Positions 1 to 42,669 of a stretch of 42,669 bases of DNA are shown here, one piece after another. The stretch lies in assembly GCA_026224875.1 (NCBI GenBank), contig JAMFRU010000041.1, forward strand, positions 1 to 42,669, given 5' to 3'. The position numbers were made by a program, and so were the translations under genes. Below the pieces are notes generated by a model. The model was given only the letters and a program-made list of their open reading frames with translations, was not told the DNA's origin and did not search any database. This stretch comes from Acidocella sp. (GTDB lineage: Bacteria; Pseudomonadota; Alphaproteobacteria; Acetobacterales; Acetobacteraceae). Position 1 is the first letter of the stretch. Each line of letters begins with the position of its first letter.

Positions 1-30
1 CAAATTCGTGATCTCAACCGGCCGACCCAT
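1..30 (-). CDS. Start of a probable IS630-type transposase, cut by the window edge
   Basis: On the minus strand a GGAGGT ribosome-binding site (40-35) lies four bases before an ATG (30-28), and the ten visible codons read MGRPVEITNL. From memory, this N-terminus resembles IS630-family transposases of alphaproteobacteria that begin MGRPV-I. It lies right where the reading frame of the upstream GMC oxidoreductase loses homology, as expected if an insertion sequence entered that gene. Only ten residues are visible, so the family call is inference; the start signal itself is clear. Confidence 0.45.
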   Translation of the reverse strand, partial: MGRPVEITNL

Positions 31-1453
31 ACCCACCTCCCGCACCCGAATCGGCGCGCCTCAGTGAATCACAGCCCAGCCGAATTTCGGAATCGTACAA
101 AGAGTCAGAGACCGCGATGACTGGTATCAGTTCGCGTTTAACGAACTGGGCCATGGGCTCGGCTTGGAAAATACGGCGTAGAATGCGCGAGCCTGTAATC
201 AGCGTGTCCATGTCCCGCGAATCCTCAAACAAATTGGGCTGGATTTCGGGTTGATCGAAGGGGTTGGCCGTTTTCAGGCGGATCCAGCCGCGTGACCAGG
301 GCCGGTGGACATTGGTGTAGCCTGTGACTGCCGGTATATCAAAAAGTGTTGGCCCCGTCTCGGTTAAATCATAGCCAGCGGGAGTAAAATGATACTGCAG
401 GTCGCAGCGATTACTCTGCGGATTGGAGCGGGTGAAACCGATGACATGCGCATCTGGTGTCGAGCCTGGCCCTGTGCCGGTAAAAAGCCATTGCGCGCCG
501 TAGTACAGATGCTGGTAAAGTTTCTTCATCATATTATACGTCGGTAAAGTCACTTCGACACTGATATTCGTGCCGGGGTGGTCATGAAAATTTTGGCCGA
601 CGCCGGGAATATCCTCGATCGCGTCAATGCCTTTGTCGCGCAGATGCGCCGCGGGGCCGATACCGGAGAGCATCAACAGCTGCGGTGAGGATAAAGCGCC
701 GGCACAGACCACAACGGCATTTCTTGCCTTCGCGGTTAGGGTGTTGCCGCCATGCGTATATTCCACGCCGCAAGCCTGCCTGCCTTCGAACAGCACACGC
801 CTTACATGCGCATGCGTCACGAGTTTGACATTCTTGCGCTTTATCGCAGGCCATAGAAAGGCCCGCGCGGCGCTGCAGCGCCAGCCGTTTTTTTGCGTGA
901 CCTGGATATAGCCGATCCCGTCATGCGGTGGTACGTTAATATCCTGGGTGACGCGCAGCCCGGCAGTACCGGCCGCCGCTAAAAATGCATCGGAAAGCGG
1001 GTGCCGCTCCCGGATGTTGGAAACTGTGAGCGGGCCTTCGGCGCCGTGAAATTCACTTGCACCATTTTCATTGCCTTCCGAGCGTTTGTAATAAGGCAAA
1101 ACATCGGCCGCGGACCATCCCTTGCAACCGCTTTCGGCCCAGTCGTCGAAATCCTCGGGCTGTCCGCGGACATAGCACATGCCGTTGATGGAGCTGCTGC
1201 CGCCGAGGACTTTCCCGCGTGGCATGTAATCGGCGCGCCCGTTGCGGGTTGGGTCGGATGCCGCCTTGTAGTGCCAGTCGAATTTGGGATTGGCAATCGC
1301 CTTCAGATAGGTTGCCGCGGGCATCATGATCGGCAATCTCTTGTCGGACTCTCCAGCTTCGAGAATCAATACGCTGTTGCGCCCGAATTCCGAGAGCCTG
1401 CCGGCGATTGTGCTGCCCGCGGAGCCGCTGCCGATAACGATGTAGTCAAACAT
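14..1453 (-). pseudogene. GMC-family FAD alcohol dehydrogenase, 3'-truncated (last gene of operon)
   Basis: This gene encodes a choline-dehydrogenase-like GMC flavoenzyme that oxidises an alcohol to an aldehyde. The FAD dinucleotide motif GSGSAG is at residues 8-13, and the GMC signatures GKVLGGSSSINGM and GALSSPQLLMLSGIGP are present. Compared with the neighbouring complete paralogue at 3385-4983, similarity runs to about residue 445 (YDSEIR, near base 80). It then stops: the frame continues with a low-complexity Gly-rich tail to a chance stop. About 55-65 C-terminal residues are missing, including the catalytic His of the HP-G-CRMG block and the catalytic Asn. The enzyme is therefore probably inactive. 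It is the last gene of the minus-strand operon that starts at 6173, 24 bases after the DAO-family gene. Confidence 0.8.
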
Positions 1454-1477
1454 ATTTCAACCCTTAAGCTGCCTGCT

Positions 1478-2755
1478 TTAGAAACGCCGCGGAGAAAAAG
1501 CCGAAATATCGATATGTGCCGTGCGCTGCATCACCAAATCTGCTGCCAGTAAACCGGTGCGCGCGCCGGCGGCCAGGCCGACATGTCCATGCCCGAAAGC
1601 ATAGACGACATCCTGGCTGCGCCGGGATGTGCCGATCACTGGGAGGGAGTCTGGCATGCTGGGTCTGAATCCCATCCAAAGTGAAAGCCGCTCCTCCGGG
1701 TAGTCCGCCAATAAGGATGGGAACAAAGCGCGCCCCAGTTTTGTTAAAATTCGTGCCCGACGCCAGTCGGGTGCAGCATCAAGCCCTGCAAACTCTACAG
1801 TGCCTGCCAGTCGCAAACCAAATTCCATTGGTGTAGCGACGAATTTTCCGGTAGCATCCATGATCGAGCGGTTAAGAACGGCTTCGGGATTTTTGATCAT
1901 GATATGATAGCCGCGTTCAGTGTCGAGCATCACATTGTCACCACAGGTGCGTACGAAGGGCAGGGAGCGCGCGCCAGCGCAAACGACGGCGGCGTCCGTC
2001 TGCATGATCGTATCATTCACCATAACGCCCTGCAGCTTGTCGTCTTGAAAGATGAAGTCTTTGGCGGTTCCTTGTTTGATGACGCCGCCGTTGTGCAGAA
2101 AATTTTCGCCGAGTGCGCGCACCAAGGCGTTCGGATTCGTGGTATAGCCGTTATGCGGGAAAAATATCCCGACATTTACATCGCGCGATAAAGCCGGCTC
2201 GAGCTGGTGCAATTCATGGCTATCGAGAACATCGAAGGAAATGCCATGCTCTCTGCGTAACTGCCAGCCGAGTCTGTCATTCTTATATTCCGCCTGCGTG
2301 CGATAAACAATCAGATGTCCGTTGCGTTTTATGAACTTTTGCGATGCATCCGGCTCCGCCAGCTCCTGATATAGGCCGACGGTGTCGTGCAACAGCCCCT
2401 TCAAGGCGCTTGCTTGTTTGCGCACCCGTGGTTCAGTACCGGCGGCAACGAAGCGCATCAGCCATGGGGCGATTTTGGGGAGGTATTGCCAGCGTATGGT
2501 CAATGGCCCGAGCGGATCCAGCAGCCAGCCCGGAACTTTCGACAGATTGCCAGGCATGGACATCGGTATAATCGAACTCGGATTCAAGCAACCGGCATTA
2601 CCGAAGGACGCGCCTTCGCCCAGCCCCTCATTCGGGTCGATGATCGTGACCTCGCACCCATCGCGTTGAAGCCATAATGCGGTGGAGACACCCACAGCGC
2701 CGCCGCCGATGACGGCGACTCGCTTGCGGCCGGCCATGGAAATTGCGATATTCAT
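1478..2755 (-). CDS. FAD-dependent oxidoreductase, DAO/DadA family
   Basis: This 425-residue flavoprotein belongs to the DAO fold (D-amino-acid dehydrogenase, sarcosine and glycine oxidase relatives). It should oxidise the C-N bond of an amino acid or secondary amine to an imine. The Rossmann motif VIGGGAVGVSTALWL lies at about residues 15-29, followed by the E/D-type segment TIIDPNEG. GASFGNAGCLNP resembles the ASFANAG flavin loop of DadA, and the C-terminal block is GHGHVGLAAG. Its ATG overlaps the stop of the upstream HD-domain gene (TAATG), which implies translational coupling. M7 is a possible alternative start. Imines released by such enzymes are typical targets of the RidA protein encoded at 9409. 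The substrate is unknown. Confidence 0.85.
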   Translation of the reverse strand: MNIAISMAGRKRVAVIGGGAVGVSTALWLQRDGCEVTIIDPNEGLGEGASFGNAGCLNPSSIIPMSMPGNLSKVPGWLLDPLGPLTIRWQYLPKIAPWLMRFVAAGTEPRVRKQASALKGLLHDTVGLYQELAEPDASQKFIKRNGHLIVYRTQAEYKNDRLGWQLRREHGISFDVLDSHELHQLEPALSRDVNVGIFFPHNGYTTNPNALVRALGENFLHNGGVIKQGTAKDFIFQDDKLQGVMVNDTIMQTDAAVVCAGARSLPFVRTCGDNVMLDTERGYHIMIKNPEAVLNRSIMDATGKFVATPMEFGLRLAGTVEFAGLDAAPDWRRARILTKLGRALFPSLLADYPEERLSLWMGFRPSMPDSLPVIGTSRRSQDVVYAFGHGHVGLAAGARTGLLAADLVMQRTAHIDISAFSPRRF

Positions 2756-3369
2756 TATGATATAGCATCCAATACCGGCAGGCCGAGCGCTTCGCCTGAG
2801 CGGATGAATTCCGGTGTATAGGGTTTGCGAGAGAAAAATTCTTCGACCATCGGCGCGAAATGCAACAGAGATTCGCTATTGTACTCGGGGTCGAAGGAGG
2901 ATTGATCCCAGCGTTCGCAAAACTCTACGGCACTATCAAAATATTTATATCCACGAAACCTCTCGCGGGCAAATTGGTTCCAGCCTTCGTAATGCTGTGC
3001 GTAATAAACCATTTGGAATATGCCGTGGTTTTCGACAACCCAGCTGCATTCCTCGCGCATGAAAGGCCGCAGGATGGAGGCTGCCATCTGGTCGTGATTC
3101 TGCGGCGCCAGCCCGTCACCAATGTCATGCAGAAGTGCCGCCATGATCCAGTCGAGATCCGCTCCTTCGCGCTTTGCCCGTGTTGCCGATTGCAGCGCAT
3201 GTTCAAGCCGGGTGATTTGATAGCCCTCGATCGTCTCCTGGCCTTGCAGCGCAAGTTCCGCCAACACACGCCGCGGCGTTCCGGCAAAATAGCCGCGCTC
3301 CAGCCGGCGGATCAGCAGGTAATCCTCCCGCGTGCCGTCTTTCATTTGCGTGAAAGATACCGTCTCCAT
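2755..3369 (-). CDS. HD-domain protein, PhnZ/TmpB-like (candidate mixed-valent di-iron oxygenase)
   Basis: This 204-residue protein carries the HD metal-ligand pattern: H57 in RLEHALQ, H81-D82 in ALLHDIGD, H92 in NHDQMA, H115 in ENHGIF, and D155 or D160 in WDQSSFDP. The RLEH-ALQ and LLHD-GD blocks are shared with the COG4341 group, which contains PhnZ and TmpB. Those are di-iron oxygenases that cleave the C-P bond of 2-amino-1-hydroxyethylphosphonate and its trimethyl analogue. Other HD proteins are phosphohydrolases, so oxygenase activity is inferred. Its place between a GMC alcohol dehydrogenase and a DAO enzyme, inside a purely oxidative operon with no phosphonate transporter, favours an oxygenase acting on an operon intermediate. 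The GGAG ribosome-binding site is well placed before the ATG. Confidence 0.75.
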   Translation of the reverse strand: METVSFTQMKDGTREDYLLIRRLERGYFAGTPRRVLAELALQGQETIEGYQITRLEHALQSATRAKREGADLDWIMAALLHDIGDGLAPQNHDQMAASILRPFMREECSWVVENHGIFQMVYYAQHYEGWNQFARERFRGYKYFDSAVEFCERWDQSSFDPEYNSESLLHFAPMVEEFFSRKPYTPEFIRSGEALGLPVLDAIS

Positions 3370-3384
3370 TGATAATGCTCCAGA

Positions 3385-4983
3385 CTATGCCGCGAGAGCG
3401 GCCTTGTTGCCCTTGATAAAATATGCCGCACGTTCACCGATCATGATGGCCGGCGCGTTCGTGTTTCCGGAGATCAATTTCGGCATGATGGATGTATCCG
3501 CAATCCGCAAACCATCCAGCCCGTGCACGCGCAGCGATGTGTCGACCACGGCCATCTCATCACTACCCATCCGGCAGGCGCCACTTGGGTGCAGCGCGCC
3601 TTGGGCGTTGGCCCAGATAAAATTCTCATAATCCTGGCGGGTCTTCAGTGGCTCGCGCGGCAGAAATATCCTGTCGACATATTTCTGTAGTGATTTTTGC
3701 CGCATGATTTCTTCGCCGAGTTTTACGCCTTCGACGAACACGCCGAGGTCATGCGGGTCGGAGAGATAATTCGGCGCGACCACGGGGGGAATATCAGGGT
3801 TGGCGCTGCGCAAGGCGACCGTGCCGCGTGAGCGCGGCCTGGTGTGGCAGATATTCAGCGTGCTGCCATTGCCGCTTGGTACCGTATCCAAGCCGATTTC
3901 AATGCCGGCACCGGGGAGAAAGTGAAATTGCAGATCCGGTAGCGGATCGCTCTTGTCGCCCCACCAGAAGGCGCCGCCCTCGCATACATTGGATGTGATT
4001 GGCCCATTACCGAACAGGGCATATTGCAAAGCGGCCGCGGCCTGCCAACGAAGTTTCTTGTATTTATCGTAGCTATACGGGCCGGTGAGTTCGTGGGTCA
4101 GGAACATATCCACATGGTCCTGCAAATTCTGACCGACGCCGGGCAGGTCATGCACCACGGGGATCTCGACCTCGCGCAGATGAGCGGCCGGGCCTATACC
4201 TGACAGCAACAGCAGGCGCGGCGAACCAATGGCGCCGGAGCAAATAATCACCTCGCGTTCCGCGCGTAAAGTTTTGGTGCGGCCCTTTTCCACATATTCC
4301 ACGCCCATGGCGCGGCCCGCTTCAACAATAATACGCAGAACCCGTTGACCGGTGCGGACCGAAAGATTTGCGCGCTGCCTTGCAGGTTTCAAATAGGCCG
4401 TGGCCGCGCTGCAGCGTTTGCCGTTTTTTACCGTCACCTGATACAGCCCGCAGCCGGCTTGCGTGCCGCTGTTGAAATCCGGGTTGAACGGCAAGCCGGC
4501 CTCCTGGCAGGCCTGCAGCCACGCCATGGTCAGCTGGCTGGTATGCAGCTGGTCCGATACACCAAGCGGGCCGCCGACGCCGTGGACATCATTAGAAAAT
4601 TTTGTGTTGTCTTCAGCATATTTGAAAAATGGTAGAACGTCCTTATAGCCCCAGCCGGGGCAGCCGAGGGCTTCCCAGCAGTTATAATCCTCGGGGCAGC
4701 CGCGGATATAGACCATCCCGTTCACCGAACTGCCGCCGCCCAGAACCTGACCCTGAACCATGGTCATTTCCTTGAGGCGGTTATCGGGGCCGGGAGTGAT
4801 GGTGAAGCGGTTCAGCAACGGCCCTTTGGCGGTTTTGTAATAGGCGACGGGTAGATGGATATACGGATTGGTATCGGCCGGCCCGGTTTCGAACAGGACG
4901 ACTTTGGAATCCCCATCTTCACTCAGGCGCCCGGCAATGGTGCAACCTGCGGAGCCGCCACCTACCACAATATAGTCAACCAT
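3385..4983 (-). CDS. GMC-family FAD oxidoreductase (choline/alcohol dehydrogenase-like)
   Basis: This complete 532-residue GMC oxidoreductase has the FAD motif GGGSAG at residues 8-13 and GGGSSVNGMVYIRG, the first GMC signature. The second signature contains GAIGSPRLLLLSGIGP. The catalytic pair is H465 in HPSGACRMG and N509 in SGNTNAP. It should oxidise a primary alcohol and pass electrons to quinone or oxygen. A GAGGT ribosome-binding site precedes the ATG. It follows the luciferase-like monooxygenase gene by 77 bases and precedes the HD gene by 15 bases. It is a diverged paralogue of the truncated copy at 14-1453; one may handle the alcohol and the other a related intermediate. Choline-type substrates are possible but not shown. 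Confidence 0.88.
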   Translation of the reverse strand: MVDYIVVGGGSAGCTIAGRLSEDGDSKVVLFETGPADTNPYIHLPVAYYKTAKGPLLNRFTITPGPDNRLKEMTMVQGQVLGGGSSVNGMVYIRGCPEDYNCWEALGCPGWGYKDVLPFFKYAEDNTKFSNDVHGVGGPLGVSDQLHTSQLTMAWLQACQEAGLPFNPDFNSGTQAGCGLYQVTVKNGKRCSAATAYLKPARQRANLSVRTGQRVLRIIVEAGRAMGVEYVEKGRTKTLRAEREVIICSGAIGSPRLLLLSGIGPAAHLREVEIPVVHDLPGVGQNLQDHVDMFLTHELTGPYSYDKYKKLRWQAAAALQYALFGNGPITSNVCEGGAFWWGDKSDPLPDLQFHFLPGAGIEIGLDTVPSGNGSTLNICHTRPRSRGTVALRSANPDIPPVVAPNYLSDPHDLGVFVEGVKLGEEIMRQKSLQKYVDRIFLPREPLKTRQDYENFIWANAQGALHPSGACRMGSDEMAVVDTSLRVHGLDGLRIADTSIMPKLISGNTNAPAIMIGERAAYFIKGNKAALAA

Positions 4984-5060
4984 AAATACTACCTCAGTTT
5001 TGCCGGTTGCACTCAGCTTGAGGCAAACCGGCCATCAAATAAAGCCGGAATAGTTGCCGG

Positions 5061-6173
5061 CTATTCCGCTGCCTGCTTTGTTGCCTCTGCGCCGATTGCA
5101 GCATTCAGCGCTGGCATAACGTCTTTGGCCATTAATTCCATCGAGCGCTTCATCGCGGCCTTGTTTTGCCAATCATGTGCTGCCATCAGCAATGTGCCGA
5201 AATCCCCAGTTTTCTCACGGAAGGCCAGCAGCCGCTTTACCACTGTTTCGGGCGAGCCGTAGATGGTGAATTCGTCGCGCATTGTTTTATGCGTCAGCGC
5301 CGCGGGGTCATCCCCTTCATTGGCAACGATCAGGGCTTTGGTATTGCCCCGATCATAGACCCGCCAGAGATAGTCGTAATACCAGTCGAACACGCCGCTA
5401 TCCTGCTTCACGAATGCCTCTGCCTCGGCATCCGTATCAGCCACATGGATGCTGCGTGCGACATGCCAGATGGAGGGATCCGCCACGCGTCCGGCGGCCT
5501 TCGCGGCGGCCTCGTAAACCGGCCAATGCGTGGCCGCACTCCATTCAGCGATGAAATTCGCGGTAATCGGCATCCAGCCTTTCGCCGCGGCGATCTTCAT
5601 TGTGCTGGAGTACGGGCTGGCGGCTGAAATGGCGATCGGCGGGCCATCCTTTTGGAGCGGCTTGACGATACTGCCCAACCCGATATCGGGATAATAGTTG
5701 TTCTCGATTTTGGCCGACCAATATTTACCTTGCAAATCATATGGCGGCTCGGTGTTCCAGATGTTTTGAATCATCTCGACCGAATCGACGACCATATCGC
5801 CCCTGTTCATCTCCAGCGTGCCCATCAATTCGCAGTCAGACGCCAGCCCGCCTGGTCCGACACCGAAAATGAAGCGCCCGCCGCTGAGATGATCAAGGAA
5901 GGCGGCGTCAGAACCGATCATGGCCGGGTGATAATGCGGCACGCATGCGACGCCTGTCGCAAGTTTGATCTTGCTCGTGCGCGCGGCGAGATACGAGAGA
6001 AACATCATCGGCGAGGGGATTGGTTCAACGGAAGAGGTGTAATGTTCACCACACCAGAATTCTTCGAAGCCAAGCTCCTCCGCATAGAGGACTGCTTCGA
6101 TATCTTCGTGCAGCACCTCTTGATAGTCGCGTCCAAAATTATGCAGCGGCATCATGAACAAGCCGAGTTTCAT
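5061..6173 (-). CDS. Luciferase-like flavin monooxygenase (LLM class, LimB-like)
   Basis: This 370-residue member of the bacterial-luciferase TIM-barrel family uses FMNH2 or F420 supplied by a partner reductase. Family landmarks are the N-terminal strand MKLGLFMMP, EFWCGEHY near residue 40, the conserved block KLATGVACVPHYHPAMIGSD, and GRFIFGVGPGG. The overall pattern resembles the limonene-monooxygenase (LimB) and alkanal-monooxygenase branch rather than the RutA branch. It is the first gene of a five-gene minus-strand operon and lies about 70 bases downstream of a -24/-12 promoter. A GGAAGGT ribosome-binding site precedes the ATG by eight bases. It may hydroxylate the substrate to give the alcohol oxidised by the downstream GMC enzymes. 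No flavin reductase is encoded in the window. Confidence 0.87.
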   Translation of the reverse strand: MKLGLFMMPLHNFGRDYQEVLHEDIEAVLYAEELGFEEFWCGEHYTSSVEPIPSPMMFLSYLAARTSKIKLATGVACVPHYHPAMIGSDAAFLDHLSGGRFIFGVGPGGLASDCELMGTLEMNRGDMVVDSVEMIQNIWNTEPPYDLQGKYWSAKIENNYYPDIGLGSIVKPLQKDGPPIAISAASPYSSTMKIAAAKGWMPITANFIAEWSAATHWPVYEAAAKAAGRVADPSIWHVARSIHVADTDAEAEAFVKQDSGVFDWYYDYLWRVYDRGNTKALIVANEGDDPAALTHKTMRDEFTIYGSPETVVKRLLAFREKTGDFGTLLMAAHDWQNKAAMKRSMELMAKDVMPALNAAIGAEATKQAAE

Positions 6174-6242
6174 TGTGTGTTACCTTCCAGTCTTGTATGC
6201 GGCGAGACTTCACCGCATTTTGAATTACTCAACGACCAAATC

Positions 6243-6258
6243 AGCAATATCCATGCCA
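6243..6258 (-). promoter_or_regulatory. Sigma-54 (-24/-12) promoter of the monooxygenase operon
   Basis: Read on the minus strand, the site is TGGCATGGATATTGCT. It matches the RpoN consensus TGGCAC-N5-TTGC(A/T) with one deviation (T for C in the -24 box), and the GG and GC pairs are exactly 12 bases apart. The predicted start is near 6230, giving a leader of about 57 bases before the ATG at 6173. Confidence 0.8.
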
Positions 6259-6297
6259 AGTTCTATGCCGTTGCGGCGTTCATGGTGGTGGAGGGAT

Positions 6298-6349
6298 AGG
6301 CTGCGGCACGTGTCGTTATGTCGCAGCCTCAAGTCGCATAGTTGAGATT
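6298..6349. promoter_or_regulatory. Inverted repeats upstream of the sigma-54 promoter, candidate activator site
   Basis: An 8-base inverted repeat, AGGCTGCG (6298-6305) and CGCAGCCT (6322-6329), is followed by CTCAA (6328-6332) and TTGAG (6342-6346). The octamer TTGAGATT (6342-6349) recurs upstream of the permease and porin promoters. The site is 40-100 bases upstream of the -24 box, where enhancer-binding proteins often bind. Assignment to the activator encoded at 9771 is inference. Confidence 0.35.
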
Positions 6350-6365
6350 TTATGATTGCCGCGCG

Positions 6366-6389
6366 GCATGAAGGAAAGGCCCTTCATGC
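6366..6389 (-). terminator. Hairpin after the lactone-oxidase-like gene
   Basis: The 9-base arms GCATGAAGG and CCTTCATGC enclose a six-base loop, just beyond the stop of the gene at 6396. There is no T-run on the minus strand, so this could be a rho-assisted terminator or an mRNA-stabilising hairpin that separates the gene from the next operon. Confidence 0.45.
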
Positions 6390-6395
6390 GTTTGT

Positions 6396-7655
6396 CTAGG
6401 CGAACAGCATCCGCAGATGATCGTTCAGGAAGACGCCTTGAGGATCGATTTCACGCCGGATTTTCCGGAACGCATCATAGCGCGGATAGAGCCGCTCTAG
6501 CCGCGCCGGCGACATGAAATGATGCTTGCCCCAATGCGGCCGGCCCTCATATTTATCGAATATCACGTCGATATCGTTCAGCATCCCCCAGGTGGGGAAT
6601 TCTAGCGGCCCTGAGACGGATATCGCGTAGCCATCGCGCTCGGCATAGGCACTCAGAAATGTCTCATCGGCTTTTACCGCGCGGCACTCCACGGGATACA
6701 TCGCTTCCGGGTACTTTGTTTTGAACAGGCTTCGGATTTCCTCAAAACATTCCTCAAATTTTTCAAACGGTACCGCATATTCAATCTCGCGGAAATTCGG
6801 CACGTATTGGTTGGGGAAGATCGCGGAACTATGGCCGAATTCCTCGCCCGTTTGCAATGGCGGCGCCGGCTCGTCGGCCGGTACCGCATTATAGCTGCGC
6901 ATATGGCAGAAGTCGTGCGCACGCGTTGCCATATTCGGCACATCGCCACCGGGTAATTCGAAGAGGCTGGCCGATTCCAGTACGGGCAGCCAGAAGAACC
7001 AGAATGTGCGGTTCTCATCCAGCAGGTGATGCAGCTTGCCGATGCAGTCCTCCGTATCTGCGTTCCACGAGCGTTTAAGAATATTATATGAGGGCACGGC
7101 CTGAATGGTGATGGAGACGATCAAGCCGAACATGCCCAGTGAGGTCTGGAATGCATTGAACAAAGTCTTGTCGTGCTCGGCCGATAAATCCAGGAATGTA
7201 CCGTCGGCCGTGACGATCCTCGCGGCAATCATCTGGTTGGACATGCAGGGCAGGGTTTTGCCTGCCCCATGCGTGCCCGTCATCAACGCGCCGGCCACGG
7301 CCTGCGTGTCGATATCGCCCTGATTATTGAGCGACATGCCGCGCCCCTTCAAATACCGGCTCAATTCACCGACACGTATACCCGGCTGAAACGTAACCTG
7401 AAGTTTTTCCTCATCCACGGCGATGATCTGGTTCATCGCGTTGAAATCCACATGCACGCCCGGCGTAGGCACGATGGCCGGGTTGGAATGCCCGGCACCG
7501 CTGGCGCGCAGCGGTAGGTTGAGCTTGCGTGCGGCGAGCACGATCTGGCGCACATCCTCCTCGGTTTTTGGCAGTGCTTTGTATTGCGGCACGAAATACT
7601 GCTCGCCGAACCAGTTCCACCAGAGTTTTCCTGGCTCCAATACACACTGCTCCAT
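6396..7655 (-). CDS. FAD-linked aldonolactone oxidase-like protein (ALO/GULO family)
   Basis: This 419-residue VAO-fold flavoprotein has an N-terminal FAD-binding (PCMH) domain and a C-terminal ALO domain. LRASGAGHS places H56 where the family usually attaches FAD covalently. GALMTGTHGAG is the pyrophosphate-binding block, and PHWGKHH near residue 380 is the HWGK motif typical of D-arabinono-, L-gulono- and L-galactono-lactone oxidases. Members oxidise sugar lactones or polyols at C2 or C1. A GGAGG ribosome-binding site precedes the ATG, and the gene has its own -24/-12 promoter, divergent from the aldehyde dehydrogenase promoter. In this regulon it may oxidise a polyol- or alcohol-like intermediate. 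True ascorbate-type activity is unlikely in a bacterium. Confidence 0.83.
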   Translation of the reverse strand: MEQCVLEPGKLWWNWFGEQYFVPQYKALPKTEEDVRQIVLAARKLNLPLRASGAGHSNPAIVPTPGVHVDFNAMNQIIAVDEEKLQVTFQPGIRVGELSRYLKGRGMSLNNQGDIDTQAVAGALMTGTHGAGKTLPCMSNQMIAARIVTADGTFLDLSAEHDKTLFNAFQTSLGMFGLIVSITIQAVPSYNILKRSWNADTEDCIGKLHHLLDENRTFWFFWLPVLESASLFELPGGDVPNMATRAHDFCHMRSYNAVPADEPAPPLQTGEEFGHSSAIFPNQYVPNFREIEYAVPFEKFEECFEEIRSLFKTKYPEAMYPVECRAVKADETFLSAYAERDGYAISVSGPLEFPTWGMLNDIDVIFDKYEGRPHWGKHHFMSPARLERLYPRYDAFRKIRREIDPQGVFLNDHLRMLFA

Positions 7656-7718
7656 GCGGTCTCCTCCAAATTGCGCCGGTATGTTCGCTGATCATGGCGC
7701 GTTAGTCTCCGGGAGCGC

Positions 7719-7734
7719 AGCAACAACCATGCCA
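7719..7734 (-). promoter_or_regulatory. Sigma-54 promoter of the lactone-oxidase-like gene
   Basis: The minus-strand sequence TGGCATGGTTGTTGCT fits the RpoN consensus with GG and GC 12 bases apart; the only deviation is T for C in the -24 box. The predicted start is near 7707, about 50 bases before the ATG at 7655. It lies back-to-back, 19 bases apart, with the plus-strand promoter at 7754. Confidence 0.78.
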
Positions 7735-7753
7735 AGAAAGCTTCACGGGAGTT

Positions 7754-7769
7754 TGGCACACTGCTTGCT
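7754..7769 (+). promoter_or_regulatory. Sigma-54 promoter of the aldehyde dehydrogenase-RidA operon
   Basis: TGGCACACTGCTTGCT matches the RpoN consensus at all main positions (TGGCAC, N5, TTGCT), with GG and GC 12 bases apart. The predicted start is near 7780, leaving a leader of about 78 bases before the chosen GTG at 7858. Confidence 0.85.
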
Positions 7770-7857
7770 GGAAGCACATCGTAGAGGTGACGGAGATATC
7801 TGCATATGCCTCTGCCGGCGCATTATGCTCGCGCCTAACCATGAAGGAGTTTTGAAG

Positions 7858-9342
7858 GTGACGGCAATTCAGGAAATCATCGCGCAGACAAGTGCTGGCA
7901 CCAAAAAAATGCTCATCGACGGCAAATGGGTGGAGTCGGCCAGCGGCGAGAGTTTTGTCACCATCAACCCTTCCATCGGCCAGGTGCTGGCGACAGTGGC
8001 GCTTGGTGGTGCAGAGGATATCGAGCGCGCGGTTGCGGCGGCGCGGCGTGCGTTCGATGGCAGCTGGCGGCAGGTGACGCCTTTCGAGCGCCAGAATATT
8101 CTGTTGAAATTCGCGGATCTGGTGGAGGAGAATTTCGAGACGCTTTGTCTTTATGATACGCTGGAAATGGGCGCGCCGATTACGCTGACACGCTCGCGTC
8201 GGCAGCGCGCGCTTGGCCTTATCCGGTATTATGCTGGCCTTGCCACGACCATTCAGGGCGACACGATCCAGAATTCGCTGCCAGGCGAATATTTCTCCTA
8301 CACGCTGAAGGAGCCTCTCGGCGTGGTCGGGGCCATCTTGCCCTGGAACGCGCCGACCACCTCGACACTCTGGAAGTTGCTGCCGGTGATTGCCACGGGT
8401 TGCACCATGGTGCTCAAACCCTCGGAGCTTGCCGTGCTCACCCCGCTGTTTCTGGGGGAGCTGCTGCTGCAGGCAGGACTGCCGCCCGGTGTTGTGAATA
8501 TCGTGCCCGGCCATGGTGCGGTGGCAGGTGCCGCGCTTGCGGCCCATATGGATGTGGACAAAATTGCCTTTACCGGCTCCACTTTTACGGGCCGGAAGAT
8601 CATCGAGGCGTCGAAGGGTAATATCAAGCGCGTGACGGTCGAGCTCGGTGGAAAATCCCCCGATATCATTTTCGCGGATGCTGATCTCGATGCCGCGGTG
8701 CCAGGTGCCGCCATGGCGGCATTTGGCAATTCCGGGCAGATTTGCAGCGCCGGCACCAGGCTGCTGGTGCAGCGCCCGGTATATGATGAATTCGTCGCGC
8801 GCGTGGCCGATTTTGCCGCGGCGCTGCGGCTTGGCAATGCCACGGATGTTGAGACCCAGATTGGCCCGCTGGTCTCACAAACCCAGCTGGACCGCGTTAC
8901 CAATTATCTGGAAATCGGCAAAGGTGAGGGCGCGCGCATGGCTGTCGGCGGCGCGCGCGCGATTGAAGGCGCGCTCGCCGATGGCTATTTCGTCAAACCC
9001 ACGGTGCTTGCCAATGTCGATAATAATATGCGGATCGCACGGGAAGAAATTTTCGGCCCGGTCGTCTCGGCGATTCCGTTCGATGACGTCGATGATGCCA
9101 CGCTGATTGCCAACGCCACCAGTTATGGCCTCGGCGGTGGCGTTTGGACGCGCGATGTCGGCAAGGCGCATCGCGCGGCAAAAGCCATTCGTGCCGGCAC
9201 GGTCTGGGTGAACTGCTACGCCGTCATGGACCCGGCGATCCCGTTCGGCGGCTTCAAAATGAGCGGCTACGGTCGGGAGAGCGGCATCGAGCATATTGCC
9301 CAATATCTTGAGACTAAATCAGTTATCGTGAAGATTGACTGA
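7858..9342 (+). CDS. NAD(P)-dependent aldehyde dehydrogenase
   Basis: This 494-residue aldehyde dehydrogenase oxidises an aldehyde to the acid. From the chosen start, N164 (PWNAP), E262 (VELGGKSPD) and C296 (GQICSAG) are the classical catalytic residues, and the C-terminal PFGGFKMSGYGRE block is intact. The frame stays open far upstream to 7423, but that stretch overlaps the divergent gene and the promoter. I chose GTG 7858 because AAGGAG (7844-7849) lies eight bases before it and the resulting length is typical. ATG 7825 is an alternative. It is co-transcribed with the RidA gene. It is the natural next step after the GMC alcohol oxidases; betaine-aldehyde or aminoaldehyde substrates are possible but unproven. 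Confidence 0.9.
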   Translation: MTAIQEIIAQTSAGTKKMLIDGKWVESASGESFVTINPSIGQVLATVALGGAEDIERAVAAARRAFDGSWRQVTPFERQNILLKFADLVEENFETLCLYDTLEMGAPITLTRSRRQRALGLIRYYAGLATTIQGDTIQNSLPGEYFSYTLKEPLGVVGAILPWNAPTTSTLWKLLPVIATGCTMVLKPSELAVLTPLFLGELLLQAGLPPGVVNIVPGHGAVAGAALAAHMDVDKIAFTGSTFTGRKIIEASKGNIKRVTVELGGKSPDIIFADADLDAAVPGAAMAAFGNSGQICSAGTRLLVQRPVYDEFVARVADFAAALRLGNATDVETQIGPLVSQTQLDRVTNYLEIGKGEGARMAVGGARAIEGALADGYFVKPTVLANVDNNMRIAREEIFGPVVSAIPFDDVDDATLIANATSYGLGGGVWTRDVGKAHRAAKAIRAGTVWVNCYAVMDPAIPFGGFKMSGYGRESGIEHIAQYLETKSVIVKID

Positions 9343-9408
9343 ACTGGTCTCGCCGCGAATCTCAACAATCTCACGCATGAGACTTTCTCACCGAATGGGA
9401 GTGATGCC

Positions 9409-9753
9409 TTGATAAAAAATTATGAGTCCAATGGGCGCTTTTCGCGCCTCGTCACCGCGGGTGGCTTTGCCTTTCTCTCCGGCGTGACAGCCCGTAACCG
9501 TGATGCGGGCATTGCGGCGCAGACGGAAAACGTGCTGGCGCAGATTGATGCCTATCTTGAGAAGGCAGCCTCGCATAAAGACAAAATGGTCAGCGTCAAT
9601 ATCTGGCTGAAGGATATCGCTGATATTGGAGCCATGAACGAGGTTTGGATGGCATGGATAACGCCGGGCCACGAGCCGGCGCGCGCCACTGTTGAATCCC
9701 GTCTCGCGACGCCGGACCTGTTGGTCGAAATCATGGTGCAGGCCATGATCTGA
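9409..9753 (+). CDS. RidA/YjgF-family protein (imine deaminase type), TTG start
   Basis: This 114-residue RidA-fold protein hydrolyses reactive imines and enamines, or acts as a specific deaminase in a pathway. LSGVTA near residue 24, the PARATVESRLATPDLLVEI block and the final VQAMI strand fit the family; the Arg of PAR is the usual carboxylate-binding residue. No ATG is in frame. TTG 9409 is preceded by GGGAG (9397-9401) at good spacing, and the ATG at 9404 leads only to a stop. It follows the aldehyde dehydrogenase by 66 bases in the same operon. It probably clears the imine made by the DAO-family enzyme of this regulon. The intergenic gap contains two AATCTCA repeats (9358-9373). Confidence 0.85.
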   Translation: MIKNYESNGRFSRLVTAGGFAFLSGVTARNRDAGIAAQTENVLAQIDAYLEKAASHKDKMVSVNIWLKDIADIGAMNEVWMAWITPGHEPARATVESRLATPDLLVEIMVQAMI

Positions 9754-9770
9754 CCGCGGCGCCGGAGCGG

Positions 9771-11753
9771 CTACCGGCCGCGCTGTGAGGTCTTGATGCC
9801 GTGCAAGCGTAGCTTGCGATAGAGTGTGGCGCGGCTGATTCCGAGCTGCCGCGCCACAAGGTCGATATCGCCTTTGAGTGCGCCCATCGTCTCTTCCAGC
9901 ACCTCGCGCTCGGCGCGCGCCACGATTTCTTTTGCTCCACGCCCCTTGGCCCCAGCGGGATGAGCAGCGGGCACTCCTGTATTCATCCGCATGGGGGCCA
10001 TCGCCATTGGGGGGGACTTTTGTGGAAGCATTAAATCTTCCAGCTCGATCACATGGGATTCCGCGAGCTTGGCGGCGCGTTGCAATACATGCCGCAATTC
10101 GCGAACATTGCCCGGCCAGCTATAGGCGCGCATCGCCTGCATTGCCGCGGCGGAAACGATGAAGCGCCGGGCGCCGGCGGTATTTTCGAGCAGTTGCCGC
10201 ACCAGCTGCTCCAGGTCACCGCGCTCGCGCAACGGCGGCAGAGTGAGCACCAGCCCGGCGAGCCGGTGATACAGATCCTGGCGGAAGCGCCCGTCGGCGA
10301 TGCGAACTTCCAGCTCCTGATTCGTCGCTGCGATGATCCTGATATCCGCATATTGCACGCGCCCGCTGCCAAGCGGCGTGACCTCGCCGGTTTCCAACAC
10401 GCGCAGCAATCGTGTCTGCAAAGTAACCGGCATATCGCCGATCTCATCCAGAAACAGCGTTCCGCCATCGGCAGCTTTTACGCGGCCGATATGCCCGTCC
10501 TTTTTCGCGCCGGTGAAGGCGCCCGCGCCATAGCCGAATAATTCACTGTCAATGAGTGATTCCGGTATGGCCGCACAGTTGAAGACGACGAACGGGCCGG
10601 ATGCGCGGTCGCTCTCGGTATGGATCGCGCGGGCAAGCGTGTCCTTGCCGACGCCGGTTTCGCCCAGCAGCAGCACAGGCAAATTGGCTCCACGCAGGCG
10701 ACGCAGAAGTTTGACATGGGCTTGCATGCGCATGTCCTGGCCGGCACAGGCATCCAGCCCCGGTGTGGCGGGCGAGGCCGCCACGGGCTTGGCCGTGCGG
10801 GGTGCTGGCTTTAGCAAGGCCGGTGGCGCGTAGCCCTTTTCCACAATATTGGGCGCCGTTACCCGTGCCTGCAGCGTATGGTCGCTGCCGAGCCGCTTCA
10901 GAATGACCGGCGCTTCATCGCCTTGCGCCAGAATTTTCGGCGTCCGCTCAAAATGGTCCCAGAGCGAGGTGGCCGCACCTGGCTGCAGTGCCAGGGCCTG
11001 GCCTGCCATGCGGTTAAAACCGAGTATCTCCTCATCCGCGCCCAGGGCCAGGAGTGCGGCGGGCCCTTCAGCCGTGTTCAATCGCACCACGAGTGCTCCG
11101 TTATGGCGGGCATAGAAAAATTTCTCTTCGAGGCGTTGCACTGAAACGCGTGCAACATCGTAAATCAGCCGGTGCGTCTGTTCCGACAGCCGCTCATTGC
11201 GGATGGACAGGTTGATGGCACCGAGGATCTGTCCATCCACATCGAATACCGGCATGCCAATGCAGGCGACATGGATAAGGTCCGAGAAAAAATGATCGTC
11301 ATGATACACGGCGACCGGCCGGCGTTCTAGCAGTGCGGTTCCGATGCCATTCGTGCCGCATTCCGGCTCGGACCAGCGCGTGCCGGGGCGGTCCGGCGGA
11401 AAATAGGTTTCGCTATTATAATCCGAGCGCTCCAGCACCACGAGCCCGGTATGGTCCGCCAGGCTCACGCTGTAGCCGCTGCCGCGCACGGCGAGGAAGA
11501 GATTATCCAGCTCGTCGCGCGCCATATTGAGCTCGCGCCCCATCATCTCCTTATGCTGGCGCAGCTCCGGCGAGCTGAGCGTCTGCGGGTCGCATTTGCG
11601 CGATGGATCGAGCCCGTGTTCATCGAAGCAGCGCTGCCAGGAGGAAATGCCGGGACGCCAGAGTTTCCACTCCGGCCGCTCGTACTCCTTGAACAGGAGC
11701 GGATTTTGCACGATCGACGTGATACGAGAGATATGTGCCGACGACCCATGCAT
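9771..11753 (-). CDS. Sigma-54-dependent transcriptional activator, AcoR type (GAF, AAA+, Fis)
   Basis: This 660-residue enhancer-binding protein has an N-terminal sensory region with a GAF-like domain (about residues 80-210; CGTNGIGTAL and AINLSI resemble AcoR). The sigma-54 AAA+ domain has Walker A GETGVGK at 364-370, the sigma-54-contacting loop GAFTGA at 411-416, and Walker B GGTLFLDEIGD at 430-440. A Fis-type helix-turn-helix lies at the C-terminus (ARQLGISRATLYRKL). The intact GAFTGA means it can activate RpoN polymerase. I chose the second ATG (11753) because AAGGGG precedes it at seven bases; the ATG at 11771 has no ribosome-binding site. It is the only such regulator in the window and is surrounded by five RpoN-type promoters, so it is the likely master activator. 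It probably senses the substrate through its GAF domain. Confidence 0.93.
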   Translation of the reverse strand: MHGSSAHISRITSIVQNPLLFKEYERPEWKLWRPGISSWQRCFDEHGLDPSRKCDPQTLSSPELRQHKEMMGRELNMARDELDNLFLAVRGSGYSVSLADHTGLVVLERSDYNSETYFPPDRPGTRWSEPECGTNGIGTALLERRPVAVYHDDHFFSDLIHVACIGMPVFDVDGQILGAINLSIRNERLSEQTHRLIYDVARVSVQRLEEKFFYARHNGALVVRLNTAEGPAALLALGADEEILGFNRMAGQALALQPGAATSLWDHFERTPKILAQGDEAPVILKRLGSDHTLQARVTAPNIVEKGYAPPALLKPAPRTAKPVAASPATPGLDACAGQDMRMQAHVKLLRRLRGANLPVLLLGETGVGKDTLARAIHTESDRASGPFVVFNCAAIPESLIDSELFGYGAGAFTGAKKDGHIGRVKAADGGTLFLDEIGDMPVTLQTRLLRVLETGEVTPLGSGRVQYADIRIIAATNQELEVRIADGRFRQDLYHRLAGLVLTLPPLRERGDLEQLVRQLLENTAGARRFIVSAAAMQAMRAYSWPGNVRELRHVLQRAAKLAESHVIELEDLMLPQKSPPMAMAPMRMNTGVPAAHPAGAKGRGAKEIVARAEREVLEETMGALKGDIDLVARQLGISRATLYRKLRLHGIKTSQRGR

Positions 11754-12279
11754 GACTAAACCCCTTATCATTCAAGAAGCTGGTCAAAACCCTGCCGCGT
11801 GCATATCCCCGAGAATTTTCCGGACGGGTTTCAACCCTGCCCGTCTGATAATTGCCGTAAATGGCAACGCTACGTGAGTTTCCGGGAAATCTCCAGCGGT
11901 TTCTTCGCGAATTCTGCAGTTAAACGACAATCTATATAAGTATACGCCGTTCAGGGCTGTGTGGTTACCGCTGCGCCGGCGCGTTGCGCTATAGGGTTGC
12001 CGGTACTGGCGCGGGCACAACTTACGCTCGTGCAGGGCGGCACTTGTGTCAATGCGTCTCATATCTGTGATTCTCCCGGCCTGCCTTTGAGATTTTGCAG
12101 CTAACCAAGCACCGGTTGTGTTTGGGGGCGGATGTTAGATTTTCTAAGGAGCCGAAGGCCGGCCTGCTGCTTCTCAGCGAGGCAGATTTTAAGAAATTTT
12201 AAAAGCCATAATGATATTTCAAGAAAAATTCCGATAGGCAGGTCATTTTCGGATGATTTTTAGTGCACGCCTCCAGGAG
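11754..12279. other. Long divergent regulatory region between activator and permease
   Basis: This non-coding stretch of about 525 bases separates the activator gene from the permease promoter. It holds the octamer TTGAGATT (12087-12094), shared with other promoters of this regulon, and an AT-rich segment with the partial inverted repeat TTTTAAGAAATTTTAAAA (about 12187-12204). The AT-rich part may bend DNA between an upstream activator site and the -24/-12 promoter. I found no clear -35/-10 promoter for the activator gene and no RNA gene. Confidence 0.4.
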
Positions 12280-12295
12280 TGGCACGGGGTTTGCT
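12280..12295 (+). promoter_or_regulatory. Sigma-54 promoter of the APC permease gene
   Basis: TGGCACGGGGTTTGCT is a complete match to the RpoN consensus TGGCACG-N4-TTGC(A/T), with GG at 12281 and GC at 12293. Predicted transcription starts near 12305, 33 bases before the permease ATG. Confidence 0.9.
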
Positions 12296-12337
12296 TTTGT
12301 TGATGCAAATCCCTCGTAATTAACCTGGAGACTAGCG

Positions 12338-13876
12338 ATGACCGATCGAACAGAAGACGAAATCCTTCGGCACGACACTGAGACCTTGCATAAATTTGGT
12401 TATGCGCAGGAACTGTCTCGCCGCATGTCGGGCTTTGGCAATTTTGCTTTGTCCTTTATGATTATTGGTTTGTTCTGGGCGTGTTGTGTGAATGTGCAGC
12501 AGGGCATCAGTACCGCCGGCATGTTCGGCGTTAGCGTTGTCTTCTTTGTTGGCTGCATCATCGCGGTGGCGACCTCTGCCGCGCTTGGTGAGATCAGCTC
12601 CGCCATTCCCACCGCCGGCGGATTGTACCATTGGTCTTCGGCGTTGGGCGGCCGCGGCTGGGGCTGGGCGACGGCCTGGATCAACCTTCTCGCCTATACC
12701 TTCTCCATCGCCGGCACGGCCGTTGCCACCTATCTGCTGTTCAATCAGATGCTGCTTGGCTGGGTGTTGCATATCGACACGTCGGGTTGGGGCTATTGGC
12801 AGCAGGTGCTTGGCGTTTCGATCATCATCGGCAGCCAGGCTTTGCTGAACCATGTTGGCGTTCGCACCCTGGCGCGCCTTGGCGAGTTTGGTGCCTATCT
12901 TACATTCGTAGGCGCGGTGCTGCTGGTCGCCATCATGCTCTATAATATACACCCGGCGAATATTTCGCATATTATAATGTACACGAACAATACCGGCGAT
13001 GCCGGCGGCGGCCAGGTACCGCATACCAATAACCCGGTGCTGGTGTTCGGCTATGCGCTGCTGCTGCCGCTCTGGATCATTACATCCTACGACGCTTCGG
13101 CGCATACTTCGGAAGAAACGAAGGATGCGACGCGCGCGGTGCCGCGGGCGATGCTCAACTCCGTGCTGCTCTCCTCGGTCATGGGGCTGGTGATCCTCAC
13201 CGTGATCGGCCTTGCCATGGCGGACCAGCCGGCTGTCGCCAAGCAGGCGGGCAATGCATTTGCCACTTTGTTTGGCCAGATCACCGCACCCACCATCGTC
13301 AAGGATTTCATTTCGGTTGCAATGGTGCTGGCCTCCTACATCTGCGGCGCTTGCGGTCTCACGGGCTACTCCCGCGCGATCTTCGCCTTCGCACGCGACA
13401 AGGGCCTGCCTAGCTTCCTGCGTCACGTCTCGCATAAATTCCGTACACCCGCACCGGCTATCTGGCTTGCGGCGGTTGTTAGTGTCGGGGCGACGCTTTA
13501 CTCATCGGCTTTCGCCGCCCTCACCGCCGGCACGGCGCTGTTCTATCAGCTCTCCTACGCCATGGCGATCGGCGCGGCCCTTCTGTCGAGCAAGCGCACA
13601 TATGGCCCGTTCCGGCTTGGTGTCTGGTCCAAGCCGCTCGCAATCATCTCCATTGCCGGTGCGGTGTTCATTATCTGGGTTGGGTTGCAGCCGCCTACCC
13701 AGATATTGGAAAGCTATTTCATTGGCATCGTGGGGCTTCTCTTGGTCGGCTGGTTCGCGATCGAGCGCCGGCGCTTCCCCGGCCCGCCGCTTGGCGATCT
13801 GGCTATCAAGGCCCGCATGCACGAGATCGAGCTGGAAGAGGTCGCGATTGGCGAGGTGGCGGCGGCCGGCGAGTAA
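12338..13876 (+). CDS. APC-superfamily amino acid/amine permease (ACT family)
   Basis: This 512-residue inner-membrane permease has about 12 hydrophobic segments. The N-terminal block HKFGYAQELSRRMSGFGNFA followed by a first membrane segment, and the SAIPTAGGLYHW block, are typical of the amino acid/choline transporter family (GABA, choline, ethanolamine and polyamine permeases). It therefore imports a cationic or zwitterionic amine or amino acid by H+ or Na+ symport. TGGAG lies seven bases before the ATG, and a near-perfect -24/-12 promoter lies 43 bases upstream. A strong intrinsic terminator follows. It is probably the uptake system for the substrate of the oxidoreductases controlled by the same activator. 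The exact substrate cannot be told from sequence. Confidence 0.88.
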   Translation: MTDRTEDEILRHDTETLHKFGYAQELSRRMSGFGNFALSFMIIGLFWACCVNVQQGISTAGMFGVSVVFFVGCIIAVATSAALGEISSAIPTAGGLYHWSSALGGRGWGWATAWINLLAYTFSIAGTAVATYLLFNQMLLGWVLHIDTSGWGYWQQVLGVSIIIGSQALLNHVGVRTLARLGEFGAYLTFVGAVLLVAIMLYNIHPANISHIIMYTNNTGDAGGGQVPHTNNPVLVFGYALLLPLWIITSYDASAHTSEETKDATRAVPRAMLNSVLLSSVMGLVILTVIGLAMADQPAVAKQAGNAFATLFGQITAPTIVKDFISVAMVLASYICGACGLTGYSRAIFAFARDKGLPSFLRHVSHKFRTPAPAIWLAAVVSVGATLYSSAFAALTAGTALFYQLSYAMAIGAALLSSKRTYGPFRLGVWSKPLAIISIAGAVFIIWVGLQPPTQILESYFIGIVGLLLVGWFAIERRRFPGPPLGDLAIKARMHEIELEEVAIGEVAAAGE

Positions 13877-13912
13877 AATTTGCCAGCCGATCCGTTCCTT
13901 TAGAATTTATAT

Positions 13913-14374
13913 TTACAAGGTCCGCTCTGCGGGCCTTGTTTTTTGCGAGCAGCGCTGGCGGCGCCAGATGGCCGTTTGCAAAATGAATTTGAGGTTGAGA
14001 TTGGCCTCCATGGCTTCCACCCCGCCTTCGGAGCCGTAGCCCGAATCCTTGATGCCGCCGAATGGTGTTTCCGGCAGAGACAGGCCGAGGTGGTTGATCG
14101 TCAGCATGCCAGTCTCCAGCCGCTGCCCCAGCGCAGTTGCGGTGGCGGCCGAGCGTGTCCAGGCATAGGCGGCAAACCCGTAGGGGAGGCGGTTTGCCTC
14201 GGCAATCGCCTCGTCGAACTCCCGGAAGGGGATCATGAGCGCCAGCGGGCCGAAGGGCTCTTCCTGCATCATGCGCATTTCGGTTGTCAGCCCAGTGATC
14301 ACCGTGGCTTCATAGAAGCTGCCGGCATTGGCCGGGCGCCGACCGCCAGTGGCCACATTTGCCCCCTTGGCCAT
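13913..14374 (-). pseudogene. C-terminal fragment of an aldehyde dehydrogenase
   Basis: About 150 residues match only the last third of an aldehyde dehydrogenase of the succinate-semialdehyde/glycolaldehyde type. AKGANVATGG, MQEEPFGPLA with the conserved Glu, and PFGGIKDSGYGSEGG are recognisable. The NAD-binding domain and the catalytic Cys and Glu are absent. Upstream of the first ATG (14374) the frame reads unrelated residues. The 3' end runs into the permease terminator, giving a non-homologous tail. It is a deletion remnant with no expected activity, and its codon use resembles its neighbours. The rearrangement joined it to the porin's upstream region. Confidence 0.8.
13915..13944 (+). 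terminator. Rho-independent terminator after the permease
   Basis: The stem ACAAGGTCCGC, loop TCT and GCGGGCCTTGT (one T-G wobble) run into six T residues about 40 bases after the permease stop. It overlaps the 3' end of the opposing aldehyde dehydrogenase remnant. Confidence 0.85.
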
Positions 14375-14627
14375 CGATGAAAAGTGCTGTGTCTTTATAG
14401 TCCATAGGAATCCCCAAAATACAATTTACGCGAGCATCGCTTTGACTCTTCATAGAGTCGCAAGGCCGTGTTTCTCAGCCTGTAAACGTAAGCCGTGTGC
14501 CAACGTGCCGCATATTCTGCGGCAACAATCTCAATCTCAAAATATTTTCCGCGAAACTGCGACGAGACGAGGTTGAGATTCACCTGCGCAATTTAGAAAG
14601 ATAAAGCAGCTTTCTGGGTTTTTTGTT
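14375..14627. promoter_or_regulatory. Repeat-rich region upstream of the porin promoter
   Basis: This stretch carries small inverted repeats (GACTC/GAGTC around 14441-14459; CCGCA/TGCGG around 14509-14523). It also has two overlapping AATCTCAA copies (14527-14540) and an inverted copy TTGAGATT at 14573-14580, 48 bases before the -24 box. The last three form an inverted arrangement that may be the upstream activator site for the sigma-54 promoter. A 62-codon minus-strand frame (14583-14395) also lies here; I do not recognise it and doubt that it is a gene. Confidence 0.4.
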
Positions 14628-14643
14628 TGGCATGGGAGTTGCT
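14628..14643 (+). promoter_or_regulatory. Sigma-54 promoter of the porin gene
   Basis: TGGCATGGGAGTTGCT fits the RpoN consensus with GG and GC 12 bases apart and the same CAT variant of the -24 box seen at 6243 and 7719. The predicted start is near 14655, about 88 bases before the porin ATG. Confidence 0.8.
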
Positions 14644-14742
14644 GATTGTGGCGTGCAGAAGAGTCTGCATGGCAAATACGCCAGTGTCGGGTTTTACGCG
14701 TCGCAGGTGATCATCTGCTCAGAGCAAGAAAAGGGAAGGCTT

Positions 14743-15930
14743 ATGAAAAGACTAGTGATGATACGTTTTGGGGGTCTCAGCTTGATGGCACTCTCTATTG
14801 CCGCCGTGGGTATGGGCGGCAAGGCAAAAGCCTTGACGGCACCGCCAGAAATCAAAATAGATGGCGGCCCGCTGGGGCAGCTTGAACTTTCCGGCGGCAT
14901 GAGCGGCTATTTCGATTTCGCCAGTGGCACGGCAGATAGTTCCGCAACACCCGGCAGTTTCAGCGGGATCAGCCCGGCCAATGCCAATCTCGACAGCCTG
15001 CTGGTTGAGCTGCAGAAAACGACGGGCGTTCTGCAATATACCATCGAGGTCGGGCCCTATAACGGCACACCGGCTCTCGGCGGCCCGCCCGCCAAGGCGA
15101 CAACCAATTTCTTCCGCACCGGCCCGCTCTACTTTGGCTATATCACGATTGCGCCACCGGATTCGCCAGTGACCATATCGGCTGGTCAGCTCTCATCGCT
15201 TGAAGGTTACGAAGCTGGTCCGAGCTGGCTGAACGCCAATCTCTACACCTCCGAATTATGGTATGTCCAAAACTCCAATAGCGTCGGTGTCTCCGCCAAT
15301 TACACTCATGGGCCGGTCAGTGTGACGGTCACCTATGGCGATGGCTGGGACACGCGTGTGTTCAATTTCCTGCAGGCCCTCGGCACCTATAGTTTCAGCA
15401 GCAATAATGCGCTGAGCCTGTATTATGCCGGCAATCTCGGCCGCACCGGCGCTGATGCGTCCACCTATAATCAATCATCGGTTGGGTTCGGCAATAACTA
15501 CGTCAACTCGCAAATGTACGGCGCGTTCTATAGTTTTACCGCCGGCAATCTGAATTTGGTGCCTGAAGTGCAATATGTCTACGCCAAGGTCGATCATCAG
15601 GCCGGGGTAGACAAATTCACCAGCAATTTCGGAGCACTCGTGCTGGGCGATTATACTTTTGGTTCCTCACCCTATTCGCTGGGCGGCATGGCTGAGTATT
15701 TTACCAGTAATGGTCCCAGCACCTGGTTCATCGCCCCGCATGCCGAGGCCGTTGGTTTTGAGCTGAGCCCAACCTGGCAGTATAAGAACATTTTCTTCCG
15801 GGCGTCCGCCACTTATCTGCATATGCTGAATGGCAGCTATGCCGGTGACGGTACGACCGGCGCCTATGGCGGTGACGGCCATGGCAAGGATTCGGCGGAA
15901 CTGGGTCTCGAAGCTGGTCTTCTGCTTTAA
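14743..15930 (+). CDS. Outer-membrane beta-barrel porin (OmpL-like, porin-2 family)
   Basis: This 395-residue protein starts with a Sec signal peptide (MKRL, a hydrophobic core, and predicted cleavage after AKA near residue 30). The mature part is rich in Gly, Ser, Asn and aromatic residues in alternating strands, for example LYFGYITIAPP and NALSLYYAGN, typical of the OmpL-like beta-barrel (porin-2) family. It should admit small solutes through the outer membrane. The frame is open upstream to a TTG at 14623, but that would place the promoter inside the gene; ATG 14743 has AAGGGAAGG just before it and begins a proper signal peptide. It shares its promoter class with the permease and oxidoreductases, so it likely serves the same substrate. 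Confidence 0.85.
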   Translation: MKRLVMIRFGGLSLMALSIAAVGMGGKAKALTAPPEIKIDGGPLGQLELSGGMSGYFDFASGTADSSATPGSFSGISPANANLDSLLVELQKTTGVLQYTIEVGPYNGTPALGGPPAKATTNFFRTGPLYFGYITIAPPDSPVTISAGQLSSLEGYEAGPSWLNANLYTSELWYVQNSNSVGVSANYTHGPVSVTVTYGDGWDTRVFNFLQALGTYSFSSNNALSLYYAGNLGRTGADASTYNQSSVGFGNNYVNSQMYGAFYSFTAGNLNLVPEVQYVYAKVDHQAGVDKFTSNFGALVLGDYTFGSSPYSLGGMAEYFTSNGPSTWFIAPHAEAVGFELSPTWQYKNIFFRASATYLHMLNGSYAGDGTTGAYGGDGHGKDSAELGLEAGLLL

Positions 15931-15943
15931 CAACAAAAGAAGG

Positions 15944-15972
15944 TGCCGGAAGCCAAAGCTTCCGGCATTTTT
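15944..15972 (+). terminator. Rho-independent terminator after the porin
   Basis: TGCCGGAAG, loop CCAAAG, CTTCCGGCA and five T residues form an ideal intrinsic terminator 14 bases after the porin stop. On the other strand the same stem follows the convergent flavoenzyme gene and may act in both directions. Confidence 0.9.
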
Positions 15973-17240
15973 CATGCGGCGGAGGCGACAGGCAATTTGG
16001 CCGCAGGCAGGGTTGCCGCCAGCCGGTCGGCGATGATCTCGGCGGTTGCGGCCGACATTGTCCAGCCGAGATGGCCATGCCCGCTGTTGTAGAAAATGCC
16101 TGGCATGCTGCCGCTTGCAACGCGCGGCAGCATGTTTGGCATCATCGGGCGCAGCCCGGCCCAAGGCACGACATTGTCGGTCTCTACATGCGGAAACAGG
16201 CGGCGGCTCCATTCCACCAGCAGCCTGATGCGGTCGGCCCTTATATCGCGATTCTCGCCGCGGAATTCAGCGGTTCCGGCGACGCGGAGCCGGTTCGCCC
16301 CCAGCCGGCTGGTCACGATCTTGGCCTTATCATCAAGCAGGCTGACCCACGGCGCTGCATTCTTGCTGGCGGCACTGTCGAGCTGCACGGTGATGGAATA
16401 GCCTTTGACCGGGTAGATGTTGACGCGATCGCCAACCATCGCCGCCAGGCGCCTGGTGCCGACACCGGCACAGATGATTGTGGCGTCGAAATTCGCACTC
16501 TCCCTGTGGCTGGTCGCGCGGTTCTGCCCTTGGGTCCAGACGATCGTTACCCCGCCGCCAACCTTGCTGGAGATATCCTCAACCACGGCATCGCTGATAA
16601 AAACCATGCCGAGGCGCGTGGCGACGTCGCTCAGCCCGCGGGTGAATTTATGGATATCGCCGGTTGCATCGGAAGGCGTAAAAAACCCGCCATAGAATTG
16701 CCCGTTCAGCGCCGGCTCGATCGCGGAGATTTCCGTTGGCGTTACGGGATGACGGTCCAGGCCGCCCTCCTTGAGCATCTTGCTCACCCGGGCGGCATGC
16801 TCAAAACTCGGTCTGTCGTAATACACATGCAAAATGCCGCGCTTCTCGAGATTGAACTCGATGTCCTCGCGCGCGGCGATTTCGAAGAGGTGCTCGCGGG
16901 CAGTCAGGGCAAGCCGGACGGTTTCAATTGTATTGGCGTGGTAGCGCGGAATCTGCCCGATGAACTCACCCATCCAGGTGGTTTTGTGCCAGCTGGGCGC
17001 GGGGTGAACGAGCAAGGGGGCGTCCTTGCGCAGCATCCATTTCAGCCCCTTGATGATTGTTGAGCTATGGTTCCAGACTTCCGCATTGCTGACGGAGAGC
17101 TGACCGCCGTTGGCGAATGACGTTTCCATGGCCGGATAGGCATGGCGCTCGAACACCGTGACGCGGTAGCCGCGTTTGAGCAAAGCGTAGGCAGTGGTGA
17201 TGCCGGTAATGCCGGCACCGATAACCGTGATATGAGACAT
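15972..17240 (-). CDS. DadA-like FAD-dependent D-amino acid/glycine dehydrogenase
   Basis: This 422-residue DAO-family flavoprotein is close to DadA. It has the FAD motif VIGAGITGITTAYAL at residues 5-19, the DadA-type loop ETSFANGGQLS, WMLRKDAPL, and C-terminal GHGHLGWTMS. DadA enzymes oxidise D-amino acids to 2-oxo acids, feeding electrons to quinones. The frame extends 22 codons upstream, but ATG 17240 has GAGGT six bases before it and starts directly with the Rossmann strand; the longer form would run into riboswitch sequence. The leader is a tandem glycine riboswitch, so expression should rise with glycine. The likely substrate is glycine itself or a glycine-related amine; that assignment is inference. 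Confidence 0.87.
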   Translation of the reverse strand: MSHITVIGAGITGITTAYALLKRGYRVTVFERHAYPAMETSFANGGQLSVSNAEVWNHSSTIIKGLKWMLRKDAPLLVHPAPSWHKTTWMGEFIGQIPRYHANTIETVRLALTAREHLFEIAAREDIEFNLEKRGILHVYYDRPSFEHAARVSKMLKEGGLDRHPVTPTEISAIEPALNGQFYGGFFTPSDATGDIHKFTRGLSDVATRLGMVFISDAVVEDISSKVGGGVTIVWTQGQNRATSHRESANFDATIICAGVGTRRLAAMVGDRVNIYPVKGYSITVQLDSAASKNAAPWVSLLDDKAKIVTSRLGANRLRVAGTAEFRGENRDIRADRIRLLVEWSRRLFPHVETDNVVPWAGLRPMMPNMLPRVASGSMPGIFYNSGHGHLGWTMSAATAEIIADRLAATLPAAKLPVASAA

Positions 17241-17300
17241 AGGGTGACCTCTTCGTCCGAAGTGTTGCGCATGCCTGGCTGTGACACCGGGCTGTTCGTT

Positions 17301-17487
17301 CCCCATCTGTCCTTGGTACCTGAGAGCTTACCCGGCATGTCCAGGCTTCCCCTTCGGTGGATGCCAGGCCGGAGCCTGCCATCTCTCTCCAGATTGTCCA
17401 GCAGCACGGTCCTGGTGCCTGAGAGTTTCCTGGGGGTTGCTCCTTCGGCGCCGGTCATACGTCCCCGGTCTCTCCCGAGCTGCTGTT
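17301..17487 (-). ncRNA. Tandem glycine riboswitch (two aptamers)
   Basis: On the minus strand, aptamer 1 shows GGGAGAG (about 17476-17470), GCCGAAGGAGC (17449-17439) and CTCTCAGGCACCAGGAC (17425-17409). Its closing stem pairs CAGCAGC (17486-17480) with GCTGCTG (about 17405-17399). Aptamer 2 shows GGAGAGAG (about 17390), ACCGAAGGGGAAGCC (about 17360-17346) and CTCTCAGGTACCAAGGACAG (17326-17307). These are the conserved boxes of the gcvT-type glycine riboswitch in its two-aptamer form. It lies 60 bases before the ATG of the DadA-like gene. I see no T-run terminator in the platform, so control may act at translation initiation. Confidence 0.93.
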
Positions 17488-17537
17488 TGACGCGTTTTGC
17501 TAAGCAAATACCGTGCCCTGGCCGCGGTGGCGTAGGC

Positions 17538-18104
17538 TCAGGAAGCTGTTTGGAAATTCGGGTGTCGGGCCAACCAGCCGCATATGCGTTCGAGTGCATG
17601 ATCGGGCTTTCCCTGGCATCGCGGATCATCAAGCAGGCTTAACAATATATCAGGGCCGGCCAGCTGCAGGTCAGGATTATAATGCAGCGCTTCCTTCAGG
17701 TTCATCACGTGATCATCAATGAACAAGACCGATGGCGCGCGCAGTTGCGCCGCCTCGATGATCTCACGGATCATGACCCCTTTCGGGCCGAAGGCGATTC
17801 GCGGAAGAACAAAATACTCCCACACGCCGAGCTGTATCAACTTCTGCTGCGCCAGGGCAAAATCATTTTTTGAACAAATCGAATTGACGATGCCGCGTGC
17901 CGACAGAGTTTTCACAAGCTCGATATACGCAGGGATGGGCGTGATCTCTTCTTCCGAGAGGGTGCCGCGCCAGAACGTTTCGTCGAGGTCCCAGATGACC
18001 AGCCTGATCTGTTCGCCAGCAATCGTGGTTGTCACAGTCTGGTCATAAATATTATGATCGGCTGCTAGGCGCTCTAAAGTTGCAAGGGTTTCAATCTTGT
18101 ACAT
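17538..18104 (-). CDS. HAD-superfamily subfamily IIIC protein (FkbH-like, stand-alone)
   Basis: This protein of about 188 residues contains the HAD motif I WDLDETFWRG (the two Asp are nucleophile and acid/base), motif II in NSICSKND, and the acidic motif LFIDDHVMN. These are hallmarks of the FkbH/HAD-IIIC group, which in polyketide pathways loads glyceryl units. The C-terminal acyl-carrier or GNAT part of full FkbH proteins is missing, so it is a stand-alone HAD domain. ATG 18104 is preferred over the TTG two codons upstream. It ends 51 bases before the riboswitch. No biosynthetic genes surround it, so the substrate is unknown. Confidence 0.75.
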   Translation of the reverse strand: MYKIETLATLERLAADHNIYDQTVTTTIAGEQIRLVIWDLDETFWRGTLSEEEITPIPAYIELVKTLSARGIVNSICSKNDFALAQQKLIQLGVWEYFVLPRIAFGPKGVMIREIIEAAQLRAPSVLFIDDHVMNLKEALHYNPDLQLAGPDILLSLLDDPRCQGKPDHALERICGWLARHPNFQTAS

Positions 18105-18271
18105 TTTCAAACTCTGTCAAAGCCATCAGATTTGGGTAGCGCAAGACACTTGGTTAATGGCCCATTGCTAGCTAGCAGATTTTTTGGCGTTGAATTCTAA
18201 TCACTAAAGGAATCATTATAACTTAATCTGCGCTGCAACCTGGAACCGTAGGCTGGTGTACATCCAGTCGA
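18105..18271. other. Intergenic region with palindrome
   Basis: A perfect 12-base palindrome TGCTAGCTAGCA (18166-18177) is followed by a T-rich stretch, between the HAD gene and the transglycosylase gene. It could be an operator or a weak terminator on the plus strand. I see nothing else here. Confidence 0.25.
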
Positions 18272-18679
18272 TCACGGGGTTTCTTCCTCGAATAATTGGC
18301 GCGCTTTTCGCTCCGCGAGCGCTGCATAATTTGTGTTGAGGGCAGGCGTGTGTGAATGGTAGTCGCCAAGTGCTGGCAGCAGTTCGCCGTGTTCTTCGGC
18401 TAGGTAGGTGCGCAGGATAAGGGCTGCCGCGGCAATGTTGAAGCAGGGATCGTTGATTAACAGATACTTGGCTCTCGCTTCGGAAAGCTTGGCACGGTTG
18501 GCGAGGGCTAGAATCCAGATCGTGTTGACCTGCATGACGCCGAGGTCGGCGGTACCGTTGCTGTCCTGACTAACCATGCCCGGAGCGCCGCCCTCGATGG
18601 ATTGGATGACCGGCAGAACACGCGGCGGCAATCCTGCCGTGGCCGCGACCACCAGCATGCATTTAAGATAAAGGATCAT
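18272..18679 (-). CDS. Small SLT-type lytic transglycosylase
   Basis: This 135-residue protein of the lytic transglycosylase/VirB1 family cleaves peptidoglycan between MurNAc and GlcNAc. The likely catalytic Glu is E29 in QSIEGGAPG, where the family has ES-GG. TADLGVMQVN matches the conserved DLGLMQIN block, and GDYHSHTP matches the C-terminal YHSGTP motif. The domain begins near residue 10, leaving no room for a signal peptide, and an in-frame stop lies five codons upstream of the ATG. It is therefore either non-exported, exported atypically, or N-terminally truncated. It is divergent from gspG and adjacent to secretion genes, so it may locally open peptidoglycan for the secretion apparatus. 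Confidence 0.75.
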   Translation of the reverse strand: MILYLKCMLVVAATAGLPPRVLPVIQSIEGGAPGMVSQDSNGTADLGVMQVNTIWILALANRAKLSEARAKYLLINDPCFNIAAAALILRTYLAEEHGELLPALGDYHSHTPALNTNYAALAERKARQLFEEETP

Positions 18680-18767
18680 GCCTGCGCTCTAAATTTTCCG
18701 TTCCGGAGGTTTCTTCCGTCATGGCTCGATGTTATAGAAGTGTGGTAGAAAGACATAGCAGGTCGAA

Positions 18768-19247
18768 ATGGACGTCATTAAATTGTCATGTAAATCCAAT
18801 GGTTTTTTGAAATCTCCGCATGGAAAATTACCGCATGGGGAGGGTGGGTTCACGTTGCTCGAATTGCTTGTCGTGATCGTCATTCTGGGATTGCTGATCG
18901 GGCTTGTGGCGCCCGCCGTGCTGCGCCAGCTCGGCCATGCGAAGGATTCGATTGCGCGGCAATCGATCGAGCGGATCTCTTCCGTGCTGGATCTCTACAA
19001 GCTCGATGTCGGCAGCTACCCACCCACGCAGGATGGGCTGCAGGCCTTGATCACCAAACCGGATGATGCGTCGAATTGGGCCGGCCCTTACATCAAGGGG
19101 GGCAATTTGCCCGCCGATCCATGGGGCCATCAATATCTTTACCAGCAGCCGTCTTCCCGTTCGGGACTTGATTACGATTTATGTTCGCTCGGCAGTGCCG
19201 ACAAACCCGGGCAGCCGGGCGATGCCGGTATCATCTGTAATCAGTAG
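18768..19247 (+). CDS. gspG: Type II secretion major pseudopilin GspG
   Basis: This 159-residue protein has the prepilin signal GEGG|FTLLELLVVIVILGLL (cleavage after residue 27) and a GspG body: YKLDVGSYPPTQDGLQALITKP, WAGPYIKGG, PADPWGHQYLY and a Ca2+-site-like GSADKPG tail. It polymerises into the periplasmic pseudopilus of the type II secretion system. The leader peptide is long for the family (27 residues), so a later start cannot be excluded. It is the only secretion gene here on the plus strand and overlaps gspK tail-to-tail by seven bases, an unusual arrangement since gspG normally follows gspF. Confidence 0.93.
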   Translation: MDVIKLSCKSNGFLKSPHGKLPHGEGGFTLLELLVVIVILGLLIGLVAPAVLRQLGHAKDSIARQSIERISSVLDLYKLDVGSYPPTQDGLQALITKPDDASNWAGPYIKGGNLPADPWGHQYLYQQPSSRSGLDYDLCSLGSADKPGQPGDAGIICNQ

Positions 19248-20065
19248 CCACCAGTCAGGGCGAGGAACTCATATGGAGCGGCGGCATCAGCACCAGAAAT
19301 GCTGACAACTGCATTCCGCCGTACGGCGAGCCCAGCTTTACCCCTGGCCTCGGCCTCAATCACGTCCACCGGAAAACTCCCATCAAACGCTGCACTGCTG
19401 GACCCCGCCTGGCCTGAAATGGCCAGGGCATGGCGAACAATGGGATCGGCCCGGCTGGGGTCCGGATCGGCGGATTGATACAAGCTCATATACGGCATCG
19501 CTGCCGCGAGCAGGGCCGGCTGCATGCTGAGCACATCGGCGAGCTCACCTAAATCGTCAAATCCACGGCCAGGAGGACCAAAGGGCATGCCAGCATGCCG
19601 GTAGGCGGCGATTCGCGCCTGTGTTTCCTGTTGGGAAGGGGCCGGGCTACGCCATTCGATGATGGCGTTTGCCATTGTCTGCGCCTGATTTGGGCCAGCG
19701 CCGGCCGCCTGAAAAAGCCCTGCCAGCAAAGCGGTTGAAGCGAGATTGGGGTTGATCTTGCCGGCGAAGCTGTCCACCCGCACGGTTACAGCCATGCCGC
19801 CGACATTCAGTACATGTGCCGTGCCATCGGGCTGCCATGCATCAGGCCCGGTCGAAACCAAATGGTATATCGCCTCGTTAATTGCGCCATCGGCACTGGC
19901 CCGCGCCATGGCGACATCGCGCAGGTTAGTGGCCAGGTGCATGGCGGTGCGGCCGTTGCTGAGAATTTGCGTGGTCAGGAGTGTAACCAGCACAAGGCTC
20001 CACAGCACTATGAGCAGCGCGAAGCCGCGGTCGCGGGCTTGGCTGCGTACGCTGGAACGGCTCAT
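19241..20065 (-). CDS. gspK: Type II secretion minor pseudopilin GspK
   Basis: This 274-residue protein starts with a prepilin-like signal (RDRG|FALLIVLWSLVLVTLL). It contains GspK features: NLRDVAMARASADGAINEAIY, the INPNLAS segment, AIIEWRSPA, and a FDDLGELADVLSM helix-hairpin region. GspK caps the pseudopilus tip together with GspI and GspJ. Like other GspK proteins it lacks the Glu at position +5. Its ATG overlaps the gspD stop (ATGA), so it is translationally coupled to gspD. The gene itself looks intact, although partner genes upstream are damaged. Confidence 0.9.
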   Translation of the reverse strand: MSRSSVRSQARDRGFALLIVLWSLVLVTLLTTQILSNGRTAMHLATNLRDVAMARASADGAINEAIYHLVSTGPDAWQPDGTAHVLNVGGMAVTVRVDSFAGKINPNLASTALLAGLFQAAGAGPNQAQTMANAIIEWRSPAPSQQETQARIAAYRHAGMPFGPPGRGFDDLGELADVLSMQPALLAAAMPYMSLYQSADPDPSRADPIVRHALAISGQAGSSSAAFDGSFPVDVIEAEARGKAGLAVRRNAVVSISGADAAAPYEFLALTGGY

Positions 20066-21429
20066 TGCCCGCCATATTTCTGGCGCAGCGGCTGGTCTGG
20101 GTCGGCCGATCCGGCGAACGGGGTTGCCTGCAGTGCGGCCGGCACAAGGGCTGCGTTCGGCAACTGCTGCTGCATGTCCTGGGTAAGGTCCAGCGCCTGC
20201 TGCTGGTTGCGCACGACATGCGGGGTGATCAGCACGAGTAGTTCTTCACGCGTACGGTTGTTTGTCTGAGAGCCGAACAGGGCGCCCAGGATAGGAATGT
20301 TCTTGAGCCCCGGCAGTCCTGAATTTCCTTCCTGGTTATTGTCGGAAATCAGCCCCGCGAGACCAATCGTCTGCCCGTCCTGAATCGCGATGCGCGAGGT
20401 GACGGTGCGTTCGGTGAAGGTTGGCGAGTTGAGCCCGGTAGTCGTGATGGTGGGCGAAACGCCGCTGACCTCCTGGTCGAGATCCATCGTGACGAGCCCA
20501 TCCGAACCCACGTGCGGGGTGACGCGCAAAATCACGCCTGTTTCGCGATAATCGATCGAATTGATCACCGGTGCATCGGTGGTCGTCGTGCTCTGCGAGG
20601 TTTGGGCGAGATAGGGCACCAGATCGCCCACCTGTAGGCTTGCCGCCTGGCCATCCAGCACCATCAGCTCGGGGGCCGAGAGAACGCGCACCTTGGTGAC
20701 TGACTGCAGTGCCGAAATGGCGATAGGTGCTGCATCGCCACCCGCGCCAGAGAGCACGAAACCGGGAAAATTCGTGGCCAGAGCAGAGGTTGCCGCTGTG
20801 CTCAGCACGGCGTTGATGTCGCCGGATTTGAAATAGAACTGCGTGCCATATTGCAGCGCCCCCGTGAGGTCGACCTCGGCGATGGTGGCATCGATCCGCA
20901 CCTCCAGCGGCACAATGTCAACCTTGGCCAGCATACCTTCGATCTCATCATCCTCTTGCTGTGTCGCATACACGAGCAGCGCGTTGTTCGGGATGTCGGC
21001 AAGGATGCGGATGCCCGAGGTAGCGCCGGATGAGGAGGTCGAGGACAGCGGCCCGAGCAGGGCGCTTGCTCCTGTGGTTGAAGTACCCGAAGTCTGGGCC
21101 GTGTTCGCAGTGCTTTGCGTATTGGTCGGGGTGTTGTTGCCAAGGCCCGCGCTGCCCGCGCTGTCGGTGCCCGCCGAGGATGTGTCCGTCAGGCCGCCGC
21201 TGCTGCCCGAAGTGGCGCTGCTGCTGGGATTGGACGTGCTGCTGTCGGACTGCGTTGCGGGCGCGGTGGGCTGGGCGGTGACATTATCAGGGGTGAATGC
21301 TTGCTGCAGCAGATAGGCGGCATCATTGGCACGGCTGTTACGTAGGTAGAACACATGCCATTGGCGCAGCGTTTCGCGATGCACCTGGTTGAGTACGCCG
21401 TACACGCGCGTGGCGTCGCTGAGATAGCC
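20062..21429 (-). pseudogene. gspD: Type II secretin GspD, N-terminal half deleted
   Basis: The C-terminal part of the outer-membrane secretin is intact. It includes the end of a periplasmic N domain (YLSDATRVYG to FYLRNSRANDAAYLL), a Ser/Thr/Gly-rich insertion of about 90 residues, and a further N-domain segment (GIRILADIPNNALLVYAT). The secretin channel domain follows, with VPLEVRIDATIAEV, the VPYL region and the LLVLITPHVVR end. The signal peptide and the first periplasmic domains (roughly 250-300 residues in relatives) are missing. Upstream of codon GGC (21429) the frame is unrelated and has no valid start with a ribosome-binding site; GTG 21405 is the first in-frame start. The break coincides with the first codons of gspM, so a deletion fused the two genes out of frame. 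Confidence 0.85.
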
Positions 21430-21479
21430 AGAGCCTGGCCGCGTTTGCCGTCGGGCAGCGTGAAGGCACCGTGCATCAT
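21426..21479 (-). pseudogene. gspM: gspM remnant (first ~18 codons)
   Basis: An ATG (21479) overlaps the gspL stop (ATGA) and reads MMHGAFTLPDGKRGQALA. This resembles the cytoplasmic N-terminus of GspM proteins of Acetobacteraceae, where an LP-G-RGQALA segment precedes the membrane helix. After codon 18 the frame becomes meaningless, while the overlapping frame becomes GspD. No membrane helix follows. I read this as the left side of a deletion junction. The match rests on a short stretch and memory of the family. Confidence 0.6.
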
Positions 21480-22519
21480 TCCGCGACCGTGACGTGCATC
21501 GAGAACAGATCCGCTTTGCCGTCGGCTGTACGGGTAACGGGTGCCGTAAAGCTTGGGGCTCGCAGCCCCGGCACGGCGGAGAGCAGCGTGATCAGCTGGG
21601 CTGCATTGCTCGACTGGCCGTCAAAGGTCAGATCGCCGGATTTAAGGGTCAGGTCGCTGAGCCATGTGCCATCGGGCAAGGCCGCGGTGAGTGTCGCAAG
21701 CACCTGCAACGCATCGCCGGCGTGCCGCGCCTGAGCAATCGCGGTACGCCCCTGCGCCGCGGCGGTAAGCTGCTGGCGCAAGGCCTGTGCCCTGTTAGCC
21801 GCGGGAAGGGCGGCGGCGATGTCCTGCGTAGCGGCATCAAGCGCTATTTGCTGGCGCAGGAATGGCGTTGCCAGACAGGCTAAGGCGAGCACGCCGCACA
21901 GCACGGACAGGCTCCGCCGCAGACGCTGTCCCGGTTGCCGGCCCGGCGTGGCGAGGCTGATCCGTCCGGTTTCGGCCCTGCTGCCCGCTTTGAAGCCAAC
22001 TTGGATGTCAGCTTCCACAAAAGACGGCACGACATTTATCCGCGCCAGCGCCGCGCGTAGCGCATCGACCTGGGCACGCAGCACGATGGATAGTGTGAGG
22101 TTGAGTTTTGCCCGGGCGCGGTCGAATGTGAGGCCGGAGACACTCCAATACACCTCGTCGGCGGAAAACGGTGTCAGCCGGTCCATTTCGAAGCCGAGCA
22201 CGGCAGGCAGGTCGCGCGCCGCCGCCAGGGGCAGCACCACGTCGTGGCAAAGCATGGCGCCGCGCGGCAGGCGCAACCCCGTGGCCAAATGCGGCGCCAG
22301 GCCGGATGGGAGGGGGCGGGTCAGATCCAGCGCGCGCAGGCCGCTCTCCCGGCCCTCCCGGCGCAGCACCAGCGTGCCGGACAGCTGTTTTTCGAAACCG
22401 ATGGCCGGGCCGTCAAAGGCGATGATCAGCGCATCTTCCCGGCGGCCGGACGGGGCCAGAAAACCAGGCGCCAGCGACCGCATTTGGCTGACCCACCAGA
22501 GGGCGAATTCGGCGAGCAT
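21476..22519 (-). CDS. gspL: Type II secretion inner-membrane protein GspL (PilM/PilN-like)
   Basis: This 347-residue bitopic protein links the GspE ATPase to the periplasmic pseudopilus. The N-terminal cytoplasmic part (residues 1-200) contains the PilM-like segment LPLAAARDLPAVLGFEMDRLTPF, followed by YWSVSGLTFDRARAKLNLTL. A single membrane helix spans about 203-221. The periplasmic C-terminal part is PilN-like, with LQVLATLTAALPDGTWLSDL and a final repeat ending HVTVAE. The ATG overlaps a preceding TGA. The stop overlaps the ATG of the gspM remnant. The reading frame looks intact. Confidence 0.82.
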   Translation of the reverse strand: MLAEFALWWVSQMRSLAPGFLAPSGRREDALIIAFDGPAIGFEKQLSGTLVLRREGRESGLRALDLTRPLPSGLAPHLATGLRLPRGAMLCHDVVLPLAAARDLPAVLGFEMDRLTPFSADEVYWSVSGLTFDRARAKLNLTLSIVLRAQVDALRAALARINVVPSFVEADIQVGFKAGSRAETGRISLATPGRQPGQRLRRSLSVLCGVLALACLATPFLRQQIALDAATQDIAAALPAANRAQALRQQLTAAAQGRTAIAQARHAGDALQVLATLTAALPDGTWLSDLTLKSGDLTFDGQSSNAAQLITLLSAVPGLRAPSFTAPVTRTADGKADLFSMHVTVAE

Positions 22520-22649
22520 CAGCCTGTACCCAAATAGATGTTTTTGTGGGCAATGCTTATTGGGGCAATGTTTATCTGGGCTTGTGACAGTTTCATGGCG
22601 GGTGCCTGATTAATCCTTTCGGGAGAGGCGGGGAAATGAAGCTTTCGCG

Positions 22650-23266
22650 TCAACTGGGCGGCGCCTTACCTTGCTCGCTGTCAAAGTCGGCAGGTGCCGC
22701 GACGAGGTCCGGCCAGTTCCTGCCGTCAGCGAAATCTGTATGGATGCGGATCAGCAATGGCAGGCTCTTGGCCAATAAGCTGCCAGGCAAGCTGCCAGTC
22801 CAACTGCTGGACCATGCCGGCGGACCGCTTGGCTGCGGCGTAAGATAAGAGATCGCCAGGCCCGTGACGCCTTGCGCCAAAGGCTCGGTCCGGGAAGCGG
22901 GCGGGGGGATCAGGATGACGCCCGCGCCGTAGCGCATTATGAGCGCGCCATCGGGGGCGGTGACGATGGCCACATCGGCCAGACCGTCCGGCAGGCCCGC
23001 GCCTGGCGGCAGGGTGGTGGTAAATCCATCCCGTTGGGCAGGCCGGTCAGGCTGCCGGGCAGGGCCTGGTTGATCAGGCGTGTGAGTGCCGCATCGAGGG
23101 CCGCCATATTTTCCGGTTTGGTTATAGTGCGGGTGCCCGCCGTCCAGGCGGTGAGGCCGAAACGAAAGCTCTGCGCGATGCCCGCCATGACCAGGCCGAA
23201 CACCACCAGCGCCCCCAACATTTCCAGCAGCGTGTAGCCAGCGTCGCGGGGTGAGTCAGTTTGCAT
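22650..23266 (-). pseudogene. gspJ: Type II secretion minor pseudopilin GspJ, single frameshift
   Basis: The first part (23266 to about 23022) has the prepilin motif DAG|YTLLEMLGALVVFGLVM and continues to LPNGMD. Beyond this the frame turns into Pro/Arg-rich nonsense. The coding sense continues in the -1 frame as LPPGAGLPDGLADVAIVTAPDG down to the stop at 22650, ending with GspJ-like WTGSLPGSL and LPLLIRIHTD. Restoring one T in the TTT run at 23024-23022 would join both parts as MDFTTTLPPG. The gene is thus either a recent pseudogene or carries a sequencing or assembly error in a short homopolymer. It overlaps the gspH stop by 11 bases. Confidence 0.85.
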
Positions 23267-23693
23267 CGATCTGTACCCGTCCGGTCAACCAGTCGGCGGT
23301 AACGGCAACATCCTGCCCCTCGCCATCAAGCCGTACCTGCCCGCCGCTGGCGCTGCCATCGGGCGCAAAAACAATGCCGCCTGGGGGCGCCTGCACGGAA
23401 ACGGCGAGCCAGTTGGGGAGATGCGGCAGAATGAGCCCCATCGGCTGCCCTTGCGCGATGGCACGGCCGCGGGCTGCGCGCATTGCCTCGGCCACCTGCC
23501 GCGCGGCAGCCTGCGCTCCCAGCCGGTGGCTGCGCGGCGGGCCATACCCCGTCACCAACAACAGGATAAGCGCCATGACCGCAATTACCACCAGCATTTC
23601 CATGAGGGTGAAACCGGCCTGAGGTGCCGTTTTAGTGGCTGCCTTTTGCGGCGCGGTCCTACTCTGCGGAGCCGACCTACTGAGCAATATCAT
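23256..23693 (-). CDS. gspH: Type II secretion minor pseudopilin GspH
   Basis: This 145-residue protein has the prepilin cleavage motif PQAG|FTLMEMLVVIAVMALILLL (Glu at +5). The GspH-type body includes QVAEAMRAARGRAIAQGQPMGLIL and a beta-rich C-terminus (GIVFAPDGSASGGQVRL). The leader is about 26 residues, longer than usual. The ATG lies inside the last codons of gspF (17-base overlap), consistent with coupled translation. No gspG or gspI gene lies between gspF, gspH and gspJ. Confidence 0.85.
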   Translation of the reverse strand: MILLSRSAPQSRTAPQKAATKTAPQAGFTLMEMLVVIAVMALILLLVTGYGPPRSHRLGAQAAARQVAEAMRAARGRAIAQGQPMGLILPHLPNWLAVSVQAPPGGIVFAPDGSASGGQVRLDGEGQDVAVTADWLTGRVQIDAN

Positions 23694-24891
23694 TGAGGCT
23701 GAGCATGGCGAGCAGGAGGGAGGAAACGATGCCGGCGACGGCAGCGCCCATCAGCACCGTGATGGCCGGCACGAGCAGCGAAACGAGGCGCTGTAACGCC
23801 AGCCGGGTGCGCTCCTCATGAATATCGGCGGCCCGCAAGGCAAGCGGGCCGAGCTGGGCGGTGGCTTCCCCCAGACGCAGCAGATGCACCAGGCGCTTGG
23901 GGAAAATTTCGCTGCGCTGCAAGGCTGTTGCCATGCCCTGGCCGGTCTTGACACTTTCGGCCGCCGTGGCGACGGCCGCCTGCGCGGCACGGTTGTCGAG
24001 CACCTCCTGGGCGATGCCCAAAGCGCTCAGCAGCGGCACACCGTTGAGCAGCAGCATGCCCAGGGTGCGGGCGAAGCGCGCGGCAAGGATCTCGCGCACC
24101 AACCCGCCAATGATGGGCAGGCGCAGTATGAGCCGGTCTACCGCCAGGCGCGGTGTAGGCTTCCGCAAAGCCAGATGCGCGGCCAAGGCGAACGCGGCGA
24201 GGCCGGCGAGCGCATATGGCCCATAGGCGGAGACGGCATGGCCGGCGCCCAGAAGGAACGCGGTGGAGGGCGGCAGGGCAACGCCGTTCTGGGCGAACAG
24301 CGGCACAAACTGCGGCAGCACCTGGGTGAGCAGCAGCACGATGGAGCCGATAGCGGCTACCAGTAATATGGCAGGGTAGATCATGGCCGACTGGATTTCC
24401 GCTGTCATGCCGCGCTGGCGCTCGAGCAGCCCGGCCAGGCGTTCCAGCGTTGTGGAAAGATCACCCCCTGCCTCGCCGGCGCGGACCAGCCCGATATAGA
24501 GGCGTGTGAAACTCCTCGGCTCGCGCTGCAAAGCGGTGGCGAGAGGGGTACCGTTGCGGACCAGATCGCGCACCCGGCCGAGCACGGCGGCGACACGCTT
24601 GTTGGGCGGCTCCTCCACCATAAAGCGCAAGGCACGGTCGAGATCCTGGCCGGCGCCCAGCATGCTGGCGAGTTCGCGGGTGGCATCCACCAGCTCGCCG
24701 CGCCGCAAGGCGCCAGCACCACCCAGCTCCAGCGCGAGCAGGCTAAACCCGCGCCCGGCGGGGCTGACGGCGAGGACCATGGCGCCGCTTTTTTGCAGCT
24801 GGGCGGCGATCTCGGCCTCGCTCGTACCGTCACGCTCGCCGCGCAGCAGCTCGCCCCCACGGCTTACCGCGCGGTAGCGATAGCGCGCCAT
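23677..24891 (-). CDS. gspF: Type II secretion inner-membrane platform protein GspF
   Basis: This 404-residue protein begins MARYRYRAVSRGGELLRGE, as in the GspF/PilC family, followed by two T2SSF domains. These contain TRELASMLGAGQDLDRALRF, the GEAGGDLSTTLERLA motif, and its counterpart LRLGEATAQLG. Membrane segments lie around MIYPAILLVAAIGSIVLLL, in the central AYGPYALAGLAAFALA region and at the C-terminus (VLMGAAVAGIVSSLLLAML). It anchors the GspE motor in the inner membrane. I place the start at ATG 24891, which shares its A with the gspE stop (TAATG). The frame is open further upstream but only within gspE. Confidence 0.93.
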   Translation of the reverse strand: MARYRYRAVSRGGELLRGERDGTSEAEIAAQLQKSGAMVLAVSPAGRGFSLLALELGGAGALRRGELVDATRELASMLGAGQDLDRALRFMVEEPPNKRVAAVLGRVRDLVRNGTPLATALQREPRSFTRLYIGLVRAGEAGGDLSTTLERLAGLLERQRGMTAEIQSAMIYPAILLVAAIGSIVLLLTQVLPQFVPLFAQNGVALPPSTAFLLGAGHAVSAYGPYALAGLAAFALAAHLALRKPTPRLAVDRLILRLPIIGGLVREILAARFARTLGMLLLNGVPLLSALGIAQEVLDNRAAQAAVATAAESVKTGQGMATALQRSEIFPKRLVHLLRLGEATAQLGPLALRAADIHEERTRLALQRLVSLLVPAITVLMGAAVAGIVSSLLLAMLSLNDIAQ

Positions 24892-26606
24892 TACGCCTCC
24901 GCCCGGACGGCGCGCAGTATTTCCTCGATGCTGGTCTCGCCGCGCGCCATGGCTTCCATGCCGGTTTGCAGCACCGTCTTCATGCCTGCGGTCACGGCCG
25001 CGCGTTCGATGCTGGCCTGGTCCGCGCCGGTAACGATCAGACGCTCGATCTCGGTATCGGGGACCAGAAACTCGGCAATGGCCTGGCGCCCGCGATAGCC
25101 GGTATTGCGGCAAACCTGGCAGCCACAGGCGCGCCAGATATTTTCGCCCGTAAAACCATGGCGCCGCGCCAACTCGGGCGGCGCGGGGGTAGGAGTTTTG
25201 CACGCATCGCAGAGCCGGCGTACCAGGCGCTGCGCCAGCACGCCGCGCAGCACGGCCGACAGCAGATAATCCTCGAGCCCCATGTCCCGCAGCCGCGTGA
25301 TGGCCGCCGCCGCCGAATTGGTGTGGAGCGTGGACAGCACCAGATGCCCCGTCAGCGCCGCGCGTGCAGATATCTCGGCCGTTTCCAGATCGCGGATTTC
25401 ACCGACCATGATGACATTGGGGTCGAGCCGGACGATTGAGCGCAATAAAGCCGCGAAACCAAGCCCGATTTGCGGGCGCACCTGAATCTGGTTGATGCCC
25501 GGCAGCTGGTATTCGATCGGGTCTTCGACCGTGATGATTTTGGTCTCTTCGGCATTAAGCGAGAGCAAAGCTGTATAAAGCGTGGTGGTTTTACCGGAGC
25601 CGGTGGGGCCGGTGACCAGCATGATGCCGTTAGGCGCGGCAAGTGCCGTTTTCAGCCGTTCGATCACCTGGGCATCATGCCCTTGCGCCGCATAGTCAAA
25701 GGACACGGCACTGCGGTCCAGCACACGCAGCACGATGATCTCGCCATGCAGGCTGGGGGCGGTGGCGATGCGGAACACGACATCCTGGCCGCGCACGGCG
25801 ATGCGTATGCGCCCATCCTGCGGCAGCCGCCGCTCGGCAATGTCGAGCCTGGCCAGAATTTTTAAGCGTGAGATGATGGCGGGGGCCAGCCGGGCAGCTT
25901 GCGTTTCGGAATCCTGCAACTCGCCATCATAACGGTAGCGAATGCGCACCCTGTCCTCGAACGGCTCTATATGGATGTCGGAGGCCGATGTTTCGACCGC
26001 TTTGGAGATGATCTGATTGACCAGGCGGATGACCGGCGCCTCGCTCGCCATATCCTTCAGCCGCTCGGCATCGTCTTCCGCCGCCGCATGCTCAAGCATC
26101 TCGGGTGCTGCCTCGGCCACGCGGGAGAGGCAGTCAAATGCAGTTTCGAGCTCGATCGGTGCGGCCACCTCGACGCGTGTCTCCAGACCGGTGGCAAGCC
26201 TTATGGCCGCGCGCGCAAAATTGTCGAGCGGATCGGCCATGGCGATCACCAGTTGCGCCGCGCCGGGGCGCCCGGGTTCGAGCGCCAGCGGCACCACGCG
26301 GGCAGCGCGCAGGAAGCGCGCGCGCAACCGCTCGGGCAAAATCGGTTCGACTGGACAACGGTCTGCAACTGTAATCGAAACGTCAAGCATGGCGGCCCAG
26401 CTTTCCGCCAATGTGCGCTCCGAGACGAGGCCGAGCTGCACCAGGGCCTGCGCGCAAGTGATGCCGCTGTCGCGGGCCACCACACGCGCGCGCTCAAGGG
26501 CGATCGCATCGCACACGCCGGCTGCGATCAGCATCGCGAACGCGGCATCGGAGGCAGCTGCCCCCGTTCGCGTCGTTGCGGCAATATCCGTTGGCACGGT
26601 ATCCAT
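24891..26606 (-). CDS. gspE: Type II secretion motor ATPase GspE
   Basis: This 571-residue secretion ATPase has an N-terminal GspE/MshE domain (about residues 20-170). The ATPase core has Walker A GPTGSGKTTTLY (around 330), the Asp box IITVEDPIEYQ, Walker B IMVGEIRDLETAE and the His box STLHTNSAAAA. A zinc-binding pair, CDAC and CQVC, is present. All nucleotide-binding residues are present, so it should be active. It is the first gene of the minus-strand secretion operon, which continues gspF-H-J-L-(M)-D-K. A promoter is expected in 26607-26917 but I cannot define one. Confidence 0.95.
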   Translation of the reverse strand: MDTVPTDIAATTRTGAAASDAAFAMLIAAGVCDAIALERARVVARDSGITCAQALVQLGLVSERTLAESWAAMLDVSITVADRCPVEPILPERLRARFLRAARVVPLALEPGRPGAAQLVIAMADPLDNFARAAIRLATGLETRVEVAAPIELETAFDCLSRVAEAAPEMLEHAAAEDDAERLKDMASEAPVIRLVNQIISKAVETSASDIHIEPFEDRVRIRYRYDGELQDSETQAARLAPAIISRLKILARLDIAERRLPQDGRIRIAVRGQDVVFRIATAPSLHGEIIVLRVLDRSAVSFDYAAQGHDAQVIERLKTALAAPNGIMLVTGPTGSGKTTTLYTALLSLNAEETKIITVEDPIEYQLPGINQIQVRPQIGLGFAALLRSIVRLDPNVIMVGEIRDLETAEISARAALTGHLVLSTLHTNSAAAAITRLRDMGLEDYLLSAVLRGVLAQRLVRRLCDACKTPTPAPPELARRHGFTGENIWRACGCQVCRNTGYRGRQAIAEFLVPDTEIERLIVTGADQASIERAAVTAGMKTVLQTGMEAMARGETSIEEILRAVRAEA

Positions 26607-26917
26607 GACACGCTATTTCACTTCGTGGATGGCTCCTGGCAAGTGACAGAATGATGTCACTCCGCCGGCCCGGTACACCTGAGTCGCGCAGGTGATGTCA
26701 TGTCGTGACCCGTTCGCATCTATTACGAATATTTATGAAAAAAGCTGCAATATTTCAAAACAAAGACGGCGCTTCCGCGCTGGGAAGCGCAGTTGCGAAT
26801 GAAAATAATTCTCATTATTGATTCGTATCAAATCATAATTGCGTAACACGCGAACACTATTTTCTCCTCTAGAGAAGCGGCGGTTTCTTCCACCGCGCAA
26901 CTAACGGGTGAAGTGTT
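26607..26917. promoter_or_regulatory. Divergent regulatory region with Fur-like box
   Basis: About 310 AT-rich bases separate gspE from the phosphoesterase gene. TGAAAATAATTCTCA (26800-26814) is a 7-1-7 palindrome with one mismatch and resembles the Fur box core TGATAATNATTATCA. Next to it, TTATTGATT and AATCATAA form a further inverted repeat (about 26816-26839). A perfect hairpin GCGCTTCC/GGAAGCGC (26769-26790) has no T-run. These mark a regulated promoter, possibly iron-responsive; the regulator is inferred from the motif alone. Confidence 0.5.
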
Positions 26918-28591
26918 ATGAGCTTACGTAAATCTCTTCTATGTGCATCTTTCTGTCTATCAACAGCGCTGACGGCGATTGCGCCGGTAGCACTGGCAGC
27001 GACCCCGCTCGGCGGCACGGCCTCGGTCGATCCGGCGTGGGATGAGGTCAACGTCGACAACACGCCGACCGCAACCCCGATCAAGCATATCGTGATCATC
27101 TTTGATGAAAACGTTTCGTTCGATCATTATTTCGCCACCTACCCGACCGCGACCAACCCGAGCGGCGAGCCCGCCTTCACCGCGGCGCCGGGCACACCGG
27201 CGGCCAATAATCTGGCGACCGCCAATCTACTGACCAACAACCCGAACGCCACCAACACGGCCAATGGTGTCAATGCGGCCGAGCCGTTCCGCCTGGACCG
27301 CACGCAGGCTTCCACGGCCGATCAGAACCATTCATATACCCCCGAGCAGCAGGCCTATGACAACGGCAACGCCGATCTGTTTCCGGAATTCACCGGTAGC
27401 GGCACCACCGGCGGCGCCGGCGCGTTCGGCACCAAGGGCCAGGTGATGGGCTATTTCGATGGCAATACCGTGACGGCGTTGTGGAACTACGCCAACCATT
27501 ACGCCCTGAGCGACAATGCCTATACCGACACCTACGGCCCTTCGACCCCGGGCGCACTGGAAGTCGTCTCCGGTCAGACCAACGGTCTGGTCGTCAGCGG
27601 GACGAACCCGAGCACGACCAACTTCGTCACCAGCAGCGACGGCAGCAAGACGCTGATCAACGACACGGATCCGACAGGCGATGTCTGCTCCAGCACAACC
27701 AGCAATGGCGCGCTGACAGCCAAGAATATCGGCGATCTGCTCAATGCGGCCCGTATCCCCTGGGGCGGCTTCATGGGTGGCTTTAACCTTGGCGTGACCA
27801 ATGCCAACGGCACGACCGGCTGCGCCCGTAGTACGGTAAACACGACGGTTGGCGAAACGGTTGCGGATTATGTCCCGCACCATAACTGGTTCCAGTATTT
27901 TGCCTCCACCGCCAACCCGACCCATGCCCGCCCGGCTGTGCAGCAGGACGTCGGTTATACGTTTGAGCATAACGGTGCGGTCGATCCCGCGAACCACCAG
28001 TACGATCTGCGTGACTTCCTGGAAGCTGTGAAAGTCGGCTACCTGCCGTCGGTTTCCTACGTCAAGCTCGCTGCCTATCAGGACGGGCATGCCGGCTATT
28101 CCGACCCGCTCGATGAGCAGGGCGGTCTGGTACAGGTGATCAACAACATCCAGCGCTCGCCGATGTGGGCGAACACCGCGATCATCGTCGCCTGGGATGA
28201 CTCCGACGGCTGGTACGACCATGCCTATGCCAAGCCGACCAACCCGTCCTATTCAACCGCCGATCTGCTGAATGGTACTGCCACCTGCGGCACGGGTGCC
28301 GAACGTGTCGGCCTGTCGCAGAAACCGGTTGACGGCCGTTGCGGCCCTGGCACGCGTATCCCCTTCCTGGTCATCTCTCCTTGGGCCAAGCAGAACTACG
28401 TGGACAGCACACGCATCACCCAGGCTTCGGTGGTGCAGTTCATCGAGCAAAATTGGCTCAGCAGCCGCCGTCTGGGTGGTGGATCCTTCGACATCAGTAC
28501 CGGTTCGATCATGCCGCTATTCGATTTCTCGGGTCACGGTAATGCACCTAAGCTGTTGTTGAGCCCGACGACGGGCGAGCGGCTGAACTAA
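26918..28591 (+). CDS. Secreted phosphoesterase (phospholipase C/acid phosphatase family)
   Basis: This 557-residue protein has a Sec signal peptide (MSLRKS, hydrophobic core, cleavage after ALA at about residue 28). Its phosphoesterase domain starts with IKHIVIIFDENVSFDHYF at residues 55-72, the family's metal-binding entry motif. DQNHSY, TDTYGPSTPG and VAWDDSDGWYDHAY supply the other expected metal-site and nucleophile segments. The family includes bacterial phospholipase C and AcpA-type acid phosphatases, which hydrolyse phosphate mono- or diesters outside the cytoplasm. Proteins of this family are often type II secretion substrates, and here the gene lies directly between gspE and the prepilin peptidase. 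GGTGAA lies before the ATG. It is followed by the cytochrome peroxidase gene after 38 bases. Confidence 0.85.
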   Translation: MSLRKSLLCASFCLSTALTAIAPVALAATPLGGTASVDPAWDEVNVDNTPTATPIKHIVIIFDENVSFDHYFATYPTATNPSGEPAFTAAPGTPAANNLATANLLTNNPNATNTANGVNAAEPFRLDRTQASTADQNHSYTPEQQAYDNGNADLFPEFTGSGTTGGAGAFGTKGQVMGYFDGNTVTALWNYANHYALSDNAYTDTYGPSTPGALEVVSGQTNGLVVSGTNPSTTNFVTSSDGSKTLINDTDPTGDVCSSTTSNGALTAKNIGDLLNAARIPWGGFMGGFNLGVTNANGTTGCARSTVNTTVGETVADYVPHHNWFQYFASTANPTHARPAVQQDVGYTFEHNGAVDPANHQYDLRDFLEAVKVGYLPSVSYVKLAAYQDGHAGYSDPLDEQGGLVQVINNIQRSPMWANTAIIVAWDDSDGWYDHAYAKPTNPSYSTADLLNGTATCGTGAERVGLSQKPVDGRCGPGTRIPFLVISPWAKQNYVDSTRITQASVVQFIEQNWLSSRRLGGGSFDISTGSIMPLFDFSGHGNAPKLLLSPTTGERLN

Positions 28592-28629
28592 AGCAGCCGA
28601 ACCGAAGCTGAAGTTGGAGTACAGACGCC

Positions 28630-30030
28630 TTGTGTATACTTGCTACCATTACACTCGTGTTTACGCTTGGTGTCTGTGCCGTTGCTGCGGAACTGCTTCG
28701 TAGCCCGGTAACGATCTCGGATTGGATTTCGAACCCTGCCGCGAGCTTCAAGCTCGCGCAGGGGGAAAATCCAGCTCCGGTCACATTGGTTCGCCCTGCC
28801 GCGGCCCCGCTTTCAGCGATGGCGCAGCTCGGCAAACAGATTTTCTTTGACGCCAGCCTGTCCTCTTCGGGCAAGCTCTCCTGCGGCTCCTGCCACAGCC
28901 CGCAGCAGAGCTACGCGCCGGCCAATGCTTTGCCCGCGCAATATGGCGGCCCGGATCTGGCCAGCCAGGGCGTACGCACCGTGCCATCGCTGATGTATCT
29001 CGACCACCAACCGAATTTTTATATCGGTCCCGATCTCGGCGGCGATAACGATGCCGCGGCAACACCGCTGCCGCAACTGGCCGCAGCCAGCACCGGCGCT
29101 AAGCGCGCGATCAAAACCGCGCAGAGCACGGCACAGAGTGCCGCCAACATAGTGCCGGAGGGCGGATTGTTCTGGGATGGCCGCGCCAACACGCTGCAGA
29201 CCCAGGCAATGGGGCCTTTGCTTAGCCCGTTTGAGATGGATGGGGAGAATGTCGATCGCGTGGTCGCCAAATTGCAGGCCGCAGCTTATGCCAGTGACTT
29301 CACGGCGCTGTTTGGTCCCACCATCTTTCAGAACAAGGCCATGGCCGTGTCCGAGGCGTTGTTCGCCGTGGCCCGCTATCAGATCGAGGAGCCGAGCTTC
29401 CACCCTTATTCCAGCAAATATGATGCCTGGCTCGAAGGCAAGGCAAAACTGTCCCAGGCCGAGATGCGTGGCTATGTGCTGTTTAACGATCAGGACAAGG
29501 GTGATTGTGCCGCCTGCCATCTGTCCCAGCCGAGTCCCGATGGTCAGCCGCCGCTTTTCACCGACCATCAATTCGAAGCGCTGGGGGCGCCGCGCAATCC
29601 TAAGCTCGTCGCTAATAACAATGCCACTTATCACGATCTCGGCCTGTGCGGCCCGTATCGCGCCGATCTCGAGAGTCAGCAGCAGCTCTGCGGCATGTTT
29701 CTGACACCAACCCTGCGTAATTCGGCCACTCGCCAGGTGTTTTTCCACAATGGCGTGTTCACCAATCTGCTGCAGGTGGTCGATTTCTATAATTTCCGCG
29801 ATACCAATCCGGGCAAGGTCTTCCCCAGGGGGCCCGATGGCCAAGTGCAGAAATACAACGATCTTCCCGCGAAATATAACGCCAATATCGACACGGCAGA
29901 CCCGCCGCTGGACCGCAATCTGGGTGACAAGCCAGCGCTGTGCCATGGCGAGGAAGAGGACATTATTGCCTTCATCAAGACACTGAGCGACGGCTATTAC
30001 ACACCGCCGCCCAGCCCGCCGGCAAGCTGA
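28630..30030 (+). CDS. Di-haem cytochrome c peroxidase family protein (MauG/CcpA-like)
   Basis: This 466-residue periplasmic protein has a hydrophobic N-terminal signal (to about residue 20). Two haem-attachment motifs, CGSCH at 85-89 and CAACH at 293-297, match the CCP/MauG fold. The conserved blocks LFWDGRANTLQTQAMGPL and FLTPTLRNSATRQVFFHNG are present. Family members reduce H2O2 with electrons from cytochrome c, or modify partner proteins. No ATG is in frame; TTG 28630, with GGAG (28616-28619) ten bases upstream, is the only plausible start. The pairing of a phosphoesterase with a di-haem peroxidase suggests that one operon continues into the prepilin peptidase gene 39 bases downstream. 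Confidence 0.87.
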   Translation: MCILATITLVFTLGVCAVAAELLRSPVTISDWISNPAASFKLAQGENPAPVTLVRPAAAPLSAMAQLGKQIFFDASLSSSGKLSCGSCHSPQQSYAPANALPAQYGGPDLASQGVRTVPSLMYLDHQPNFYIGPDLGGDNDAAATPLPQLAAASTGAKRAIKTAQSTAQSAANIVPEGGLFWDGRANTLQTQAMGPLLSPFEMDGENVDRVVAKLQAAAYASDFTALFGPTIFQNKAMAVSEALFAVARYQIEEPSFHPYSSKYDAWLEGKAKLSQAEMRGYVLFNDQDKGDCAACHLSQPSPDGQPPLFTDHQFEALGAPRNPKLVANNNATYHDLGLCGPYRADLESQQQLCGMFLTPTLRNSATRQVFFHNGVFTNLLQVVDFYNFRDTNPGKVFPRGPDGQVQKYNDLPAKYNANIDTADPPLDRNLGDKPALCHGEEEDIIAFIKTLSDGYYTPPPSPPAS

Positions 30031-30069
30031 TCCTATGGTCCAGCTGAGCCAAGCGCGTTAACGGGCAGA

Positions 30070-30804
30070 ATGATCTTTCCTGACTGGATGATTCTGCTCG
30101 TGGCGCCGATTATCGGCAGCTGGCTTGGCGTGCTGATACGGCGCTTGCCGCAACACCGGCCGGTGGCCATCACGCGCTCTGCCTGTGAACATTGCGGCCA
30201 CCAACTTGGCCCCCTCGATATGGTACCCCTGGCCAGTTTTTTGCTTTTGCGCGGCCGCTGCCGCTATTGCGATGCGCCGATCGGCTGGTTTCACCTCGCC
30301 ATCGAGCTGGCAGCACTCACCGTGGCTGCCGCCGTATATTACGCCGCTCCCGGCGGCTGGCAAAACTGGATCGATGTATCACTAGGTTGGGCCCTGCTCA
30401 CATTGGCCTGGATTGATGCAGAGACGTTCCGACTTCCGGATATCATCACATTGCCGCTCATCCTGGCCGGGCTGTGTGTAACCTGGGTGTACCAGCCGCC
30501 GGCAATTTACGCTCATGCAGCAGCGGTGGCGGTAGGTTATGGCGCCTTCCGGTTGCTGAATGAGGCTTACCGGGTGCTTAGGGGGCGGCATGGCCTGGGC
30601 GAGGGGGACGCAAAGCTACTGGCAGCGGCCGGCGCATGGCTGGGGCTTGCCGCACTCCCTTACACCGTGCTGGGGGCGGGAGTGATCGGTATCGGCATGG
30701 TGGTTGTTTCGAGTCGCTCGGGCGGCCTGCGGCGCGATCAACCCATTGCCTTCGGTCCCGCTTTGGCGCTGTCGTTTTTCCTCGCACGTCTTGCTGGCGG
30801 CTAA
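30070..30804 (+). CDS. gspO: Prepilin peptidase/methyltransferase (GspO/PilD type)
   Basis: This 244-residue polytopic membrane protease cleaves and N-methylates pseudopilins such as GspG and GspH. It has the cytoplasmic zinc site C39-x-x-C42 and C64-x-x-C67. The two catalytic Asp of the GXGD family are D116 (WIDAETFRLPD) and D180 (GLGEGDAKLL). GEGD replaces the more common GYGD. About seven hydrophobic segments are visible. It belongs functionally to the secretion locus but is separated from it by the phosphoesterase and peroxidase genes, and it is transcribed with them. It appears complete. Confidence 0.9.
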   Translation: MIFPDWMILLVAPIIGSWLGVLIRRLPQHRPVAITRSACEHCGHQLGPLDMVPLASFLLLRGRCRYCDAPIGWFHLAIELAALTVAAAVYYAAPGGWQNWIDVSLGWALLTLAWIDAETFRLPDIITLPLILAGLCVTWVYQPPAIYAHAAAVAVGYGAFRLLNEAYRVLRGRHGLGEGDAKLLAAAGAWLGLAALPYTVLGAGVIGIGMVVVSSRSGGLRRDQPIAFGPALALSFFLARLAGG

Positions 30805-31091
30805 GGCGCAGACGTGCTGCGGCAGGGTCCGCCTCGCATTCACCTATCGTTGAACTGACGAACATGCGAAGCCGGTACGCCCGTCCTGTACGGAAGATCA
30901 GGCATAACCCAGCTCCATTAGGCGGACGTTACGATCTGCCAGATTCGCCGGTGGCGACTGATTCGGGTTGATATGGCGAAGTAGAAACGCTGCATCATCG
31001 CACCTCTTCCCCGCAAATCTCTGCGCATGAAAAAATATGCGATGAACATGGTGTCCTTAAAAACTCTGGCCAAACGAACTCAGCTGGGATA
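30805..31091. other. Intergenic region without recognised gene
   Basis: Nearly 290 bases lie between the prepilin peptidase and the toxin-antitoxin operator. No frame here resembles a known protein, and I found no RNA gene or convincing terminator. It may be the scar of the event that brought in the toxin-antitoxin pair. Confidence 0.3.
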
Positions 31092-31105
31092 GGTTACATG
31101 TAACC
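31092..31105. promoter_or_regulatory. Palindromic operator of the toxin-antitoxin pair
   Basis: GGTTACATGTAACC is a perfect 14-base palindrome ending 15 bases before the antitoxin ATG. A partial second copy of the half-site (GGTTATCATG, 31115-31124) overlaps the start codon. MazE-type antitoxins normally repress their own operon through such sites. Confidence 0.6.
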
Positions 31106-31120
31106 ATTTGAAGGGTTATC

Positions 31121-31345
31121 ATGGCTTCGGCATCTCAACCTAAGTCCACCCGCGTGAAGGTGCAGGAACATCGCGACCGCCTGCGCGGGCAGGGGCTGCG
31201 CCCCATCCAGATTTGGGTGCCGGATGTGCGTGCGCCCGCGTTCCGCTCGGAGGCGCATCGGCAGTCGCTTGCCGTCGCCGGTAGCGCCCATGCACATGAG
31301 GACCAGGCGTTCATCGACGCGGTGTCGGATTGGGGCGATGTATGA
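31121..31345 (+). CDS. MazE-family antitoxin (DUF3018-like)
   Basis: This 74-residue protein has an N-terminal DNA-binding region (STRVKVQEHRDRLRGQGLRPIQIWVPD) of the MazE-like DUF3018 group. The acidic C-terminal tail (HEDQAFIDAVSDWGDV) would wrap around and inhibit the toxin. GAAGGG lies before the ATG. Its stop overlaps the toxin ATG (ATGA), the classic coupling for toxin-antitoxin pairs. It should autorepress through the palindrome just upstream. Confidence 0.83.
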   Translation: MASASQPKSTRVKVQEHRDRLRGQGLRPIQIWVPDVRAPAFRSEAHRQSLAVAGSAHAHEDQAFIDAVSDWGDV

Positions 31346-31695
31346 GGCGCGGCGATATTTGGATCGTCGCGGGAGGCAAGGGTTATGCGGGCAAACCGCG
31401 CCCCGTTGTGATCGTTCAAGATGATAGTTTTGACGGGACGGACTCGATTACCATCTGCGCCTTTACGACGGATGAGACCGACGCGCCGCTCTTCCGCTTG
31501 GCTATGGAGCCGAACGAGCGCAATGGCCTGCGCGCGGTGTGCCGCCTGATGGTGGACAAGATTACGACCGTGCCAAAATCGAAGATTGGCGCACGCGTGG
31601 GGCGTTTGGACGACGAGGATATTTTACGACTTAATCAGGCCGTTCTGGTGTTTTTGGGATTGGCTGTCTCGCCGAGAACCAAGCAGATTGCATGA
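31342..31695 (+). CDS. mazF: MazF/PemK-family toxin (mRNA interferase)
   Basis: This 117-residue toxin has the MazF fold: MRRGDIWIVAGG, GYAGKPRPVVIVQDD, ITICAFTTDETDAP, and VDKITTVPKSKIG, which holds the usual catalytic Thr region. The RGD-W and KPRPVVIVQ segments are diagnostic. MazF enzymes cut single-stranded mRNA at short motifs. I chose ATG 31342, which overlaps the antitoxin stop, rather than the start four codons upstream. The pair is intact and probably stabilises this accessory region. Confidence 0.88.
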   Translation: MRRGDIWIVAGGKGYAGKPRPVVIVQDDSFDGTDSITICAFTTDETDAPLFRLAMEPNERNGLRAVCRLMVDKITTVPKSKIGARVGRLDDEDILRLNQAVLVFLGLAVSPRTKQIA

Positions 31696-31952
31696 CGGAG
31701 TTGAGTTGTACATCCTGTTGTAGGTTTTGCCGCGTGCAAGTTTTTCTATGCTACGATGCTGCGCTCGCCGCCATCTCTGGCGCGCGTCTAATCCAACGGC
31801 CAGGCCTCCGCAACCACCGATCGAGTAGACACAGAAGCCCCCGCATCCCATCAGCAGCATATTCCCGGAATTCCGCCGCAGGATCGTAGCCTGCGCATGA
31901 TTGATCCGCCTGTCAGCAGGGTTGATGATCCCATGAAGGAAGGCGGGCCGTC

Positions 31953-32741
31953 TTACTGCATAAGAAAAGATATGAGTGCTGTTTGGAAGGTTTCCGGATC
32001 GCATTGCGAAACGGCGTGCGCCCCATAGGGCAGCAACTGCAGTGTGGCGTTGGGGATGTGCTGCGCCAAAACCTCCGAGGAGGCCGGCGGCGTCAATATG
32101 TCGTCGCGGGCGACGAGTACGAGGGTGGGGCAGGTGATGTCAGCGAGATAAGGCAGGCCGTCGAAGGAGGTGACGGCATGTACGCGGGCTTCCAGGATTG
32201 GGGCAGTGGTGGAATTTTCTGTGGCGCTCACTAGCGTTTCCTCGAGCTGAGGCCAAGCGTCGCAGACATGGCGCGGCGGGTACAGGAATACCGGCGAAGC
32301 ACGGTGGTAGGCCTCCGGCCCGTAGGCACGCAGCAGCTGCAGGCGCAGCTCCATGCACAGGGCCATTTGCGGGCACAGGCTGGCCCAGCTGGCGTACAAC
32401 ACCATGCGTTCGACGCGCGCCGGGTGGCGGGCGGCCAGAACCTGGCCGATGGCGCCGCCGGTGGAATGGCCGAGCAGCATGACCTGCTCAAGGCCCAGTG
32501 CGTCCAGCAGGCCGACGAGATCATCTGTCAACGCCTCGATGGAATATGCTCCTTCCGTGCGCACGCTTTGGCCGGTGCCGCGGTGGTCATACCGGATCAC
32601 CGTGAAATGTCTGGTGAGGGCCGGCATGTTGATGTCCCAATACGAGGCAACGCCAGCCAGACCGGTGACGAGCAGGAGGGCCGGCCCGCTCCCGGCAATC
32701 TCGTAATAAAAATCTTCATCGCCGACCGAAGCAAAACTCAT
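31953..32741 (-). CDS. Alpha/beta hydrolase, RutD/PcaD-like
   Basis: This 262-residue alpha/beta hydrolase has its nucleophile Ser in GHSTGG, acid Asp in LVARDDILTPP and His in YGAHAVSQ; the oxyanion segment is VTGLAGVASYW. The size and motifs fit the RutD (aminoacrylate hydrolase) and 3-oxoadipate enol-lactonase group. The frame is open 56 codons upstream, but ATG 32741 has GGGAG seven bases before it and starts the conserved fold, and the longer version would run through the operator into the LysR gene. It is divergent from the LysR regulator and very likely controlled by it. With the RutA-like and RutC-like proteins it would complete a Rut-type trio. Confidence 0.82.
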   Translation of the reverse strand: MSFASVGDEDFYYEIAGSGPALLLVTGLAGVASYWDINMPALTRHFTVIRYDHRGTGQSVRTEGAYSIEALTDDLVGLLDALGLEQVMLLGHSTGGAIGQVLAARHPARVERMVLYASWASLCPQMALCMELRLQLLRAYGPEAYHRASPVFLYPPRHVCDAWPQLEETLVSATENSTTAPILEARVHAVTSFDGLPYLADITCPTLVLVARDDILTPPASSEVLAQHIPNATLQLLPYGAHAVSQCDPETFQTALISFLMQ

Positions 32742-32844
32742 GCTGCAACTCCCAGTTTTTTTCCGGGCCGTGCGCGGCACCGGTAGCGAGGGCGGAGTAT
32801 AGGAAAGCTGGCCTGGGTTCCGTAGCACAAAGGCAAGCATGCGA

Positions 32845-32863
32845 TGTTGCTTGTTAAGCAACA
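32845..32863. promoter_or_regulatory. LysR-type operator, copy 1 (GTTGC-N7-GCAAC)
   Basis: TGTTGCTTGTTAAGCAACA is a perfect palindrome around a three-base centre and contains a T-N11-A LysR box. It lies in the divergent region between the hydrolase and the LysR gene, 45 bases before the LysR ATG. The core GTTGC-N7-GCAAC recurs at 33837-33853. Confidence 0.75.
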
Positions 32864-32907
32864 CCAAAGGGTGCAGCTTCGCCCGTGGCATCACCCAGGA
32901 GAGCCCC

Positions 32908-33819
32908 ATGAACCTGAATACCTATAAATACTTCAACGAGGTAGCAGCAACGCGCTCAATCCGCCGGGCAGCCGACCGGCTGCATATCGCGCCTTCGGCA
33001 ATCAGCCGGCAGATTGCGATATTGGAACATTCGCTGGGCGCATTGCTGCTGGAACGCTCCAACGCGGGAATTCAACTCACCCCGGCGGGGCTGGTGCTGG
33101 AGCGCTATACCAGGAACATGTTCCGCGACCTGGAGCGGGTGCAGGAGAGCATCCGCAACATGAAGGGGCTGCGGCTGGGCGAGGTGAAGATATGGGTGAT
33201 CGAAGGGCTGCTACTGGATTTTCTGCCGCGCGCCATCGCTGAATTCAACAATGATTTTCCGGCCATCAAATTTTCGGTCTATTCGGAATCGTCGGACCGG
33301 ATCATTGAGGCGATGATGCGCGATGAGGCGGATATCGGTATTGTTTACAATCTGAAACCCCGCCCGGCAATCGAGGTCGTGGCCGAATATTCCGAGCCGG
33401 TGATGTGCGTGGTGCATCCTGGCCATGTTTTCGCCGGACGGGAAAGTGTTACTCTTGCCGAGATCTGCGGCCAGCAGATTTCCCTCCCCGTAGCCAGTTT
33501 TGGATTGCGCCAGTTCGTGGATCAGGCCTTTGCCAAGCAGCGGCTGGTGCCGGATATTCTCGTCTCCAGCAATAATCTGGAACTGACCAAGGGCATGGCC
33601 TTAACCGGGCGGACGGTGGCGATTGCCCCTGCACTGGCCGTGCGCAAGGAATTGCAGGACGGGCGCATTAAGGTCGTGCCGATTGCGGATCTGGAGTTTC
33701 CCGCCGCCACCGCGGCGGTATGCGTCCATCGCGATCGCCGGCTTTCATACGCGGCGGCGGAGTTCCTCAAGCTGCTGGTCAAGGCGTTTCAGGGCTCGAT
33801 GATTTCGCACAGCGCCTGA
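32908..33819 (+). CDS. LysR-family transcriptional regulator
   Basis: This 303-residue regulator has an N-terminal winged helix-turn-helix (TRSIRRAADRLHIAPSAISR, about residues 16-35) and a type 2 periplasmic-binding-like effector domain (KIWVIEGLLLDFLPRAIAEF onward). ATG 32908 is preferred over the upstream frame because AGGAGAG lies just before it and the HTH begins at the usual distance. It is flanked by two copies of the same T-N11-A palindrome, one in its own divergent promoter and one before the RutA-like operon. It is therefore the likely regulator of the whole 31.9-40 kb island. The inducer is probably the transported heterocycle or its degradation product. Confidence 0.9.
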   Translation: MNLNTYKYFNEVAATRSIRRAADRLHIAPSAISRQIAILEHSLGALLLERSNAGIQLTPAGLVLERYTRNMFRDLERVQESIRNMKGLRLGEVKIWVIEGLLLDFLPRAIAEFNNDFPAIKFSVYSESSDRIIEAMMRDEADIGIVYNLKPRPAIEVVAEYSEPVMCVVHPGHVFAGRESVTLAEICGQQISLPVASFGLRQFVDQAFAKQRLVPDILVSSNNLELTKGMALTGRTVAIAPALAVRKELQDGRIKVVPIADLEFPAATAAVCVHRDRRLSYAAAEFLKLLVKAFQGSMISHSA

Positions 33820-33836
33820 ACATCGCTTGGGGTGGT

Positions 33837-33853
33837 GTTGCCAGAATGGCAAC
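33837..33853. promoter_or_regulatory. LysR-type operator, copy 2 (GTTGC-N7-GCAAC)
   Basis: GTTGCCAGAATGGCAAC is a perfect 7-base-arm palindrome, 109 bases before the RutA-like ATG. It shares the GTTGC-N7-GCAAC core and spacing with the site at 32845, which ties this operon to the LysR regulator. Confidence 0.7.
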
Positions 33854-33961
33854 GCCATATAGATCATATTCGTCTATCGTGGCGGCATTCAATACTGTTA
33901 GCGTTGTTGCACTGCGGTGAATTAGGCTTCCGCCGAGCTTCAGCAGGCCAATGGAGATATG

Positions 33962-35062
33962 ATGACCGTACCCGTCGAACTTGGTGTTTTTCTGCCCGTG
34001 GGCAATGGCGGCTGGATTACCTCCACAACCAGCCCGCAACTGCCGGCGACTTATGAATATAATAAGGAGGTGGCGGTTCTGGCGGAAAATCTCGGCTTTG
34101 ATTTCGCGCTAAGCATGTCGAAATGGCGCGGTTATGGCGGGCCGAGCCAGCATTGGGACATCACGCTGGAATCGTTGACAACGATGGCCGGGCTGGCCGA
34201 GGCGACCAGCAGGATCGGCGTGTGGGGCACGGTGCATACCATGGTGTTTCACCCTGCCGTGGTGGCGAAAATGGCGGCGGTGATCGACCAGATTTCAAAC
34301 GGGCGCTTCGGGCTCAACATCGTGGCCGGCTCCAACCCGGTGGACCAGGGGCAGATGGGGCTGTGGCGTGAGCTGGACCATGAGGCGCGCTACGCGTTGG
34401 CGGAGGAATGGATCACCGTTGCCAAGCGCCTGTGGACGGAAGAGCGCGTTGACCATGACGGCACCTATTTCAAGCTGACGGATTGCATGTCCAACCCCAA
34501 GCCACGAGTGCAGCCGCCGATCATCTGTGCCGGTGCCTCCGACCGTGGCTTCCGCTTCACCATCAAAAACTGCACGGGCAGTTTTATGCTGGGCAGCAAC
34601 CGCGATGATTTTGTGAAAACAGGCTTACGCGCGAAAGAACTGGCGGCCGAGGCGGGGCGGCCGGATTTCAAAACCTATGGGCTGTTTACCATCGTGCCGG
34701 GTGCGACCGACCGCGAAGCGCAGGAGCGTGTCGACCACTATAACGCAGGTGTCGATGGCGAGGCTCTCGATAACCAGACCAAGGAATATTCTTCCGACCC
34801 TAGCTTGAAGCAGAACACCATGGCGAATCGCTTTATCTCCCAGGGCGAGCAGCGCAATTCGATGACACCAGCGGCGATCGTCGGTTCGCCGGAGACGATT
34901 GCGGCCAAGCTCGCGGACATCGTGATCCATGCGAAACTCGATGGCATCACCGTGATCGTGCCGGATTTCATAGCCGATCTGGAGATCGTTGGCACCACTG
35001 TTGTGGAAGGACTGCACGACGCCGGCGTGCAGACCAACGCCTATTTTCATCAGCACGGGTAG
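33962..35062 (+). CDS. RutA-like flavin-dependent monooxygenase (luciferase-like family)
   Basis: This 366-residue luciferase-fold monooxygenase belongs to the RutA/DszA/NTA-monooxygenase branch. Its N-terminus (ELGVFLPVGNGGWITSTTSP), FALSMSKWRGYGG, WDITLESLTTMAGLAEATSRI and GRFGLNIVAG closely parallel E. coli RutA. RutA opens the uracil ring between N3 and C4 with a flavin-N5-peroxide. The Thr and Asn that activate oxygen in RutA seem conserved here as T90 and N119, by my alignment from memory. ATG 33962 is better spaced from GGAG than the ATG three bases earlier. It is first in a co-directional run with a RidA protein and a BMP-type importer. The substrate is probably a cyclic amide or nucleobase; uracil itself is not shown. 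Confidence 0.87.
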   Translation: MTVPVELGVFLPVGNGGWITSTTSPQLPATYEYNKEVAVLAENLGFDFALSMSKWRGYGGPSQHWDITLESLTTMAGLAEATSRIGVWGTVHTMVFHPAVVAKMAAVIDQISNGRFGLNIVAGSNPVDQGQMGLWRELDHEARYALAEEWITVAKRLWTEERVDHDGTYFKLTDCMSNPKPRVQPPIICAGASDRGFRFTIKNCTGSFMLGSNRDDFVKTGLRAKELAAEAGRPDFKTYGLFTIVPGATDREAQERVDHYNAGVDGEALDNQTKEYSSDPSLKQNTMANRFISQGEQRNSMTPAAIVGSPETIAAKLADIVIHAKLDGITVIVPDFIADLEIVGTTVVEGLHDAGVQTNAYFHQHG

Positions 35063-35068
35063 GAACAG

Positions 35069-35461
35069 ATGGACATCGTCAATCCGCCGGGACTGAAGCA
35101 GCAGAGCTATTACAACCACGTGAAAATCCGCGCGGGCACTCCGGTTTTCGCCACAGGTCAGGTCGCCTGGGATGAGGCGGGCGAGATTGTCGGCGAAGGC
35201 GATATCGATGCGCAGGTGGCGCAGACATATAAGAACATCGGCCTGCTGCTGGCGGGGTTGGGGGCCACGGCGGATGATATCGTCAAAACAGTCACCTATG
35301 TCACCGACCCGGCTTTTACCGCCGCGATCCATCGCGGTCGGCTGAAGTTTTTCGCAGGGGTGGAATTGCCGGCCAGCACCTTCGTCCATGTCGCCGGTCT
35401 GGCCGACGCCCGCATGCTGCTTGAGATCGACGCCGTCATCATGTTGCCGGCCGTGATCTGA
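35069..35461 (+). CDS. RidA-family protein, RutC-like
   Basis: This 130-residue RidA-fold protein shows VFATGQVAWDEAGEIVGEGD, TYKNIGLLLAGLGATADDIVKTVTYVTD, and the C-terminal PASTFVHVAGLADARMLLEIDAV. It follows the RutA-like monooxygenase by six bases, just as rutC accompanies rutA. RutC acts on 3-aminoacrylate or its peracid precursor. The usual PAR motif is PAS here, so the carboxylate-binding Arg may be absent or replaced, and the ligand may differ from that of canonical RidA. It likely processes an unstable enamine or imine formed after ring opening. Confidence 0.85.
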   Translation: MDIVNPPGLKQQSYYNHVKIRAGTPVFATGQVAWDEAGEIVGEGDIDAQVAQTYKNIGLLLAGLGATADDIVKTVTYVTDPAFTAAIHRGRLKFFAGVELPASTFVHVAGLADARMLLEIDAVIMLPAVI

Positions 35462-35509
35462 ACAACGTTTTCGATTTTTCAACCACGAATTTCAAACAGG
35501 AGAGCTTCT

Positions 35510-36505
35510 ATGGGTAAACCGACGTATACGATCGCGCGGCGCCGTTTTGTGGGTCTGTCCCTGGGGGCGGCGGTGGTGTCTGGGACCGCTTTATCCGCAC
35601 GCCGCGCGCTGGCTGCGGACCAGGTCGAGGTGGCGGGCATTTTTTCCGGCTCCGTGACGCAAGGCAACTGGGACCCGCCGGGCTACGCTGCGCTCGCCAA
35701 GATGGCGAAAAAATACGGTTTCAAATCCAGCTATGTCGAGAACACGGCTGATGAAGCCGCGGCCGCGGTGATGCGCCAGTTGGCGGCGCGCGGGGTGCAG
35801 TTGATCATCTGTCACAGCTCCGGCTTCTCGGCCGCCATCGAGGATGTGGCGCCGCAATTTCCCCAAACGCAGTTCGTGCTCTACAGCTACGCCTCCACCA
35901 CCGGTGGCTTGAAGAACTACACCGCCTGGTCCGTCAACTGGGACCAGTATGGCTTCATCGCTGGTGCCACGGCGGCCTATGCCAGTAAGACCAAGCATAT
36001 CGGTATCGTTTCGGGCGGCGAAATTCCTTCCGAGAAGCGCTCACAGCAATTCTTTATCAAGGGCGCGCAATATGCGGCGCCGGGCATTACGGTAGATGCG
36101 GTGTATACCGGCTCATTCACGGATATTGCCAAAGCGAAGGAAATTGCCACGGGACTCATCGCGCGTGGCGCGGATGTGCTCATCCCCTCCGCCGATCTCG
36201 CGGATGTCGGCACGCAGCAGGCGGCTGGAGAGAACGGCGCGCTGACGCTCGGCTCGTATATTGACCAGAGCAAGGATTATCCGGATGCGGTGATCACCAG
36301 CACGGTGCTGAATTTCGATGCCTCATACGACCAGATGGGTGCGTTGATGGTGGCGGGCAAGCTGGATGGTACGATCTATGAAGAGGACCTGTCGAACAAC
36401 GGCTGGGGGGTTGTAACACCGTTTTTGCATACCGATCCGGCGGTGCAGGCCAAGGTGCTCGATCTGATGGGCAAGATCGGCAAGAACCAGCTTAACATCG
36501 AGTAG
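35510..36505 (+). CDS. BMP-family ABC transporter substrate-binding protein, Tat-exported
   Basis: This 331-residue periplasmic binding protein has a twin-arginine leader (ARRRFVGLSLGAAVVSG, cleavage near residue 36 after ALA). The BMP/PnrA domain follows: VAGIFSGSVTQGNWDPPGY, ENTADEAAAAVMRQLAARG, IGIVSGGEIPSEKR, and VDAVYTGSFTDIAKAKEIA. Members bind purine nucleosides, other nucleosides and related heterocycles. Tat export means it folds in the cytoplasm before export. It precedes the double ATPase and two permeases, giving a complete importer. The link to RutA-like chemistry suggests a nucleoside, nucleobase or similar cyclic ureide as ligand. Confidence 0.9.
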   Translation: MGKPTYTIARRRFVGLSLGAAVVSGTALSARRALAADQVEVAGIFSGSVTQGNWDPPGYAALAKMAKKYGFKSSYVENTADEAAAAVMRQLAARGVQLIICHSSGFSAAIEDVAPQFPQTQFVLYSYASTTGGLKNYTAWSVNWDQYGFIAGATAAYASKTKHIGIVSGGEIPSEKRSQQFFIKGAQYAAPGITVDAVYTGSFTDIAKAKEIATGLIARGADVLIPSADLADVGTQQAAGENGALTLGSYIDQSKDYPDAVITSTVLNFDASYDQMGALMVAGKLDGTIYEEDLSNNGWGVVTPFLHTDPAVQAKVLDLMGKIGKNQLNIE

Positions 36506-36509
36506 CATT

Positions 36510-38003
36510 GTGAAAGCCAAGCCGTTTCTCGCCCTCACCGCGGTGACAAAATCCTTCGTGCCGGGCTTCCCGGTCCTGCAGGATGTGTCGCTGGGGTTCC
36601 GCAAGGGGGAGGTGCACGCCATTCTGGGCGAGAACGGTGCCGGCAAAAGCACGTTGCTGAACATTCTGTTCGGCATGCACCAGGCTGATGCGGGTGGTAT
36701 CCTGCTCGCAGGGCGGGAGGTGGTGCATCATTCCCCAGCCGATGCGATCGCCAATCGCATCGGCATGGTGCACCAGCATTTCAAACTGGTGCGCAGTTTT
36801 ACCGTGGCGGAAAATCTGCGGCTCGCGGCACCGCCGGCAATTCGGCCAAGCCTGCGGCGTCATGCGGATATTGCGCGGCTTGCTAAGGGGTTTGGCCTGG
36901 ACATCGATCCGCGCGCCGTGGTGGCAAGCCTGCCGCTTTCCATGCAGCAGCGCGTCGAAATTCTGAAGGCGCTGATCAACCAGGCGGAATTGATTTTGTT
37001 CGATGAGCCGACGACGATTTTAAATCCGGCGGAGATCGAAGCCTTCTATGCGGTACTGCGGCAGATCGCAGCCGAGGGGCGCGCGGTGGTGGTGGTGACG
37101 CATCATCTCAACGAGGTGATCGCGCATGCCCAGCATGCCTCGGTCATCCGGCGCGGCCAGCTCATCAGCTCGGGCCCGGTGGCAGGGAGGGCGCGGGAGG
37201 ATTTCGTGCGCGAGATGGTGGGCCATGAAGTCGATCTTTCCGCACCGTTGCCAAATTCTGGGCTGGGCCGGGGGGCGGCTGAGCTCAGCTTGCGTGATGT
37301 CACCCTGGCGCCCACGCCGTCATCCTCCGGGCTGAAACACATGTCGCTTGATGTACACGCTGGCGAGGTGGTCGGCATTGCCGGGGTGGAGGGCAATGGC
37401 CAGCGCGAGTTGTTCGACATCGTGGCAGGGCTGCGCCGGCCCGATGCCGGCAGCGTGCAGGCGCGCCGCCAGCATGCCGATGGCCGCCCGGTGGCGGGGC
37501 TGGTGCCGGAGGACCGGCATCAGGAAGGGCTGGTGCTGGATTTGCCGGTCTCGGTAAACCTGCTGCTCAACAAGATCGGCGAGGCGCCCTATGCGCGCGG
37601 CGGGCGGTTGATGCATGGCAAGATCACCGCGCAAGCGGAGCGGATGCGCGCGGATTCTGACGTGCGGGCGCGTTCCGTACATGTCACGCCGCGCATATTG
37701 TCCGGCGGCAACCAGCAGAAGATCGTGCTGGCCCGGGCGCTGAACGAGGATGCCGCAATTGTGGTGGTGTATCAGCCGACGCGCGGACTCGATGTGGCGG
37801 CGAGCGAGGAGGTTTTGCGCCGGCTCCGCGCAGCGGCCAATGCCGGCAAGGCTGTGCTGTTTATCTCCAGCAATCTCGATGAGATCATGCGCATCAGCGA
37901 CCGGATCGTGATTTTTTATGCTGGGCAGGCGGTGGGTGAAGTAGGGCGTGATGCCTCGCGCGCGGCGGTGGGTGCGTTGATGACCGGGGGAGCGCACGCA
38001 TGA
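36510..38003 (+). CDS. ABC importer ATPase with two ABC domains (BMP/nucleoside type)
   Basis: This 497-residue protein carries two ATPase domains in tandem, as in sugar and nucleoside importers. Domain 1 has Walker A GENGAGKST and Walker B LILFDEPTTILNP. Its signature reads LPLSMQQR instead of LSVG-QQR, a common relaxation in this family. Domain 2 has a degenerate Walker A region (GVEGNGQREL), signature LSGGNQQK and VVVYQPTRGLD with Gln in place of the catalytic Glu, as is usual in this family. A GTG start follows the binding-protein stop by four bases. It ends in an ATGA overlap with the first permease. It energises import of the ligand bound by the BMP protein. Confidence 0.92.
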   Translation: MKAKPFLALTAVTKSFVPGFPVLQDVSLGFRKGEVHAILGENGAGKSTLLNILFGMHQADAGGILLAGREVVHHSPADAIANRIGMVHQHFKLVRSFTVAENLRLAAPPAIRPSLRRHADIARLAKGFGLDIDPRAVVASLPLSMQQRVEILKALINQAELILFDEPTTILNPAEIEAFYAVLRQIAAEGRAVVVVTHHLNEVIAHAQHASVIRRGQLISSGPVAGRAREDFVREMVGHEVDLSAPLPNSGLGRGAAELSLRDVTLAPTPSSSGLKHMSLDVHAGEVVGIAGVEGNGQRELFDIVAGLRRPDAGSVQARRQHADGRPVAGLVPEDRHQEGLVLDLPVSVNLLLNKIGEAPYARGGRLMHGKITAQAERMRADSDVRARSVHVTPRILSGGNQQKIVLARALNEDAAIVVVYQPTRGLDVAASEEVLRRLRAAANAGKAVLFISSNLDEIMRISDRIVIFYAGQAVGEVGRDASRAAVGALMTGGAHA

Positions 38004-39085
38004 GCGAGGAGGCAAAACCGGGGCTGGAGATGAACTGGCGGGCGGTGATCGCGGCCTGGCTGCGCGGCATGGCGCGCGGGTATGCGGTGGTGGTGCTGTT
38101 GGCGTTCGGCGGTAGCCTGGTCATAGGGCTGGCGATACTGGCGGCCCTGGGCGTTTCGCCCGGCCAGGCGGCGCAGGTAATGCTGAGCGGCGCGTTCGGT
38201 TCGCGCATGGCCATTGGCGATACGCTGATCTTCATGACGCCGCGGCTGATGACGGCACTTGCCGCCCTCATCGCCATACGCTGCGGTTTTTACAATCTGG
38301 GCGGCGAGGGGCAGCTGCAGCTCGGCGCCATTGGTGCGGTGTTGCCCGCCACCATGCTGCCGCCTTCCTGGGGCCATCTGTTGCTGCCGCTCTCGTTGCT
38401 CTCGGGTGCGGTGTTCGGCGCGGTATGGGGGCTGATTCCGGCAGCACTCAAATTGTGGCGCGGCACCAATGAGATCATCGTCACGCTGATGATGAATTTC
38501 ATCGGCATCTATCTGGTGAAATATCTGGTGGAGGGGCCGTTGCAGCCGGCGGGGTCGAATTTCAACATGTCTGCTCAGGTGGCGTCTGGGGCACGGCTGC
38601 CGTTGCTGCTGGCGGGCACGCAATTGCATCTGGGTGTCGTGCTGGCGTTGGTGCTGGCGGCAGCACTCTGGGCGCTGCTGTACCACACCACCTATGGCGT
38701 GAAGCTGCGCGCGGCAGGGTTGAGCCCGCGGGCAGCGCGGCTGCAGGGCATGCCGCTGTCGCGCCTCATCCTCTCCTCAATGGGCATTTCCGGCGCCATC
38801 GCCGGGCTGGGCGGCGCCATCGAGGTGTTGGGAGTGCAGTACCGGCTGATCGAAGGTTTTAGTTCCGATTTCGGTTTCGACGGGTTAGCCGTAGCACTGC
38901 TGGGTGGGCTGGAGCCGCTGGGTTCGGTGGTGGTGGCCCTGTACTTCGGCGCCATTAACAGCGGCACCATTGCGCTGCAGAGCGTGCTCAGCATCCCCGC
39001 CGCCATTGCGCTGGTGCTCAGCGGGCTGCCGATTGTGCTGCTGGCGGTCATACAGGGCTATCGTTTCATGAAGGGGCGGATCTGA
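38000..39085 (+). CDS. ABC importer permease 1 (BPD_transp_2 family)
   Basis: This 361-residue inner-membrane permease has about ten hydrophobic segments. AALIAIRCGFYNLGGEGQLQLGAIGAV and LWRGTNEIIVTLMMNFIGIYLVKYL are the conserved blocks of nucleoside-type ABC permeases (YufP/NupP-like), and SPRAARLQGMP is the cytoplasmic coupling region. It overlaps the ATPase gene (ATGA) and the second permease gene (TGATG). With the other permease it forms the heterodimeric channel of the importer. Confidence 0.92.
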   Translation: MSEEAKPGLEMNWRAVIAAWLRGMARGYAVVVLLAFGGSLVIGLAILAALGVSPGQAAQVMLSGAFGSRMAIGDTLIFMTPRLMTALAALIAIRCGFYNLGGEGQLQLGAIGAVLPATMLPPSWGHLLLPLSLLSGAVFGAVWGLIPAALKLWRGTNEIIVTLMMNFIGIYLVKYLVEGPLQPAGSNFNMSAQVASGARLPLLLAGTQLHLGVVLALVLAAALWALLYHTTYGVKLRAAGLSPRAARLQGMPLSRLILSSMGISGAIAGLGGAIEVLGVQYRLIEGFSSDFGFDGLAVALLGGLEPLGSVVVALYFGAINSGTIALQSVLSIPAAIALVLSGLPIVLLAVIQGYRFMKGRI

Positions 39086-40023
39086 TGCCGTTCGACGCCA
39101 TCACCGTCTCGCTGCTGCTGGCCGCCGCGGTGCGGCTGGGCGCGCCGATTTTGCTGGCGGCCCTGGGCGAGCTGGTTTCGGAGCGCGCCGGCGTGCTGAA
39201 CATTGGGCTGGAAGGGCTGATGTTGTTTGGCGCGTTCGGCGCCGTGCTGGGGCTGCAGCACAGTAACGATCCGGTTATTGGATTGCTCTGCGGCGCGGGC
39301 TCCGGGCTGGCGGCGGCGATTATGCTCGGTGTGGCCGAGGCGGTGTTGCGGGCGGATCAGATCGTCACCGGCATCGGCTTCAACATTCTCGCGGTGGGAG
39401 CAACATCGTTGCTACGGCAAGTGGCGTTGAATGGAAGCTATAATGCGCCTGATTTGCGCGCGATCTCGATGCTGCGCATCCCGGGGCTCGATCATTTACC
39501 CATCGTGGGGCGCGCTTTTTTCATGCAGAGCCCGGTGCTTTATGCCGCGGTGGTGGTGGCGGTGCTGCTGTGGCTGATGCTGCGCTTCACGCGGTTGGGG
39601 CTGATCATCCGCGCCGTGGGCGAAGGGGCGGAGGCGGCCGATGCCGCGGGTATTTCCGTCACCTTGGTGCGGTTTGGTGCGATGGCCTTTACCGGACTGT
39701 GCGCTGGCGTGGCGGGGAGCTATCTCACGCTGGTGGCCTCCGGCGGTGTGTTCGTCGATGACGCCATCGGCGGGCGCGGCTATCTCGCGGTGGCGGTGGT
39801 GATTTTCAGCCGTTGGAATCCGTTGTGGATTTTGCTGGCCTCGGTACTGTTTGGCTTTGCCGATGCGCTGCAATATCAGGGGCAGGAGATTGGGCTGGAT
39901 ATTTCGCCATCGCTGTTGCTGATGTCGCCCTTTGTGCTGGCGCTGGTGGCCTGGGTGCTGATGGGCCAGGGCAATGCCGGGCCCAGCGAGATTGGCCAGC
40001 CGTTTGTGCGCGGGCGCAAATGA
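39085..40023 (+). CDS. ABC importer permease 2 (BPD_transp_2 family)
   Basis: This 312-residue membrane protein is paired with the preceding permease. LVSERAGVLNIGLEGLMLFGAFGAV, VLRADQIVTGIGFNILAVG and the coupling motif AVGEGAEAADAAGISV match YufQ/NupQ-like nucleoside permeases. The start overlaps the previous stop. The stop overlaps the ATG of the AraC-type regulator gene, so all four importer genes and the regulator look like one translationally coupled transcript. Confidence 0.92.
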   Translation: MPFDAITVSLLLAAAVRLGAPILLAALGELVSERAGVLNIGLEGLMLFGAFGAVLGLQHSNDPVIGLLCGAGSGLAAAIMLGVAEAVLRADQIVTGIGFNILAVGATSLLRQVALNGSYNAPDLRAISMLRIPGLDHLPIVGRAFFMQSPVLYAAVVVAVLLWLMLRFTRLGLIIRAVGEGAEAADAAGISVTLVRFGAMAFTGLCAGVAGSYLTLVASGGVFVDDAIGGRGYLAVAVVIFSRWNPLWILLASVLFGFADALQYQGQEIGLDISPSLLLMSPFVLALVAWVLMGQGNAGPSEIGQPFVRGRK

Positions 40024-41003
40024 GGCGGATGGTTCCTGCCGCTGACGGCGTACGGTATTTTGAAATTTCAGATGCTTGTGCCGGAAAAAATCTGTTGCCG
40101 GATGTGCGGCTGGAATATGGTCAGGCGCGGTTGATGGGTGCGTCAACACCCTGGTGCTTCAGCCTGTTCGACTTGCGGCTGGCGGGTGCACGGGCGCGCT
40201 GGGCGGGCATGCCCGGTTTTTTTCTGGGCCGCGTGGCGGAGGGCGCCGGCCTGCTGCGCACGCGGGACGGCACGTTGGCGTTGAACGCGGGCGATGTAAT
40301 ATATGGCCGGCTGACAAGCGATTTGGCGGTCTCCTGCGCGCAGGGATTACAGGTCCAGGGTGCAGTGTTTGGTCCTTCCGGCAGCGCTGCGCGGCTCGCG
40401 AGCCTGCCTACGGTTGCCAAGCCCAGCGTGTTGAATGCTGAAACAAGCGGGATGGTGTTGCTGAGTGGGTTGCTGCGCGCGGCGATGGAAAATTTAGTGG
40501 ACCTGACGATGGACGCCATGCGGCCCTTGGAGATGGCGTTGGTCGAATTTCTGGCAACTGAAGCCAGCGCGCAGGCGGCGGACGAAAAAATACTGCACGG
40601 TTCTATGGGCAGGAACGCGATTGCGCTGCGCGCCATGCAGGTGATTGAGCTACATCTCGGCACGCCGGGGCTTTCGCCACGGCTGATTGCGAAATTCACC
40701 GGGATTTCGCTGCGTTACCTGCAAGCATTATTCGCCAAGGCCGGCGAGACACCAAACCAATACATCCGCCGCCGGCGGCTGGAGCGTGCCTGCCAGGATT
40801 TGACGGATACGCGCTATGCGCACCAATCCATCACGGAAATAAGCCTGCGCTGGGGCTTCGCCGACGCCGCCTATTTCAGCCGCGTGTTCAGGGAAGCTTA
40901 CGCCGTCTCGCCATCGGAATATCGCTATTCCGGGACATGCACCGATACACGGCAACCGCGGCACCGCCCGGCACGGTTGGTTGCGTTTCAGGCCGCGGCC
41001 TGA
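40020..41003 (+). CDS. AraC-family transcriptional regulator
   Basis: This 327-residue protein has an unclassified N-terminal sensing domain (cupin-like AraC-binding type, LARG-ALNAGDVIYG) and a C-terminal AraC DNA-binding domain. The latter has two HTH units: LSPRLIAKFTGISLRYLQALF and ITEISLRWGFADAAYFSRVFRE, then AVSPSEYR. The frame is open upstream into the permease, but ATG 40020 (ATGA overlap) is the obvious start. It is the last gene of the importer operon, so its level follows import activity; it may adjust the operon or control genes elsewhere. It converges on the RidA gene, 22 bases apart. Confidence 0.88.
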   Translation: MRRMVPAADGVRYFEISDACAGKNLLPDVRLEYGQARLMGASTPWCFSLFDLRLAGARARWAGMPGFFLGRVAEGAGLLRTRDGTLALNAGDVIYGRLTSDLAVSCAQGLQVQGAVFGPSGSAARLASLPTVAKPSVLNAETSGMVLLSGLLRAAMENLVDLTMDAMRPLEMALVEFLATEASAQAADEKILHGSMGRNAIALRAMQVIELHLGTPGLSPRLIAKFTGISLRYLQALFAKAGETPNQYIRRRRLERACQDLTDTRYAHQSITEISLRWGFADAAYFSRVFREAYAVSPSEYRYSGTCTDTRQPRHRPARLVAFQAAA

Positions 41004-41025
41004 AACTACCGTGAAGCAGAGCTTA

Positions 41026-41427
41026 TCAGCCGGAAATCACCGCTGTCGTGGCGATTTCGATGAGGAATTCCGGCTTCACCATTTCGCCTTTTAAGCAGAA
41101 GCGGGCAGGCAGAAATGCGGCGAAATACTCAACATAGACGGCGTTCATTTTGTGATAATCTTCCATGTCGCGCAGGAAAATTTGATTAAAGGTGACATCT
41201 GCCATCGTACCGCCGGCCGTCTCGATTACCTCTTTGATGCTGTCCAGTACGCGGCGCGTTTGCAGTTCGATATCGCCGAGGCCGACGATGCTGCCGTCAT
41301 AAGGATCTATTGCGAGCATGCCGGCGACATAGACATGATTGCCGGCCTTGACGCCCCAGTTCAAATGCCGCGTGCCGTTTGCCGTCTGCCCGGGAAGCCA
41401 ATCCTTAGGGTTAATCGCTGTATTCAT
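41026..41427 (-). CDS. RidA-family protein (third in window)
   Basis: This 133-residue RidA-fold protein shows NHVYVAGMLAIDPYDGSIVG, QTRRVLDSIKEVIETAGGTM, and PARFCLKGEMVKPEFLIEIATTAV. The PAR motif with the carboxylate-binding Arg and the terminal Glu-rich strand are intact, unlike the RutC-like copy at 35069. AAAGGAC lies well placed before the ATG. It is convergent with the AraC gene and may be controlled by it or by a separate promoter in the region beyond 41428. Its role is probably imine or enamine hydrolysis. Confidence 0.85.
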   Translation of the reverse strand: MNTAINPKDWLPGQTANGTRHLNWGVKAGNHVYVAGMLAIDPYDGSIVGLGDIELQTRRVLDSIKEVIETAGGTMADVTFNQIFLRDMEDYHKMNAVYVEYFAAFLPARFCLKGEMVKPEFLIEIATTAVISG

Positions 41428-41637
41428 TTTCAGGGTGTCCTTTTGTAGGCCAACATACCGTCGTTATAGGCGTATTCTACCGCACCTTAGATATAGGTAT
41501 ATGGATAAACGCGCACAAATAACGTCACTAGCTCACCTGCGGGCACGGAACAAATCGCTTGTTAGACGGCTCAATGGGCCGGCGCGCTCACGGGGATAGC
41601 ATGGGGCTACTGCAAAAATTGCTTGGAAAATAAAGGA
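41428..41637. other. Intergenic region upstream of the third RidA gene
   Basis: I see no gene, RNA or strong repeat in this stretch. It should contain the promoter of the minus-strand RidA gene, but no clear -35/-10 or -24/-12 pattern stands out. Confidence 0.3.
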
Positions 41638-41960
41638 AAAGCAGATCGAGCTTCACAACCCTGTATTCAGAAATTCGCAACACAGAGATGGCGTCTGGTC
41701 GCGCGACGACTTCATCTGGAATGGCGTGCATGACCGCTACATCTGCCCAGAGAGCAAAACTGGTCCAATATCACAGGACCTATGCTATGCTGCGGAGGAT
41801 CATCGACAAAGATTGCCGCCACCGCTACCATGTCACCAAAGGACGTTGCTTGGTTTACCCGTCGAAACCCATCTGGAGCGAACGCGCCGGCTCGCAGATT
41901 CCCGTGATTTAATTGAGAACAGCCGTGACGTGCCGCATGTGACAGTATCTGTGCGAAGCG
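41638..41960 (+). pseudogene. Decayed IS1182-like transposase fragment
   Basis: Coding sense moves between frames. NPVFRNSQHRDGVWSRDDF and VHDRYICPESK are in one frame. YHRTYAMLRR and VTKGRCLVYPSKPIW follow in a second. RRLADSRDLIENSRDV is back in the first. The order and motifs (PVF..S.RxDGxxSRxDF, DxYICP, C..CP.KP) resemble the middle of IS1182-family transposases. At least two frameshifts and the missing ends make it non-functional. No terminal inverted repeats can be assigned. Confidence 0.6.
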
Positions 41961-42031
41961 GCACAAATTGTGCCAGTAGTGATCGTTTGATGCCTGTCAG
42001 CAGAAAATGCTCAGTGTAGTTAACTCTCGGT

Positions 42032-42051
42032 GGTTGCGGGCCCCCGCAACC
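42032..42051. repeat. Perfect hairpin next to the transposase remnants
   Basis: GGTTGCGGG and CCCGCAACC, with a two-base loop, form a perfect inverted repeat. A second perfect one, AGAAATTTA-TT-TAAATTTCT, lies at 42075-42094. Neither has a T-run. Both lie between the two transposase remnants and may be relics of element ends. Confidence 0.4.
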
Positions 42052-42241
42052 AGACTAAAGTATTGATATACAAAAGAAATTTATTTAAATTTCTGTCGGC
42101 ATGTGAGCCATCAGATTTTTAGCCTGACGGGACCCAGCTCATCATTAAAAACTTTACCCAAAATCAATCGCATTTGAGGCGGCAAAACCTTCACAAGACT
42201 TACACGGTTTCATCGAATATCCGCCGGTTATTCGGTAATCC

Positions 42242-42262
42242 CCCCGTTTTTGACGGGGTTTT
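42242..42262 (+). terminator. Terminator-like hairpin at the edge of the IS3 remnant
   Basis: CCCCGT, a five-base loop and ACGGGG are followed by TTTTA. It abuts the stop of the minus-strand transposase remnant (42261), so it may be part of the IS3 element's end rather than a gene terminator. Confidence 0.4.
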
Positions 42263-42550
42263 ACGCTAGAATTTGCGCGGCGAGTTTCAATTTCTGTGCG
42301 GGTGTGATCCCGCCTATACCCATATTGGGGCGTTCGTTATTATACGTCCAGAGCCATTGCGTGGCGTAGTCCTGTGCCTCCTCGATGGTTTCGATGATTT
42401 GCTAGTCAAGCCACTCATGCCGGACCGTTCGGTTGTAGCGTTCAACATAGGCATTCTGCTGCGGCTTGCCGGGTTGGATGTGGCGGATGCTAATATGTCG
42501 CTGCTCAGCCCAGGCCCGCAGTTTCCACTGATGTATTCTGGACCGTAGCA
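42261..42550 (-). pseudogene. IS3-family transposase (OrfB) C-terminal remnant
   Basis: The last ~95 codons of an IS3-family integrase-core transposase are visible: GPEYISG, then KLRAWAEQRH and IQPGKPQQNAYVERYNRTVR, then TQWLWTYNNERPNMG and GGITPAQKLKLAA. The Glu of the DDE triad is in NAYVERYN. One A is missing in the GGAAACTGCGG stretch (around 42521-42527), which breaks the frame. A TAG (42404-42402) interrupts HEWLD-QIIE. Upstream of YGPEYIS the sequence is unrelated. The element is dead. Confidence 0.8.
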
Positions 42551-42578
42551 CATTTCGAACGAGGCTACGGACTTCGGA

Positions 42579-42619
42579 ATGCGGGGCGCGGAGCCCTTGC
42601 GTAGCGCAGCGCCCCGCAT
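42579..42619. repeat. 11-base inverted repeat near the right edge
   Basis: ATGCGGGGCGC (42579-42589) and GCGCCCCGCAT (42609-42619) are perfect inverted copies enclosing 19 bases, just beyond the point where IS3 homology ends. It could be the end of another mobile element or a hairpin. Nothing else is recognisable to 42669. Confidence 0.4.
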
Positions 42620-42669
42620 AAGGCGGCCATGGTAGGGCAAAGAATCTCTAGAATGCAGGTGTTCGAAGC

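Follow-up and report, generated by a model that had tools for sequence, protein, structure and literature searches.

Five -24/-12 sites of the sigma-54 type in the window (the whole stretch of Acidocella sp. DNA analysed here, 42,669 nucleotides) are real and not chance matches. Judged from sequence, they probably form a regulon under an AcoR/DhaR-like activator, and the substrate of the encoded enzymes is most likely a hydroxylated amine ending as an N-substituted glycine.

Sigma-54 promoters and the genes behind them

The five sites precede the LLM-GMC2-HD-DAO1-GMC1 operon (6243-6258, minus strand, TGGCATGGATATTGCT), ALO (7719-7734, minus strand, TGGCATGGTTGTTGCT), ALDH-RidA (7754-7769, plus strand, TGGCACACTGCTTGCT), an APC permease gene (12280-12295, plus strand, TGGCACGGGGTTTGCT) and a porin gene (14628-14643, plus strand, TGGCATGGGAGTTGCT). 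All are intergenic, correctly oriented and placed as the preliminary description had reported, and they are the sole matches to TGGCAYN5TTGCT in the window. This pattern was fixed after the sites were known and matches the consensus type TTGGCATNNNNNTTGCT in the accessible text of PMC6615313. GG-N10-GC elements lie ahead of the genes, as in a sigma-54 regulon. The gap between site and start codon is 69 bases for LLM, 63 for ALO, 42 for APC and 99 for the porin; for ALDH it is 82 or 88, depending on whether translation starts at TTG 7852 or GTG 7858. The sites had been put beyond chance by an equal-base estimate of 0.04 expected matches, and this held under shuffling: 100 dinucleotide-preserving shuffles of the window gave a mean of 0.10 and a maximum of 2, and none reached 5. 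Genome-wide, TGGCAYN5TTGCW has 24 matches (6 for the reversed pattern), five of which fall in the window, on 1.1% of the genome's bases.

The LLM operon lies on the minus strand. Its first product is an LLM class (luciferase-like) flavin monooxygenase (5061-6173, 370 aa, PF00296), whose closest solved relative is 3,6-diketocamphane 1,6-monooxygenase and which scores under the cut-off of every family model among 25 of the 28 listed. According to family models, GMC2 (3385-4983, 532 aa) is a choline-dehydrogenase-like GMC oxidoreductase, 62-64% identical in the relatives L185, L186 and L187, with 484.7 bits against the 732.1 required by the BetA choline dehydrogenase model TIGR01810. An HD-domain protein (2755-3369, 204 aa), in domain and family models a distant relative of the PhnZ/TmpB oxygenases, is followed by DAO1 (1478-2755, 425 aa), assigned by family models to the FAD-dependent amine/amino-acid oxidoreductases and 56-60% identical in L172, L173 and L180. 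The last gene, GMC1 (14-1453), encodes a further GMC oxidoreductase in the domain search, and at its 3' end the gene passes into a multicopy repeat that lies where the contig ends.

ALO (6396-7655, minus strand, 419 aa) is an FAD-linked lactone/alditol-oxidase-like oxidoreductase barely above the cut-off of TIGR01679 (293.8 vs 292.25 bits) and 69-72% identical in L172, L173 and L180. At E<=1e-110 the window alone carries it among 385 genomes of the class (a sample without G130); within the bacterial family G130 alone has a close copy (71%), and three further matches reach 40-42%. On the plus strand, a domain search identified an aldehyde dehydrogenase, ALDH (7852-9342), 66% identical in the same three relatives, and an APC family amino-acid/amine permease (12338-13876, 512 aa), 72% identical in the G130 cassette, where its gene has the sigma-54 site CGGCACGGTGTTTGCC. 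A RidA family protein (9409-9753, 114 aa, PF01042) under the NCBIfam cut-offs and a BBP2/OmpL-like beta-barrel porin (14743-15930, 395 aa, PF07642) are also encoded on this strand.

The HD gene was tried as an anchor for finding the pathway elsewhere and was dropped. We searched 91 fetched stretches carrying HD homologues (42-67% identical; at least two contigs are duplicated, L067/L079 and L069/L087) with the proteins of the window other than ALDH and AraC, at E<=1e-10 and at least 40% query coverage. No LLM, ALO, DAO1, GMC1, RidA, activator, APC or porin relative was found in these 91 stretches; GMC2-like matches in L141 and L154 (47% and 36%) and an ALDH-remnant-like match in L127 (36%) do not adjoin HD. 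Clustering of the HD neighbours gave 2-oxoglutarate-oxygenase-like proteins in 8 and 6 loci, labelled by sequence reading and not by family scan.

Beyond the porin gene lies DAO2 (15972-17306, minus strand; likely true start near 17240), a D-amino-acid-dehydrogenase-type protein well placed in PRK12409 (689.1 bits, cut-off 494), with copies of 63-65% identity that adjoin LLM in L186 and L187. A glycine riboswitch aptamer precedes it (17397-17487, minus strand; RF00504, 70.4 bits, gathering score 32), as it does the DAO2 relatives in L186, L187 and L181. Since the DAO2-riboswitch unit is common in the family (17 of 20 DAO2 loci), DAO2 need not belong to the cassette, and it is probably not driven by sigma-54. 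A candidate sixth promoter at 17503-17518 on the minus strand (GGGCACGGTATTTGCT) was not counted: it has one mismatch and no half-sites, and the riboswitch separates it from DAO2.

The activator and its predicted enhancer

AcoR/DhaR-type activators are defined by an N-terminal GAF domain, a sigma-54 AAA+ domain and a Fis-type HTH. The activator of the window (9771-11771, minus strand, 666 aa) has this architecture in the domain search. With 251.2 bits it stays under the cut-off of the curated DhaR model PRK11388 (551), so we label it AcoR/DhaR-like and not DhaR. As had been noted, it is the only RpoN activator of the contig, has an intact GAFTGA motif and lies among the five sites. The genome has seven PF00158 matches above cut-off, four of them strong, and a single rpoN match (on C101). 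In our tree, from which the near-copy L229 was excluded, nine cassette activators including that of the window form one clade (support 100/100) apart from 12 other homologues. Identity in tblastn is 39-42% for the cassette activators and 35-39% for other homologues of the bacterial family, and in a profile-type search the two ranges overlap (37-42%). It is the tree that separates the cassette activators; similarity by itself was uninformative as a guide to relatives.

The most frequent 6-mer upstream of the relatives' sites is GTCTCA (24 vs 1.2 expected), and this half-site was met again in further loci. Its core, TCTCA/TGAGA, occurs 8 times in the five upstream regions of the window (1.06 expected, P 1.5e-5). 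Motif searches place predicted half-sites at most 230 bp from three of the five promoters: TTGAGATT at 6342-6349 (AATCTCAA when read towards the LLM promoter), TTGAGATT at 12087-12094 upstream of APC, and two AATCTCAA and one TTGAGATT within 14527-14580 upstream of the porin promoter, which has four predicted half-sites in all. The gap between ALDH and RidA holds AATCTCAA at 9358-9365 and the full predicted dyad TCTCACGCATGAGA at 9369-9382, one of four genomic places with TCTCAN4TGAGA. Some details fit the regulon less well. This dyad, the only one in the window, has no adjoining promoter match, and the half-sites of the window are mostly TTGAGATT, whereas the relatives have TGAGAC. Some promoter sites of the relatives have a weak enhancer or none: those at 23644 in L172 and 799 in L187 have a single half-site each, and the two half-sites of the one at 8222 in L186 are probably part of a glycine riboswitch in that locus.

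Neither the ALO nor the ALDH promoter has a TCTCA/TGAGA half-site 20-230 bp upstream. Together with the four strong activator genes in the genome, this leaves a small chance that the sites are true sigma-54 promoters of which some, chiefly these two, answer to another activator, for example of the NtrC type, and that there is no single regulon. However, ALO and ALDH lie in the cluster of LLM in L172, L173 and L180, and the SSADH promoters of L186 and L187 do have half-sites, which argues for one regulon under the AcoR/DhaR-like activator.

Related cassettes and the candidate substrate

A search for the same gene set and promoters in related genomes had been proposed as a check, and it turned up related cassettes in six relatives, with an LLM monooxygenase, GMC, DAO, ALDH and RidA enzymes, a transporter and an activator. 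A -24/-12 site lies ahead of LLM in all six (seven of seven with the window), ending in TTGCT in three, TTGCC in one and TTGCG in two. The transporter genes have a site of their own in five of the six, off consensus in L180 and L187; those of L186 lie downstream of LLM in the same direction. Sites also precede ALDH or SSADH genes in L172 (TTGCG end), L186 and L187; less favourably, some 800 bases separate the site at 6896 in L185 from the start of ALDH as annotated. In these six loci TGGCA[CT]N5TTGC[ATC] occurs 18 times and 0-3 times at every other gap from 0 to 11, and letter-permuted patterns give a mean of 0.52 and a maximum of 6. Nine further loci divide by activator type: promoter and half-sites are present in four, whose activator matches or probably matches, whereas the five with a GAFTGA-less or no annotated activator lack this combination. 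A related gene set is present in eleven loci (the window, six relatives and four further loci), and several cassettes are on Agrobacterium plasmids. HD is part of the LLM operon in the window, but a comparison of its proteins with 11 loci of other genomes gave no HD relative. Because a similar gene set and similar switches recur in distant soil and plant bacteria, the grouping is probably a real, still unnamed small-amine pathway and not a chance one. The relatives' cassettes and promoters, the activator clade and the recurring half-site bear out the single uptake-and-oxidation system of the preliminary description. Its substrate is most likely a hydroxylated amine or N-substituted glycine.

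From the promoters, the enriched half-site, the gene order, the activator clade, the conservation and the riboswitch, all read directly in the DNA, we infer activator binding and activation, induction, the reaction steps and the substrate class as follows. The N-terminal half of the activator would sense a small molecule, and the protein would bind TCTCA/TGAGA (ideally TCTCA-N4-TGAGA) and drive RpoN polymerase at the promoters of the LLM-GMC-HD-DAO operon, ALO, ALDH-RidA, APC permease and porin. The substrate, presumably a hydroxylated amine (amino alcohol), could enter by the permease and porin. GMC and ALDH may convert its hydroxyl to aldehyde and then acid, DAO1 may oxidise a C-N bond, and hydrolysis of the imine may fall to RidA and one flavin-dependent oxygenation to the LLM enzyme. 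Released glycine could be burnt to glyoxylate by DAO2 behind its riboswitch.

About equally doubtful as control by another activator is a sugar-amine conjugate as substrate, such as an Amadori compound or mannityl-type opine, with the ALO-like and GMC enzymes oxidising the polyol and DAO cutting the C-N bond. ALO does resemble sugar-lactone and alditol oxidases, several cassettes are on Agrobacterium plasmids, and a galactonate-dehydratase-like gene (below cut-off) is close by in L186; but the search for ALO in the stretches of L185, L186 and L187 gave no match. An aminophosphonate, with HD as a PhnZ/TmpB-type oxygenase, is less probable still. HD is a distant relative of both, and the model closest to the DAO proteins of L186 and L187 is TIGR03329, a putative aminophosphonate oxidoreductase. 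However, the scores are far under the cut-offs (HD: 44.9 vs 214.6 bits for TIGR03276, 32.6 vs 300 for NF052439 and 30.8 vs 300 for NF049941; DAO: 317.1 and 308.3 vs 632.8), no phnW-, phnX- or phnA-like gene is among the proteins scanned (these were not targeted by name), and the importer permeases of L172 and L173 score best with polyamine models. That the site matches are an artefact of chance or composition is very improbable: the pattern was indeed stated with the sites in view, but the window shuffles, the spacing and letter-permutation controls in the relatives, and the further loci speak against it.

Taking the hydroxylated amine or N-substituted glycine as substrate, we tentatively propose a mostly plasmid-borne alphaproteobacterial pathway, of which our searches gave no description, with its own sigma-54 activator clade and a TCTCA-N4-TGAGA enhancer. 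The divergent ALO and ALDH promoters of the window might then be served from about 1.4 and 1.6 kb on either side, with one enhancer inside the ALDH-RidA gap.

Comparison with known systems

This analysis joins scattered flavoenzyme genes in a single unit that can be tested, and supplies for it a predicted binding site of the activator and a few candidate classes of substrate. Should the substrate become known, the combined rule of activator clade, enhancer dyad and -24/-12 site would help to annotate clusters on plasmids of Agrobacterium, Ensifer, Mesorhizobium and Ancylobacter, and the ALO/ALDH promoter pair is a natural test case for long-range sigma-54 enhancers. We found no paper on the gene set of the window in the part of the literature covered.

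Nitrilotriacetate and trigonelline pathways are two-component LLM monooxygenase pathways. Like these and the diketocamphane pathway, the cassette has a luciferase-like monooxygenase. In four of five named relatives the cluster also encodes a flavin reductase, though none is among the ORFs annotated around the window cassette. The cassette differs from those pathways in that the LLM protein of the window is under the family cut-offs and GMC, DAO and RidA genes are added. A table in the available part of PMC3973600 gives luciferase-like monooxygenase and flavin reductase genes with consecutive tags (MCHK_4854 and MCHK_4853) and no pathway.

PbfB, PbfC and PbfD, FAD enzymes of aminophosphonate catabolism, some of which act on N-methylated amines, are likewise PF01266 oxidoreductases encoded in catabolic clusters (PMC10590968, in part); no AEP pathway genes turned up in our loci, and scores with the related families fall far short of the cut-off. 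Sarcosine utilisation in Bacillus thuringiensis resembles the proposed regulon in that sigma-54 and an activator (SoxR there) control genes for FAD-dependent C-N oxidation; the organism is a different one, and the excerpted text of PMC4941409 does not mention LLM, GMC, ALO or RidA. In Clostridiales, sigma-54 regulons have been reconstructed in which each pathway has its own activator, such as AcoR, DhaR or AguQ (PMC6615313). They belong to another phylum, and the accessible text of that study holds no pathway with the gene set of the window; as proposed for the window, one enhancer-binding protein serves each set of target operons, with the same promoter consensus and activator-specific upstream sites.

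Sigma-54 promoters in the window and in its genome

The pattern TGGCAYN5TTGCT has five exact matches in the 42,669 bases of the window. In 100 dinucleotide-preserving shuffles the mean was 0.10, and no shuffle had as many as five. All five sites listed in the preliminary description are present, and its observation was right. They are intergenic, with a start codon 42-99 bases on, and lie before the genes for a luciferase-like flavin monooxygenase (LLM; 6243-6258(-)), a lactone/alditol-oxidase-like enzyme (ALO; 7719-7734(-)), an aldehyde dehydrogenase (ALDH) with RidA (7754-7769(+)), an APC permease (12280-12295(+)) and a porin (14628-14643(+)). The activator at 9771-11771(-) carries the intact GAFTGA motif ascribed to it, together with GAF, sigma-54 AAA+ and Fis-type HTH domains.

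ALO, APC and the porin have a site each, and ALDH and RidA have one in common. The LLM, GMC2, HD, DAO1 and GMC1 genes follow one another on the minus strand, the intervals between them being 77, 15, -1 and 24 bases, and are interpreted as a single operon downstream of the 6243 site. Homology of GMC1 to the Ancylobacter copy ends at residue 444 (window position about 121), and 15 other places in the genome, most of them contig ends, match roughly the first 127 bases of the window. Thus, GMC1 is either interrupted at its 3' end by this multicopy repeat, perhaps an insertion element, or cut by an assembly break.

Across the genome (3,866,373 bases, 145 contigs), TGGCAYN5TTGCW has 24 matches, five of them in the window, while the backward-read control pattern has six. 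In the same genome rpoN has a single match, and seven sigma-54 activator hits exceed the cut-off, of which four are strong. One of the 19 remaining sites (contig C101) precedes rpoN itself. Other -24/-12 sites stand before ABC substrate-binding-protein genes in two further stretches of this genome (L063 and L064, on contigs C128 and C134); one binding protein is NMT1-like by Pfam, and the other was judged by its sequence. These sites hint that sigma-54 may govern other uptake systems too.

Related cassettes

A search with ALO led to stretches from Ancylobacter polymorphus plasmid pB (L172), Agrobacterium vitis plasmids (L173; a second strain, L174, was left out of counts) and genome G130 of the window's own family (L180). 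A search with LLM led to A. larrymoorei (L185), A. cucumeris (L186) and Mesorhizobium loti (L187). In this order, identity to the window is 52, 50, 51, 44, 43 and 43% for LLM and 42, 41, 39, 40, 42 and 41% for the activator. The first three share ALO (72, 69 and 71%), ALDH (66% each) and DAO1 (57, 56 and 60%), and the last three share GMC2 (62, 64 and 63%). Also found were ALDH in L185 (61%) and L187 (34%), DAO1 in L185 (36%), GMC1 in L172 (60%), APC in L180 (72%), RidA in L172, L185, L186 and L187 (48, 50, 40 and 42%) and DAO2 in L186 and L187 (65 and 63%). No relative of HD was found in the 11 loci compared with the window proteins.

The proposed check, whether gene set and promoters co-occur in related genomes, came out positively. 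TGGCA[CT]N5TTGC[ATC] occurs 18 times in the six loci (165,661 bases), against 0-3 times for the same letters at each other gap from 0 to 11, once for the backward pattern, and a mean of 0.52 (maximum 6) for letter-permuted patterns. Sixteen of the 18 are correctly oriented and have an annotated or homologous gene start 31-116 bases downstream. Of the other two, L172 10320 falls within an annotated LysR gene, and L185 6896 is some 800 bases away from where ALDH is annotated to start. All six relatives have a -24/-12 site before LLM, ending in TTGCT (L185, L186, L187), TTGCC (L172) or TTGCG (L173 18797, L180 11518). L180 has no strict-pattern match, its three sites being near-consensus. The annotated LLM start of L187 lies upstream of the site (9773); in its place the homologous start at 10001 was used, in agreement with the start annotated for LLM in L223. 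A site also accompanies the transporter genes of L172, L173, L180 (CGGCAC...TTGCC), L185 and, in degenerate form, L187 (TGGCACGGTTCGTGCA); those of L186 lie downstream of LLM in the same direction.

Nine further LLM loci (L222-L229 and L188; L229 is a near-copy of L225) lay outside the motif definition; of 19 LLM plasmid records, H18, H21, H26 and H30 were left out. Promoter and half-sites (see below) precede LLM in L222 (Ensifer), L223 (Mesorhizobium WSM4875), L224 (A. pusense) and L226 (A. leguminum). The activator motif is GAFTGA in L223 and GSFTGA in L226; the L224 activator is cut, and that of L222 is outside the stretch examined. L188, L225 and L229 have activators without GAFTGA and no site, the absence of the motif in L225 and L229 being established only after the promoter scan. 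L227 and L228 have neither a sigma-54 activator annotated in the stretch nor a site. In the six activator-bearing loci (L229 left out), the strict pattern occurs eight times at gap 5, one match (L223 14000) being inside the activator gene, and 2, 0, 0, 1, 0 and 0 times at gaps 2, 3, 4, 6, 7 and 8.

A predicted enhancer and the cassette activators

The top 6-mer in the regions 20-230 bases upstream of 19 cassette promoters in the relatives (16 merged regions, 3,581 bases) is GTCTCA/TGAGAC, with 24 occurrences against 1.2 expected (Poisson 4e-23, uncorrected for about 2,000 6-mers). In the window and six relatives, inverted pairs favour TCTCA-N4-TGAGA, with seven cases against 0-3 at other spacings from 0 to 20. 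The half-site core TCTCA/TGAGA, defined from the relatives, occurs eight times upstream of the window's five promoters, where 1.06 would be expected (P 1.5e-5): once before LLM, three times before APC, four times before the porin and not at all before ALO and ALDH. Of seven occurrences of TTGAGATT in the window, where 200 simulations gave 0.79 (at most 5), five are upstream of LLM, APC or porin, one is in the ALDH-RidA gap and one is inside an ALDH remnant. This apparent remnant of a succinate-semialdehyde-type ALDH (13913-14405(-)) has a possible start at 14405 that is not in frame with the C-terminal part following it (profile positions 320-448 of 448); an off-consensus -24/-12 site ahead of it (14487-14502(-)) has half-sites in common with the porin promoter.

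The full dyad is found at four places in the genome, one of which (9369-9382) lies between ALDH and RidA with no promoter match beside it. Sigma-54 enhancers are able to act over distances of 1.4-1.6 kb, and this dyad and the LLM-side site might serve the ALO/ALDH pair from that far. Some sites in the relatives lack a convincing predicted enhancer: there is a single half-site at each of L172 23644 and L187 799, and both half-sites at L186 8222 fall within or beside a neighbouring gene's glycine riboswitch. TTGAGA/TCTCAA/TGAGAC/GTCTCA hexamers lie 20-230 bases upstream of two of the 19 remaining genome sites, one on C7, followed after 329 bases by a GMC gene, the other (C128:57373) preceding an NMT1-like binding protein gene (by Pfam).

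A tree of 11 cluster rows and 12 further homologues, these from the window's bacterial family, groups all nine GAFTGA/GSFTGA cassette activators, among them the window's, in one clade (100/100) that excludes the Phaeobacter-type activator pair. Tblastn identity to the window activator is 39-42% for cassette activators against 35-39% for the other homologues, so identity alone hardly shows this clade. Conservation gives good support to the earlier reading of the genes as one regulon, whose weakest links are ALO and ALDH.

Glycine, function and neighbouring genes

DAO2 is preceded by a glycine riboswitch at 17397-17487(-) (RF00504, 70.4 bits). The riboswitch also occurs at DAO2 relatives adjoining LLM in L186 and L187 and at one in a separate place of G130 (L181). 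Within the window's family, 17 of 20 scanned DAO2 loci, counting that of the window, carry it, suggesting that this D-amino-acid-dehydrogenase type may act on glycine; the unit is probably glycine-responsive. DAO2 is found in 22 of 200 family genomes at E<=1e-120. In contrast, a close ALO copy exists in only two of the 200, the window's own and G130, and at E<=1e-110 in one of 385 class genomes, the window itself; the closer cassette form is rare. Thus, DAO2 is a general unit that stands beside the cassette pathway in some genomes. Malate synthase G downstream of the DAO2 relative in L187 and L223 is consistent with a route from glycine through glyoxylate to malate.

GMC proteins are choline-dehydrogenase-like, and best matches of ALDH include betaine-aldehyde dehydrogenase, below cut-off. 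Judging from family membership, GMC, ALDH, DAO1 and RidA could form a chain from an amino alcohol to an N-substituted glycine, with glycine released. The nearest solved structure to LLM is diketocamphane monooxygenase (E 2.8e-39). Uptake genes are polyamine-type ABC importers in L172 and L173 and the APC permease in the window.

Elsewhere in the window, 31953-41003 holds a second catabolic cluster with a RutD-like hydrolase, a RutA-like LLM monooxygenase and an ABC transporter with a binding protein closest to a BMP-type B6 family, all below cut-off, and with LysR- and AraC-like regulators judged from translations. An apparent type II secretion-like cluster (18768-26606 and 30070-30804; pseudopilin, secretin, ATPase, inner-membrane and prepilin-peptidase-like ORFs) was judged from translations only. 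Between its parts (26918-30030) are a phospholipase C/acid-phosphatase-like protein and then a MauG/MbnH-like di-haem protein, both below cut-offs.

Literature searches on the gene set found no published description of this conserved cassette; in kind, the system is an ordinary sigma-54 catabolic regulon.
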